This document shows, one piece after another, positions 1 to 64,000 of a DNA stretch of 64,000 nt; within the stretch, counting starts at the first letter, position 1, and each line of letters starts with the position of its first letter. The DNA is from Clytia hemisphaerica (lineage: Eukaryota; Cnidaria; Hydrozoa; Leptothecata; Clytiidae), in the NCBI GenBank assembly GCA_902728285.1, contig CACVBU010000726.1, forward strand, positions 620,001-684,000, given 5' to 3'. The position numbers and the translations under genes are program-made. Below the pieces are notes generated by a model, which worked only from the letters and a program-made list of their open reading frames with translations, did not search any database and was not told the origin of the DNA.

Positions 1-3000
1 CCTAGGTCGAACTTCGCGTTATCTTTTCAGTCAGCGAGAGAAAATTACCTGGGCGACCTGAAATTTACAGTAAGAAAAACAATTACACATTAATTTTATA
101 TGGTCATTATCCAATTTAGCGCTAATATTCTATAGTTTATTTTTTGTGTTACAGATATGCAGGGATCAACGCGACAGATATTAACTACACAGCTGGAAGA
201 TACACAAAACCTGGAACTCCTTTACCACTTGATGCTGGCCTCGAGGTAATTTTTGTTTTCACACGAAGACTTAGTTATCCCCTTTAAACTGCCGTGCGTA
301 TTTTTTAAGGTTCGACCTATTTGCCACGAAAAAGAATGAAGGTGCGACGTATTTGCCAGATGTCGGCTGAGCGATCACAGAGTTTACCATCACATTTAGC
401 TTTATTTTCTGAAAAATATCAGAAATTATAAGTGATATGTGTTTACTTTGGGTTGAAAAATGTATGAATTATGAAAAACATCTTTGAAATATAGTTAAAT
501 TATTCATCTGTGCTATTTAATGAAATCTAGTTCAAAATCGAAAATATCCCAGCAAAGAAACGGAAAGTACTCATGTCGGCAAATGCTGACATCGGCAAAA
601 AAATCGAAAGTGCCCATGTCGGCATATATCGACAGCGGCATTTAAAGGATTAAACTACAGTACCTGGCCCACAGAATGCAGGTTTTTAGAAAATTGGCCA
701 TAAAATTTAAACTATAGTTAAAGGCAGTGATCATTTTAATCAGTTTCATCAGTTTGGTCAAAAGGCATACTCTTAGGTTCCAAATAAACAGGGTAAAATA
801 AACGGGTGGGGGGACCTAATTGCCGGGGGGTTGGAAATTGTACTTCTGAAAACCCAAGAATAAGGTAAAAATAGGCTAAAATCGGGCTATTTAGAGCAAA
901 ATAAGGAGCCTTCTCTTTAACAGCTGAAAATATTCTTAAAAATTAATAAACTTTCGCGAATTTCTTGTTTAATTTCTTACCTGGCAGAAACTTTCGTGAA
1001 AAAATGCCAAAAACGCGAAAAACGTGAAAGTTTCTGCACTTAAAGTATACCACAATATGAATAGAAAGAGTAAGAAAATATGTTTTGAGAAAATATAGAG
1101 TGATATATTTAATGCAGGAAACGTCCAAAAATACCGTTTTTTCACTAAATTTGTCTATATGATAAAAATTATGAAAATTTTAAGTCGATAAAAGGCGATA
1201 TAATGATAAAATATATCCTTTTTAACTTCTTATTTCAAGAAACACAAAAGGTAGGCAAATCTGTGAAAAAAACTTGCATCGAGTTTTTTCTGACCCAGCC
1301 TTCTGCGGGCCACTGAGCTGAACTTTTTGGGCCAGGAACTGTACTTGAGTAAAAATATCCTTCTCAGTTGGGCCACGACGTTACATATTCCAAAACAAAG
1401 CTCTGAAAGCTTTAAAAATATGACTAAAATAAAATTTAATCTAGAACAAGCAAAGTGTAACCACTATAACTTTTGTAAGTTTATTGAAAGTTCGATTTTG
1501 AACTAGATCTCATTAAATAGCACAGTTGAATAATTAAAATTTATTTCAAAGATGTTTTTCATAAATTATACATTTTCAACTCAAAGTAAACACATATCAC
1601 TTATGTTTCTGATATTTTTCAGAAAATAAAGCAAAGTGTCATTGTAAACTCTGTGGTCGCTCATGTCGGTATATGCCGACATCTGGCAAATAGGTCGAAC
1701 CTTCATTTTTTCCGTGGCAAATAGGTCGAACACTTAAAAGAAAACGAACGACAGTTAAAGGGTTAAAAAATGATATATCAGGTGAAACAGGACTTCAAGC
1801 AAATATATACTCTCAGGCTCCTAATAAACAGCTGGGGGGTCGGAATAAACGAGGGGGAGGTTGGAAATTGTACCTAGAACAAGTCCGCCAAAATAAGATA
1901 ATTATAGACTAAAATCTAGCTATTTGGTTTAGTGCAAAAAAAATGGGACTCCTCTTTTGACAATAAACAGAGGCTCCTGATAAGGTCCAGCATTGGGAAA
2001 AATCGAAAACATAAAGGTTTTATTTTTACGTAAGTGTTCCCGTTTCATATCAGACACATATTTCAAATCAGGACAAAAAGAAAGTTGTTGTTCTTTTCCT
2101 CTTTCTGACCAATATTGCCCCACATCCGTGTCAATCTAAACGATACCTAAAAAAAAAAAAAAAAAAACCTTTAGCAAGCGAGGGGCCCGTTGATTAGGCA
2201 CCCTAGAGTATTGGTCTTTCAACTTTATTTGAAGTTTTTCATCTTATTTGTATTTAATATGCACTGTTATGAAAAATCAATTTTTTATTGGCCTAAGAAA
2301 TCCAACCTCTGTTTCTTTTCAACGGCAGGGAGTAGGTGAGATAGTGGATGTGGGTCAAGAGGTACCTTCATCCATGATTGGGAAACCCGTTGGTTATCTG
2401 TGGAATGGTGCCTTTGCTGAGTACGTGGTAGGTATCCTATGTTTGTCTTGTTCCGTGATCGTCTGGAGAACACTTTACAGAATTTTAGAATCCATTTACT
2501 TTTTACCAAGGTCTACTATCTATTTCAAAACCTGTAATGGGCTTTTCCAGAAGGAAATTGAATATGGGGGGGGGGGGTGGAGGATATAACATTTTTTGGA
2601 AATTTACCCCCCGGACATTGTGACTTGTGACCCCCCTCCCCTGGACAGCAGGTCTACCCCTGGACAAGCATCAGTTGACCCCATGGACAATCATAATTAC
2701 CCTCAAACAGAGTAAAATAACCCCCAAACAGAGCAAGTTTACCCCCCCCCTCCCGGACAATGTAAATTTTGTAGATTTTTCGCTACACCCCGGACAATAT
2801 ATCCTCTACCCCCATGTACAAACATTTTCTGGAAGACCCCAATCATCCTTACAAATCCATGGTCGATCTAAAATCTAAATACGGGCAAAATTGCTTTTGT
2901 ATGCTATAATTTTACGTGATATTTTAAGACAACTTTTCTTTTATCTTTTAAGAAATTACCGGCAAAATTTTGTTTACCGCTACCGAGTGTGAAACCGGAA

Positions 3001-6000
3001 TATGTTGGATTACTGGTCAGTGGGATGACCGCTTCGATGTGTCTGCAACAGGTTTGATCACGAATACTCTTCTTGCCCACACCTACTTTAGGCTTACAAA
3101 TTTTTTCGCGATTTTCGCGAATTTTGGCCTTTTTTGTGAAAGTAAATGTCTTTGAAAATTCTTAACAGGGCAATTCGCGAAAGTTTATGCTCGTGAAAAG
3201 TTCTAAAAAAATATGGAAATATATAAAACTTCGAAATCGTAAAAAGTATTAAATTTTCGGCATAATTTTTATCCTTATAATAATGCCTTTTTAAAGTCGA
3301 AGAGCAACCGTTTTTTCACTTTTTCTCATTTTTATCAAACGCTTTGCGAAAGTCTATCACGAAAAACATTTTTCCTCAATTTTGCAAAAGTAAATGTCAT
3401 CAATTTCGCGATCTTTTGACGTCGCAAAAGTTTCTGCTCGCGAAAATTTGTACGCCTTAAGTAGCCTTTTTTTAAACTCCTTGTTCTTTCTTTTCTAGAT
3501 AGATCGAAAACTTTACTGATATTTTACACGCTTTGCTATGATACCCTGCCCAGAAGAGATGGATTATTAGCTATTTCCTTCATTTTTAAACTGTCTTATT
3601 CGAACACCCCCGGTGGGATTTTTCAGCCAGTGAGGATAAAAAGAGCGGACCAAAACTCAAAGGGGATTGATATTCCCATTTTTCTTATTGCTGGAAATTT
3701 GAATTCTATTGATTTCTACCAAGAAAATCCAGTGGGGACGGGAAAAATTACACAATAATTTGTAGTGAGGATTTGGTTATCTGATTATTTTCAGCGGGGA
3801 CAAAAATTGGAGGATAATTTTCTACTGGGAACGATATTTTGGCCAATTTTTCTAGTGGGAAGAAGGGGGTGTATTCGACTTTCTGTTATAACAAACGATA
3901 ATAGCGAGTTTATGTATTCACACTTTTGAGGACGATGGAGTGACCGAAATGATTTAGAATAACCGGCAGTTTTGGTCTGCAAAATCTCGAAATCAAAAAT
4001 CAAAATCAATAGCTAACTGTCTCCTCCGTAGAAATAGCACCATACAAATCTTGCAACTGACAGTTTTTAGAGAACCGTTCAGGAAATTCATCTGGGGGTA
4101 CTAGGGTTAGCAGATGAGGGGTATGTGCGGATGGTACCCCCAGGAAACCACGCTTAGAGAGACCAAATTTTTAATGAAAAAGTGCCCCTTAGAGAGACTT
4201 TTTGAAAATTTTTCTTTGAATTTTGTAAGATGAGTTACCTTTAGAAAGACTTGTTTACTATTTATTCTCTCGAAATCAAAAGAATTTTCTAAAAATCGTG
4301 AATTTCCCGACCCTTCGAGAGACTACTTTATAATTTTCTGATTTCTGTAACCCTTAGAGTGACCTCGGAAGGTGAAAACACCGACTTTTATCGTCCGCAC
4401 ATATATACCCAGCTTTCATTTATGCCAAAGTACCCCCCCCTGGAATTGTATCTACTAAAGAATACATATTTAAATATTTTATCTTTCAGTCTGGCAGAAT
4501 TCAAAAGGGAGAGGCAGTTTTCATTTCAGGTATGCAGTCCTTTTTTCCATGGAACTAAATTATCTATTTCCTCTTTTCAATTAGACTAGTAAACTAGTCG
4601 GTTATTACTTATAACCTAATAATAATACTTTAATAATACTGTCAATCAAATAATGTAAACACTAATTAAATATTCAGCGCGCGTGAGAGAAAGGAAATAA
4701 CCGACTAGAAGCTACTTCCAACGCCTTTTTTTCTTCACCTAAAATCATAAGGAGAGACATACAGATTTCTGTATGTCTGACCCGTGCGAAATTGCATTTA
4801 TTTTTCTTTCTGTTTATTGCGTTTTCAGAAATGCTCATTTATTTATATGTTCCCATGTTCAATGTTACTATGAAATATCATTTAGTCAAAAAAGTTGGAT
4901 GGATTCTCAAAAACCTAAAAAAAGGTGTAAAATTAAACAACGTTTTTTGAGGGAAGTAGCTTCTAGTCGTTGAAATTCAGAAAAAAAAAACGCAACTTCA
5001 CCCCTTCGAATTCGATTCTTTTTATTTGGAGCTTGATTTTTTGTATATGGGTCTATTTTCAACGACTAGTTTACTAGTCTACTTTTCAATCAAAGCGACT
5101 AAAATTGTTTATTGTTATTTTTTAATAGTAAAGTATGATTACACCCCTGTATCACAGTTCCAGAGGGCCCCCTTTTTACTGGAAATCCTCAAATTTAAAG
5201 CAAGATATTTTCCATCCATGTCACCATTTAACGAGTTTATGTTATCCCTATTGACCCATATTCTCACCGAGTCACTGGGACAGGGGTTTGTGATTGTTTG
5301 GTAAGAAGGGACCATTTGTACCATAAAGGCTTTTTCTTAATATTTTAGCTTCTTAAAGTGTTTTTATTCTTTTAGCTGCGGCTGGTGGCTTCGGGCATCT
5401 AGCAGTGAGTTTTTCCTCTGTTTTGTTGGAATTTATTTTTTGAGACCCATTACGAAGGAACCTTTGTATCGTATTCAGCTTAGCATTATGATTCTCTTGG
5501 TATTCTTCTTTGATAGTTTAACATTAGAGGGTTGTACACGTCTTTTTATGAGAACAATTTTGAAGCCTGCGGACGTTCTTAACTTTTTTGAGTTTCAACC
5601 CTGAAAATGTTCTTAAAATGTTCTTATTTTCACCATTTTTTTTAGTATTTTTGTCCATTTTCCTAAGAAATTGTGAGTCCGCTGAACCTCAAAATGTTCT
5701 TAACTTGTTGTTAACATTTTTTGCCATTGAAACCTTATGTTCTTATTATAGTTTATAAGAATACACGTGTAGACAGGTGAATTCGGCGGAATTTTCGAGA
5801 ATCCAACATTTGGTTTCGCAAATTCTTTCTTGCTCATCTGGTTTTCAATACTGTTACGCGTTTTTTTTATAAGAACACCAAATATTTTTGAAGCCTTGAG
5901 ATGTTCTTAACTTTTTGAGTTTTGTTAAGCCTAAAAATGTTCTTTACATGTTCTTATTTTTGCCATTTTTCGGGTATTTTTGGTTCATTGTCCGTTCTAG

Positions 6001-9000
6001 AGTCCACAAAGCCTTAAAATGTTCTCAATATTTTGGCCATCGAAGCCTTATGCTCTTATATAGTTTGTTCTTATAAAAAAGTGTGTTCTCACCTCCAGGT
6101 TCAATTAGCAAAGCTTCATGGTTGTCATGTGATTGGAACTTGTTCTTCTCAACAAAAAACTGAATATTTAAAGGTAAGGTATTTAAAGGTCTACTAGGTT
6201 TGGTTACTTTACGTAATTTCCGGCATTACGGTAGCAAACGTTCGAATATGTAGAGGCAGTACCTTAGGTAGAGTCGATAATTTACATGGATATCCCAGTA
6301 ATCTAGGGCTTTTAGACAGTCTTTCGATTGTTTTCATGGGGTCCACGGTCAGCCGGCTCGATTATCTATGAACTGAACGGAACATTGGAAGGAGCGGGGA
6401 TTCGAACTGCGAACCCCTGGTGTAAGACGCCGACGCCTTTGACCACTCGGTCATCGCTCCTTACACAAATCGAATGTTTGCTTCCATAATGCTGAAATTT
6501 ACGCAACTAAAACAAAAATGAAAAACCTCTATAACATACTTTTGTTTTGCAGACAAATTTCAAACCCCATCTATGACGGTATTTTTGGAAGCCTCTATCG
6601 TTTTCTCTATCGTGTCAGGAATTTTACTTTGGTGTCCTGCGGGCCCTAGGCGCTCGAGAAAGCGCACATTTCTTGATATTTTGAAACGGGAAACAGGGCT
6701 AGAGATCAAGGAGCTGGGTACTTCAATGGCTGATCGAGAGCTGTGGAGGGAGGGTTATTGTTTATCTCCGGCCAAGGTCCATTCGGACCTAGGTCGAAGG
6801 ATGATGATGATCGTTTTTTGTTGATTCAGCACATAATTTCTTAGCCTATAGCAACATTTTCATTGTCATTGAAAAGTCAAATAAGTGCTTTAATTTCTTA
6901 TTACCTCTTTTATTCACTCCTCAACAGTCGCTTGGTTGTGATCACGTGATCAATTACGTCACAGAAGATTTGAATGAAGTGTTGAAGAAATCATACCCGG
7001 TATTTTTTTATTATCTTTTTCACGTGTTTTTAACGGGCTGGCAATTGACAAAATATTAGTGAATCATAGGCCTTAATTTCGGTGAAATCAGTGTATGGAT
7101 TACCATGAATACAAATGCCCTTGTCCGTCCGGTAGTATTTGAACCGGCCAATAGTAATACTTTTTCGAGTCTCAAAATAAGACCCCGATACAGTACTGAT
7201 TCTGCGAAATGGTTTACATTGGCTTTGAGAGAAAATATTAATTTCTTCCTAGATATCCATTTTACGCCCTTCTTATTTATATTTTCTTGATTTTATCAAG
7301 ATTATTTCTGACAAAAAGAGGATTTATCTCGGCATTGTAGTACTAAAGTCAACCTGGGCCGTTTATTTTTTTAGGTTTCTTGATATTTATTACGATATTT
7401 ATTACGAAGCTCGTAGGTTTTCTTGATGTTAAGTGCTCTCAGAACTTTATTCTTTTTTATTTAATATTACCATCTTCGATATTTTTAGAAAGGAATCGAC
7501 GTTTTTATTGAATCTGTTGGTGGAGATGTTTTCAATGCTTGTGTTAACAGGTAGCATGCCCTAAAAGATTACTTCTCCATTTATTTTCTCTCAATATTTC
7601 AAATAGAAAATCTTTATTTCCGGAGAAGCAACTCAAGTTTCAGAAAACACTAAAACTTTTCCCAGATCATATGACAACAATCAAATAACCAATAAATCTT
7701 AACTACTCAAAATCCTAAAAGACAAAAGACAAAACAAACCAAATTTCACTAGAGACACATTACTAGAACAATTAAAGACAAATTTAGCGAATAGGAACCC
7801 ATCAGCTTTTTCGAATGACAATTTTTACCTTAAAGAGTTTTCTCTTAAAGGGATAATCAGTTGGTTTGAAATATTTGGCATGTGGATTTTTCCTATTGTC
7901 ATGAGCAATACCTCAAAATATTTTTACCTGACTATTTTCAAAAGTTGAGGTATTTAAACTACAAGTTTTTGACTTTTAGCAAAAAACGATAGAATTTTGA
8001 TATAAGAGCCGTGTAAGAAAGTGTGGAAATTTGAAATTGGGATATCTCAACTTTGGATAAATACTTAGACTTGAAGGCATTCCGCCGGCTATTGTCTCTG
8101 ATAATGTGATTATCCATTTAAGGTGATATTTTAAATCTCGTCGATGCCAATATTTGAGTTACTTGACATTTATCTTCAACACTGATACGCGCTTTTTGTC
8201 AGGTTAGCAACCAACGGACGTCTAGTGGTGCTTGGTTACATCGGTAGCTACCACTCACAAGCTGGTATTGACCGAAGCCACCGGAACGCCACCCTTATGA
8301 CTAAGGTATTCATTTTGTTTGTCCTTATTCTTACTCAAAAATCTACTGTTAAAAAAGTCAAAAATCTTTTTAAGAAAAGATGGTGAGAAAATAATTTGGA
8401 AACAGTATTTTGACATACATATTCCCAAAAGTTTCTTGCTGCTTAAAACCATATCGTGAGAAATTTTGAACGTTTTGTTCTTATTCTTAACTTCAATCCC
8501 CTCAAAAAAGACCTGAAAATACAATAAAATTAAATCAGGCTATGAAGAAAAAAGAAAATAAAGATATGATTGGCCTTGACTAAAGAAGAACAATTTGGTT
8601 TTTTGTATTTGTAGAACTGTTAGGCACCACAAATTATAATACAAATTTCCTTTTAAAAAACCGCACATTCTCTTTGAATTTTTAGTCACTTATTCACTAC
8701 AAACTTCTTATTCTCGTAAATATTCTTAGCTGCTCCTTAAATCAGCTACAGTGTCAGGGTTCTTTTTACTGAACCACCCGCAAGAGTACAAGAACCACCT
8801 ACCCCGTCTGGTAGAGTTAGCAGATCAGGGGAAACTCCAAGTCAAGATTGACCAAACGGACGATCAAGGAAAACCCTTCGTCGGATTGGAATCTGTTTAT
8901 GATGCTGTTGATGTAAGTACTATTTAGACTTCACTCATTGAAAAGTTAGAGCTCAGGCTAAGATGAGAATTTTCCTCGGGGACTTATAAATGCCTTTAAA

Positions 9001-9627
9001 ATATTCTTCCCATGTTGACGATATTCAATTTTATACGGTCTGATCCCCAGAGTTTTTGAAGTCTTAATTCCTCAAAGTATTCAACCTCCATTCAGCCTTT
9101 TTACGATTCATGAAGAAGGAATTATAATTTTTATTATGATTGGCAAAAAGGCTGTGTTAACCAACCTTTTGTATTTCGCCCCTAAGTGTTTATTTCACGT
9201 ATAAAAAGTCCTACAGCGACCCAAATTCTCTCTGAAATCAAGAATCGACTAAATTAAATTCTTTAGACGATCTCAAAATTTATTTGCGGACCAGATCCCA
9301 TTTTCTAGCGGAACGAATTCTTCAAATATCTTAGACTGGAGTCGTTTATAATACAGTAGTATAGGCATTATATGATAATACAATTATTGTTACGGGATTT
9401 AGTTTGTATAAACTAAAATTGTTCCCTCCATTACTTTCTGCTTTATTTCTAATTTGTCTGAATTAGCCATCTAGCTTGCTAGACTACAAATATCTTAAAT
9501 AGGAAGTCAATTATGAAATTGCGAAGGCGTTATGAATGGTTTATCTTTTTTTTTTCAGTACCTGTATTCGCGAAAAAGTCAAGGTAAAGTTGTGGTCGAT
9601 TTGACCAACTCTAACAGTAAGCTGTAA
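1..9627 (+). CDS. PTGR3: Prostaglandin reductase 3-like / zinc-binding alcohol dehydrogenase domain protein 2 (5' end outside window)
   Basis: Medium-chain dehydrogenase/reductase; the family reduces 15-keto-prostaglandins with NADPH in peroxisomes. Exons with matching phases: 155-245, 2329-2427, 2953-3051, 4490-4529, 5376-5404 (29 nt), 6099-6173, 6928-6999, 7489-7550, 8203-8305, 8730-8912 and 9559-9627 (stop TAA 9625-9627). A first partial exon is likely at 1 to ~69 (reads PRSNFALSFQ, then YLGDLKF), but its splice phase does not close onto 155, so that boundary is unsure. Recognisable blocks: NATDINYTAGRY, GAFAEYV, PLPSVKPEY, the Rossmann glycine motif AAGGFGHLA (across the 40-nt and 29-nt exons), CHVIGTCSS, SLGCDHVINY, DVFIESVGG, GFFLLNHP, GKVVVDL. 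The C-terminus is SKL, a canonical PTS1 peroxisome signal. About 330 residues are visible; roughly 40 N-terminal residues lie upstream. The neighbouring family members ZADH1/PTGR2 are less likely because of the SKL end and block order. Confidence 0.9.
280..1762. repeat. Foldback element with TTAA-type ends in intron of the PTGR3-like gene
   Basis: The stretch at ~316-545 reappears in inverted orientation at ~1490-1710 (shared landmarks: GACCTATTTGCC / GGCAAATAGGTC, GTGATATGTGTTTACTTTG / CAAAGTAAACACATATCAC, and ATGTCGG boxes). The right end reads CAGTTAAAGGG followed by TTAA. The left end, TTAT followed by CCCCTTTAAACTG, is a decayed version of the same end. The TTAA plus CCCTTTAA ends match the intact small element at 45725-45912 and suggest a piggyBac-like non-autonomous element. 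The central part (650-1430) is unrelated filler. No coding capacity is seen. Confidence 0.55.
2570..2850. repeat. C-rich dispersed repeat, copy 1
   Basis: A run of clauses such as GGAAATTTACCCCCCGG, ACAAGCATCAGTTGACCCC, CCTCAAACAGAGCAAGTTT and ATATCCTCTACCC recurs in the same order at 48005-48230. It lies in an intron of the PTGR3-like gene. The second copy is followed by the TA-flanked end GTGGGTCTGTGAGAAGGGGGTG, so it is probably the interior of a MITE. Short reading frames across it are fortuitous. Confidence 0.6.
4584..5079. mobile_element. Inverted-repeat element (doubly palindromic), TA-flanked
   Basis: GACTAGTAAACTAGTCG at 4584-4600 is matched by its exact reverse complement at 5063-5079, and TA stands on each outer side (4582-4583 and 5080-5081). 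Each terminus is itself palindromic (ACTAGT...ACTAGT). A second perfect inverted pair, CGACTAGAAGCTACTTCC at 4702-4719 and its complement at 4952-4969, lies inside. It sits in the intron after the 4490-4529 exon. No transposase is seen, so it is a MITE-like element. Confidence 0.7.
5142..5289. repeat. Fragment of ACACCCCTGT...ACAGGGGT MITE family
   Basis: It starts TA-CACCCCTGTATCACAG and ends near GGGACAGGGG. These ends resemble the fuller copies at 52810-53095 and 63436-63725. The right TA is lost, so this copy is decayed. It is intronic. Confidence 0.4.
5537..5769. mobile_element. MITE, CACG...CGTG family, copy 1
   Basis: It begins CACGTCTTTTTATGAGAAC after TA and ends TTTATAAGAATACACGTG before TA. 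The interior has the family landmarks GAAGCCT, GTTCTTAAC, TTTTTGCCATTGA and CCTTATGTTCTTAT. TA duplication and short terminal inverted repeats point to Tc1/mariner-type mobilisation. It lies in an intron. Confidence 0.65.
5857..6085. mobile_element. MITE, CACG...CGTG family, copy 2
   Basis: Same family as 5537-5769: CGCGTTTTTTTTATAAGAAC at the left end, GTTCTTATAAAAAAGTGTG at the right. Its right end lies only ~13 nt before the acceptor of the 6099-6173 exon, so this element supplies or abuts the polypyrimidine tract of a functional splice site. Confidence 0.65.
6391..6460 (-). repeat. tRNA-like sequence (probable SINE head or tRNA pseudogene)
   Basis: On the minus strand a 70-nt block starts GGAGCG and ends CGCTCC (6-bp acceptor-like pairing). 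It carries an A-box-like TGACCGAGTGGTC and a B-box-like AGTTCGAATCC. The anticodon and T stems do not pair well, so it is not called a functional tRNA. The D-arm resembles Leu/Ser-type tRNAs. The sequence following it on the minus strand (6250-6390) is a plausible SINE body. No target duplication was found. Confidence 0.55.
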
Positions 9628-10024
9628 TTCTATTCGTAACAAAATCCTGTCCTGGCTCACAGACACATGGTAATAGTTTAATTTGATTAATTTTCATGAA
9701 TTTATAAATCTTACACGAATTTTTCGCATTTTTGTGGTTAGCAATAATTTATGCCAGTTATTCGCCCTTGAAATTGCTCAATTTTAGAAAAAGTGTGCAT
9801 GGGGGGTCTTGAATAATCGGGGAGTATTTTTTCTGCTGAAAAAAAAAATTAGCTGTGAGAGTCTGCACAGTAACAATACGTTTATAAATAATTTTTCTTT
9901 TCCAAATTTTGTAAATTTTTTTATGCGGATACAAATATACAATAATGATATTATTTTTTCGTACGCTCGTAAAATATGCATTAATTTCTCCTTTTACTTG
10001 CCTCGCTAATTCGATTTATTTTAC

Positions 10025-10030
10025 AATAAA
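10025..10030 (+). terminator. Candidate poly(A) signal of the PTGR3-like gene
   Basis: An AATAAA hexamer lies about 400 nt after the stop codon at 9627, on the coding strand. It is the first clear AATAAA downstream. In such AT-rich DNA chance matches are common, so this is only a candidate. Confidence 0.3.
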
Positions 10031-10200
10031 TTTGGTAATAGGCCAATTAAAAATTGCAAAATAACGTCACCATAATCTTATTTTAATTTTTTAATTTTCC
10101 CTGATTTTGTTTGCGCTGAATTCCCTAATATGAAGATTTTATGGTTTTCATGACGTCAAGATAAAAAAAAAGTTAAATCATCAAAAATTGGATTGGTCTA

Positions 10201-10829
10201 AAAAGCAGGGTAGCCAATTGGGGTAGCCAATTGGGCTAGGTTGTGGGGTACCTAAATATTTTACAGACCAGAATAGAAATACCGAAAATGAATGCATAGA
10301 ACCACATTTTACTGACCAGGGAGCATGAATCTGATTGATACTTAGATTGATCATGTATGATTCCAAAGATAAACAAAGATATAAATTACCACGTGTTAAT
10401 GCACGAGGAGTAAGAAATAGAGCTTCATTATAATAGAGCTATTTCAAAAGACTTTTTGTACCTATTATAAGCTGCCAAATTTAAAAAATCTTGAAAGGGA
10501 ATTAATTGTTTGAAACATCTAAACATGATTTAAATTAAACAATAGATTCAATAACAAAGGATTGTTAAGATATGACAAGATTAGAGATCATAAATGGCCC
10601 ATGAAATTGATGAATTACAGCTTCACGGAAATAACAATTAAAAACATAAATAAAATCTAAATCTAAAATATTAAAAACTGTTTTGTAAATTTTATTACAT
10701 GGAATCATTAACAAGATGTTGTAATAGTTATTTACACATGAAAACATGTTTCAGATTTCAAAAGTTTAGGCAAAAAGAGGTACCCCATAACCTAGCCCAA
10801 TTGGCTACCCCATTGGCTACCCTGCTTTT
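10201..10829. mobile_element. 629-bp TA-flanked element with ~55-bp terminal inverted repeats
   Basis: The left end, AAAAGCAGGGTAGCCAATTG, is mirrored by CAATTGGCTACCCTGCTTTT at the right (right arm with a small internal difference). The inverted repeat continues inward through CCCAATTGGGCTAGG and GGGGTACCT. TA flanks both ends (10199-10200, 10830-10831). The interior is AT-rich without a convincing gene. It lies just downstream of the PTGR3-like gene. Confidence 0.75.
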
Positions 10830-13800
10830 TAGATCAACTCTCAAAAATTGATGCTAAAAATGTCTCCGTATTTTTGCAATTCACTTTTCTCATTATCCTG
10901 TCCGGCTAATTGTGTACGCTTTCATCTGTTTCATTTAGAGATTATTACAAAATTACTTCAAGAAAAGTAAAGGAATAAACAAAGTAAAAGAGAATGACAA
11001 AAACGTCAAGCCGCCCTCAGGAATATCAACAAAGAACAAGCCAAGTTAAGCAAAAAAGATTCAGACCGCAAAAATATCATTTTTTGCTAATGGTGAGAGT
11101 TTGGGCAGTTGTTTTTGAGAACTAATGAATATTTGTTTCTATTCATCGGTAACATCAGAGGTACATACAGCTGCTAAGACAAGGTAAAGATAATGATTGA
11201 AATAACTATAATTATATTTTTATTGATTTTTAAATGACACTTTCTCGAATTTAAAATTTTTCCTTTTTCTTGAAAATTTTCCTTTCTTGTGAAAACTCAC
11301 CTTTTTTGGTATGTTCCCAAGTTATTTTGTAGGGGGCTTTCGAGCGTTAAACAAAGATTTAAAATCGATGATCTGGTGATAAGGAAATGAATTTTCATCT
11401 TCAATTTATTCCTTAAAAGGGTGAAAAATTTCTCCTTAAAGGTTTTGTAAGCCCATTTCTACATTCTAATACAGTATGCGTGGGTTAATCGCTTTTTTAC
11501 TCCAAATAAAAACGGATCATGACATTTCGCAAACTTATTTGATGTGGTGTGCCTACGTGCTGTTTGCCAACTCTGTTTGTTTGAAAAGTGGACGAAGATA
11601 GCTGTCTGAGTCATTGTTTTGTTTGAAATGCTGCATTCTGGTGAATGTCATATGATGAAAAGTTTCTCATTTTAACTTGGATGTTCTCTTTGCTAGGTCG
11701 ATGTGAAAAGTGAAGTTTCTGGATGATCATGGTTTTGATTGATTCGCGAGAGGATCTCAAGGTAAGCAATGTCTTTCTTTCAATCATTACAGTATTTGGC
11801 CCCCAAAACGGAGACGGCCCCCAAAACGTAGATCGTCGTTAAAAATGAGGATTCTGACCTGTAGATTTATCAGAATTAGATGATTTTTGTTTATTTTTGA
11901 GTATGTTATTGATGGTTTGAGACAGATTCACAATAACATATTTGCGTCTGAAGGAAATATTACAACTCCAAAATTAGATTAAAATTGCATATGACTCACT
12001 CTAGCTCATGAGATATTGAAAATAAGTTATGCAAATGGGATTTAGGAAACCTTTTACACCTACATAATGCCTTTCAGAAAATGCAGATACAATCTTTGAC
12101 TTTAGAGGATGAGTAAAAGATATAACATCTTAAAGGTTAACCAGTATTTTGGGGTCCTCGAGAATCAGCATTGATAAAAACAAAAATTCTAAATGAGTAA
12201 CAGCAAAAAATCTTGGAATTCCGTTCCTATCAGCTTGACTTTTATAACAAAAAAATAACATTATGTATAAAAATTTTCGCTGAATCAGCAAAAACGGAAA
12301 ATTCTGTCATTTTTTGCAAAATGTAGGAGGAAAATAACTTTAAAGCTTAATATTTTCAGTTACAGTTAAGCTTTTTTTCTAAAATTTTCACAGCTTATTC
12401 AATACATGAATAGAACTATTTTCAAAAGAAATTGGTTCTCAGAAACTTAAGAAAGACGTCGTTAAAAAATTTTGCATTTTGAAATTTTCTAAACTTTCAG
12501 TTTGGACTTTGCATCATTGAAAATCTTGAAGTATTTTATAAAAATCATAACTTTAACATCAAGATAAATTCAAGGAAAAACCCAAATATGTTCATAGTTT
12601 CTCCCACTATTACCACTGGGCTTAATTATTTGATTTTAACTACACCCACGTTTCGGTGGCCCCAAACCTGCGTTTTAACAGCCAGGGGTTTACTGCAAAA
12701 ATTTTATCAAACAAATTCATGTCCAAAACCCTCTAAATTGCATTTTAATAAAGCTATGGCCAAAAGTTGGTATTCATATCTTAAAGAGATCTCGAGAAAT
12801 CGGTAAAATTGTAAACCTATGTTTTGGTTGGGGACCATTAGAAAAAACTATCTATATATTAATAGCCGTAGTCTGTATGTCATTTTGTTTGTTTTTTGTG
12901 TGTCACTTTCGTTTTCACAAGCAAAGTTTTGTTCTTTTAAAAGATGACTTTTGCTTCTTGCTCCACAAATGTGTTAAATCAGATTCGCGCCGTTTTATAA
13001 AGACTTTGTATTGATTGATAGATTAGACTTTTTCTTTTTTTTTCTTTCTTTTCTTTTGTTTTATGTTTTCGAATGTAATTAACGACCTTATTTGATTTGA
13101 GACATTCGAATTCTTTTCAAAACAAAAGAAAATCTTTTAAACAGAATCTGTTAAAGAAAAGAACAAATATAAAATAAAACATAAGAATCACAAGACAAGT
13201 TTGTTAGAACAACAGCAACATTAAAAATACATTCAAAAGGCGGTAAAAACTAGAGTTCTTTCTTCGTAAAAAGGGACCTTTGAACATCTATGTCGATAAT
13301 TATTTTGCTGTAAATCTAAGTCATTGTTGAATTTGAAAAGTTATCGAAGTTTATATGACGAAGTTATTTTATAAAAAGCAACATAAAATTGCGGTATCAC
13401 GCTTTTTTGTCTGCGTGTCCTAGCTGCCTTCCCCCGGCTACCTTTTTTCGACGAATCTCGTGTCATATGTATTATTTCACTCCGCTTATCTTGACATCAA
13501 AGTTTTTCCTAAACATCAAGAACTACGGCAAATATAACGCGAACGAAGCGAGGAAAAAAATCTAATTGCAGAGCCGTCTCGGACGTCGCTGGTCGCCGGT
13601 ATGGTACGCCCTTTTTCTGTTTTCTGATCATTTTTGCCACAAAAATCTTTTTCAAAATATGGTTAAAAGATACGTCACCCGGGAGGAATAGAGTCAAACT
13701 TTTAATTCTTCTCTTTAATTTTGATTTCATCGTGTTTAAGCCACCTTCCCAACATCCAAAGGACTTTAAATGCGTTCAGCAAACAGCTAAACCGGCGTGC

Positions 13801-14160
13801 GACGCCGGGTACCGGCTAGTTTATCTTTAAATGATTAAAAAATAAAGTTGAAGTTGAAAATTTTGAAAAAGAACTTTCGGGAAATAAAGTAGAGATATTA
13901 AAGTTTTGCATGCAGCAAAATTTTTGTAAAACCTTTTTTCCTTTAGGTTTGAGAGAAATTTTAGATTTGATCGACGTTTTGGGGGCCACATCCTGGTAAA
14001 TGTTTTTGCCCAATTGAATTGGAGCCTTTTAATTAATCAATATTTGGTAGTCTAAAGATAATCAGACTTCAAAACATCTGTAGTTTCTTATCCGAATTTT
14101 CAAAGTCGTTTTATTCTTTCGAGATTTGACCGTGTGTTCTTCAAATGTTAAAAGTTAATA
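10830..14160. other. Intergenic stretch without a supported gene
   Basis: AT-rich DNA with stop codons in all frames at short intervals. One splice-like segment (11700-11759, between TTTGCTAG and GTAAGC, reading MIMVLIDSREDLK at its end) could be an exon of an unseen gene, but nothing else supports it. I see no repeats of note until 14161. Confidence 0.4.
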
Positions 14161-14343
14161 CACGTTAAGAACATCCAAAATTTTCGAAGCCTTGGGATGT
14201 TGTCATTTTCACCATTTTCCAACCACTTTTACCCATTTTCCGACGGGTATTTTTGAGCCTTAAAATGTTCTTAACGTATTCTTAACATATTTGGCCATCG
14301 AAGCTTTATGTTCTTATATAGTTTGTTCTTACAAAATTAAGTG
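14161..14343. mobile_element. MITE, CACG...GTG family, copy 3
   Basis: TA-CACGTTAAGAACATCC at the left, GTTCTTACAAAATTAAGTG-TA at the right. It shares the interior GAAGCCTTGGGATGTT, CCTTAAAATGTTCTTAAC and GGCCATCGAAGC with the other copies. Confidence 0.6.
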
Positions 14344-14582
14344 TACCCTAAACTTTGCTGATTCCGAATCCGAAATCATTTGCCATGCAGTTTTTAATGT
14401 TTTAAACCTGAGAGAAGATATAGTTCTGAATAATTAACTATCCAACAATCACATCTCTCTAGTCAAATGTTGAAAACCTTTCTTTTTACCAATGGCTAAA
14501 TCTTCATGATGCACCGGCCTTGCAAGTACACCGCGCGCGGGCAAAATATTGTGCGCGTAGCGCACAGGCGAGCGCAGCGTTT

Positions 14583-14635
14583 TGTTAGGGATAGGCAGCA
14601 GGCTGGCGAAGCCAGCCTGCTGCTCATCCCTAACA
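14583..14635. repeat. Strong GC-rich hairpin
   Basis: TGTTAGGGAT followed by GGCAGCAGGCTGGC-like sequence, then loop GAA and the complementary arm GCCAGCCTGCTGC...ATCCCTAACA. 23 of 25 positions pair. It sits in the middle of the 14492-14934 element and would fold stably as RNA or single-stranded DNA. Confidence 0.8.
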
Positions 14636-14802
14636 TGCACCCAGACGGCTGTGCACCCTCCCGGTGGTGCACCCGTGTGTGGGGTCTTCCTTGAGGAATG
14701 GCGATCATAACAGTTAGCCTAACTCGTGAGGTCTGTTCACCCATATATACTATATATGTAATTCTATAAATAACCTTGAATTTCGGAAAATCAGCACCCG
14801 TC

Positions 14803-14878
14803 GTGGCCCGGTGGTATAGACTACGTGTTTCGTAATCGGAAACATGTAGGTTCGAACCGGGGTAAAGTATTGAAAAGT
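14803..14878 (+). repeat. tRNA-like sequence inside inverted-repeat element
   Basis: An A-box-like TGGCCCGGTGGTATAGA and a perfect B-box-like GGTTCGAACC are spaced as in tRNA. A hairpin TGTTTC/GAAACA falls where the anticodon arm would be. Acceptor pairing is weak, so this is a tRNA-derived relic or SINE head with a possible internal Pol III promoter, not a confident tRNA gene. Confidence 0.5.
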
Positions 14879-16282
14879 TTCAAAAATTTTTCTAAGTCTC
14901 CGTGCTTGTCGGTGCATCATGAAGATTTAGCCATAGGTTTCTTTTTCGCATTCTACCATTTTGAAAAAGATTTTACAATTGTTTGAAATTATAGAATGTC
15001 TAAAATTATATTTTAAATTCTGTATATTCGAACATTCCACAACCCACAACGTAAGAAAACTCGAAAGAACGACACTTCCGAAATGTTTTTGAAGTGTTTT
15101 CCTCCTCAAGTCAATGAAAATGGTATGAAACTTTCTGGAACAGTCTTCATAAATTTTCAATGCTATACATAATACTAAACACATTCTCGTTTCGAAATTA
15201 ATTATTTCTAGTCAGGGAAGTTTGTGGATAAAAAAAATCCGATTTTATCTTATAAATTTCCGGAAAAAAATGATGAACTTTTTGGCGTTTCTCAAAAAAG
15301 TTAAAAACATTTCTTTGTGAATGGGTAGTTCAATATTTTTTCCTAATCTTATGTATGGTTCTTTAGGAATTCGATAAACGTTTGGAAACTTTCCAAGATA
15401 GATCGTGAGTGCAATTGACTGTGTGGTAGCTTTGGGTGGTTCTTGATCATTAAATCGTATTTAGACATATTTACGTAATATCTGGTTTTTGAGGTTTTAA
15501 GAGTGTTAATTACAGTAAAGATTCTTGATATTTTTGGTACATTTACTTAACCGCTTATCAGACATATTGGAATGTAAGTCTCACACCCCTCCCAGTCTCG
15601 TGTGTTTTTTTAAGCCTTGTCAATCTTCGTTTTTGGTCTAATTGCAACTTGTGAGTGGCCGGGTATAAAATTAGAAACTGACTTTGAAATAGTTTGTTGA
15701 TGTTTAATTTTTTCCCTTTGGGACAAAATACATTGGAAAATTGAAATAAACATGTAAAAATTTAAAAAATGTAAAGGATTTGGGTAGGCCATCAATTTTT
15801 GATAAATAGCTGATGAAAGATCATCATTTTTTTTCGCAACAAGAATTGATAGACTCGACAAAATTCGCCTGAAAAAAGGTAACTTTCTTTTGCTGCAACA
15901 ATTATTGGTATTGGCATTCTTAGGTTCATTTGCCCAATTCCATGATGGTGTTATTCTTTAGCATATTCTTAATTGCATCATGAATATTCTTATAAAGTAT
16001 AATCTTATAAAAAAGCGTTGTATTTTTTACTTGCATGGGTTCCAAGTTAGGGTTACAAAAAAGACATTGGAGAATTCTGGATAAAAATTTCAAAAACAAC
16101 TATTAGATTATACGATGTTGGGTTGCTCAAAATTTGATGGTAGTCTAGCATGCTAGACGCAAACTGAAACTGAAAACATATACCAAAGAATGAGTATAAA
16201 TTAAGAAAGGGACAAACTTTAGTTCACACAAAACAAATATTATCCCATAACAAATATCGTATTATCATATATAACATCCTTA

Positions 16283-16522
16283 CATGTCTTTTTTAAAAGA
16301 ACATCCAAAATTTTTGAAGCCTTAGGATGTTCTTAGCTTTTTGAGATTTAAGCCTAAAAATGTTCTTAACATGCTCTTATTTTTTGAGTATTTTTTCCAT
16401 TTTCTTAAGAAATTCGCCGTTTTACAGTCCGTAAAGCCTTAAAATGTTCTTAACTTGTTCTTAACATTTTGGTCATTAAAGTCTTATATGTTCTTATATA
16501 GTTTGTTCTTATAAAAAACGTG
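16283..16522. mobile_element. MITE, CACG...CGTG family, copy 4
   Basis: TA-CATGTCTTTTTTAAAAGAAC at the left, GTTCTTATAAAAAACGTG-TA at the right, with the same interior landmarks as the other copies (GAAGCCTTAGGATGTTC, AAGCCTTAAAATGTTC). Confidence 0.65.
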
Positions 16523-17584
16523 TATAATCTTTTTTACAGTCTAATTCAGAGTAGACTGGATTAAATTTTGATTTGGATGGTCGGTTGATTGACATAAATT
16601 AAGTTTAAGTCTGTGTTAATTCACGATTATCAGGCCAAATTTTTATCATGCTGATAAAGCAGGATTAGCGAAGTTAGATTAGGAAGCCTTTTGCAAGTTG
16701 CTGCATAACGAAAACATTAAAAAAGAATCGTCAGGATTAAAACAAAGGTGAACGATAATGATTAGCTAATCTGACGTTCGAACAACGGAAGTTTATAACT
16801 CGGCTGGATTTTGCTATCGAAATTTAAGTGCGGTAGACCTTTTAATAAATTATGATTTTTTAAGCCAGTGAGGGTAAAAGTAACGGACTGAAACTCGATG
16901 GGGATTGATATTCCAATATTTTTATGACCGGGGATTTAAATTCTTTTGTTTTCAAGTTAGAAAATTCAGTGGGGATGAGAAATATAGCATGATATTTCCT
17001 AGTGGATCTGTAAGAAAGGAGTGTTCTATGGTAAATGATTCCAAAGTTAGTTCCTTAAAAGTTGACTCTATTTGACTCTTTCAACTTTTTCTCTTTCTTT
17101 CTGTTGTACTTCACTGTATGGTCAGAAATTTAAAACTTTTTTGTTTACAATTTGTTTTATTTTAATCCCTTTTCTCTGTTTTTTTTTATGTACGAAATAG
17201 TGTCTGATCAACACTATTTCTTCTTTGGTAAAGATGACGGGTGGCTCGCGGGCGCCAGAGGTACCACACCTGACTCAAGGCTTTGTCTTCATCTTGCCAT
17301 TTTCTTTTTCTTTGTATAGTTGTTTGTTTGAGTGTTTTGTCTTTTTTGTATCATATTTGTTGGTATTGTCGGTCGAACAATTGGGGTGTGATGGTGTTTC
17401 AGCTTTTGCCGAGATTATGTTGAGGGTAGTGTTTTGATCCATGAGAGATTTTCAAACTTTTCTTAGATAAAGTAACATTTGAAGGCTCAAGGAGTTTAAT
17501 CACCTTGGTAATGGTTTCAAAACGAGGCATTGGTTTTAATCTAATCGTTTTTTGAGCATTCGGATTCGTAATAGTTATCACACG

Positions 17585-18090
17585 GTACAGAGTACAATAT
17601 GGGATATATTTTTCGAGTTCAAAATTTTCGTCATGTTTAAAATATAGAAAACTCTGAATGAGAAAAACATATCCAATATTGTACGAGTGAAAGTGTGATA
17701 ACTGGTTTATCGTCAACTTGAAAAATATCAACAAACAACTTTCTCTCTCCATTTATCTTTTTCTATGTTTTGTTTTGTTTCCACTTCCTGTATTTTGGTG
17801 AATATCAACATCAAAACATTTTCAAAAATGATTCGAATGCTCATGAAAAGATCAAAGCACTCTTAAATATTTTACAACTTTTTTGTGATTTGAGAGGAAA
17901 ACGAAAACATTTCTGGGAACAAATTCCGGTAAAATATACAACAAAAAAGTTCAAAATACGATCTCTCGCTTACCAGACCCTTTTTTTAAACGCGGCCTTG
18001 TCTGCCTTGTATTTGTACGGTACAATATGAAATACAGCATTTATGTACGCGTTTTTATCCAATCCATTGCTTATATTTTGCATGTTGATG
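17585..18090. repeat. Dispersed repeat shared with 35100-35600
   Basis: Landmarks GTGTGATAACTGGTTTAT, CTCTCTCCATTT, ATCAACATCAAAACATT, GATCTCTCGCTTACCAGACC and TACGGTACAATATGAAATAC occur in the same order at both places. The copies have diverged. The 35-kb copy lies inside a TA-flanked element (35061-35830), so this one is probably a relic of the same family. Minus-strand reading frames here are chance. Confidence 0.6.
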
Positions 18091-18620
18091 ATAAAAGACA
18101 TTAATTTAGATCGATTTGACGTTAAAAATATTAGAATAAAAAGAATTGTCTACATCTTTTAACCTTTCAGTAACTTTTTTGAAAAAGGCCATAAAGTTCA
18201 TCATTTTTTTCTGGAAATTTATTTTTTCAAAGGCAATTTCTAGACCAGGACAAACGATTAAGGTATCAACTTTGGTATCATTGGAAAGCTCTTTCTCTCA
18301 GCTACAAAAAATATTTTTTTTGTCTGAATCTCAAGTGGTCAGGAGTTATAACCAAAAGACTGTGTATCGGTAAAATGACCTTTTCAAAACGTATATATAC
18401 GTGTTTCGCCTCCTAAGGGTTAATGGAGCAAATAGATTCTACACAAAGTCTCATAAATGAATATAGACTGGCTTTCTGCAATTGAAAAAAAGGGTTCCGA
18501 AATGAAAAAAATGAGATAAAAAAGCATACATCGTAATTTACTTTCAAAATTTGATATCGATAAATAAAGAGTTGTTCTGTATTTGATAAAAACACAAAAA
18601 CAAAACACATGAGTTCTTAC

Positions 18621-18959
18621 CATGACAACCAGGTTGAGTTCTTTGACCATCTCCCAATCGACCTCGCCAGTAAAATAGACTCCACCGGTACCATTGTCGA
18701 TTGTGAAGGAACCGTTGCGTAGAGCTGATTTCTCTTTATCTAAAATCAAAAACAATCAAACCGTAATAAATCAAAATAGCATTTCGATTCAAAAATAAAA
18801 ATTATGTGCATAATATTACCATTATAAACAGTTAGTATATACAGGGTGAGTGTATCTATTAAATCATTTTATCATACCATGCTTGAGCGAGTAGGTAACG
18901 GTGTCATCTACGTTTACACTTTCGTTATCGTATGCACGAAGCTGAGTAACAAACAATGT
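18621..18959 (-). CDS. Cadherin-repeat gene fragment (two exons)
   Basis: Exon 18959-18878 reads TLFVTQLRAYDNESVNVDDT then VTYSLKH. Exon 18739-18621 continues (split Asp codon, phase 1) with NGSFTIDNGTGGVYFTGEVD and WEMVKELNLVVM, then donor GTAAGAAC. Spacing A.D...VTYSL...F.ID..TG.V...VDWE..KEL.L.V is the hallmark of a cadherin extracellular repeat, including the calcium-site acidic residues and the D-W/Y-E motif. Acceptors (TTTTACAG, GATTTTAG) are good. Preceding and following exons were not found within the window, so this is either part of a gene with long introns or a remnant. Adhesion protocadherin/Fat-type proteins are candidates. Confidence 0.75.
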
Positions 18960-19418
18960 CTGTAAAATGGAAATTTAGGGTAGTCAATTTAAGGGCTTTG
19001 ATCATAGTCGGAATGTTTGTTAAGGGATTCGAAGATAAAATGTTTGTTTTGGGTTCCCTGATACGTTTAACAAAAAAACGCTTTTACAAGTTGTTTGGTT
19101 ATTTATCCTGTCAAGAGTAATTAAGAATTTAGTTACAAAAATGACGTTCTGAACTTTAAAAAGACGTTAATAAAATAATATATTACCCTCTTAATCAAAA
19201 AGTGCTAAGTTTTAATGGGTAATTAACCTTTTTGTTTCAAACTTTTTAAACTCTCTTTTTACTTGGGTTAAAAGATACACCATCTAACGCAAATCTTTTT
19301 TCAAAATGTTTTTTCTTGGCCGAAAATAAGGCCCTTAAAGGTTGAAATACTCTTCTTCGCAAAAGTCTTCATTTTCTTCTTCATCAATTTTTTTCATTGC
19401 AATTTTAAATTTTCAGAT

Positions 19419-19685
19419 TCAGGAATATATTTTATACATGGCAAATATGAAAAATCCAGGTGTTCGTGATTGTGGTATCACTTCTGTTACACGCTTTTTA
19501 TCTAAAATCCCTTCTAAATTATCTCCCGTTACTCTGTACTGTACAGGAGCTTCGGGAAGTATAACAGACGTTTTATGATGGTTCCTCAAATTAATAGGCA
19601 CTTCCAAAATGACTGATCTTCTATTTTGATCAAGTAACGAAACCGAAGCCGATATCATAGGACGAAAATTAAGCGAATGATTCTC
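19419..19685 (-). CDS. Possible terminal exon, unrecognised protein
   Basis: After a plausible acceptor (CATCTGCATTGACAG) an open frame of 88 codons runs to a stop at 19419. It begins ENHSLNFRPMISASV and includes LEVPINLRNHHKTSVILPEA. It is longer and less low-complexity than other frames nearby. It lies 460 nt upstream, on the same strand, of the cadherin exons, but has no cadherin motif and stops before them, so it is not clearly part of that gene. I do not recognise a family. It may be chance. Confidence 0.3.
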   Translation of the reverse strand, partial: ENHSLNFRPMISASVSLLDQNRRSVILEVPINLRNHHKTSVILPEAPVQYRVTGDNLEGILDKKRVTEVIPQSRTPGFFIFAMYKIYS

Positions 19686-19954
19686 CTGTCAATGCAGATG
19701 AGACTAAATGATATCCATTTCAGCAGCACTTGCAGTATTAATTCGATTTACTTGTTTTCCAAAAAAATGAGATTAATGAAACTAATTCGAAAATTTCCAT
19801 TTCAAAAGATCATATGAAAGGTCATCCCCTAAAAGTCTGGAAAGGTAACCTTTCTTCAAGTTTAAAAAAATGCTTTTTACAAACTCTCCTGAACAATTCT
19901 TTTTGCAATAAGATATCAAAATTTATCCCTTATAAAAATAATTATGAAGTAATA

Positions 19955-20673
19955 CCGTCAATTCTCTAATTTAATGCGACCAATGAAATAATTATTTTGG
20001 AGGTGCCGCACTCATAATGCAGGGCCCGCGCCACGATTTTGAAAGTGAGGGGGCCAACAAAAATATAGTGACTAAGGAGGCGCAACCATGGTTTGCGCCG
20101 ACGGGCCGGAAAATTTTAGATTTTGAGCTGTCTTATTTGGCTAAAACAGCTTCCTTTTTGTTCTGATTTTCTGAAAGAAAACTGTTAAGTTTGTTTGTTT
20201 AAAACAAAATAGTATAATTAGACTTATTTAAGTGTCCATCTGTCCCTTCTTAGAAAGGTTCTAACGTTTTTATTGGCACACGCACAGAAAAGAAAAAAAT
20301 TACTCAGGTGAAGAGAAATTTTTTATTTTGCTTTGCAAAAAAGTGGAGGGGCCATGGCCCCCCCCGGCCCCCCCGGTCGCGCGGGCCCTGTAATGGGAGG
20401 AAATAAATTACTTTGAACCTGACTTTCCTATTGCACTAAAAATTAGATGAAAATGTCAGTTCATCCGCACTAAATTGGAAGAATGAAATAAATTTTTTTA
20501 AAACCACACTATCATTAGAGGAAAAATATGACCTTTACCGTATTGAACAAGAGGAAAATCAGAAATAGGTTAAAAAGTGTCCGCACTAAATATTTAGTGT
20601 AAATAAATTGGTCCAAATTTGTCAAAACAATTTATCCGCATCAATTAGACTCACTAAATTAGAGAAATGACGG
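19955..20673. mobile_element. TA-flanked CCGTCA...TGACGG element, copy with nested insertion
   Basis: The left end CCGTCAATTCTCTAATTTAA follows TA; the right end is CACTAAATTAGAGAAATGACGG. It matches the intact copy at 44526-45164 (shared AATAATTATTTTG, GAGGAAATAAA and repeated YCGCACTAAA/CGTACTAA blocks), except for a 371-bp insertion at 20020-20390. Confidence 0.7.
20020..20390. mobile_element. Nested element with CAGGGCCCGCGC...GCGCGGGCCCTG ends
   Basis: Terminal inverted repeats CAGGGCCCGCGC and GCGCGGGCCCTG are flanked by a TAATG direct repeat (20015-20019, 20391-20395). The 44526-45164 copy lacks this block at the homologous place, which proves insertion. Inside: CAACCATGGTTTG palindrome, C-rich right end. 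A relative is at ~54745-54930 (GCCAACCATGGTTTGGCC). The CAGGG ends recall hAT elements, but the visible duplication is 5 bp rather than 8. Confidence 0.75.
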
Positions 20674-20713
20674 CACATATAATACACCAAAGTATGTTAA
20701 CCATTTGACTATT

Positions 20714-22336
20714 TCATATTGTATTTGCATTTTCAAAGGTTACACATTTGGTTTTCACGTCAAATCTGCTCTCCTTCATCGAAACCCCTTTTGTTTCCGG
20801 TAAAAAATAACAGCTAATTCCCGCTAAAAACCCTAGCGATCCCATGACATAAAATGGTAGTTGAAGCAAAAGGTTCGACAAACCCTTGGCAACCCATGGT
20901 GCACTTGCAGCTCCAATGTAAATACAAGTAGACATGAGACCCAGGGCTACCGATCGCAAATTTGTCGGATACGCTTCCACGGCCAATGTCATGATGGAGT
21001 TGAAGGAGATGCTGACGAAGAATTTACCGAGGATTCCACAAGTGATGCGTAACGCTCTCAAAGTTTTCGAATTGTTTGGTGCAAAAGCTGAAAGAAATGT
21101 AAGCACACCAGATATGGTCAAAGGGATGGAAACAGCTTTTTTCCTTCCAAAACGGTCACAACAATTGGTGGCGAGAGCGTTTGCAGGGAAGTCGACGAGG
21201 TTGATCAAGAAGAAGTTCAGGGAAATCGATCCTGTGCCGAGGTTGCTGGACGCCAGGGATAATCCGAAGAAGACTAAAGAGTTTGTAAACATGACGAACA
21301 TGAGCAGAAGTGTGGTCGCTGCAATTTCTTTGGGCCAAAACAAATCAAAAGGGTTCGTTTTTGATTCCACTTCAGTATCACTGACAACTTTGGACAAAGT
21401 CATTGACGAGTCCAATTGACGTCTGTTCCATTTAGCGATTCGCTGAAAGATCTCCACGGCCTTATCAGCTTTCTCCTTCAATCTTAACCATCGCACAGAT
21501 TCAGGAACGAAGCGATATATTACCATCAAAATAAAGTAGGGAAGAGAACATGTCCAGATAAGAATTTTCCACGACGTGATAAAGTATGCTTTCAAAGAAA
21601 GGGCACATAATGCAACTGAATAGAACTGCCAAAACAAATTTCCAGCAAAAGCTCGCTTCTTATTTCCAACAAACTCGGTCAACATAACAAATAAACAGGG
21701 AACGGATGGCGTGAAAAATCCTGAGCAAAATCGCAACACGATGAACCAGATAATACTGGGCATGAATGATGACAAGAAGTTCATAAGAGTGATCAGAAAA
21801 CAACATACGAAAACAACTTTCTTCCTGCCATAGTTATCACTGTACCATCCAAGAAAGATGGCTCCAATAATGGCGCCAAGGAAGACAACTGATTGCGCCA
21901 GATTCACCATCCACCCCTTGCCGCATGCAAGGTCGAACGCTGTGACGATTGAAAATTCGTTCGTTTGAGTGTACTCCCAGTCCGATCTTCGCATTTGACA
22001 ACGCCGTATATCTTGAGGAGAAAATGTCCTATTAAAATGACAAATGGAACTGTTTGCGACACATCGCCATTCGGGGTCGACAGCGGTAAACACAATCATG
22101 AAGTTGTTCAAAGCGAAAGGGAACAACATAATGCCCAGAAGAACGGTAAGCAGTTTTTGAAAACAGCCATATTCACCGACAACATCCAAAAAATCGTCTA
22201 CGTTTAACTCATTGGTGGCTTTTGGTGAAGCATTTATAAATGTAAGAGATCCGTTGCTGTCGGCCACTTCACATTGAGTGCCTGAAGCTTCTTCAAAAGC
22301 TGGTAAATTCTCTATTACTCCACTTCGTTGTTCCAT
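20714..22336 (-). CDS. SLC22-family organic ion transporter, 540 aa, intronless
   Basis: Major-facilitator transporter of organic cations/anions/carnitine in the plasma membrane. Residues 48-90 give TM1 (FLDVVGEYGCFQ lead-in); a large Cys-rich extracellular loop follows, with N-glycosylation sites at NSS 95 and NRT 102. The MFS signature GWYSDNYGRKK is at 163-173, the SLC22 motif PESVRWL at 278-284, a second DRFGRKK motif near 405, and LPETKG near the C-terminus. The ~540-residue length is the family norm, and the whole frame is uninterrupted. The start is the first Met of the frame, 54 nt before the conserved acidic N-terminal region. Substrate cannot be told. No introns, unlike the other host genes here. 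Confidence 0.93.
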   Translation of the reverse strand: MEQRSGVIENLPAFEEASGTQCEVADSNGSLTFINASPKATNELNVDDFLDVVGEYGCFQKLLTVLLGIMLFPFALNNFMIVFTAVDPEWRCVANSSICHFNRTFSPQDIRRCQMRRSDWEYTQTNEFSIVTAFDLACGKGWMVNLAQSVVFLGAIIGAIFLGWYSDNYGRKKVVFVCCFLITLMNFLSSFMPSIIWFIVLRFCSGFFTPSVPCLFVMLTEFVGNKKRAFAGNLFWQFYSVALCALSLKAYFITSWKILIWTCSLPYFILMVIYRFVPESVRWLRLKEKADKAVEIFQRIAKWNRRQLDSSMTLSKVVSDTEVESKTNPFDLFWPKEIAATTLLLMFVMFTNSLVFFGLSLASSNLGTGSISLNFFLINLVDFPANALATNCCDRFGRKKAVSIPLTISGVLTFLSAFAPNNSKTLRALRITCGILGKFFVSISFNSIMTLAVEAYPTNLRSVALGLMSTCIYIGAASAPWVAKGLSNLLLQLPFYVMGSLGFLAGISCYFLPETKGVSMKESRFDVKTKCVTFENANTI

Positions 22337-22849
22337 AGATACTCTGAATGAACATTGTCCAATAGAGTAACAATTTTATTCTACATTTGATGTAGTGTCT
22401 AATCTATAGGGTTTCCCAGACAATAAAACAAATGTTAAATAGGTCAAGAAGCCACTTTAAATATCATAAGTGGTTTTGATAGGGAAATTTCAAAATCGTG
22501 TCCAGATGAACCAATATTTATTTGCTATCAGTCACATAAATATGTGCTAAATTCAACCAGCATGTGTTTTATGTGTTATTTTATGAGTTATGAAATTCGA
22601 ATATGGTTTTCATTTGTAACCATTTCTCAATATGGCCAGTACATGACTCGATACTCCCATCCGTCAAGGCCTCGGGAGGGATTGAGACCAAGGGGGACCG
22701 TCGGGGCCAAATTCCTATGAAAGTTCATTTATTAAGCTTATGCTTTTTAGGTATTCTATAATTGTGCTATTAAATAGAAATATTGACCTACCCCTGTTCA
22801 ATATTTCGACACATTCTCATTAAGCTAGCAATTCATAATGACTTTACGG

Positions 22850-23661
22850 GGAAAATTATTATAATCCTTTAATTGGTTATAATCTTTAATGATTTGGACC
22901 CACGACCCACTTAAAAATTAATCACGGTAAATAATTTTCAACGTGATTAATTTTAACCAAAAAGTACCAGACGTTATTTTCCGGTTTAGACTATTTTCAA
23001 AGGGGTAAAAAGTTATTAAAATTCTTTAATTGCTTATATTTTTTTATTATTTGGACCCACTTAAAAGTTAATCGCGGTAAATAATTTTCAACGTGATTAA
23101 TTTTAACCAAAAAGTACCAGACGTTATTTTCCGGTTTAGACTATTTTCAAAGGGGTAAAAAGTTATTATAATCCTTTAATTGCTTATATTTTTTTTATGA
23201 TTTGGACCCACTTAAAAGTTAATCGCGGTAAATAATTTTCAACGTGATTAATTTTAACCAAAAAGCACCAGACGTTATTTTCCGGTTTAGACTATTTTCA
23301 AAGGGGTAAAAAGTTATTAAAATTCTTTAATTGCTTATATTTTTTTATGATTTGGACCCACTTAAAAGTTAATCGCGGTAAATAATTTTCAACGTGATTA
23401 ATTTTAACCAAAAAGTACCAGACGTTATTTTCCGGTTTAGACTATTTTCAAAGGGGTAAAAAGTTATTATAATCCTTTAATTGCTTATATTTTTTTTATG
23501 ATTTGGACCCACTTCAAAATCAATCACGGTAAATAATTTTCAACGTGATTAATTTTAACCAAAAAGCACCAGACGTTATTTTCCGGTTTAGACTATTTTC
23601 AAAGGGGTAAAAAGTTATTATAATCCTTTAATTGCTTATATTTTTTTTATGATTTGGACCC
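22850..23661. repeat. ~150-bp tandem satellite, five units plus partial sixth
   Basis: The landmark GACCCACTT starts at 22904, 23054, 23205, 23355, 23506 and (cut short) 23657, giving 150/151-bp periods. Each unit carries AATCRCGGTAAATAATTTTC and AACGTGATTAATTTTAACC, which can pair as TTAATCACG/CGTGATTAA. Units alternate between an AAAATTCTTTAATTG and an ATAATCCTTTAATTG form, suggesting a ~301-bp dimer. The sixth unit is broken by the LTR element and resumes at 32568-32650. Confidence 0.9.
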
Positions 23662-24514
23662 TGTTGCGGCCATGATAACATTGGCCTCAAGAGACTTGTC
23701 ATATTATGACGTATGTTGTTTTGGTAGCTATATTCCCATTTGGGAATTAGCGTATGATATCGCGCTTTAATGTTTAATTTAATTAGTTTTTAATACTCCA
23801 ATGCACAATTTTCTCTATTTTTATCGCCCTTTTTTGCCTTTGAATTCAATCTAGAAATTGTTATGAGAACGTGTAGACGTTTTGAGGAGTTTGTAGAAAC
23901 TTCATTTTCACTTCTCGTTGGAGAAACTTTAAAGTTACATTTTAGAGTTATTGAATTGATTTTCATTTTGGATTTACTTGAGAATTTATTTTGGTATTTC
24001 CTGTGGAGCCATCCATACACAGTGCTTTGGAGCTTATGTTTCAGTAAGTTTTTCCTATATTTTTGACTTGTAATTTTTCCTATTTTTGTACATTTTTTTG
24101 GTACTAGATTCTCTAGGATTCTTTAGATTTTTCCTTGTATTTTGGTCACCTTTTGACCTGGTCTGTGACTTTCGTTTAGTCGATCCTTGGAGTCATTTTC
24201 CTAGCTGTTTTTCTGGTCACAGACCGTTAGTCTTTTGGGCATTGCATTTTGTCCTTTGGTCGATTTGGCTTCATACTCCATTTCTGGCCTCTATTTGCCC
24301 TCTGTTTGCTCTAGGGCCATTTTACTTTTGGAGTTCCGTATAGTTTTCCGTATTCCGGTATTGGCCCTTTCCATCCGGAACTGACTGATTCCGGAATTCG
24401 GAACTTAGCTATTTTTATTTTATTTTAAATTCTAATTAGGCTTTCTTTGTATTTTTCTAGCCTCTGAATCAATAAAGAGCGTTGTAACACACCACACTGT
24501 TTCGGGCTTCCACA
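23662..24514 (+). repeat. 5' LTR of BEL/Pao element
   Basis: 853 bp starting TGTTGCGGCCATG and ending GGGCTTCCACA. It has an AATAAA poly(A) signal at 24471-24476. It differs from the 3' LTR by one base in a T run (GTAATTTTTCC versus GTAATTTTCC) as far as I can compare, implying a very recent insertion. Confidence 0.92.
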
Positions 24515-24595
24515 AAGTGAAACATAAGAATGAATGGAGACGATGTCGATCGTCCCCTAGAACTCGTTGGAGTTCACAATGGAGATGGAGATGTT

Positions 24596-24740
24596 GACCG
24601 TACCGCCACAGATGTTGTGCCACCGACCGTACCGCCACAGATGTTGACCGTACCGCCACAGATGTTGACCGTACCGTCACAGATGTTGACCGTACCGCCA
24701 CAGATGTTGACCGGACCGCCACAGATGTTGACCGGGACCG
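24596..24740 (+). repeat. 21-bp tandem repeat (about 6-7 copies) in BEL leader
   Basis: The unit ACCGTACCGCCACAGATGTTG repeats head to tail with few changes (GTC for GCC, GGA for GTA) and keeps a reading frame giving repeated VPPQMLT. It lies between the 5' LTR and gag. Whether it is translated is unknown. Confidence 0.85.
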
Positions 24741-24932
24741 CCATAGAATAGAAGAATCAAAACCCAGAGATGAGGGAGATGCTAGTCGTGCAGGTACCCA
24801 AGTTGTCGAGGAACCTGATGACAAACAGAGCATACCTCTCAAGATGAAAAATCGCTTTTACTTGGTGCAACAGCTCTAGGTGCAACGCTCTCCAAAACAC
24901 GTCGCTACCCAAAAAGAGAAAGAAAACTAACT

Positions 24933-27339
24933 AAGAAAGGGTAAGAAATCACGCATTCAACACTTATTTGCTGAACGAAAAAGACTTCTCAACAGATTAG
25001 AGAAACGAGGCAAGTCTATGATGGAAACATTAGCCCTGCTGGATCAAAGTCTTATCAAGAGTCGACTTCAACAGTACAACGAGACAGCATTAACTTTCGA
25101 GGGCACTCACAATGAGCTGAACGAGTTACTCGACCCACATGAAAAGGCTGAAGACCAGTATTGGTTTACCACAGTTGATGATCAAATCAATGTCGTAAAA
25201 CAGTCAGTTTACGACAGAATACAGACATTAAATCTTCAAGAAGAAGAAAGAAGCACTGCATCATCACGTAAATCTTTGCAATCATCACGATCATCAAAAT
25301 CTTCTAAATCATCACGATCATCAAGGTCACCTAAATCCTTACGATCGTCACATTCTTCTTCAAGTTCTTCAATGGTTTCCAAGTTGTCAAAATCCACTCA
25401 CTCTTCCAAATCGTCGAAGAAGTCAGGATCCACATCACCAACATGGAGTTCACCAAGATCGAGACATAGTCAACTTTCTGATCAACTGCTTGAAGAAGAG
25501 ATCAAACGAGCCGAACTACTAGCAGAGTCAAAATTCATCGAAGAAGAATATGACCATGCTCAAAGGACAAAGGAACTGAAACTACAACGTCAGATAGCAT
25601 TATCTTCAGCAAGGATTGATGTGCTTCGTACAAGAACCTCGAACGAAGATCAAACTGACACAAGTCAAGCCAAGCAGGAGCCACCTGCGGCACCAACAAT
25701 CATTGATCCATCCAAAGACTCTAAAGACTCTATCAGCCAATCAGAAATCACCGCACACACCACCATGCAATCGGCGTCACGCTTTGATCAACCAAAGACG
25801 CATCAATCTTCAACCAGAAAACACATGCAGCCATGCACACCTGACAATCGTCGACACCTGGATCAATCGTCGAACACCTTGATCAATCGTCGACACACCT
25901 ACCGTCAATCGGCAGAAGGCAAGTCATGCAGGAGCTGCGGCCACCTGCGGCGTCACGCTTTGACAACCAACCAAAGACGCATCAATCTTCAACCAGCAAA
26001 CAAGCCATGCAGGAGCCACCTGCGGCGTCACACCTTGATCAATCGTCGACACTCCTACCGTCAATCGGCAGACAAGTCATGCAGGAGCCACCTGCGGCGT
26101 CACGCTTTGATCAACCAAAGACGCATCAATCTTCAACCAGTAGACAAGCCATGCAGAAGCCACCTGCGGCATCAATAAATTTTGATCCATCAAGGAGACA
26201 CCTATCGTCAATCAAACAAGCCTTGCCGGAGCCACCTGAGGCGACATTCAACATTGATCAGTCAAGGATGTACCAATCACCCGTCAATACCCAAGCCATG
26301 CAGGAGCCACCTGCGGCATCTCAATGTTCCAAACAGACAAAATTGTACCCATCGATTTACATGCATCAAGCCAAGCAAAATCCGACTGCGATATCACATC
26401 CACGCCATTCCATGACATCAATTAACACAGAACCATTTCAACATTCAAGCTTACCAGTTCAAGCTGCATCGATGGATGATATATGGAGAGACTTATTCAC
26501 CAATTACGTCACCGAAAAGGACGTCTCCTGAACCGCTGTCGACGAACGATCTACTATTTGCCATGTTGAAACAACAAGAGGCACCACGTGTGGACGTGGA
26601 ATCGTACGATGGAGATCCACTCAACTATGCACATTTCATCTCTGTTTTCAAGGAAGCAGTTGAATCGAAAATCCCAAATCCTAGAGGAAGGCTGACAAGA
26701 CTGATGAAGTACACCACAGCTGAAGCTCATGAAGCAATCAAACATTGCATCCAACTACCGTCTGCATATGGCTACTCCTCCGCCTTGGATATACTCAAGA
26801 AGAGATTTGGAAATCCACATCTGATTTTATCGGCATATCGCAACCAAATCAAAAATATGCAATCATTACGATTCAGCAACCCTAAAGGTTTTCGCGAATT
26901 CCTGAACCATCTGACCAAATGGCAGACCTTCTACTACTGTGATCACTCTAACGTCCTGGATTCACCAGAAACCATCAGGCTGCTATTGGAGAAGTTACCA
27001 CCACCTCTCATCGACAGATGGAATCGAAAAGCTATGATACTCCGTCAATCAAATGCAACGGAGCCAACTTTGAAACATTTTGTCACGTTTATGGAGCAAG
27101 AAACAACCCTTGTGAATGATCCATTGTACTCTCGTCATGCTATCGGTAAAGATTCTGCACCCAAACAATTGGAGAAAGGTCATTCAAGAAACTCAAGACG
27201 TTCCTTCAAGACTGCTGCAACCAAGAACGAACAAACACCAAGGATCAAAATCTGTCCGTTCTGTGAGCAACAACATGACGCAGAAGATTGCCCAGTCATC
27301 TTAGCAAAGGATATCAACCAACGTAGCATCATGATATGA
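24933..27339 (+). pseudogene. BEL/Pao gag region, disrupted
   Basis: Nucleocapsid/capsid precursor region. The frame is open from about 24933 (first ATG 25018) with a charged helical start, then a Ser/Lys-rich tract (25260-25440) and a zone of near-repeats built on AMQEPPAAS and FDQPKTHQSS (25780-26440). In that zone the frame changes at least once near 25850-25930 and again near 26520. The capsid-like part follows (VDVESYDGDPLNYAHFIS, residues from 26590) and the first zinc-knuckle-like CPFCEQQHDAEDC near 27255. A TGA at 27337-27339 interrupts the same frame that continues into pol. Repeat slippage or sequencing indels could explain the frame changes. Confidence 0.8.
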
Positions 27340-30300
27340 TCAAAGAAACTTTGTTTTGGATGTCTCCAAAAGATGACTCATGATCACAACGCCCGAACGT
27401 GCACAAAGCGACGAACCTGTAAAGTATGTCGATCCAAGCATGCAACTATCCTCCACGGCTTCAAATTTCGACCAAGAGAGACCAAGAGAGACGATCGACC
27501 ATCATCGCATGCTGATGGAGACAATTCAGACCATAGAACTGATACCAAAGACCAAGGGAGATCAGATCATCAGATGAACAAAGATACCAAAGATGTGAAG
27601 GAAGACACAGATCAACCTCAAACCAAAACAACAACTTGTCGTGCAACCAATTGTCATGAAGTTATATCAATGTGTGTAGTTCCAATCTGCATCAAACATG
27701 CAGACGATCCCTTATCAGAAAGACACACCCTTGCGATGCTCGACCCCTGCAGCCAAGCATCATTTATTGCTGATACCTTGGTTGACCGGATGAACATCAA
27801 AGGACGTACCACCTCCTTATCAATCACCACAGTGAATGGAACTGGTGAAGTCAATTCTACCGTCGTCAAGGAGCTGAGTGTCAGAGCGTTAAACAGCAAC
27901 CAAACGATCACTGTCAAGAAAGCATTCTCAAGAGAAGATCTACCAGTCGACCAAAATGAGATCGCCACCAAATCCAAGATCAAAGCATGGGATTACCTGA
28001 GCAAAATCAAAGAGAGCTTACCTGACAATGACCATCAACCTGTCGAGCTTCTTATCGGTGCAGACTGCCTCAAAGCTATCGAACCAATCGAAGTCATCCC
28101 AAGTCAAGATGGAGGTCCATTTGCTTATCGCACCGTTCTTGGATGGTGCATCGTTGGACCATTAGAATCCTCCACAAAGAGCCAACAATCAATTGGATGT
28201 CACAGAACCATCGTCACTGACATATCAGAAAAATCAAAGAGTAATCACTTCGTTTTCAAGACCAATGTGAAAGAAATGGACATTGGAGAAATGTACGAGT
28301 CGTTGTACAACACTGATTTTGTCGAAAACCAGTCTAACGAACGTATCGACTTTGAAGATTCACACATGTCAGTCGAAGACAAAAGGTTTATGTCCATCAT
28401 GGAAGAAAAGACAACGATGGAGGATGGTCACTATGTACTTCCATTACCACTCAGAGATGGAGAAAGCAACTTACCAAACAACAGATTCATTGCAGAAAGA
28501 CGATTAGCAAGTCTCAAACGCAAGATTGAACGCAACCCTACCTTTTTCGACCACTACATGACATTTATGGATACCATATTGAAGAATGGTCATGCAAGAA
28601 TCGCCAAACCATTACCAGATGACAAGCAAGTTTGGTATCTTCCACACCATGGAGTGTATCATCCACGAAAACCAGGGAAAGTCCGAGTCGTCCTGGATTG
28701 TGGAGCTGAGTTCCAGAATCGATCACTGAATAAACAATTGTTAACCGGACCGGACTTGACCAATCAAATTGTTGGAGTTCTGTCACGTTTTCGTCAAGGT
28801 CGGATTGGAGTAATGGCAGACATCCAAGCTATGTTTTACCAAGTCTTTGTTCCTGAACACCAACGATCCCTTCTTCGCTTCCTTTGGTGGAAAGACAACG
28901 ATCTAACTACAACACCTATCGACTACGAAATGAACGTCCACGTCTTTGGTGCAGGATCATCACCAAGCTGTTCAAGTTATGCACTCAGAAGAACAGCCAT
29001 CGACAATCGAGAAGATTTCCCTGACAAGATACGAAACATCCTTTTCAACAATTTCTACGTCGATGATATGTGAAATCAGAAGATGACGAACAAGAAACCA
29101 TTGAAATGATACAGGGTGTCAAATCGCTATGTAAACGAGGAGGATTCAACCTCGTAAAGTTCGTAACCAACAGTCAAACCGTGCTCAATTCTCTACCAAA
29201 AGAGGATCTTGGATCGTCACTCAAGGATGCATCCCTACTGGGTGGACTCACTGACAAAGCACTCGGTGTGTCCTGGAATCTCACTGATGACGTGTTCAAA
29301 TTCGATCTGACAGAATTGAAGCAGAAACCTTTGACAAGACGAGGAATGTTGTCTATGATAAGCAGCATCTATGACCCTCTTGGATTGATATCACCATTCA
29401 TCCTGAAAGGAAGACTTATTCTCCAAACTTTGTGCAAGATGCAACATGGCTGGGATGATCAAATTCCAGAGGATATTGCAACCGATTGGACAAAATGGTA
29501 TTCCGACCTTCGAGATATCAAATTGATCAGCATACCACGATGTTATCAGCCAGATGACTTCGGTACACCAGTTGAGAAATCATTCCACCACTTCTCAGAT
29601 GCTTCTGAGAGAGGATATGGACAAGTGACATACTTGAGACAAATCAACCAAGAAGGAGAAATCCATTGTTCCTTGGTAATTGGCAAATCACGTGTTGCAC
29701 CAATTAAATTTGTATCAATACCAAGGCTTGAGCTGACAGCAGGAGTATTGTCCACAAAGATCTGCAATCTTGTCGAGAAAGAAGTACAAATCAAAGATGC
29801 CAAACATGTATTCTGGACCGACAGTGAGGTGGTTTTGAGCTATCTCCACAACACTACCAAGAGATTCAAAACTTTTGTGGCAAATCGTGTCCAAACTATT
29901 CATTCATCTACTGACCTTGAAGCCTGGAGGTACATCAAAACGACTGACAATCCAGCTGACATCTCCTCAAGAGGAATTTCTACCAAAGATGCAAACAAGA
30001 TAGAAATGTGGATACATGGGCCAGAATTTCTCTGGCAAGACGAAAGTATGTGGAAGAAATCAAAGCCTTCAACCAAGCTAAACGCCAACGATACAGAACT
30101 AAAGAAAGTGAACGCAATCATGATAAAAGATGCAACAAATAATGTGTTTTTGAGGTTAATCAAGCAGATCTCAAATTGGAAAAGGCTATGTCGTATCGTA
30201 GCATTAATCGTACGTTTCGTACGCATCATTTGTAAAGCTCCAAACATCGAAAGATCACTTCATCCCACCATTGAAGAAGTAAATGGAGCAGAAAGGCTCA

Positions 30301-31539
30301 TCATCACCACCACCCAGCAAGTAAAATTCACAGACGAAATTGCAGCCTTGCAGAAGCAAAACCATGTCTCGGAACACAGCCCAATTTCCAGTCTTAATCC
30401 CTTCATTGATGAGTCAGGAGTACTTCGTGTTGGTGGAAGATTGCGGAGATCCAACCTAGACTTCCAACTGAGACACCCTATTCTATTACCAAAGAATCAT
30501 GAGTTATCTGAGTCAATCGTTCGATGGTGTCACGAGAAGTGTGCTCACAGAGGTCGTCTACACACACTTCACGAATTGAGAAATCATGGTTTCTGGGTTG
30601 TCAATGGAAACACCTTTGTTCGAAAAATTATCTACCATTGTGTCATTTGTCGTTACCTCAGAGGATCAACATCCAATCAGATCATGGCTGATCTACCAAA
30701 AGCAAGAGTTGTCGAATCTCCACCATTCACTTACGTTGGGGTGGATTTCTTCGGACCATTCATCGTCAAAGAGCTGAGGAGGGAATTAAAAAACGCTATG
30801 GAGTTATCTTCACGTGCTTTTCAACACGAGCTGTTCATCTTGAAGTATCATCCAGCTTAGAAACCGACACATTCATCATGACTCTAAGAAGATTCATCTC
30901 AAGACGAGGAAAAGTTCGTTCAATGCACTCAGACAATGGAAACTAACTTCGTTGGCTCCGAAGAGAGTTTGAAGAAGGCTATCTCAGAAATGGACCATGA
31001 AAGAATTGCAAAATACATGAACGAGCAAGACGGTGATTGGATTTGGAAATTCAATCCCCCAGCCTCAAGTCATATGGGTGGGTGTGTGGGAGCGTCACAT
31101 CAGAAGTATCAGAAGGATCCTTGCTGCACTCTTGAAATCTCAAGGACCAAGTCTCAACACTGAAACCCTCACAACACTGCTTGTCGAAGTAGAATCAATT
31201 ATCAACTCAAGACCATTAACTGTCGACACCGTAAGCGACCCAACAGAACCAATGGCACTATCACCTATGAATTTGCTGACCATGAAAAGCAAAGTCGTCT
31301 TACCACCACCAGGAGAGTTCGACGAATCCGATTTATATTCTCGCAAACGATGGAGAAGAATTCAATTCTTAGCAAACGAGTTTTGGGAGCGGTGGAGGAA
31401 AGAGTATCTTTTTCAACTGCAGCACCGCACCAAATGGAGAACCAAAGAAAGGAATTTTCGATCTGGAGACATAGTCCTACTAAAGGACAACACACTAACA
31501 AAACACACGACGAAACGATTGGCCGATGGGAACGATTGA
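27340..31539 (+). pseudogene. BEL/Pao pol region (protease, RT, RNase H, integrase), disrupted
   Basis: Domains in order: second zinc-knuckle region with Cys/His pairs (27350-27470); protease-like LDPCSQASFI (27740), where the usual DSG is replaced by DPC; reverse transcriptase with VRVVLDCGAEFQ (28690), ADIQAMFYQV (28820) and the catalytic YVDDM (29056-29070); RNase H with FSDAS (29600) and WTDSE (29815); integrase zinc-binding H-H-C-C (30500-30650) and VGVDFFGPF (30740). A TGA directly follows YVDDM, and reading resumes one base out of frame at 29070. Further frame breaks lie near 30790, 30935 and 31080 in the integrase core. At least four lesions in total. Confidence 0.88.
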
Positions 31540-31700
31540 AAAGGTGTATCCAGACGACACTGGCACAGTACGTTCGGTAGACTGTCGAATTGGGAAAAAT
31601 GTTTACAGACGACCAATAACAAAATTAGTGTTATTGATTGAGTGTTCGACCCCCGACGAGGAGCCATCAGATTTGGAGTAATCATATGATCGCGAATCAT

Positions 31701-31715
31701 ATGAGAGGAGCCATG
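31701..31715 (+). other. Likely polypurine tract of BEL element
   Basis: ATGAGAGGAG immediately precedes the 3' LTR (31716) with CCATG between. Such a tract primes plus-strand synthesis in LTR elements. Assigned by position and purine richness only. Confidence 0.45.
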
Positions 31716-32567
31716 TGTTGCGGCCATGATAACATTGGCCTCAAGAGACTTGTCATATTATGACGTATGTTGTTTTGGTAGCTATATTCCCATTTGGGAA
31801 TTAGCGTATGATATCGCGCTTTAATGTTTAATTTAATTAGTTTTTAATACTCCAATGCACAATTTTCTCTATTTTTATCGCCCTTTTTTGCCTTTGAATT
31901 CAATCTAGAAATTGTTATGAGAACGTGTAGACGTTTTGAGGAGTTTGTAGAAACTTCATTTTCACTTCTCGTTGGAGAAACTTTAAAGTTACATTTTAGA
32001 GTTATTGAATTGATTTTCATTTTGGATTTACTTGAGAATTTATTTTGGTATTTCCTGTGGAGCCATCCATACACAGTGCTTTGGAGCTTATGTTTCAGTA
32101 AGTTTTTCCTATATTTTTGACTTGTAATTTTCCTATTTTTGTACATTTTTTTGGTACTAGATTCTCTAGGATTCTTTAGATTTTTCCTTGTATTTTGGTC
32201 ACCTTTTGACCTGGTCTGTGACTTTCGTTTAGTCGATCCTTGGAGTCATTTTCCTAGCTGTTTTTCTGGTCACAGACCGTTAGTCTTTTGGGCATTGCAT
32301 TTTGTCCTTTGGTCGATTTGGCTTCATACTCCATTTCTGGCCTCTATTTGCCCTCTGTTTGCTCTAGGGCCATTTTACTTTTGGAGTTCCGTATAGTTTT
32401 CCGTATTCCGGTATTGGCCCTTTCCATCCGGAACTGACTGATTCCGGAATTCGGAACTTAGCTATTTTTATTTTATTTTAAATTCTAATTAGGCTTTCTT
32501 TGTATTTTTCTAGCCTCTGAATCAATAAAGAGCGTTGTAACACACCACACTGTTTCGGGCTTCCACA
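31716..32567 (+). repeat. 3' LTR of BEL/Pao element
   Basis: 852 bp, same ends as the 5' LTR, AATAAA at 32524-32529, followed by target duplication GACCC and the resumed satellite (GTTAATCACGGTAAATAATT). Confidence 0.92.
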
Positions 32568-32655
32568 GACCCACATAAAAGTTAATCACGGTAAATAATT
32601 TTCAACGTGATTAATTTTAACCAAAAAGTACCAGACGTTATTTTCCGCTTTAGAC

Positions 32656-33696
32656 TAAAGTCTATGGGCCCCCCCCCAGCGGTTTGCGTGAATGCGTGAA
32701 TGGGCATTTTCGGTTGCGTGAATGCGTGAAAATTGGAAAAAAAAATGCGTGAATGCGTGAATTGAAAAAACTTGCGTGAACGTGAAAATTCACTTTTTGA
32801 TTGCGTGAATGCGTGAATCATGGCTATTTTGTGCGTGAATACGTGAATTTTCCCTTTTTTCCAGAAATAATGTGCAGTTTTCCCGATTTTCTAATGTTTC
32901 CCCGATTTTTCCCGAAAATTTTCCGATTTCCTGAAAAATCGGGTTATTGCGTGAAACTCGAGGAAAATTTGCGTGAATGCGTGAATTTCGAAAAAAAATT
33001 GCGTGATTGCGTGAATCGAGGGTCGGCTGGGGGGGCCTCGTCTATTCACGATAAGTGTGCACTCTTTTTTCTTTTACCTATAACTTTTGAAGGAATTCTT
33101 CAATCTTTATAAATTTGGTATCATTGGAAAGATATTAGTGAGTGGAGCAATTTGAAATAAGAAAATCTGTAAAAATAATTTAAAAACGAAGATGATAATG
33201 AAGAAGAAAAAAATGAAGATCTTGTAGAAAAGTGCTATAACTTTCATTTTCACTGGAGAGATTCTTTGCTCTTAGGAGGTCATCACTGTGAAAAAATTTC
33301 ATTAAAATATTTATTTAATGTAAAGTTATGATACAAAGTTCGTAAGTGATTTACCCCAAAAAACAGCAGAAAACAGCGTTTTTAGACTTATAACTTTGTT
33401 TGATATCTTTTGACTGAATGGTTATTTTTGAGAATTTTTTTCACAATGATGACTTCCTAAGATTAAAGAATCTCTCCAGTGAAAATGAAAGTTAAAGCAC
33501 TTTTCTACAAGATCTTCATTTTTTTCTTCTTCATTTTCATCTTCATTTTTAGAATTTTTTAAAAGATTTTTTTATTTCAAATTGTTCCACTCACTAATAT
33601 CTTTCCAATGACACCAAATTTATAAAGATTGAAGAATTCCTTCAAAAGTTATAGGCAAAAGAAAAAAGAGTGCACACTTATCGTGAATAGACTTTA
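32656..33696. mobile_element. TA-flanked foldback element with ~260-bp arms, containing a nested insertion
   Basis: Left end TA-AAGTCTAT, right end ATAGACTT-TA. After removal of a nested insert (32666-33039) the left arm reads AAGTCTATTCACGATAAG onward and is mirrored by 33443-33694 (shared GTGTGCACTCTTTTTTCTTTT, GAAGGAATTCTTCAATC, GATATTAGTGAGTGGA, GAAGATCTTGTAGAAAAG). The loop is about 33300-33440. No coding capacity. Confidence 0.8.
32666..33039. mobile_element. GCGTGAATGCGTGAA-rich element nested in foldback left arm
   Basis: Ends GGGCCCCCCCCCAGC and GGCTGGGGGGGCCTC are inverted. The sequence GTCTAT occurs on both sides (32660-32665, 33040-33045), a 6-bp target duplication. The interior is built of GCGTGAATGCGTGAA repeats and a TTTCCCGATTTT...AAAATCGGG hairpin. 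A second copy lies at 56157-56480. Confidence 0.75.
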
Positions 33697-33710
33697 ATTA
33701 CAGTTTTCTC

Positions 33711-34470
33711 ATAATAACAAACTATAAAAGAACATAAGGCTTCGATAGGCAACATACACGTTTTTTTTTTTTTTAAGAAACACACTTTTAAGAAACATGA
33801 GGCTCAGAATGCCTGAAAACTAAGAAACATCTAAGAAGCATGCTGAGGCTGAGAATGAGAAAATAGCATTTTTTTAATTTGTTTTTTTTAAGAACCTTCC
33901 CATCAAGGTTGCAGAAATATACATACATAACAGTTAGAAACACTTGAGAAAGTCAGAAAATCAATATAGAAGATAGGAAAGTACCATAGATTAGTCAATT
34001 AGACTATTGTATTATTGAAATGCAGTCTTTTTTAAAGACACTCTAGTTGAATTTTGGCCGCCATTTGCAATGTTTTGATTCTGAGATTTTTGACTCGATA
34101 TCCCGCGCCTTGCTAAGCGAGTGCCACAATTTCATCTTGGGCTATCAAGACAAATGAAAACAAAAACAAACCGTGTTATGTGGTGGCGGATTGCCCCTTT
34201 AAGCTTCATAAAATTTAGAAACATGTAAGAAACATTTAAGGCTCAAAAGGCCGATTTCTTAAGAAACATTGAGGCTGCTTGGTAAAACTAGTTTCTTAAA
34301 AAAAAAAAAACGTGTATTAAAAACAAGTTAAGAACATTTTTTAAGACAGGCTCTAAAATACCCAATTTCTTAAGAAATTGCACAAAAATACTGAAAAAAT
34401 TTTGAAAATAAGATCATTATTAAGAAAATGTTAGGCTTGAAACTCGAACAGAAAATTCAAAGGGTACAAT
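33711..34470. mobile_element. CACG-family MITE, copy 5, split by a nested TA element
   Basis: AACATAAGGCTTCGATAGGC (33731-33750) and AAGTTAAGAACATTTTTTAA (34325 onward) are the two halves of a family copy in the orientation seen at 53186-53421. Between them sits the 33757-34314 element at a duplicated TA. Confidence 0.6.
33757..34314. mobile_element. 558-bp element, CACGTTTTTT...AAAAAACGTG, nested
   Basis: TA-CACG followed by a T run and TTTAAGAAAC; the right end mirrors it as CTTAAAAAAAAAAAACGTG-TA. The interior repeats AAGAAACAT and GAGGCT motifs, a relative of the CACG family with AAGAAAC instead of AAGAAC. It contains no gene. Confidence 0.6.
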
Positions 34471-35060
34471 ATCATAAATGCCACCCCCTGAGCTTAGGGG
34501 GGGGGCTAAACCATTTTTGCTTGATTGGGGGCTGTACTGGCTTGCTAGGGTGGGCTGGGTGTTGAGTAATAGAATTGGCGGCAGAGCTGATCGGTCACAA
34601 TTATTTTAAAAATCTCCTCCTTAAAAAATTGTTTTGCCTGCTTCGCAAGAAGTTTATTGTAAATTTGCTTACAAAATTTGCTTAATATTTTGCTTTGTGA
34701 AGGTGGGAGTGACGTTTTTAAAATTAAGCCGGAGAATATTTTCCTTAGTCCCACCCCTGAAAAATGTTGGACCCCTCTGCATTCTATGAATAGTTTTGGA
34801 CATTCTTATGAAAATCGTGTATTGCGTTAACTTATTATCTGCATTGTGAATTTGACTAGTCTTCGCTATAAGTTCGATTATTATAATTTTATCCAAAAGT
34901 CGAAATATTTTATTTTTGAAATAGATTAGCCCTCTTTCCTCCTAAAAGGGTCAAAACAAAAGATAAATTTCTGAAAATGGTCGAAATGAAAGTATTGCGA
35001 GGAACGATAACCTGGATTGCCAATTAGAACAGACTTTGAATACATAATGTATGATATATA

Positions 35061-35830
35061 AACCCCCTTCTCAGAGACCCGGTAAGATTTTTTCAGCCAG
35101 TATGGTAAAAATAAGTTCGGTTCCGAGTACAATATGGGAAATATATGGGAAATATAGAAAACTCTGACCGAGAAAAATATATTCTATATTATACGAATAA
35201 AAGTGTGATAACTGGTTTATTATCAAAAAAATATCAACAAACTTTCCTCTCTCCATTTGTGCCTCTTCTTCTTTGTTTTTATTTCTCTTCCAATTTTTTT
35301 CTTTTACTTTTATTTACATGAAATCAACATCAAAACATTCGAAAAAAGAATCGAATGGTCATTAAAAATATCAAAACATTCTTTTCATAAACTCTTTTGA
35401 TAAGTTGTTGTGTATTGAAAACGAAGAAAAAACCTTTGTAATCATAAAATTGTACAATATATGATCTCTCGCTTACCAGACCCTTTCTTGAATGCGGTCT
35501 TGTATTTGTACGGTACAATATGAAATACAGCATTTATGTACGCCTTTTTAGTCAATCAGATTGCTCATATTTTTCATGTTGATGATAAGGGAACATAACT
35601 CATGGGGACTGATATTTCGTTGTTTTTTATGGCTTGGGGTTTGAGTTCTATTGTTTTCGAGCTGGAAGATTCAGTGGGGATGGAAATAGCACAATATTCT
35701 GCAGTGGGATTGGGTTCTCTGATTATTTTCAGAGGGGACAAAAATTAAGAGTATAATTTTCCTCTGATGGTGATATTTTGACCGATTTTTCCAGTTGGAA
35801 GAGGTCCCAGTGGCTCTGTGAGAAGGGGTG
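35061..35830. mobile_element. TA-flanked element, ACCCCCTTCTCAGAGACC...CTCTGTGAGAAGGGGTG ends
   Basis: The left end AACCCCCTTCTCAGAGACCC and the right end GGCTCTGTGAGAAGGGGTG are inverted, with TA outside both. The right half is rich in GTGGGGATG clauses as in 3600-3860 and 16860-17010. The middle is the dispersed repeat also at 17585-18090. Confidence 0.6.
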
Positions 35831-38800
35831 TATATAAGGCCGGTATATTAAACTTTTCTACTACCTATTTATTTTTTCAAAAAAATCCCTTTTCAGTTTC
35901 GTACGAAAAAAAAAGAAAAAAAGAATTGTTTCAAAAATGTGAGACAATTATGGCCTCTGATTATTCTAAATTAAACGAGGAAGCTAGAAGGAATTTTGGT
36001 ACTCGACTTTATCAAAAACATCTTTTCTCACTAATTATTTATATTAAAGTCTGAACCATACCTTAATTACAGCATGCTTTACTTAAATATAGAAACCTTT
36101 AATCTTAGGCTCATAATCTTTGGATTAAAAAAAGCCTTTGTTTTAGTTGTAAAACTCATGGTCTTAATTACTTATACATCATTATCATATCAATAAAATT
36201 TTTCAAAAAAGCTATAGTATAAGAAATTTGTAAATTTAAAGCTTCCTCCTTTTCTTCCCTTGCATTTTCATTTTCGAATCTAGCTAAATTATTTCATACA
36301 CAGAAACACTGGAATTACTAATAAACAAAAATCCCTTACTCTTACAAGTTCTTTGAGATTGAATCCTTCAAATTTCTTATAGTTCTGTTTTTACCACTCT
36401 CTAACAACACAAACCCAGTATTCTGCAGTCACTGTGATCATACAGTGCTGTTCTGACGTAAATGCACTCCATGTTGAATTTCCTATTTTGTCTGGAAACC
36501 ATTTTAAGGTGAAAGTCCTTTCCGATATTCGCTATTAGTAAACCTCAAGGTTTAGGTTAGTTCATTGTGACATTTTTTAGAAGTTTGATGATAATGAACG
36601 ATCTAAACTTAACCCATACAAAATCTGGAGATATTTAAAGAAGTAATGGTCTCTAAAAATGTAAAAACGGGTCCACCTGCAGCGTTAGTTTATAAAACTG
36701 AGGTTTTAAGAGGCTTTTCAGACACCAAAACAAGTCAGTTTTCCTTACTGTCATGATGACATTCCGAAACTGAAAGGTCTTTAGTCTAAATCTCTATTTG
36801 TTTCATTTTCCTCTCGAGGAGTTAATACAAAAATATTCCTAGCCACACAGGAGATGTTTTTGAGTTTATTTTCTCGAAAACATTGACCTCTGGATTAGCA
36901 ATTGCAACATTGTTCTGTCAATATTTTGACCGTTTTGATCTAAGTTTGATATAAGCATAAAGGTATGTATGACCCAGTCATTCCCTTAAATTTTCTTTTG
37001 AATTTGACCAGTTCGCAGTCACTGATATATTAAAGAGTATTTAACTAACTGTGTAAACTCCAATAACAAAATTTAAAACACGGTAATAAATCAGCCATGT
37101 CTCGGTAATTGCCTTATTTTTTCCTTTGTTTCAATCACTTAAAATTATCTTTCCAACCAACTACATAGTTGCAAACTCTTATGATGATTACATCTATGTA
37201 AAGCATGCATCATATAAAATATTTGACTACTCTGTTTGCTTAATTTGTATGCTAAAAGTCGGCCAAGTTTCTTCTGAGTCTTCAGACTAAATAAACAAAC
37301 AAATGGTCTTTGTCATGCGAATGATGTAAAGTAATCTATTGTACGAAATATTTCACAACATGCTTGACTCTTAAGGTATAAATAGTAAAGGGCCTATTAA
37401 ATAGCCTTTGGGCTTCTATTCTCGGCCTTTATATACCAGAAATCCATTGGCAATCGAACCAATCGAATTAAAATGCGATTTATTATACCAGGGGATTCCG
37501 AAGTTATATTAAATGAAGACACTTATTACCCATCCAAAACGCGTGGCCTGTGTGGTTTTCACACACACGCCAGAAACGACCGCCTTAAAAATATAGAAAG
37601 CACTAGGTTTAATCTGTCATTCTAAAGGCGGAGCAAGTCTTAAGTTTTGCTTTTCATTACTTGAGAAAGTTGAATATTCCTTCTCTCGCCCTTCGCTTTA
37701 TATTATTCTCTTTTTAAGTCAGCTTCAATGATCGAATAAATTAATTATATATGACTAATTACATATGTAATAATTATATAAGGTTAGGCTTGTATGTAAT
37801 AATTATATAAGGTTAGGCATGAATGAGAAATGAGAAAATAATGCCATCAGAATAATCAATCATTAGTTACTTTTAATATCAGAGAAAATCAACAACATCA
37901 ATTGGCTGAATAGACTCACTAATTGTCACGGTAGGGCGCAGCCAATACTTGAATACTCTAGAATACTGCAGTTATTATCATTGTGTTGTTTATGCACTCA
38001 GCTTTGATCCTCCTGAGCTTCAGGCAAATATTTGAAAAATGTTCTTTTATAAATTATTTTGCTGGAAAATTTTTAAAAGTTCCAAGAAAAGTTATATAGC
38101 ATCTAGTAGTGGTCCATATGCCATTAATTTCTAAATCTCTTTAATAAGGTTTTTTTTGATAATTACTATGGTTACATTAATGGTAAAGTATTTTACATTT
38201 CTTGCCAATTAATGGTATTGTAAGGAGGTCTGTGGGTATGATTAATTAATTTCGATTTAATATCAACCAAAGACTAGCCGGTGCTAAAACTATTTAAAAA
38301 CGTTAAATTTGTTTCAAATCTGTTTAATGTCCTTTTAACGAGCCGGCAAGAGGTCACATCGTTTACGAACAAGATATTGATTCAAAAAGGTGTAGTTCAT
38401 TTGAGCAGACGTGTGTAAGTTATGCAATAACAGTGTACCAAAAAGGCTTGAATATTTTTGAAATAGTGAACCAAAAGCTTGTCCGCTTACAACATTGTTT
38501 TTTGCTAATTTGTTGTGTGTTTATTGATTTCCTGCCGTCGTCAGTCGCGTATTGTTTATCAAACGTTTGATACATTCTTAAACAAATAGTGGAGAAAAGA
38601 GATTTCAGACGACGATCGACAAAAAGTTGCACATGAGATCTCAGAGTATACAGAGCAGACAGTACACTGCTAGAGGATATTATTTAATTTCACTGCTACT
38701 GGGAGCTGGATGTTTGTATAGCAAGGCGTTCTTTCAAAAGAGATCGACGCACATTCAATAGGACACTTAATAGATTAAATGAACATAAAGAAAGAGAGAT

Positions 38801-39072
38801 TTGATTCTTGTGTGAAGGCTGACTGACTGACTGAGTTTCAATTCAAAAATAAATCGCCCCTGGATATTTTTCTATTCTGTCGGTTTACTTTGCAAGGTTT
38901 TATGAAACACGAGATATTTATATAGTCGTCATCGCTTCTCGACCTTGTCGTACCAACATTTTAAATCTTTGCAAAAAGAAAAGCATCAACTCTGCTCAGT
39001 TGCAGATATTTTGCTTTGGAATTGAGGCTTCTTGCTAGACTTATCTAACTTAAACATATCCACCCGTAAATA
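35831..39072. other. Intergenic and promoter-side region, no gene supported
   Basis: AT-rich sequence. A 28-bp direct repeat (ATGTAATAATTATATAAGGT, then TAGGC) occurs twice at ~37760-37825. The last ~600 bases before 39073 presumably hold the promoter and 5' UTR of the next gene; ATATTTATATAG near 38918 is a weak TATA-like candidate. No convincing exon or RNA gene was found. Confidence 0.4.
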
Positions 39073-42000
39073 ATGGAGTTGTATTGGTTGATTTTTGGCA
39101 TCGTTTCAATTTTTTATTGTGTTGAAGGAAATCAAAGTGATAAAAGTAAGTTCATCATCACATTACATCACATCGTTATATCATAATTTATTTTTGTCGT
39201 GTTATAATGTTACACTTTTAAGATTTTCCTCCTTTGTCTGATGCTGTTTAAATGCCTCCCGTATGATAAAAACTGATACTTTAGGTTTTCGAAGAGACTT
39301 TAATGTGTTTTTACTAAACAATGTGATACTCCTAAATTGCACAAAACTTTATTTTCGTTTTTCCTTTAGTTCTTCTTATCAAATTCAAGAAAAAACAAAC
39401 TTTGTGTTGCTTTGTTAAAACATATCAAAAGTTTATCTTTATATAAATTTCTTTCTTTTTTTTTCTTTTTCTTTACTCCTCTTTTGTTTGTTATTGATGA
39501 TCCCTTGAAAATTTAAGGTCTTCCCTTTCATTGGAAGAAAGCAAAGGATTTGAACTGACACACTTCATAAAATGAAAAAAAACTTGCAAATCGATTTTTT
39601 TACCTGACTGAGCGATAAGGAACCAATCATTTTTTATCATTTTCATTGATGTAAGTAAGTTTGCGACCGCAGTCGAGGGCGACCCGAAGGCTCCCTTTTC
39701 GTATAGCTGTCTACCCGAAGGTAGGGGAGGGCGCCACTCCTTTCCCTGGATTTCCCCACTTACCCTTGATCCGTCTCTTTAATTGCTGAGCATCAAGCAG
39801 AGAGGCATCAAGTACCATTTTGGGAATCTTTGGTATGACCCGGCTGGGGATCGAACCCACAACCTTGCACACCGTAGCTGGATGCTCTACCTTCATGCTA
39901 CGGTCGCAAGATGATGATTCATTGATGTGGTGTATACGTGTGGGCTGCATTGAGCCGAGGTCAAAAGGTTCTCATACTAGTGCTGTGATTTTCTTATGAA
40001 TGAAGTTTATCTTCATTTACAATGAGATTCATTACCGCATTGCGAAACATTTCAATCTTTTTTTTCCGTTTTGATGCTAGGTCATGTTGAGGACCTGCTG
40101 ACATCCAATGGTTTATTTTCAAATCTTTTTATAGATATTTTGAATTCATAATCAATTATTATAAATGTAAAGGAAATTTCGTCGCAACTTCTAGATTGAA
40201 AAAAAAAGATAGTTGTAAAGGCTTGGGGACACGAAAAGCTTTTTTCGCATTGGTGCAATGCAACATGCTCCATCCCACCAACCTGAAACGCTTTCTTGTG
40301 TTTCCACTCCATTTTTCTTTCTACCAATAAAAGTGAAATCTCACTTTTGTCCATGGGACAATGGAGCAAAATAGATTCGAATCAATTTTGCTCCATTGTC
40401 CCAGGGACAAAATCAGCGTGCCTTTTGGGTATTTCCCTCACTTTTGGTCCCATGAAACAAAAAAGAAACCACACTTTTTGTCTTATGCTGCTAGGATACA
40501 GCATGTTGCATTGCATCACCGCGAAAAAATATTCTCGTGTCCTCAAGCCTTAAGTAGTCGTAGGAACTTTTTAGAAATCGCAACTGAAAAAACCAACTGT
40601 TATATTTTCATGATTTCTCTTCCCTAAAAGACTACACTCATGGTGGTTGCATGGTCAAATACCTTTACATTTGTTAAAGTATGAAACACATCGATGCTTG
40701 TAAAAAAGTTTTACATAAAGTATGAGTAAAAGCTACGTTACTCGATCGTCGGTCAATATCATTTAAACAAAGCTATAGAATAAACATGTCGTACCGGTAA
40801 AGGTGTTGAAAAGAATTTCTCCTTTTAATTCCTGAAGCCATTCTTATTGAGTGGTTTTTAACCACAGTTCTTAACATCTGAAGTTTGCCGGCAAAGGAAG
40901 CAGGCCCGTAAGACAAATCTAGCCGCAATAATATTTAGATAATATTTCCTGACCCTAATATGTCTTATACGTATTGTTAAACTGTGGTTTAGAACTTCCT
41001 ACTTTGGAAATCCTTTTTTCGCAAGTGAATTAGCTTTGATTTTGTTTGTAATTTTTTTTTAAAGGGGGATCTTTTTGGTGTTTAAATGGATAGTTCTTAT
41101 TGGTGGTCGTCTTGCTTGCGTAATACATTTGAGCACCTCACAGCAAAAGCGGTACGGATTTCCGATGGAGATTTTATAATTTTTAGAGTTGCGTTTCCCT
41201 TATTGCTGAAACCTTTTGTTGGATCGATTTTAACAAAGCTCTGAATGATCCTTTTCCTGATATTTTGGTTTGATAAAAGAGTTTTTGAGTTCCCGACTTA
41301 GCCATGTTTTGTTTTATTTTCGACCTCACCCAACGCAAGCTAGTAACGCCTTTTTAAATATCGTATATCAATGCATCTATTTTGTGTTGCTAAGGTCTGT
41401 CTAGTACTTGCATTTTGATTTAATTTGGAGATTAACTTCTAAAGTAAGTGGACGTTAAAAAGCAGTGGATTCTATTTTTTATTTCATTCAAGCTTCTACA
41501 ATTATTTGTCCCTCATTTTAATAAAGTTATTAAAGCTCTCAGTTCCTTTTTAATCCTTTCATACAGCTATGTTATTTCATACTAAAGCCAAATATTTTGA
41601 TTGGATTTTCAAATCCTTTAAAATAGGTTAAACAAATTATTTGCAAGAATTGGAAGCGCAAAAAATCTCTGCGGGCATATTTTTCTTCTATTTCACAAAA
41701 AAAATTTAAAGTACGAGGAATTTTATCCTCAACTTTTTCCCATTAACTCATCACATGTTTTGCCATACAATGCCAAAATATTATTCTCTTTTTGCACGTT
41801 AATTTTTCAAGAGAACTTTTTCGAATGTTGCTTTGTTTTAATTTGTGAAAACATGAATTAAGTTATTCACAATGAATTACTATACATCTCCCGGTCTCCT
41901 CACTTTTCCTTTTCTTCTGATATTTTATAATTAAAAAACTTTTGAGACCGAATTTGATGAAATTGTCAACATTTAAATATCCATTTTCCATCGTACGATT

Positions 42001-45000
42001 CGAGGACCATACTGTTTGACGTCAATGTATTTATGGCGCATCTATGCATTCCATTCTAGAACCATAGTCTGTAGTAGATAATGTTTGCACAAGGCACAAG
42101 GCATGATGACATCATTATCATCCCTATTTGTAAACAAATTGCATTTATCTATTTAATTCAAGAACCTCCCAAAATCTATCAAGATCCTGTATTTAAAAAA
42201 CCCTTTGTTAAAGTTCCATTTGTCTTAAGTTAGGTTTTAATATATATTAAATTCATATAAAACTTCTATATTTTCTCATGTTAATCTTGTTATTACTCTT
42301 AAAAAAACAGTTATTTCTAGCTTAAACTTAGCCTAAACAACTCACTGCTTAGTCAAGCCTGATGCTTTAAGATAAGATATTGATGAGCTTTTCTCTTGTC
42401 ATTCACTCCCTGGGGGGGGGACTAAGACAAAATTGGGTACGGGGACGTGCCGCTAGTCAGGGTCCCTTTTTCAGACCCTAGAGATATCTGACAGGGTCCT
42501 CTTTTCAGATTCCAGCGGCACCTCCCCGTTGGCCGTCAAGTTCAGTGCGTCCCGGGCATTCACGTGTGTTATTTAAAAGTCTGTCCAGATATAATTGGCA
42601 GTGGAAACAAGAATGCCTGTAACTTTTGATAGTCAAATATAATTATGAAATTTTTTTTTGCTTGTTTTAGAGAATCAAAAGTGCTATATTTAAATGTATT
42701 TTTGTTTGAAAAATTTGCGATTTTTAGCGGTTTATTTTGCGATTGTAAAAATTGAGCTTTTTTTCTACTTATGCTATAACGTTCATTTTTACACCAGTGG
42801 TAGTTCAACCTTAGGTTAAGAAGTTTGTTAAATTTCAAGGCAAACAAAAGAGTCCTTCGGAAGATATAGGACCCGAAATACCCCTTGGTAGCACTTTTCT
42901 GTGAAATATCAAATCTCCAACTTATTACTAAAAACGGGGGTAGTGATACGATTGATGAAACAGTTTTTCGATCATAACACATTTTACAATCTCTTTAATG
43001 ACCTCATAGCCAAACTGTGTTTAGTGTTTTGGGAATTAGCAAAGTTCTTTAATGACTTAAAAATAACAAAGGCAATATAAGTTCATGCTTATCCTTTCAA
43101 TAAAAACAATTATATTGCATATGATTTCACTTCGTTTCGAAATAATCAATGATACCAATAATACCAATGCACCAACACTTAACATTTTCCAACTTTTAAT
43201 TGCACTGTTCAAAAAAGATAACATAACCCCCGTTTTTAGTAATTGCCAATTATATCTGGACAGACTTTAATTTGAAGCTTACCATTCCATTATTCAAGCA
43301 AATAATACCAGACCCGAAAAAGAATCTTTTATTCCTTGCATGAAATATAAAGTGATTTTCATTCTGAATTTTCAAAGTGTCTTTATCAAGACTTTGGGTT
43401 CCTCAACTAACCTATCGCGTCAAAAATTATAAATGTTGCAATTTTAATGGCAGGTTTTAATGATGGGTTTGGTGCAGTTTGGGTGGCACAATTATAATTA
43501 TGATCATTTGATTTGAGGTTAGGTTTCCAAAGATTACATCGATTTGGATCATTGATTTATGGTTTAACCGACCAATATCTGCTTTGGAAAGCTTGTGGCT
43601 TTGTCAAGGAATTTTGAAAAGGAATCATTTTTTGATTTCTCTGCCAAAAGTGTTCCTTGCCAGGTCTACCCCAGGGTTATTACTCTGATTGTAATATGCA
43701 TAGATATAAAAAAATAGAAATGTTAAAAATCCCATCTACAACAAAAAATACCTTATTGAATTTTCTTCTTTGCGTAAAATGTGTCCAACAGCGAGTTCTC
43801 TGTCATGTTTGTTTATCTTACTGACAAGTTGTTCTGAAATCATCCGAAATTTTGATTTACGACTCAAAGTCTCATGCAGCTTTTGGAATGCAGAGAGTCT
43901 GTCTGCACAACAAATTCTTGTTCCAAACGCAAATGTTCTTGCGTTATCAGTTTTTTTGGATACACCTTTCAACTCTAACGGCGCAGTTGGCTTTTCAGAG
44001 ATCTAGTAATGAACAGAATTACGTCACGAACATCACTTACCTCGTTTTGAACTTATTGCCATGGTAATCAACTCCCAGCGGATTTTATTAAAACTACTTT
44101 CTATTCATAAAAAATAGTTTAATGTCTCAAGGGACATAACCACCATGGTAATTGTTTGAATACGAGGCAAGTGATGTTCGTGACGTAATTTATGAAAAAG
44201 TCTATTTGCAAGAAAAGTTTGTTTTCGGAGAACGACATTTTTGCGAAATACCTTTTTGGCATTTTTTTTTCAATTTTTTGTCTGCTGTCTTTGATGAGAC
44301 GCGTCAACTATTTTCGCTTGCTTGGATATAGCTGTTCTATTTTAACTCCATTTGAAATCATTTTCTTTAAGGTCCTTTAAGGAAATCTGTTATACATTTT
44401 TCATAACCATTTTTCAGAGTAAATTTCCTATCAAGCCATTTAATGTTTTCCAGAAAGGAGTCTCCATAGCTCGAACCTTAGTCTAGCAAGCTAGACGACT
44501 AGTTCAGACATACATAGTAGAAATACCGTCATTCTTCTAATTTAATCCTCCGGAAAAAATAATTATTTTGAAGGGGTCGTACTAATAATAAGAGGAAATA
44601 AAATACCTTGGAAATTGACGTTGATTGTCGTACTCTAATAATTAGAGTAAAAGAGATATCAAATCGTATTAAATTAGGGGTTGAAAAATTAAAAACACAC
44701 TTTTTGGTACTTTTTATTTATTTTTTCTTTCTTTTTCAAACTCTTATTTTGACCAACTTTTCTCTTTTCTTCAAAAGTTTCCAGTTCCTTGAGAACTTTC
44801 TCTCTCATTTGACTGTAAAGTTTTGCATTGACCGTTTTGAAAATGAAATCAGCTGGTATCATCCTAGACAGTGGAGACGATCTGACTGAAGACGATCCAT
44901 TTGATTTGTAAATTAGATTAGATAAAATTTTTTCATGTTTTTTTAAAAAAGAAAGTGTCTTTGAAACAAAAAAAAATCGTTTATTTTTACTATTCGTACT

Positions 45001-46961
45001 ATAATTAGAGGAAAATTTGACCTTTATCGTACTAAATTAGAGGAAAATCAGAAATTCGTGATCATGGACTCGTACTAATAATTAAAGTTAGATAAATTAT
45101 TTCATTTTGCCAAAATAATTAATTCGTACTAATTAGAGGACGGATTAAATTAGAAGAATGACGGTAAAGCAAAAAGTAATAGACGGAACAATTTTAGTCG
45201 TCTAGAAACCTTTGTACACTAACTCTAAACAAAAGAAAAGTGTCAATATTGCAATTATAATTTTTTGCCGCTCAAATAAAATTCTTGAACAAAAAATATG
45301 TGTGGATTTGTGTGTTAAAAGTTTTTCATTTGAGTTAATTTTGTTTTGATTGTTGCTCGATAAATTGTTTTCTCGCAACGCAAGTTTCTGCGTAGCTAGC
45401 CGGGGATTCTATAAGGCCGGAACAACGGATTCTTCCAGTCGTTTATACAAACTAAATCACGTAACAATAATCGTATTATCATATGACGCATATACTACTG
45501 TATTACACGCATTATTAACGACTCCCTTCTACTCGAACCTATATAAATCGACAAGTTTTCTTTCTCAGTTAAAAGATTCTCTTTAACTCAGTTTCTCCAT
45601 TACTCGAATAAACTTTAATTCCCTGAGCGATTTCGAGCTGTGGAGACTCAACTGCACGTATATTACACCGACCCAGTCCCTTCGACGACATACGTTGTTG
45701 CACATCCGTTTTGATAACCCTTAACCCTTTAACGACTGCGTCTTTTTATTTTTCCGTGCCCAAAATACCGTGGCTTTTTAAAATTACTGTTCTTAAAATA
45801 CCGCTGCTTTTTAACGAACCGTGTCATAAAGACTGAAGACGAATCATCTCGTCATAATCTTGTTTGGCACGGAACGCGATGATGAGATATCTCGTCAATG
45901 GTCGTTAAAGGGTTAACATTGCGGTCGACTTTTGAGGGGAATGATAATGGATTTAAAACTGATGAAAATGACATCGAAAATTCTTTGACTATGAGAATAC
46001 CAATGCAACGACTTCATTTTTGCCGTCTTTCCTTCCTGGTTACTCGAACCCATTCTCTTCACGATTTAAAGATCGATAGGTGGTATTGCTTGTTTTTTTA
46101 AAAAGCCCCATCTCGTTCCCTGCGTATTATCAGCTTTTTTATGCTTACTGGTAGCGCTAGATAATTTTTGCGCTAGTTTTTTGCACGTGAAAGATTACGT
46201 AATCCAAAAACAAAATGTCAGACTTTATTTGTTCTTTGATTTTGAAGTCGTTGCACTGCAGTGTAACTTTGTAACGTCAGATATTTTTATGACGTATTGT
46301 TTTGAGAAGTTCTCCTCTCTCGCATCAGCCAACACCAGGGTATTCTCTGGCGTCAATAAGCAACGTAAATAAAGCCTGGAATACACGGGGACGAGGTTGA
46401 AAAAGCCCTGAATACCAAACAACTCAAATTTTATATCAACCAATGATTTTCTCTTCTTCTCTTTTAGCGAAATGGTGCACAAGCATTGTAGATGCTGGTC
46501 CCTTCGTGAATGGAACTCACTATTGTGTCCGATGTAATTATGTACTCAAAGCACGCAACCGTTTAAGATTCCGTTTCTCAGCTTATGGATGTGGGTGCGA
46601 CGAATGGAAGCCCCTCCAAAGTGACGGTTGTTGTAAAGAAATAGAAAATGTTAATAAAACGGCTCGTGCAATTATTTGTGCCAAACGTCCTAAGTCTATA
46701 AACATTACTGGGCCAACCGTACCTGAAGATTATGGAAAAAAGAAAGTCATTGCTTCACAAAAGATTACGCATGAAGTCAACTCGACCAGTTATGATAAAC
46801 TTCCTCTATTAGGAGGTGGATTTTTATTACTTGTGGCTATCATCCTTGTTGGAAGGGTGTATATGTGCGTCCGCTCAAATCGTCAACAAAGGAGGTCCAC
46901 GTATGAATTCCATCGTGTTGTAGCCTTAGATGTGAACTCTTTGCAAGATCACAGAGTCTAG
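39073..46961 (+). CDS. Small Cys-rich type I membrane protein, two exons, unrecognised family
   Basis: Exon 1 39073-39145 encodes a signal peptide (MELYWLIFGIVSIFYCVEGN) and ends in phase 1 at GTAAGT. Exon 2 46468-46961 follows acceptor CTTCTCTTTTAG with the matching phase and ends at TAG 46959-46961. The protein is ~188 aa: signal peptide; an extracellular part with about nine cysteines (WCTS, YCVRC, YGCGC, GCCKE, IICAK) and N-glycosylation sites (NGT, NKT, NIT, NST); one transmembrane helix (LLGGGFLLLVAIILVGRVY); and a basic, short cytoplasmic tail. The layout suggests a receptor or ligand-binding co-receptor. The cysteine spacing does not let me assign Ly6, TNFR or another fold. The intron is 7.3 kb and filled with MITEs. 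Confidence 0.75.
39653..39917 (-). mobile_element. tRNA-derived SINE with 11-bp target duplication
   Basis: TTCATTGATGT occurs at 39642-39652 and 39918-39928. On the minus strand the element starts with a tRNA-like head (A-box-like TAGCATGAAGGTAGAGC, B-box GGGTTCGATCCCC), continues with a ~150-bp body, and ends in a short TTAC repeat. TTGCGACCG near the plus-strand left end and CGGTCGCAA near the right end are inverted, so the 5' and 3' ends share 9 bp. It lies in the 7.3-kb intron. Confidence 0.8.
40219..40550. mobile_element. 332-bp nearly palindromic MITE with TAA duplication (PIF/Harbinger-like)
   Basis: TAA at 40216-40218 and 40551-40553. Ends AGGCTTGGGGACACGA and TCGTGTCCTCAAGCCT. Arms continue through GCAATGCAACATGC/GCATGTTGCATTGC, and the centre is the palindrome GCTCCATTGTCCC around GATTCGAATC. 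3-bp TWA duplications are typical of PIF/Harbinger. No coding. Confidence 0.75.
42575..43268. mobile_element. ~695-bp element with ~26-bp terminal inverted repeats
   Basis: AAAGTCTGTCCAGATATAAT then TGGCA at 42577-42600 is mirrored by TGCCAATTATATCTGGACAG then ACTTTAA at 43244-43270. A second inverted pair, ACTAAAAACGGGGGT (~42925) and ACCCCCGTTTTTAGT (~43225), lies inside. A 137-codon minus frame fills part of it but resembles no transposase and is probably fortuitous. Confidence 0.65.
44018..44189. mobile_element. 172-bp hairpin element
   Basis: ATTACGTCACGAACATCACTT then ACCTCG (44018-44044) is mirrored at 44163-44189 with one mismatch in 27. Pairing continues more loosely inward to CCATGGTAAT. 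It is intronic. Confidence 0.65.
44526..45164. mobile_element. TA-flanked CCGTCATTCTTC...GAAGAATGACGG element, intact copy
   Basis: Perfect 23-bp terminal inverted repeats (CCGTCATTCTTCTAATTTAA, then TCC), TA at 44524-44525 and 45165-45166. The interior repeats CGTACTAATAATTAGAG-type blocks. It is the uninterrupted counterpart of 19955-20673. Confidence 0.8.
45725..45912. mobile_element. 188-bp piggyBac-like MITE
   Basis: TTAA at 45721-45724 and 45913-45916 flank CCCTTTAACGAC...GTCGTTAAAGGG. TTAA duplication with ends starting CCC is the piggyBac pattern. The interior contains GGCACGGAA/TTCCGTGCC pairs, so the whole folds back. Confidence 0.8.
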
Positions 46962-47093
46962 TTTGAATGAAAACTTGTAGTGCTAGATTTTCGGTGGTTT
47001 TATGCATTTTTAAATGCGCAAACGTTGAATTAGAGACTCTCGTGCGAGACTACTTTAATGGAAGGTTGAAAAACGACGACTATCAAAAATGAA

Positions 47094-47099
47094 AATAAA
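47094..47099 (+). terminator. Candidate poly(A) signal for the Cys-rich membrane protein gene
   Basis: AATAAA about 130 nt past the stop at 46961, at a typical distance. Confidence 0.45.
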
Positions 47100-47351
47100 A
47101 ATATCTTAAGATTACAAAGAAACATAGAAGATGAAAAACAAGAAACTTTTGATTAAGAAAAAAAGTCTCATGGTGTTTTATGAACCAGCTATCAAGACAG
47201 ACGGACAGACAACCTATCTCATAAATAGAAAACATTTGACATCTTGTTATTCGCAAGAAAGCTGTTGGATTGAAATTATTTACAATTTTGGAATGTATAT
47301 TCTTTGGATGTTTTGTTTATTATAGTCACTTTTTTTAACAAAACACAGCTA

Positions 47352-47589
47352 CTCTTGTGTGCTTAATTGTAGGGGGTGGGTTCTCCAGATAAAAATCAAC
47401 AAAATGGGGGTGTCATAATTAAGTGCTATTGACCTGATTTTGCTAAAAATTCCTAGGAAAATGAAGGTTTTTGGCCAATTTTGGCACTTCGTAGCATAAA
47501 GGTCATAAAATGGGGGGGTCATTATAAAGTGATATGGGGTGATTTTTTTCCAAAAATTGCAAAATGACAACCCATACAGCACACAAGAG
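47352..47589. mobile_element. 238-bp TA-flanked MITE, CTCTTGTGTGC ends
   Basis: TA-CTCTTGTGTGC at 47350-47362 and GCACACAAGAG-TA at 47579-47591. The interior has paired AAAATGGGGG clauses. It lies just downstream of the Cys-rich membrane protein gene. Confidence 0.7.
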
Positions 47590-48004
47590 TAGATAATTTT
47601 GCTATGTGACTTTAACAAACTTCAAAAATTGTTTTCAAAAAAGGGTTTTTTAGAGTTTTTTTCAATTAACCAAATAATTTTTTTTAATTTCATAATAATA
47701 AAATGGAAAACCCTTTTTGACAGAAGGTAGTACCTTCACATATTCGGTATTTTCCTATTTTGATCTTCTCTTAATTTCAATGGGGAATGGATCTGGCAAT
47801 TTTCAAGTGAATAGGAGGAGGAAAAATATGACATTTTTGACGAATGAAAATATGAACTGACAAATTGAATTATTATTTGTAAATTTTATTTAAAGATAAT
47901 TATTTCTATAAGTAAGATAAAAAGATTGGACGACAATTTTTAGAATGTTTATTAATAAAATTTGTTGAATGACTTTCCTTTTATTAAAGAGCACCCCTTT
48001 CTTT

Positions 48005-48268
48005 TTTTGGAAATTTACCCCCCGGCGGACATTGTGAATTTTGACCCCCTCCCACCTCCACCGGACAACGGCCCCACTCCACGAACAAGCATCAGTTGAC
48101 CCCCCGGGCATTCAAAATCACCCTCAAACAGAGCAAGTTTGCCCCTAAAACAAGGCAAATCAAGCAGATTTTCACTACCCCCTGGATAAAATTTCCAGAA
48201 TATCCTCTACCCTCCATGTACAAAAATTTTCTGGGAACGGGGTCCCAGTGGGTCTGTGAGAAGGGGGT
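48005..48268. repeat. C-rich dispersed repeat, copy 2, with MITE end
   Basis: Same order of clauses as 2570-2850. It ends GGGTCTGTGAGAAGGGGGTG-TA, the same end as the 35061-35830 element, so it is probably the 3' part of a MITE of that family. Confidence 0.6.
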
Positions 48269-49110
48269 GTATAAGAATGGTGTTTTTCTCATTTTAATCA
48301 TGGATATTCTTCTTTGGAGAAAACTCATCCTAATATTGTCATATTAGGTTAGCATCCAAATTCAACATAGATTCATACCCGAAGCAAAATATTACAATTT
48401 AAAAAAAAGTATTGAACCTCTGCGGGGGGGGGGATTGCAAAAAATCTGAACACAGGTTCGAAATCTGCAAGGTTTAAATTTTCTAAATAGCCTGATGTCA
48501 TGACTTTTAAAACAATAAAAAAGTCTTCCTTTTTATTTCTTTTCATTTTTCTTCTTCATTTTTCATTTTCTCATCCTTCAGATTATTTTCCTTGGAAATA
48601 TCTTTCCAACTATTTATAACTTTCTAACATAGCATAAGTAGGTGCTGAGAAAATGCTAAAAATCTGAGAAAATATATTCTTTAGGCAGGCTTTAGTCACG
48701 TTTTGCGTATATCGTGGTTGTAAGAACAGTTGACGCTCGTGTTCGATCGAAATCCAAAAAATCGATTTCACTAATTCGTTCTATTGCAATCTCTTCCTAC
48801 TCTGAATCACAGACCTCTCCAAACCGTAGAAAGTACAATAGACTCCCGGATATTCGAACCTGCACTTATTCGAATAATTCGTTCCCCTTGAATCTGCTTA
48901 CCCAATGCAGGCAAAAACACTCTCAGTTATTCGAACTTTCAGTTATTCAAAGTGATTTCTATAATTCCCTTTGGGGCCAATTATAGGCTAAATTACCCCC
49001 AGTTATTAAAACTTTTCTTATTTGGAGATCGTCGAGTGAGACATTGAATTTCTGCGATTAAAACACTTTTAAGTGACATTGGGCTGTTCTACTAAAAAAA
49101 CATACAGGGA

Positions 49111-50331
49111 GGTGGACGAACCTTTTCAAGTCAAAATGAAATTATTGAAAATGTGATACCCCCTGGAAAATATTTGCAAAAAACCCTTGGAAAAATTCTT
49201 TTCGTACCTTAAAGTAATAGTGAGGTCTGTTAGCACAAAAATACTTCAGATGGTGATTAAAGCATGAAATTTGGCACAGATGATCCTTAGAGGGTCTAAA
49301 ACTTAATTCTAAACAGTAACACCAAATTTTGCCACCTGGCCACCTGTCAGATGACGTCATCAGGTGGCTTAGCAAAAATTTAATTTTTTGAAAATATTTA
49401 AAATCTGATGGTATCAGCGGAAAGAGCATGAAATGCTGATGAAAATCGAGGTATAAAACATGCCTTCAAAATCTTCCTATCAAAAGTTATGAAGGTTTAA
49501 AGTTTTGTGATGACGTCATCATAAGCCTTTCCAGGCAAAACCTAAAATCCCGTAATAACGGAACTAGTTGACCAAATTTAGTGTTTTAAACATGAATCCA
49601 TGTCAAAATTTGAAGTTCCATCTGATGCTTGGGTCTAAACAACATAGGAAGGCTTAAAACATCCAAAAAAAATAGTTGGTTGTACACTGTGCTCCTGAAG
49701 GGAGAACGCTGCGTTGATTTGCCTTGTAAAGCTCAAAATCTAAGTTTTAGTATTTTGTAGGATTTAAAGCTTTTAATTCAATTTGAACATCGGAATCGGA
49801 AAAAGCAATGAATTTTGATATGAATTCATGTATAAAACATGAAATTTGGTCAATTTGTACCAAAATTACGAGGTTTTTAAGTTTTGCCTGGATAGGCTTA
49901 TGATGACGTCATCAAAAAACTTTCAACCTCCATAACTTTTGATAGGAAGATTTTCAAGGCATGTTTTATACCTCAATTTTTATCAGCATTTCATGCTCTT
50001 TCCGCTGGAACCATCAGATTTTGAATATTTTAAAAAAAATGTTTTTTGGCCCAGCTACCTGATGACGTCATCTGGCAGGTGGCCAGGTGGCAAAATTTGG
50101 TGTTACTGTTTAAAATTAAGTTTCAGACCCTCTAAGGATCATTTGTGCCAAATTTCATGCTTTAATCACCATCTGAAGTATTCTTACGTTTTTATGTGCT
50201 ACCCGACCTCACTATAAGGGTGGACGAAGTAAAATCAGTCTTTGACTCCCTGGAAATTTTAGAATAACTTTTTACCCCCTTAGAAAAATGGAAAAACAAC
50301 CCGGATTACACTCTGGAAATGTTCGTCCACC
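49111..50331. mobile_element. 1.2-kb foldback element with four TGACGTCA motifs
   Basis: GGTGGACGAAC (49111-49121) is mirrored by GTTCGTCCACC (50321-50331). Arms of ~400 bp pair over most of their length (for example GATGGTGATTAAAGCATGAA / TTCATGCTTTAATCACCATC and CATGCCTTCAAAATCTTCC / GATTTTCAAGGCATG). GATGACGTCATC-type sites sit at ~49353, 49511, 49902 and 50059, two per arm. The reading frames on both strands are mirror images of the arms and are not genes. Confidence 0.8.
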
Positions 50332-50344
50332 ACCCTCCCCCCTT

Positions 50345-52680
50345 CGCTGAATGGATATAAAATGGAATGGCCCATTTGAAGCCAACAACTTCGTCATTCT
50401 ATCATCAGTTTTATTAATCTAAAATTGAAACAATAACAAGTTAAAACAGGTTATAATACTGAAACAAGCCTTAGCAAAAATTCTGAAATCTCTTAGAAAA
50501 ATGTACAACATCCTCCTCACGTCATAAAAACACTCCTTGTAATGAAACAAAACAATACATACACTAAAAAAAACACTTTTTCTCATGGCTATTTTCACAC
50601 TTCAAATTTTTTCAAAAAGTTCAATATTCCCCTTCGGTCCAGAGAATTTAAGCAAACAGGGAATCCACAATCCCTATTATCTCCAAAGTTAGTTCTTTCT
50701 TCAAAAAGTAAAAATTCTTTGTGTTTATTACATACGCCCAAATGAACCACAATGCCTCAATTATTTGAGAAAAGTTGAAAATCTGGCGTGAAAATGAATT
50801 TTTCAGTTATTCAAACTCCCCGTTATTCGAAGTAAATTCAAATCACTGGTGACTTTAAGACAATAAAGCAAGTACGTCGGAAACATGCGAAGAAGTGCAA
50901 CGCTCGTTAATTGAAATTACAATTACAAATCTCTTCCCCTGATAATTTTGACAGGTCTAAAACCACCCATGCTTATCCCCCTTGGAGTTTCGAACAAGAA
51001 TCGCAAAATTGCGACTAAATATTTCCTTAAAAATGAAGGTCATTATTGACATATATAAAAAGGGATAATTAGCCTTAGTAAAAGAAAGCAAGGTGAGAGT
51101 TACAAGTTACAATTCCAAGTCTTAAGTTGTTCAACAACTCTACAAATGTCGTGTCACCCTATTGAGGGTGAGCTTTTATCGTGAGAAAATAATATTTTAA
51201 TCCACGCAAGTGGTAAAAAATACTTAGAGAAAATGGTACTATGAAAGCCCATTCTATACTCCTAAATGATAGTTGAAAGATCAGCAGTTGAGAGGGTTGA
51301 TTAAAATAGAAATCAAAGCACACATAATAAAGTATACATATATATTTGTCCAGAAAGAACTGGCATGTTGTTTGCTTTGTTTTGGTATTTAAAAATATGT
51401 ACTCATCAGTCCTAAAAAAAATAAAAATTTGAATATAATGAGGGCAATAAGTCTGGTTAAATGTTACTTTATTCACAAGATTTAAGGATTACTGAAAAAA
51501 TACTACTGCAGATGAACTAAACTCAAAAACTAAAACTTTACAATAAATTTACATTAGGACAAAGTAAAAATCTATCTTTAATAGCAACAAAGAAAAGAAT
51601 ATGCCTCAAAGTTTTAAAGCATTTAAATAGCTTTAAACAGAGCTAGTCAGAGCTTCAATTCAGTTCAGTAGGTATAGAGAATTCAAGATTTGAAAACAGA
51701 CACTGCATTGGTTTACAAGACTAGAGAAAGATGTCAACCATCCACACGGTTCATGAAAAAAATAAAGTATTTATCAAAAAAAGGTTCTCTTTTTTTTGGT
51801 AATCAATTCCAACAAACAACAATCAAGATACCCTAACAGGATCCCACGGTGTAAACAACAACAAAACCCACACCACCAAAATTGTAAAAATAAGTCAATA
51901 TAATTTCTATCAACAATTTCTCGTCGTCGTAAGATGTTTTTTTTCCAAAATTCTGATACCAATCATGGCTGGAGTCATCATGTGTAGGAAACAAAACTGT
52001 GTATAACAACAAAAGTTTATTGAAAATCATCCCACGGTCATGGTAAAGCTAAAGATTTATCAACCAAACAAAACTGACGCCAAGTCAAATCTGTCGATTA
52101 AAAATTTCCATGAAAATTACAATCACAATCGAAACTTATCTCATAAAATGCTTTTTTCAACATTCTGGAGGGTTCAAAGTTAGATGTATCATATGTAAAG
52201 CCAAGCAATACATGAAAAGTCATTTGCTATCCCATTTGCCATGAGATATATGAGTCAAGAAATCAAACAAAAACCAACAAATCAAAAAACCAACAAGTCT
52301 CTTCACTTTCATGTCACATCGTGTTTATATGGGGTAACCAGAAAGTCAATCCACAAGAACAGCCATCTCCCTTTATTATGGAGTGTTCCAAAACTATTGG
52401 TAGGTTGTTTGGAAGTAAAGAAACCCACACAGTTTGATTTATTTTAAAGATTTTAACTTGAAAACAAACTGCATCTTTCTAGCAGCAAATACTCATGTTT
52501 CAACCTGCTACATAACAATTGCCAGTCGGGTCTGCTACTAACATGTAATAGTTTTATTATAACTGGGCTTGAGAATCCGTAAGGAACTTGTAACATATAT
52601 TATATATATAGTTTATCAGTCGACTTGAATCATGATGCATTACTTATAATTCACTGGATGCATCTTTCGCTGTGAAAATA
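50345..52680. other. AT-rich stretch without a supported gene
   Basis: I see no exon with good boundaries, no RNA gene and no clear repeat other than the TTATTCGAA clauses near 50810. It may be the interior of the putative pogo-like element. Confidence 0.4.
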
Positions 52681-52809
52681 AAAACGGGCGTCAGTCAGGG
52701 CGTACGGAAGGCGTTTTGACACGGGAAATTATGGAGAAAGCCCGTTTTAATAAATATTTCCCTTTTGGAAAGCGGGAAATATTTAATAACCGGGAGTCTA
52801 CTGTATATA

Positions 52810-53095
52810 ACACCCCTGTCTCACTGCCCCCGGTAGAACTTTTTCTCTCAGTGGGGATGAAAATTTCTATCAAAATGCCAATGGGGATAGAAAATCTATT
52901 GTTTCCAGCTCGAAAATTCCAGTGGGGATGGTTTTGGAGTGCAATTTTTTACATTCAGTTTTCAATGGGGATAAAATCATAGAGCAATTTCGCAGTGGGG
53001 TTGAAATTGTAGGATATTTTTTCACCCGGGGATGATTTTTTGGCATATTTTTCCACCAGGGTGGGGGGTCCACCGGGTCTCTGACACAGGGGTGT
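52810..53095. mobile_element. 286-bp TA-flanked MITE, ACACCCCTGTCTCA ends
   Basis: TA-ACACCCCTGTCTCACTG at the left and CTCTGACACAGGGGTGT-TA at the right. The interior is a series of AGTGGGGATG / AATTCCAGTGGGG clauses. Full-length relative at 63436-63725. Confidence 0.7.
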
Positions 53096-53185
53096 TATAA
53101 GAAGCACGTATCTGTAGAATGGCAAATGCAGTAGCCTAATCTCAACCGCTATAGACACAAGTTCGTACCTTGTCAGTAGAAAGTA

Positions 53186-53421
53186 CACGTTTTTTTATAA
53201 AAACAAACTATACAAGAACATAAGGCTTCAATGGCCAAAAAGTTAAGAACATTTTAAGGCTTTGCAGACTCTAGAACACCGAATTTCATAGGAAAACGGA
53301 CAAAAACACTCAAAAAATGGTGAAAATAAGAACATGTTAAGAACATTTTCAGGCCTAAAACTCAAGTTAAGAACATCCCAAGGCTTCAAATTTTTTGAAT
53401 GTTTTTATAAAAAAAAGCGTG
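53186..53421. mobile_element. MITE, CACG...CGTG family, copy 6 (well preserved)
   Basis: TA-CACGTTTTTTTATAAAAAC at the left and GTTTTTATAAAAAAAAGCGTG-TA at the right, opposite orientation to copies 1-4. The interior GGCTTCAATGGCCAAAAAGT and AACATGTTAAGAACATTTT are as in the family. Confidence 0.7.
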
Positions 53422-53901
53422 TACGTCGGCAAACTTATTTGCAAATTTATATTTGCCGAATGTGACGGTACTCTGTACCAGAGTGTATCTCACGATTATC
53501 GTAGCGTAGTTCCTCTACGGCAATGAATTTTGAAATTAGACGTAGATGGGTCTGTGTACAGACAAATGTGACGGCTACTGATATTGTTTTGATAAACCTT
53601 AATTAGATAAACGTTATTAATTAGACACTTGGGATTGTGTCACCCTTTGTTTTCAGGGAGTTTTTTTGCGTCTTATTTATGCCATATTAGTGTTGTTTAT
53701 AAGTCATTAGAGATTTGTAAAATTTTGAGGAGCATGAAATGCATTGCGAACACCCGTTTTATGTTAAAATAGTAATGGTGTGTTATGTATATGATGTTCA
53801 TGTAGTGTCCTTCTTGTTACGGTGTCATGGAAAAAATCTCTATTCTATATCTATATTCTTATTTGTTTGCTTGTATAATTATAGACAGGATAGCTTTAAC
53901 C

Positions 53902-54410
53902 CTATTCGTACTAGGGGGAGGGGGGTTCTGTTCGGGGGTGAAACTAGTGTTAATAGCTCCTGAAATAATACAGCTTTTGGCATGAAATTTTCTGTAAATT
54001 CCTAACTTTTATTCAGCTTCAAAATAAAAAGAATTCAACACCTAAAATTTTTCACACCTTACGCATGATGACATTTCTGACAGTAAGGTGTTACAAAAAT
54101 TAACACATTTCCAATAAAAATTTATTTCTAATGTCAAATATATCGTTTAAACCGTAATTTATTGAATATTTAGGATAAAATAAGCATTTTAGACTCAGGG
54201 AACTTCTTTCTAAAGCTTTGGTTAGAATACAATAGCTATTTAAAAACAAAGGAAACTTTCGGTTTTTGCTAACTTTAGATATGATGACCGACTTCATTAA
54301 CTAATTTTTTGTCAAAAGTTACCTTATGTGACAAGGATCGTTAAGTTAAGGGTTGGTACAGGAGAAACCTCCCTAGTTTTGAACCACCCCTAAAAGCCCA
54401 GTATGAATAG
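53902..54410. repeat. Possible inverted-repeat element, CTATTCGTACTAGGG ends
   Basis: CTATTCGTACTAGGG (53902) and CCCAGTATGAATAG (54397) are imperfect inverted ends about 510 bp apart, both flanked by GGGG/CCCC runs. The duplication is not clear. Confidence 0.35.
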
Positions 54411-54444
54411 AGACATGGTTTTCTGTTTGTTTTTCTCCAAAAAG

Positions 54445-54630
54445 GGACTGGATCTAGTGGCATGTATTTGCTACCTCCTCAGGCAAAACCAAAATACGAA
54501 GCCTGCCAAATTACGCCGGGCCACACACATCAGTGCCATCCAGTCTATCAAAAAGTTATAAGTGGTCCCTGGGGTAGGGCTTCCTTAACAATGAAAAATG
54601 ATCTTAAACAATTTTTTTATTCTTTCAAAG
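54445..54630 (+). CDS. Possible internal exon, unrecognised protein
   Basis: Between a pyrimidine-rich acceptor (TTTTTCTCCAAAAAG) and donor GTAAGAG an open frame reads TGSSGMYLLPPQAKPKYEAC, then ITPGHTHQCHPVYQK and GPWGRASLTMKNDLK. Composition is protein-like with Cys/His pairs. No neighbouring exon was found, and I do not recognise a domain. It may belong to a gene with long introns or to a transposon remnant. Confidence 0.3.
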
Positions 54631-55259
54631 GTAAGAGCATCCTTAAAGTTTACCAATTAGTCGTATCTTGAGACGATTTTACCGTTTCTTTGTTTCTTAC
54701 AGTGCTGTAGGAAGCATTCTGAATTGAGGTGCATAAGTTCAGTGACACCGTGCGTGAGGGCCAACCATGGTTTGGCCCGAGGGGGAAATTTTGAAATCTA
54801 GAGCTCTTAGATTGGCTATAAACACACTCAAAAAACTAAAATAATTCGAATGAAGGCAAAATTTAATGGTAAAATACTCCATTTCATGAAAAACCACTCT
54901 TGGGGGGGGGGGCGGCTTAGCCTAGCCCCCGGTAGCTGAATGAATAATTCAATAGTTGATTCTCGTTAAATACGCCGGTACCATTTTGTAAGGATAGCAG
55001 AGTAAAGTTCGGATCTACCGTAAGAAACTACTAAACGTATTTGGGAAAAGCACCTGTACGATTAGTTAGAGATAATTTTAAATGAAAAATACAACTAAAT
55101 TAACTCCTAAAAAGTCTTCGTCTATATGTGGGTGTTAAGAGTGCCTCTTATTTTGCTAGCAACTTACAAATCGAAGTTGAATCTGTATCACTTGCTTCAC
55201 AACCATTTCACAATACAGCTAGTTTTTAATGTAAGCCTGACGCAGCTAAACTGCTGTTA

Positions 55260-56089
55260 CACGCTTTTTTTAATAAGAGTACACTTTATAAGAATGTCCA
55301 AGATGAAAATGATCAAAAATTAAGAATAATGCTAAGAATATCACCATCATTTTTAATACTCAAGCTAAGAATGTCATTTTTAGAGCATTTTCAATTATAA
55401 ATTGTCAATTACCCCAAAGTAAGGCTTACTCCTTTCACAAAAATGCCATTTTATGCTTTAAAGATGGCAGAAAAAATTCAAGAAAATAATAAAAAATCAC
55501 CATCAATAAACTACTTTTGCAGCCCGTCAAAGTGCATCACAAATGAAGAAAACGCACTAAAAGATGCCCTACAATGCAGGAAGTGCCACCGTTTAGCCCA
55601 TTATCTTTGTACAGAACTGCAACTTTACCAGATCAACCAATCAAAGTCACATTTACGAACGAAGAGGACAAGAACACAGTGTTGCAAGCAATAACAAAAG
55701 AAAAAGGCTTTCCTTACCGAGTGACAGAGGATTTGACCAAAAATGAAAGACAGATAATTAAAGAATGGTGTAAGGAAGCTGAAAAAATGAATGCTAAAAT
55801 CAAGGAAGACAACACAAAATGGAAAGTCCGGGGGAGCCCGCGAAAAAAACTCTATTTCGAAAAGATCATTGTAAAAAGTACGAGCGGTTTATAGAGGCCC
55901 ATGTGTCTTCACGGTGGCCTGCAAACCTGTAAAGCTTTATTATTTAAACGTATGTACTAACTTTTAAATCTAGTCTGAATTAGGATCCTAACCTGCTGTA
56001 AGAATATTTTAGGATGATTTTTCCAAAAAAGTTAAGAATATCCATGATGAAATGGATTTACACCATTCTTATAAAAAAGCAGAAGCGTG
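55260..56089 (+). mobile_element. 830-bp CACG-family element carrying a coding fragment
   Basis: TA-CACGCTTTTTTTAATAAGAG at the left and CATTCTTATAAAAAAGC...GCGTG-TA at the right are the ends of the CACG MITE family. The interior holds the protein-coding fragment at 55443-55894. All other copies here are 180-560 bp and non-coding. Confidence 0.55.
55443..55894 (+). pseudogene. PHD-like zinc finger plus ORF1-type fragment of a non-LTR retroelement
   Basis: The first frame gives CSPSKC...LQCRKCHRLAHYLC, the Cys4-His-Cys spacing of PHD/treble-clef fingers found at the start of some invertebrate retroelement ORF1 proteins. In the second frame (from ~55635) IKVTFTNEEDKNTVLQAI, TEDLTKNERQIIKEW and KWKVRGSPRKK match the typical C-terminal ORF1 pattern (R/P-IKV.., EDLT..ER, WKVRG). 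A frameshift or internal deletion joins the parts near 55610-55635, and the end is an in-frame stop. Broken relic. Confidence 0.5.
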
Positions 56090-56156
56090 TATCAATTGCA
56101 GGAATGTAGGAAAGGTATATTAATATGGTATGATTTGGTTGTCTGTGGTATGATAT

Positions 56157-56480
56157 GGCCCCCCAGTGGTTTGCGTGAATGCGTGAATGGGCCTTTCTGG
56201 TTGCGTGAATACATGAATGGACTTTTTCGGTTGCGTGAGTGTGTGAAAATTGAAGAAACTTGCATGAACGTGAAAATACACTTTTTGATTGCGTGAATGC
56301 GTGGATCTGCGCTATTTTTGTGTGAATACGCGAAAGATCTCTCTTTCCACTGATTGTATGCAAATTTTCCGATACTCAAATGCTTTCCCGAAAGATTTCC
56401 CGATTTTCTTAAAAATCGGGTTTTGTGAAATTCAAGAAAAATTTGTGAGTCTCGAAAAATAAGTGCGTCAATGCGTAAAA
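56157..56480. repeat. GCGTGAATGCGTGAA element, copy 2
   Basis: It starts GGCCCCCCAGTGGTTTGCGTG, as at 32666, and keeps the same order of clauses (GGTTGCGTGAAT, TTTTTGATTGCGTGAATGCG, TTTCCCGATTTTC). The G-rich right end is lost. More diverged than copy 1. Confidence 0.65.
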
Positions 56481-56839
56481 TTTGGGTTCAAACTATCACT
56501 TTTAGCATTAAAATCATATTCTTACTCAACCTTTTAATTTGAAAAGTCGCATCTATAGTATAATGTCGCAGAACTATTAATTTCAATTTTCCCGTTCATA
56601 ACAACACTTGAAAATATTTTTGATCAACCTTTTAATGTCATTTTAAAGCCGCAGAGCCGTCAATTTCAATTTTCCCTGTTCATAACAAACATTATACTTG
56701 TAAAGTACAAAATTCTTTTTCCAAGAATCCTTAAGCTGCTATATAAGCATCTCTATCTTTTCAAACATACATATATCTATTTTGGAAAACAACAACAACG
56801 ACGTAGGGAGACGAAAAAACATACAACGTTTCACCAAAT

Positions 56840-59800
56840 ATGAATTGTACCAATGGAACGACTCACTGGACAATTAAGGATTGTGTTGATGTTAATGTGA
56901 AGCTAGTAAACTAATCATTGATGAATAATGCAAGCAGAGACTGGGACTGAGCCAACACGATATTAATGAACTGAAAGATGAATAGAAATCAATAGAGTGG
57001 GGCTCAGGCCCTCGAGCCCAGACCCCTGAATAGGGCGAGCAAACATGAGCGAGAAAAGGAAAGAAATCAAGGACTTGGGAGAAAGAGCTCGAAGAAAGAA
57101 GACTTGGAAAGGAGAGCTCGAATGAAAAGGACTTGAAAAGGAGAACTTAAAGGAGAAGGACTTCACGGACTTGAAAAGGAGAACTTGAAGGAGAAGGACT
57201 TGAAAGAGAACTATCGTTAATTACATGCCAGAGTTACTAAGTTATTTGATGTCATTATATCTTACATTTCTTGATAATAATTGGAAAAAGACATAAATTC
57301 CCTTCGTCACACTGGAGGTTCTACCGAGACCAGAAGAACTCGCTTCGCAAGAATCAGAGATCCAAAAGGAGAGAGCTACATTACACCAAGGAACAAGAAC
57401 AATAAAAGATTACACCACAGAAACTGAACTATTGTTGATTGGAAGTTTGGTTGATTTCGCGATTAAGGACACGTTATTTTGAAAAGGACAAAAGTGATTT
57501 TACATCAGAAAGTATTAAAAACTATCAAAACGAGAGTTTTACACAAAATCAATTATTTAAAGTTCAACGAGAAGAGAAGTTTAACGTCAAACTCTCGGTA
57601 TCAATTATTCAACAAACTTGAACGCAGTGATTCTTTGCCGTAACCAAGCATTGGTTACAATCCAAGCATTGGTTACAATTGATTCAAGTAAAATAATACC
57701 TAACATTGTGCAGTAAATTTTGATTTCGATTTTGTGATTTGAATCGAAAGATAAATAAGTAAAGGAAACTAGGCAAGAGGAATACAGCATCTAGAGGTAA
57801 CACATTTCGACGACCTATAAATCATTCAACATGCAACTCGCTAAAACGACAGTGTCGATGAAAGCGAAAAACAATTAAGCAATGATGAACGTAATCCAAA
57901 TGACTTTGGACGATATACCACAATTCAATGGAACCAGTAATGAAAATATCAAAAGCTATTTCGAAAGTTTCGAGAGTATAGCAACCATTGGCAAATGGAG
58001 CTCCAAAGAACGTCTGAACATTCTAACAAGATATGGCTTGCAAGGTCACGCGATGCACTATTACAGAGCGCTACCAGCAGACGTGAAGCCTTCATACAAG
58101 CTGATAAAAGAGATGTTGCTGAACTACTTCTGGTCGTCTGATATCAGAATGTTAAAGAAAGCTGAACTAGCCAAACTCAAACAAGAGGAATGTTCATCAC
58201 TAGATATCTACCTTGAAAAACTCGAAGAACTAGTGTATCAATTAAATTACAGCAATGAGCAGAAATTGGACTCACTCATCGCCGGACTGAATGAGGATTT
58301 ACGAATATCAATCATTTTAAAGAGATTCAAAACCTTCAATGAAGCAGTGGCTTACATCAGATTAGAGAACGCGATCAAGCCGAATTACAATGTGAACTCC
58401 ACCAAACTGCTAAAAGAGCTGAACGAAAAGATCGACAAATTAGCAGCTGGCGCGTGTAATGTCCAATCTTCCAGTGCAACGCCAAGACGAGTGTCATTAA
58501 ATGAGTACGCCGGTGAAAGAGATCTCGATGAACAAGTATCCGAGGTGATCGAACAAAAGTTACGAATGATAACGCCTCAAACAATCAATACGCTTGGCCG
58601 ACCAAAATTTGCATCATCAACAGACGGAATGAGAGAGATCGAAAGAATGCAAGCCAAAATCAAGAATCTCAAGCGACAACGGAACAGACCTCCTCAACAA
58701 AATAGAAGAATCTCCTTAGATGGACGCCGCTACACTTCAACGCGAACGCTGGTAAGAGACCAGAAACCTCGAGAATCCTCAAAAATTTACCCACCACCGA
58801 ATATTACCTACCGACCACCGACAATTATTCGCCAACCACGCAAGACATTTACACAACCACCAAAGTTTCATCCGCCACCTATCATTATCGAAGCTCACTC
58901 ACCACCGAAAGTTCATTACCGACCACCAAAAATTATTCGCCGACCACGTATAACATATCAACAACCACCGAAGTTTCACTCGCCGAGCGAAATTGTTTAT
59001 GAACCGTCGAAACTTCACCCGTTGTCAAAGATTACAAACCTATCTCCAAAGATATGCCATCTTCCGCTAAAGAAATCGCAAGAAATGATTCAACATTCAT
59101 CTAGAATTATTCGAACCCCCTCCAAGGTTATCCATCAGCCACCAAATAATTCACAGCATTTGTCAGAAATTAAGAAAACACTGTGCAAGAATGTTGAAAA
59201 GTCTTCCAGAATAAACCAGTCCGGGAATATTGTAAAGCCGTTCAAGATTGTTAAAAAGCCGTCCGAGATTGTCAAAAGCCGTCAGAGATTGTTAAAAAGT
59301 CAACCGAAATTGTCAAAAAGCCGTCCGAAGTTGTTGAAAAGCCGACCGATATTATCGAAAAACCGTCCGATATTATGAAGAAGCCAACCGAGAGTATTAA
59401 AAGTCCATGTTGTAGTGTTCAAGAGCCGTCCAAGAATATTGAATACCCGAAGAATATTCCGAAATCATACGAGAGTGTTCAAATATCCACAAAACAGTCG
59501 ACAGAATGTATGAGGTTTCAACTGAAATGCCGAAAATACCAGATAAATCGAAGCAGAAACAAGATACAACTGAGTCTGCTACTGAAAATAATCTTACCAA
59601 CGTTGTACATCCTGATTATGAATATCATATCGTTGATAAATCTTACAATACAATACCAAGTGAAGAGCCAGCAGCAACCAGAAATCAGTGAGAGAATTCT
59701 CAACGATGATAAAATATACGACCAGAAAAACCAATGGCACAACCGAAAGATCTACGAGTACAAGAAAAGAATTTCTGAAAAACAACAAATTTATCCCAGA

Positions 59801-62800
59801 AACAAAAATAAACTTCGTTCATTGTGTTGAGTACTCAATACTTAACCATGCTTGATAAAGTTGTTATTTAATGAAACACGAATATTTAAAGAACTGCACA
59901 GAGCACCAAACCAAAAAAAAAAAAAAGAAGTTATATCGAGTCAAAATTGCGTACGCTGAGAAGGACAGTACCGACTACAACCAAGACAAAATTTAGCCCA
60001 GAGAAATTGTTGAATAAATTCCGAGATGTCGAATAGAATGCAGATATGGTTACCGAATGAAACTAACAATTACCTAAAGACTGAAATGTTAAAAGAGAAA
60101 ATGAAATTGGACAAATAGTTTATTGATTTTATGAAATTTTTAAGAGGTGAATTGAGTTTATGTAATATTTATGAATCAGACGATAATTTGTAATTTAGTT
60201 ATTTTCAAATAAAATATTTCAGCATTAGAAATTGTTAATTATTCGTAAAATTTGATATATAAAGGACCGACATCAAAGTTGAAAACAACTCGAAGACCTG
60301 CGAAGATGAAAACTTGACATGCAGTCCAGAATACACCGATTATGTAATGTTTTAATTTAGTGACGAGAACGTCACTTGTCAAACAATGAGGATGTGAAGT
60401 CATATCAGTGTACGAACTAAAATCCAGAGAAGAATAAACAATTAAACAGTTGTGGAAACTCGATAAGTAAACAACCACAATTGAGCACTTAATTGCACCA
60501 ATCATCAGCACGAAAGCAAAAACATTAAAAAGTTAATGATTCCTGAGAGAAAGAAGTAAGCAAAACCACGATCTCGATTTTTTTTTGAAGTGACGAGGAC
60601 GTCACTTGTCGAACGTCGGAGATGTGAAGCTAGTAAACTAATCATTGATGAATAATGCAAGCAGAGACTGGGACTGAGCCAACACGATATTAATGAACTG
60701 AAAGATGAATAGAAATCAATAGAGTGGGGCTCAGGCCCTCGAGCCCAGACCCCTGAATAGGGCGAGCAAACATGAGCGAGAAAAGGAAAGAAATCAAGGA
60801 CTTGGGAGAAAGAGCTCGAAGAAAGAAGACTTGGAAAGGAGAGCTCGAATGAAAAGGACTTGAAAAGGAGAACTTAAAGGAGAAGGACTTCACGGACTTG
60901 AAAAGGAGAACTTGAAGGAGAAGGACTTGAAAGAGAACTATCGTTAATTACATGCCAGAGTTACTAAGTTATTTGATGTTATTTATGTTACGCTTATTTG
61001 ATATTTATTGCTTAATTGGAGAAACAGAATTGATGTTGATTGAAATCTATTAGCGTACCTTTACTACGTGTCCATAGACATATCCCCAATAAGGGATACC
61101 CTGATCGAAGGAACAGATAAGTGATCTGAGAGGTCCCCTCAATAACTAAAGGGTGACCCCAATCGCCTAACTTCCCTTCGTCACATTAACACAGACATAG
61201 CGATCACTTTTTCTGTTTTATCTGGATCGGGAATTCTTCTCTTGGGTATTATTGCTTGTTGCTACTTTTACTGTAAGGAAAAAATTACGTGCTTGAATAG
61301 TCCACAATGGTCCAGCTTCGTGTTCATCTTCGTGGGCATTCTATCCTTTCTAAGCATGTGTCTTATCAAAGATGATCATGTTTATCATATACTGGCTATA
61401 TTTTTTTTATGGACATCAACAATTTATATAATTTTGGGCTGTTTGACATTTTTTACCCAGCCGGAATATTTCATTAAAAAGGAGAGTCACGATTCGCACC
61501 TGCTTCCATTCATTCTTGGAATAACCGGAGTTGTTGTTTCACAGGAGCTTTTGTATTTCATTGGTGCATTCTCTGATGGTGGCAATATAAGGAAACGTAC
61601 CTACTTTGCATCATCTGCTTGCCAAAAATTCTTTCAAATCATCGTCTACTATTTCATATTAACTGATTCTGTCCCAGACAAAAAATCATTTCGCGGTGCA
61701 TCATGGTACTACAAAGCTATTGCTTTAATCAATTTCATATTTTGGATAGAGTCAATCAAAGTGACCAAAGACCGCCAACAGGAAAAGTATATGGAAAACA
61801 TGTTTCATGAAGGTTTTTATACGATTTTTGCCAGAACCTATACAGCTTTGATTGTTGACTATCGCTTGATTTGTTGTATCCTGTTTGTGGAGCATGCTTT
61901 GGAGATTGACAAAATGATAGAACGCGGTGAGAATTATGAAAGAATAAGCGGTCTTGATCATATACGGGAAGAAGCATCAATCAAGATAGTTCATCCATGG
62001 TTTCGAGACTATCAACGATTTACAACATCTATTAAGAGGTTGAAAGGTTCAGGAATCATAATCGGTTTAGTACTCGTATTGTTACAGATTTTGAATGCTT
62101 TTGTTTACTTCAAGGAGGCAAGCGTTGTGGGTCCTTGGGCAAACATTTTTGGATGTTTGGCTGCATGGTCCTTTTTAATTGCTGGTGTTTGGCTGTTATT
62201 GGAGGTATGCCGTTATGACAATATCCTTTAAAAAATTCTAGGTTAAGAAATTTTTGGAAATTTTAGATTCGCCTTCTATCTTCATTTTCTTGAATTTAGG
62301 ACAAATATAAATAAGTACCAAGTTGCCAAAATACTTCTGACACCCAGCCCCCCCCCCAAGTCAGTTAAATAATCGAATTTTAAACTTGTATACAACATGA
62401 TAAATTTTTCAAAAACCCTTTGGTAGAAAATATTCATTGACAAAATTCAGCGTCGGTCAACTATAATAGTTGGCAAAAGAAATTTCTGCTCTATAAAAGC
62501 TCAAATGACAATACACCTTTTCGACCGTAGCCGTCAATCGCCGCGCGGGCATTTTTTTTGTCCGTTTTACCATTCTAAACTCGTAACAATCCTTTTTTTA
62601 CACTTTTTTCTTTTGTCTTTAGGTGCGAAAAAAAGACTAGGACTGTTTTAGGGTGGTAAAACGGACAAAAAATGTCCGGGTGGCAATTGGCGGCTACGGT
62701 CGAAGGGGTGTATAATAAAATTATTGATTACTTTTCATTGTATCTTTATGCAGACTCGGTCAATCAAGGATGAAGATGGAGAAAAGAGGGAAGAAAACGT

Positions 62801-63371
62801 GGGTATCCAATACCTTATGACATTAATGGGGCTTGTTGGTGTTATGTTTTGGATTTGTAGCGCTGTGTCAACGTGGAAGTGGTCAATTATGGCTAAATCA
62901 GGAGATGCAAAACGGTATCCATATTTGACATGGACAACGATCAAGGTTTGTCATTTTCCAATCATCCAAATCTTCCAAATCTATATCTTCCAGAAAGTTC
63001 ATGTGATGTATGCCAACAAGGAAACTTTTCTGAAGAGAAAAATACTATACTTTTTGATTCCATTTCTAATGCTCAGTTCGCTGGCTTTACTTATTAATTT
63101 AATTATCTGTGAATACAGATATTATGTTGAGGAGTTGATTGAAGAGGCAGATTACCAAACATTGACTCAGATATTGTTTGCAACTGGCGCACCAATGGGT
63201 ATTGGCTTCTCTTGCCATATTGTCCTGCATTTCTACACAATGTATTACAAGATGACAAGATGCCAACATGATTACACACGTGTAAATCAAAGTAGTAGAT
63301 GTAGAATAAACGATGAAGGGAATCCATTGTTGGACAATGATCGGTTTTCTCAATCCTACTCACAAATTTAG
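56840..63371 (+). CDS. Multi-pass membrane protein, possibly otopetrin-like, coding exon split by LTR retrotransposon
   Basis: Exon 1 starts at ATG 56840 and runs to 56895. A 4.3-kb LTR element follows, and the same frame resumes at 61190 after one TTAA duplication, running to 62204 (donor GTATGC). Exon 2 is 62754-63371 (acceptor CTTTATGCAG, stop TAG). Without the insert the protein would be ~562 aa with a short glycosylated N-terminus (NCTNGT) and about 12 hydrophobic segments in two similar halves, each with a FFQ/IFQ...YF segment (SACQKFFQIIVYYF; PIIQIFQIYIFQ) and a final TM block (YTALIVDYRLICCILFVEH; FATGAPMGIGFSCHIVLHF). Length, halves and these blocks recall otopetrin proton channels, but I hold this loosely. 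Exon 1 as it stands would be terminated in the retrotransposon, so this allele is probably null. Confidence 0.6.
56896..57311 (+). repeat. 5' LTR (416 bp, variant 3' portion)
   Basis: The first ~340 bp appear identical to the 3' LTR. After TTATTTGATGT (~57253) the sequence diverges and is ~147 bp shorter, then rejoins at TTCCCTTCGTCACA. Confidence 0.85.
57313..57330 (+). other. tRNA-Gln primer binding site
   Basis: TGGAGGTTCTACCGAGAC is complementary to the 3' end of animal tRNA-Gln (…TCTCGGTGGAACCTCCA) with one mismatch, one base after the LTR end. Position and match make this the minus-strand primer site. Confidence 0.75.
57882..59830 (+). pseudogene. Gag-like protein with Pro-rich and KPSEIVK-type repeats
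   Basis: Residues 1-180 look like a retrotransposon capsid (IPQFNGTSNENIKSYFESFE, then YGLQGHAMHYYRAL and LKQEECSSLDIYLEKLEELV). A basic linker (KIKNLKRQRNRPPQQNRR) leads into a Pro-rich zone of repeated YRPPxIIRxPRxTxxQPPKFH units (58780-59040), then a 21-bp repeat zone encoding KPSEIVK-like heptads (59230-59400). The first frame ends at 59378; a one-base change near 59277 shifts the heptads into another frame, which continues to ~59690. No zinc knuckle is seen. Unusual tail for a Gypsy-type Gag. Confidence 0.7.
60354..60622 (+). repeat. Repeated palindromic box before the 3' LTR
   Basis: AGTGACGAGAACGTCACTTG (from 60359) recurs as AGTGACGAGGACGTCACTTG (from ~60590), each followed by TC(A/G)AAC and GATGTGAAG. 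Each box can fold (AAGTGACG/CGTCACTT). The second copy runs directly into the 3' LTR and occupies the polypurine-tract position. Confidence 0.6.
60623..61185 (+). repeat. 3' LTR (563 bp)
   Basis: TGTGAAGCTAG...CTTCGTCACA. Its 3' third (from ~60975) differs from the 5' LTR. The minus-strand 67-codon frame seen in both LTRs is a by-product. Confidence 0.85.
62514..62710. mobile_element. 197-bp TA-flanked foldback MITE in the intron of the otopetrin-like gene
   Basis: TA-CACCTTTTCGACCGTAGCCG at the left and CGGCTACGGTCGAAGGGGTG-TA at the right. Pairing continues through GTCCGTTTTACCA/TGGTAAAACGGAC. It sits ~45 nt before the acceptor of exon 2. Confidence 0.8.
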
Positions 63372-63435
63372 AGGATATGCGAATCTATCTGTAATTGAGA
63401 CCCATAAAAAGATTTACCTTGAGGACTTAAACATA

Positions 63436-63725
63436 CACACCTGTGTCACAGACCCGCTGGGACCCCAGCCCCACTGGAAAATTGGAAAACATTTCGTCCG
63501 CAGTGGGAAAATATCCTGGAATTTCAGCCCACTGGGAAATTGACTTTGATTTCATCCCCATTCAAATTTTAATGTCTTAAAATTGCATTTCAAAACCATT
63601 CCCACTGGATGTTTTGACCTTAGAACAATATTTGGAATAATAATTTCCAACCCCATTGGGATTTCAAAAGAAACTTTTATCCCTGCTGTGGGAAAAAGTT
63701 CCACTGGGGCTGTGAGACAGGAATG
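63436..63725. mobile_element. 290-bp TA-flanked MITE downstream of the otopetrin-like gene
   Basis: TA-CACACCTGTGTCACAGACCC at the left and GGGGCTGTGAGACAGGAATG-TA at the right; interior of CCCACTGGAAAATT-type clauses. Inverse-orientation relative of 52810-53095. Confidence 0.7.
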
Positions 63726-64000
63726 TATAAAAGAATTTACCTTGAGGTCTTGTAGTTCAGTTGAAATTAATGCATTAAAAATAAAATATTACATAACATT
63801 TTGTTAATTTTTTGACAATTTTGCGGCAATTTTGCCACCATTAAAGAGACTAGTTCCCTGAAATTTCAGCCAAAAATTTCAAATTTTAGTCCGTTGATTT
63901 TTTGTTTTGGTAATTTTGGAACCCTTGCTTTTTAATTGTTTTTGTACTCCTTCGAAGGACCTTCGAGGGTATGAAAAAGAGACCTTTATTGCTCACACAT
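63726..64000. other. 3' flank of window, nothing supported
   Basis: AT-rich; one palindromic-looking clause CCTTCGAAGGACCTTCGAGG near 63949. No gene seen. Confidence 0.4.

Follow-up and report, generated by a model that had tools for sequence, protein, structure and literature searches.

Elements of the Ty3/gypsy group (Metaviridae) share a gag of the PF03732 type, TG...CA ends, a primer-like motif beside the 5' LTR and a 4-bp duplication of the target, and as a rule both LTRs of one copy inherit one U5. Reduced relatives of LTR elements are known in the TR-GAG elements of plants, such as AT5TE33540, which carry two LTRs and a single gag ORF and obtain pol from elsewhere; one TR-GAG element has been observed transposing in Arabidopsis (PMC8704663). 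For LTRs whose tails do not match, published parallels exist in Onsen, crapaud and HIV-1. New Onsen copies carry recombinant LTRs that fit a first template switch between two RNAs (PMC5668417), full copies of crapaud in Podospora carry LTRs of different subfamilies, for which the authors invoke gene conversion and not template switching (PMC10787394), and in HIV-1 the 5' and 3' LTRs were unequal in 26 of 88 proviruses, with inter-molecular strong-stop transfer as the proposed cause (PMC9278108).

The locus described here lies in a window of 64 kb (the whole stretch of DNA that was analysed) and resembles each of these systems in part. As in the TR-GAG elements, two LTRs enclose a single gag ORF, and no pol was found in the three forward frames downstream of it; in contrast to AT5TE33540, a relative of ATCOPIA63 in a plant (PMC8704663), the present element, whose host is presumably an animal, combines a gag of the PF03732 type with a degenerate downstream tail and LTR tails that do not match. 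Of the features common to Ty3/gypsy, the gag, the TG...CA ends and the 4-bp duplication are present, with a candidate for the primer motif, but, unlike in that group, no protease, reverse transcriptase, RNase H or integrase was found in the forward frames after gag, and placement by pol is therefore impossible. As in the mixed copies of crapaud, one element has two kinds of terminal repeat, although the crapaud subfamilies differ in the U3 half whereas the difference here follows the first 357 bp, in the presumed U5 (PMC10787394). The asymmetric proviruses of HIV-1 are deletions in one LTR, whereas here there are two different tails (PMC9278108), and the likeness to the Onsen insertions is LTR recombination consistent with the first template switch (PMC5668417). 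The locus is probably a gag-only, non-autonomous LTR retrotransposon with a gag of the Ty3/gypsy type that integrated into a membrane protein gene, at a TTAA within its first coding exon. The copy is presumably of recombinant origin and is predicted to leave a null allele.

The insertion site and the interior of the element

Repeat search and exact boundary work delimit a 4,290-bp LTR element (56896-61185) that is flanked on both sides by a copy of TTAA, a tetranucleotide that begins at 0.9% of the positions of the window. GATGTTAA lies directly 5' of the LTR that begins TGTG, and the other LTR end, CACA, is followed by TTAACACAGACATAGCG. When 56840-56895 and 61190-62204 are joined, that is, when the element and one TTAA are removed, the result is one uninterrupted frame of 357 codons, which runs from the ATG at 56840 to the splice donor at 62205 and in which MNCTNGTTHWTIKDCVDV is followed by NTDIAITF; the insertion point is thus 18 codons downstream of the ATG. 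The preliminary description had claimed that the flanks form a continuous frame without the element and one TTAA, and the 357-codon frame bears this out. Its further claim, an LTR retrotransposon in a coding exon, holds as the best reading of the locus given the 4-bp target duplication and the restored frame. That a gag-only LTR element lands in an exon is itself an ordinary, known kind of event.

Table 1. Coordinates of the element and of the gene that it interrupts (positions in the window)
Feature	Position	Strand	Basis
TATATAAG, candidate TATA box, 100 nt 5' of the ATG	56740..56747	+	motif match
Putative first coding piece, MNCTNGTTHWTIKDCVDV plus 2 nt	56840..56895	+	frame, coding score
TTAA, left copy of the target site duplication	56892..56895	+	sequence reading, boundary work
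5' LTR, 416 bp, TGTG...CACA, short tail	56896..57311	+	repeat search, boundary work, BLAST
Primer-binding-like motif TGGAGGTTCTACCGAGA	57313..57329	+	sequence; one base after 5' LTR
gag ORF, 499 codons stop to stop	57879..59378	+	ORF list, repeat search, Pfam, BLAST
Degenerate or non-coding tail	59379..60622	+	repeat search, BLAST, Pfam of forward frames
3' LTR, 563 bp, TGTG...CACA, long tail	60623..61185	+	boundary work, BLAST
TTAA, right copy of the target site duplication	61186..61189	+	sequence reading, boundary work
Remainder of interrupted exon, 338 open codons from 61191	61190..62204	+	ends at donor GTATGC
Predicted intron	62205..62753	+	donor 0.992, acceptor 0.987 quantile of window GT/AG sites
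Last exon(s) to TAG	62754..63371	+	frame, splice scores

One base after the 5' LTR lies the motif TGGAGGTTCTACCGAGA, which starts TGG and may be a tRNA-Gln-like primer-binding site; a tRNA scan found no tRNA gene in the window with which to compare it. The leader before gag holds no plus-strand ORF of at least 80 aa, and the only candidate for a polypurine tract next to the 3' LTR is a short CGGAGA. Retrotrans_gag (PF03732) matches the N-terminal part of the gag ORF (E 1.2e-7, 32.3 bits, cut-off 24.1). Near the end of this ORF is a 21-nt repeat array, in which one spacing of 20 nt changes the reading frame of the repeat. Searches with gag returned nothing from PHROGs at E up to 0.1 and four chance-level rows from the PDB, the best at E 0.046.

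Downstream of gag, none of the three forward frames matched a pol family (Pfam, E up to 1), neither a reverse transcriptase nor an RNase H nor an integrase following the reverse transcriptase, and one row, MCM6_C (E 0.044), was under its cut-off. Because a gag ORF is present and no pol family follows it in the forward frames, the element seems to be non-autonomous, and these profile matches identify it as a gag-only element with a Ty3-type gag rather than an autonomous member of Ty3/gypsy. Towards its 3' end the interior holds two copies of a 53-nt pre-LTR motif (60347-60399 and 60577-60629, 77% alike), a duplication that may reflect rearrangement from a larger parent. The sequence collections scanned for relatives hold viruses and prokaryotes, where absence says little: an LTR 20-mer had no match in either the viral or the prokaryote genome contigs, and in the viral contigs neither the 6 stretches that matched the pattern of the membrane exon nor the 68 that matched gag were confirmed. 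An Rfam scan of the window at the gathering threshold was empty.

The unequal LTRs and their origin

The terminal direct repeats have the TG...CA ends of an LTR retrotransposon, and over their first 357 bp they are identical (357/357). Beyond this point the tails, of 59 bp in the 5' LTR and 206 bp in the 3' LTR, differ except in the terminal 14 bp, so that the two LTRs are not the same sequence, as those of a freshly inserted copy would be. The break is abrupt: a BLAST alignment of the LTRs reaches only LTR position 388 (97.7% over 389 columns), and the tails align only with gaps and mismatches. Their local score of 31 was reached by none of 500 shuffles (maximum 30), a slight excess and a weak sign that the tails may be distantly related to each other. 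A foreign piece inserted in the 3' LTR tail was considered as the sole cause and rejected, because the bases beside the extra sequence also differ. AATAAA and ATTAAA are absent from both LTRs and do not locate the R/U5 boundary; the part after 357 bp is presumed to be U5. A second copy of the family, which might show that two tail subfamilies exist, was found neither in the window nor in the collections of viruses and prokaryotes.

Mutation after insertion does not produce 357 bp free of differences and then a barely alignable tail. The unequal tails are read as the mark of a recombinant copy or of an assembly mosaic, as the sharpness of the break in the sequence suggests, and not as non-membership among LTR retrotransposons; since the one-U5 rule is broken, this copy is either the product of something other than a plain cycle, or was altered afterwards, or has been misassembled. 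The same observation alters what can be said of its age. The preliminary description had the LTRs identical over about 340 bp and the event recent for that reason: the identity holds for the first 357 bp, whereas the whole LTRs are of 416 and 563 bp and their tails differ, and the argument for recency is weakened because the LTRs differ over part of their length and because recombination or assembly could also yield identity. As none of the 357 positions differs, the rule of three puts the upper 95% bound on divergence near 0.84%, a bound that dates the U3-R part only, and this provided that neither conversion nor assembly joining equalised the two parts.

Under the favoured explanation, an autonomous relative would have supplied pol in trans, the RNA of the element would have been copied and the DNA would then have integrated at TTAA, duplicating 4 bp. 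The U3-R of both LTRs would derive from one template and the two tails, the presumed U5, from templates of two subfamilies, an arrangement that ordinary strand transfer does not yield. The simplest route would be a switch between two co-packaged RNAs during reverse transcription. Weighing against this account are the broken one-U5 rule, the lack of AATAAA and ATTAAA as markers of the R/U5 boundary, the failure to find a second copy of the family in the sequences searched, and the conversion that the crapaud authors prefer for their mixed pairs (PMC10787394). That a single reverse-transcription event on two co-packaged RNAs of different LTR subfamilies gave both LTRs the same U3-R and each a different U5 is put forward tentatively, as possible rather than probable.

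Given the repeat of 357 identical base pairs, it is also conceivable that the assembler joined two different places, in which case a solo LTR of 563 bp or a different member may occupy the true locus and the gag interior with the short-tailed LTR would come from elsewhere. Two exactly identical stretches of 357 bp followed by an abrupt change are what a duplicated graph node would produce. However, the window is without any N, and both a BEL/Pao element with 853-bp LTRs of 99.88% identity and a satellite of five copies of 151 bp were carried through in it. Together these argue for a long-read assembly, by inference and not as proof, and an assembly mosaic is considered unlikely.

The mismatch may instead postdate the insertion. 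An earlier long-tailed copy or solo LTR would have acquired the short-tailed 5' LTR and the interior from another copy, or from the circular DNA of such a copy, through recombination or gene conversion, which would have reset the apparent age. It can be reasoned that if a long-tailed LTR already in place crossed over, within U3-R, with a circle carrying one LTR, exactly the observed order would result, and the mixed LTR pairs of crapaud are ascribed to conversion by the authors of that report (PMC10787394). Nevertheless, the host exons contain no stop or frame break, which makes a very old insertion unlikely, and a later exchange of this kind is judged unlikely.

The interrupted gene and its predicted product

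The recombinant insertion favoured here takes the 18 codons upstream of the element as the start of the gene. Upstream of them is TATATAAG, possibly a TATA box, one of four exact plus-strand copies of this motif in the window. The 18-codon start has a coding score of +2.35 bits; among 4,000 presumed non-coding 54-mers 34% are open and 8% score as high, and from its frame and score the segment is likely, though not proved, to be coding. The brevity of this N-terminal coding piece counts against the favoured explanation.

A different arrangement would place the insertion in an intron or leader: the exon would begin at 61195, an unseen upstream exon would give the N-terminus and the gene would perhaps be intact. 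In favour of this arrangement, the AG at 61194 is a good acceptor when the LTR is present (2.97, 0.968 quantile), and the 18-codon piece is short and is equalled in score by the 8% of presumed non-coding 54-mers noted above. However, it is doubtful for two reasons: first, in the empty site the score of the same AG falls to -1.1. Second, the open frame, the TATA-like box 100 nt upstream and two sequons that we take to be of the N-glycosylation type fit a real N-terminus. This arrangement is judged distinctly unlikely.

Downstream, the exon from 62754 stays in frame with the upstream exon to the TAG at 63371. An inverted repeat (62511-62557/62667-62713) lies within the predicted intron, and a possible 48-nt intron with weak sites (62946-62993) is open as well if unspliced. 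With the latter removed, the conceptual host protein is a multi-pass protein of 546 aa, in which a simple threshold marks 11 hydrophobic segments, including two that overlap; a count by eye gives 12. All of its Pfam rows (CD20, QcrA_N, DUF4184, TctB) are under their cut-offs, a PDB search gave no row at E up to 10, a structure prediction of the host exon made from the sequence without relatives was poor (mean pLDDT 44.1, pTM 0.28) and tblastn gave no further row below E 1.6 for a paralogue in the window.

The approximately 12 spans of OTOP1-3 invite comparison with this pattern of segments. The otopetrin family model gave no row for the host protein at E up to 1 or up to 10, and neither Pfam nor PDB nor hhalign matched it to the otopetrin family or to a solved OTOP channel; in hhalign against an otopetrin profile it scored 25.6, and 2 of 60 shuffles were higher (30.1 and 26.6). 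Scored end to end against a small OTOP1-3 profile, made from five sequences with loops omitted, one of them an N-terminal part only, the protein reached 54.0, above all of 60 shuffles (maximum 49.65), and 1 of 1000 shuffles that preserve residue class, and so the hydrophobic pattern, reached this score (maximum 59.7). In the same comparison the reversed profile gave 17.2 and the MFS transporter of the window, as a negative control, a z of -1.3. The host protein may tentatively be called otopetrin-like at most.

In the allele with the element, the frame from the ATG at 56840 stops after 24 residues. The null or truncated allele that had been proposed thus follows from the sequence, as a prediction for the assembled allele only: this allele is predicted to be null, with a 24-residue peptide as the sole product from the normal start. 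Beyond the element, the first ATG in frame is at 61356, within the second hydrophobic segment. Whether splicing could spare the gene was judged by scores from a rough consensus whose weights were not trained on the source species, by which the donor (4.22) and acceptor (4.25) of the gene's own intron sum to 8.5. The best-scoring pair below the ATG joins a donor at the start of the LTR (56897; -0.72, 0.867 quantile) to the acceptor at 61194 in the exon and is out of frame (phases 0 and 1). The preliminary description had stated that the nearest donor and acceptor lose the frame, which is true of this pair but not of other, weak pairs that keep it and are free of stops: 56897 to 61277 (summed score 1.06), the best of these, which takes out the first membrane span; 56897 to 61151 (-3.32), which would add LTR-coded residues; and 56883 to 61194 (-2.97). 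It is very improbable that splicing removes the element as an intron, or keeps part of it as exon, in a gene that still works, since the sums of the pairs that would allow it are far under that of the gene's own intron and the best-scoring pair loses the frame, and rescue of the gene by splicing is on these predicted sites unlikely.

Meaning of the insertion

LTR insertions in exons that spare the rest of the gene are of use as natural knock-outs and point to recent transposition. A copy whose LTR tails do not match would receive a falsely simple age from LTR dating, and mismatched tails could reveal the way in which gag-only elements and their relatives are copied jointly. If true, an origin from two RNAs would make this non-autonomous element a natural marker of intermolecular second-strand transfer.

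A satellite split by a BEL/Pao element

The 151-bp tandem satellite is interrupted by a BEL/Pao element, and GACCC, present at both satellite/element junctions, looks like a 5-bp target duplication. Within the element, Pfam matches Peptidase_A17 (E 2.2e-47), DUF1759 and DUF5641, and its 853-bp LTRs differ by a single gap and no substitutions. The coding frame contains several frame changes and a stop which, given such young LTRs, may have been inherited or else may be uncorrected sequencing indels.

Other features of the window
Feature	Position	Strand	Description or basis
MFS transporter ORF	20717-22372	-	long, without introns; Pfam
151-bp tandem satellite	22904-23661 and 32568-32668		two parts, BEL/Pao element between
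BEL/Pao element	23662-32567		Pfam domains and LTR pair
Large inverted repeat	33040-33692		arms 301 nt, 90% complementary
186-codon ORF	46401-46961	+	cysteine-rich part and one hydrophobic stretch
Large inverted repeat	49237-50185		arms 314 nt, 92% complementary
Inverted repeat	62511-62557 / 62667-62713		47 nt, 85% complementary

Inverted and tandem repeats

The 47-nt inverted repeat lies in the predicted intron of the interrupted membrane-protein gene, has a second inverted repeat (62554-62603/62623-62672) nested within it and is MITE-like. Both large inverted repeats are possibly foldback elements. Near the 3' end of gag, in the retrotransposon interrupting that gene, the array of 21-nt repeats has a single 20-nt spacing (59234-59275), at which the repeat reading shifts frame; the ORF stops at 59378.

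Further open reading frames

The cysteine-rich ORF gave no Pfam match above the cut-off. The MFS ORF matches PF07690 (E 3.5e-30) and PF00083 (E 3.7e-29) and is presumably of the organic-cation-transporter type.
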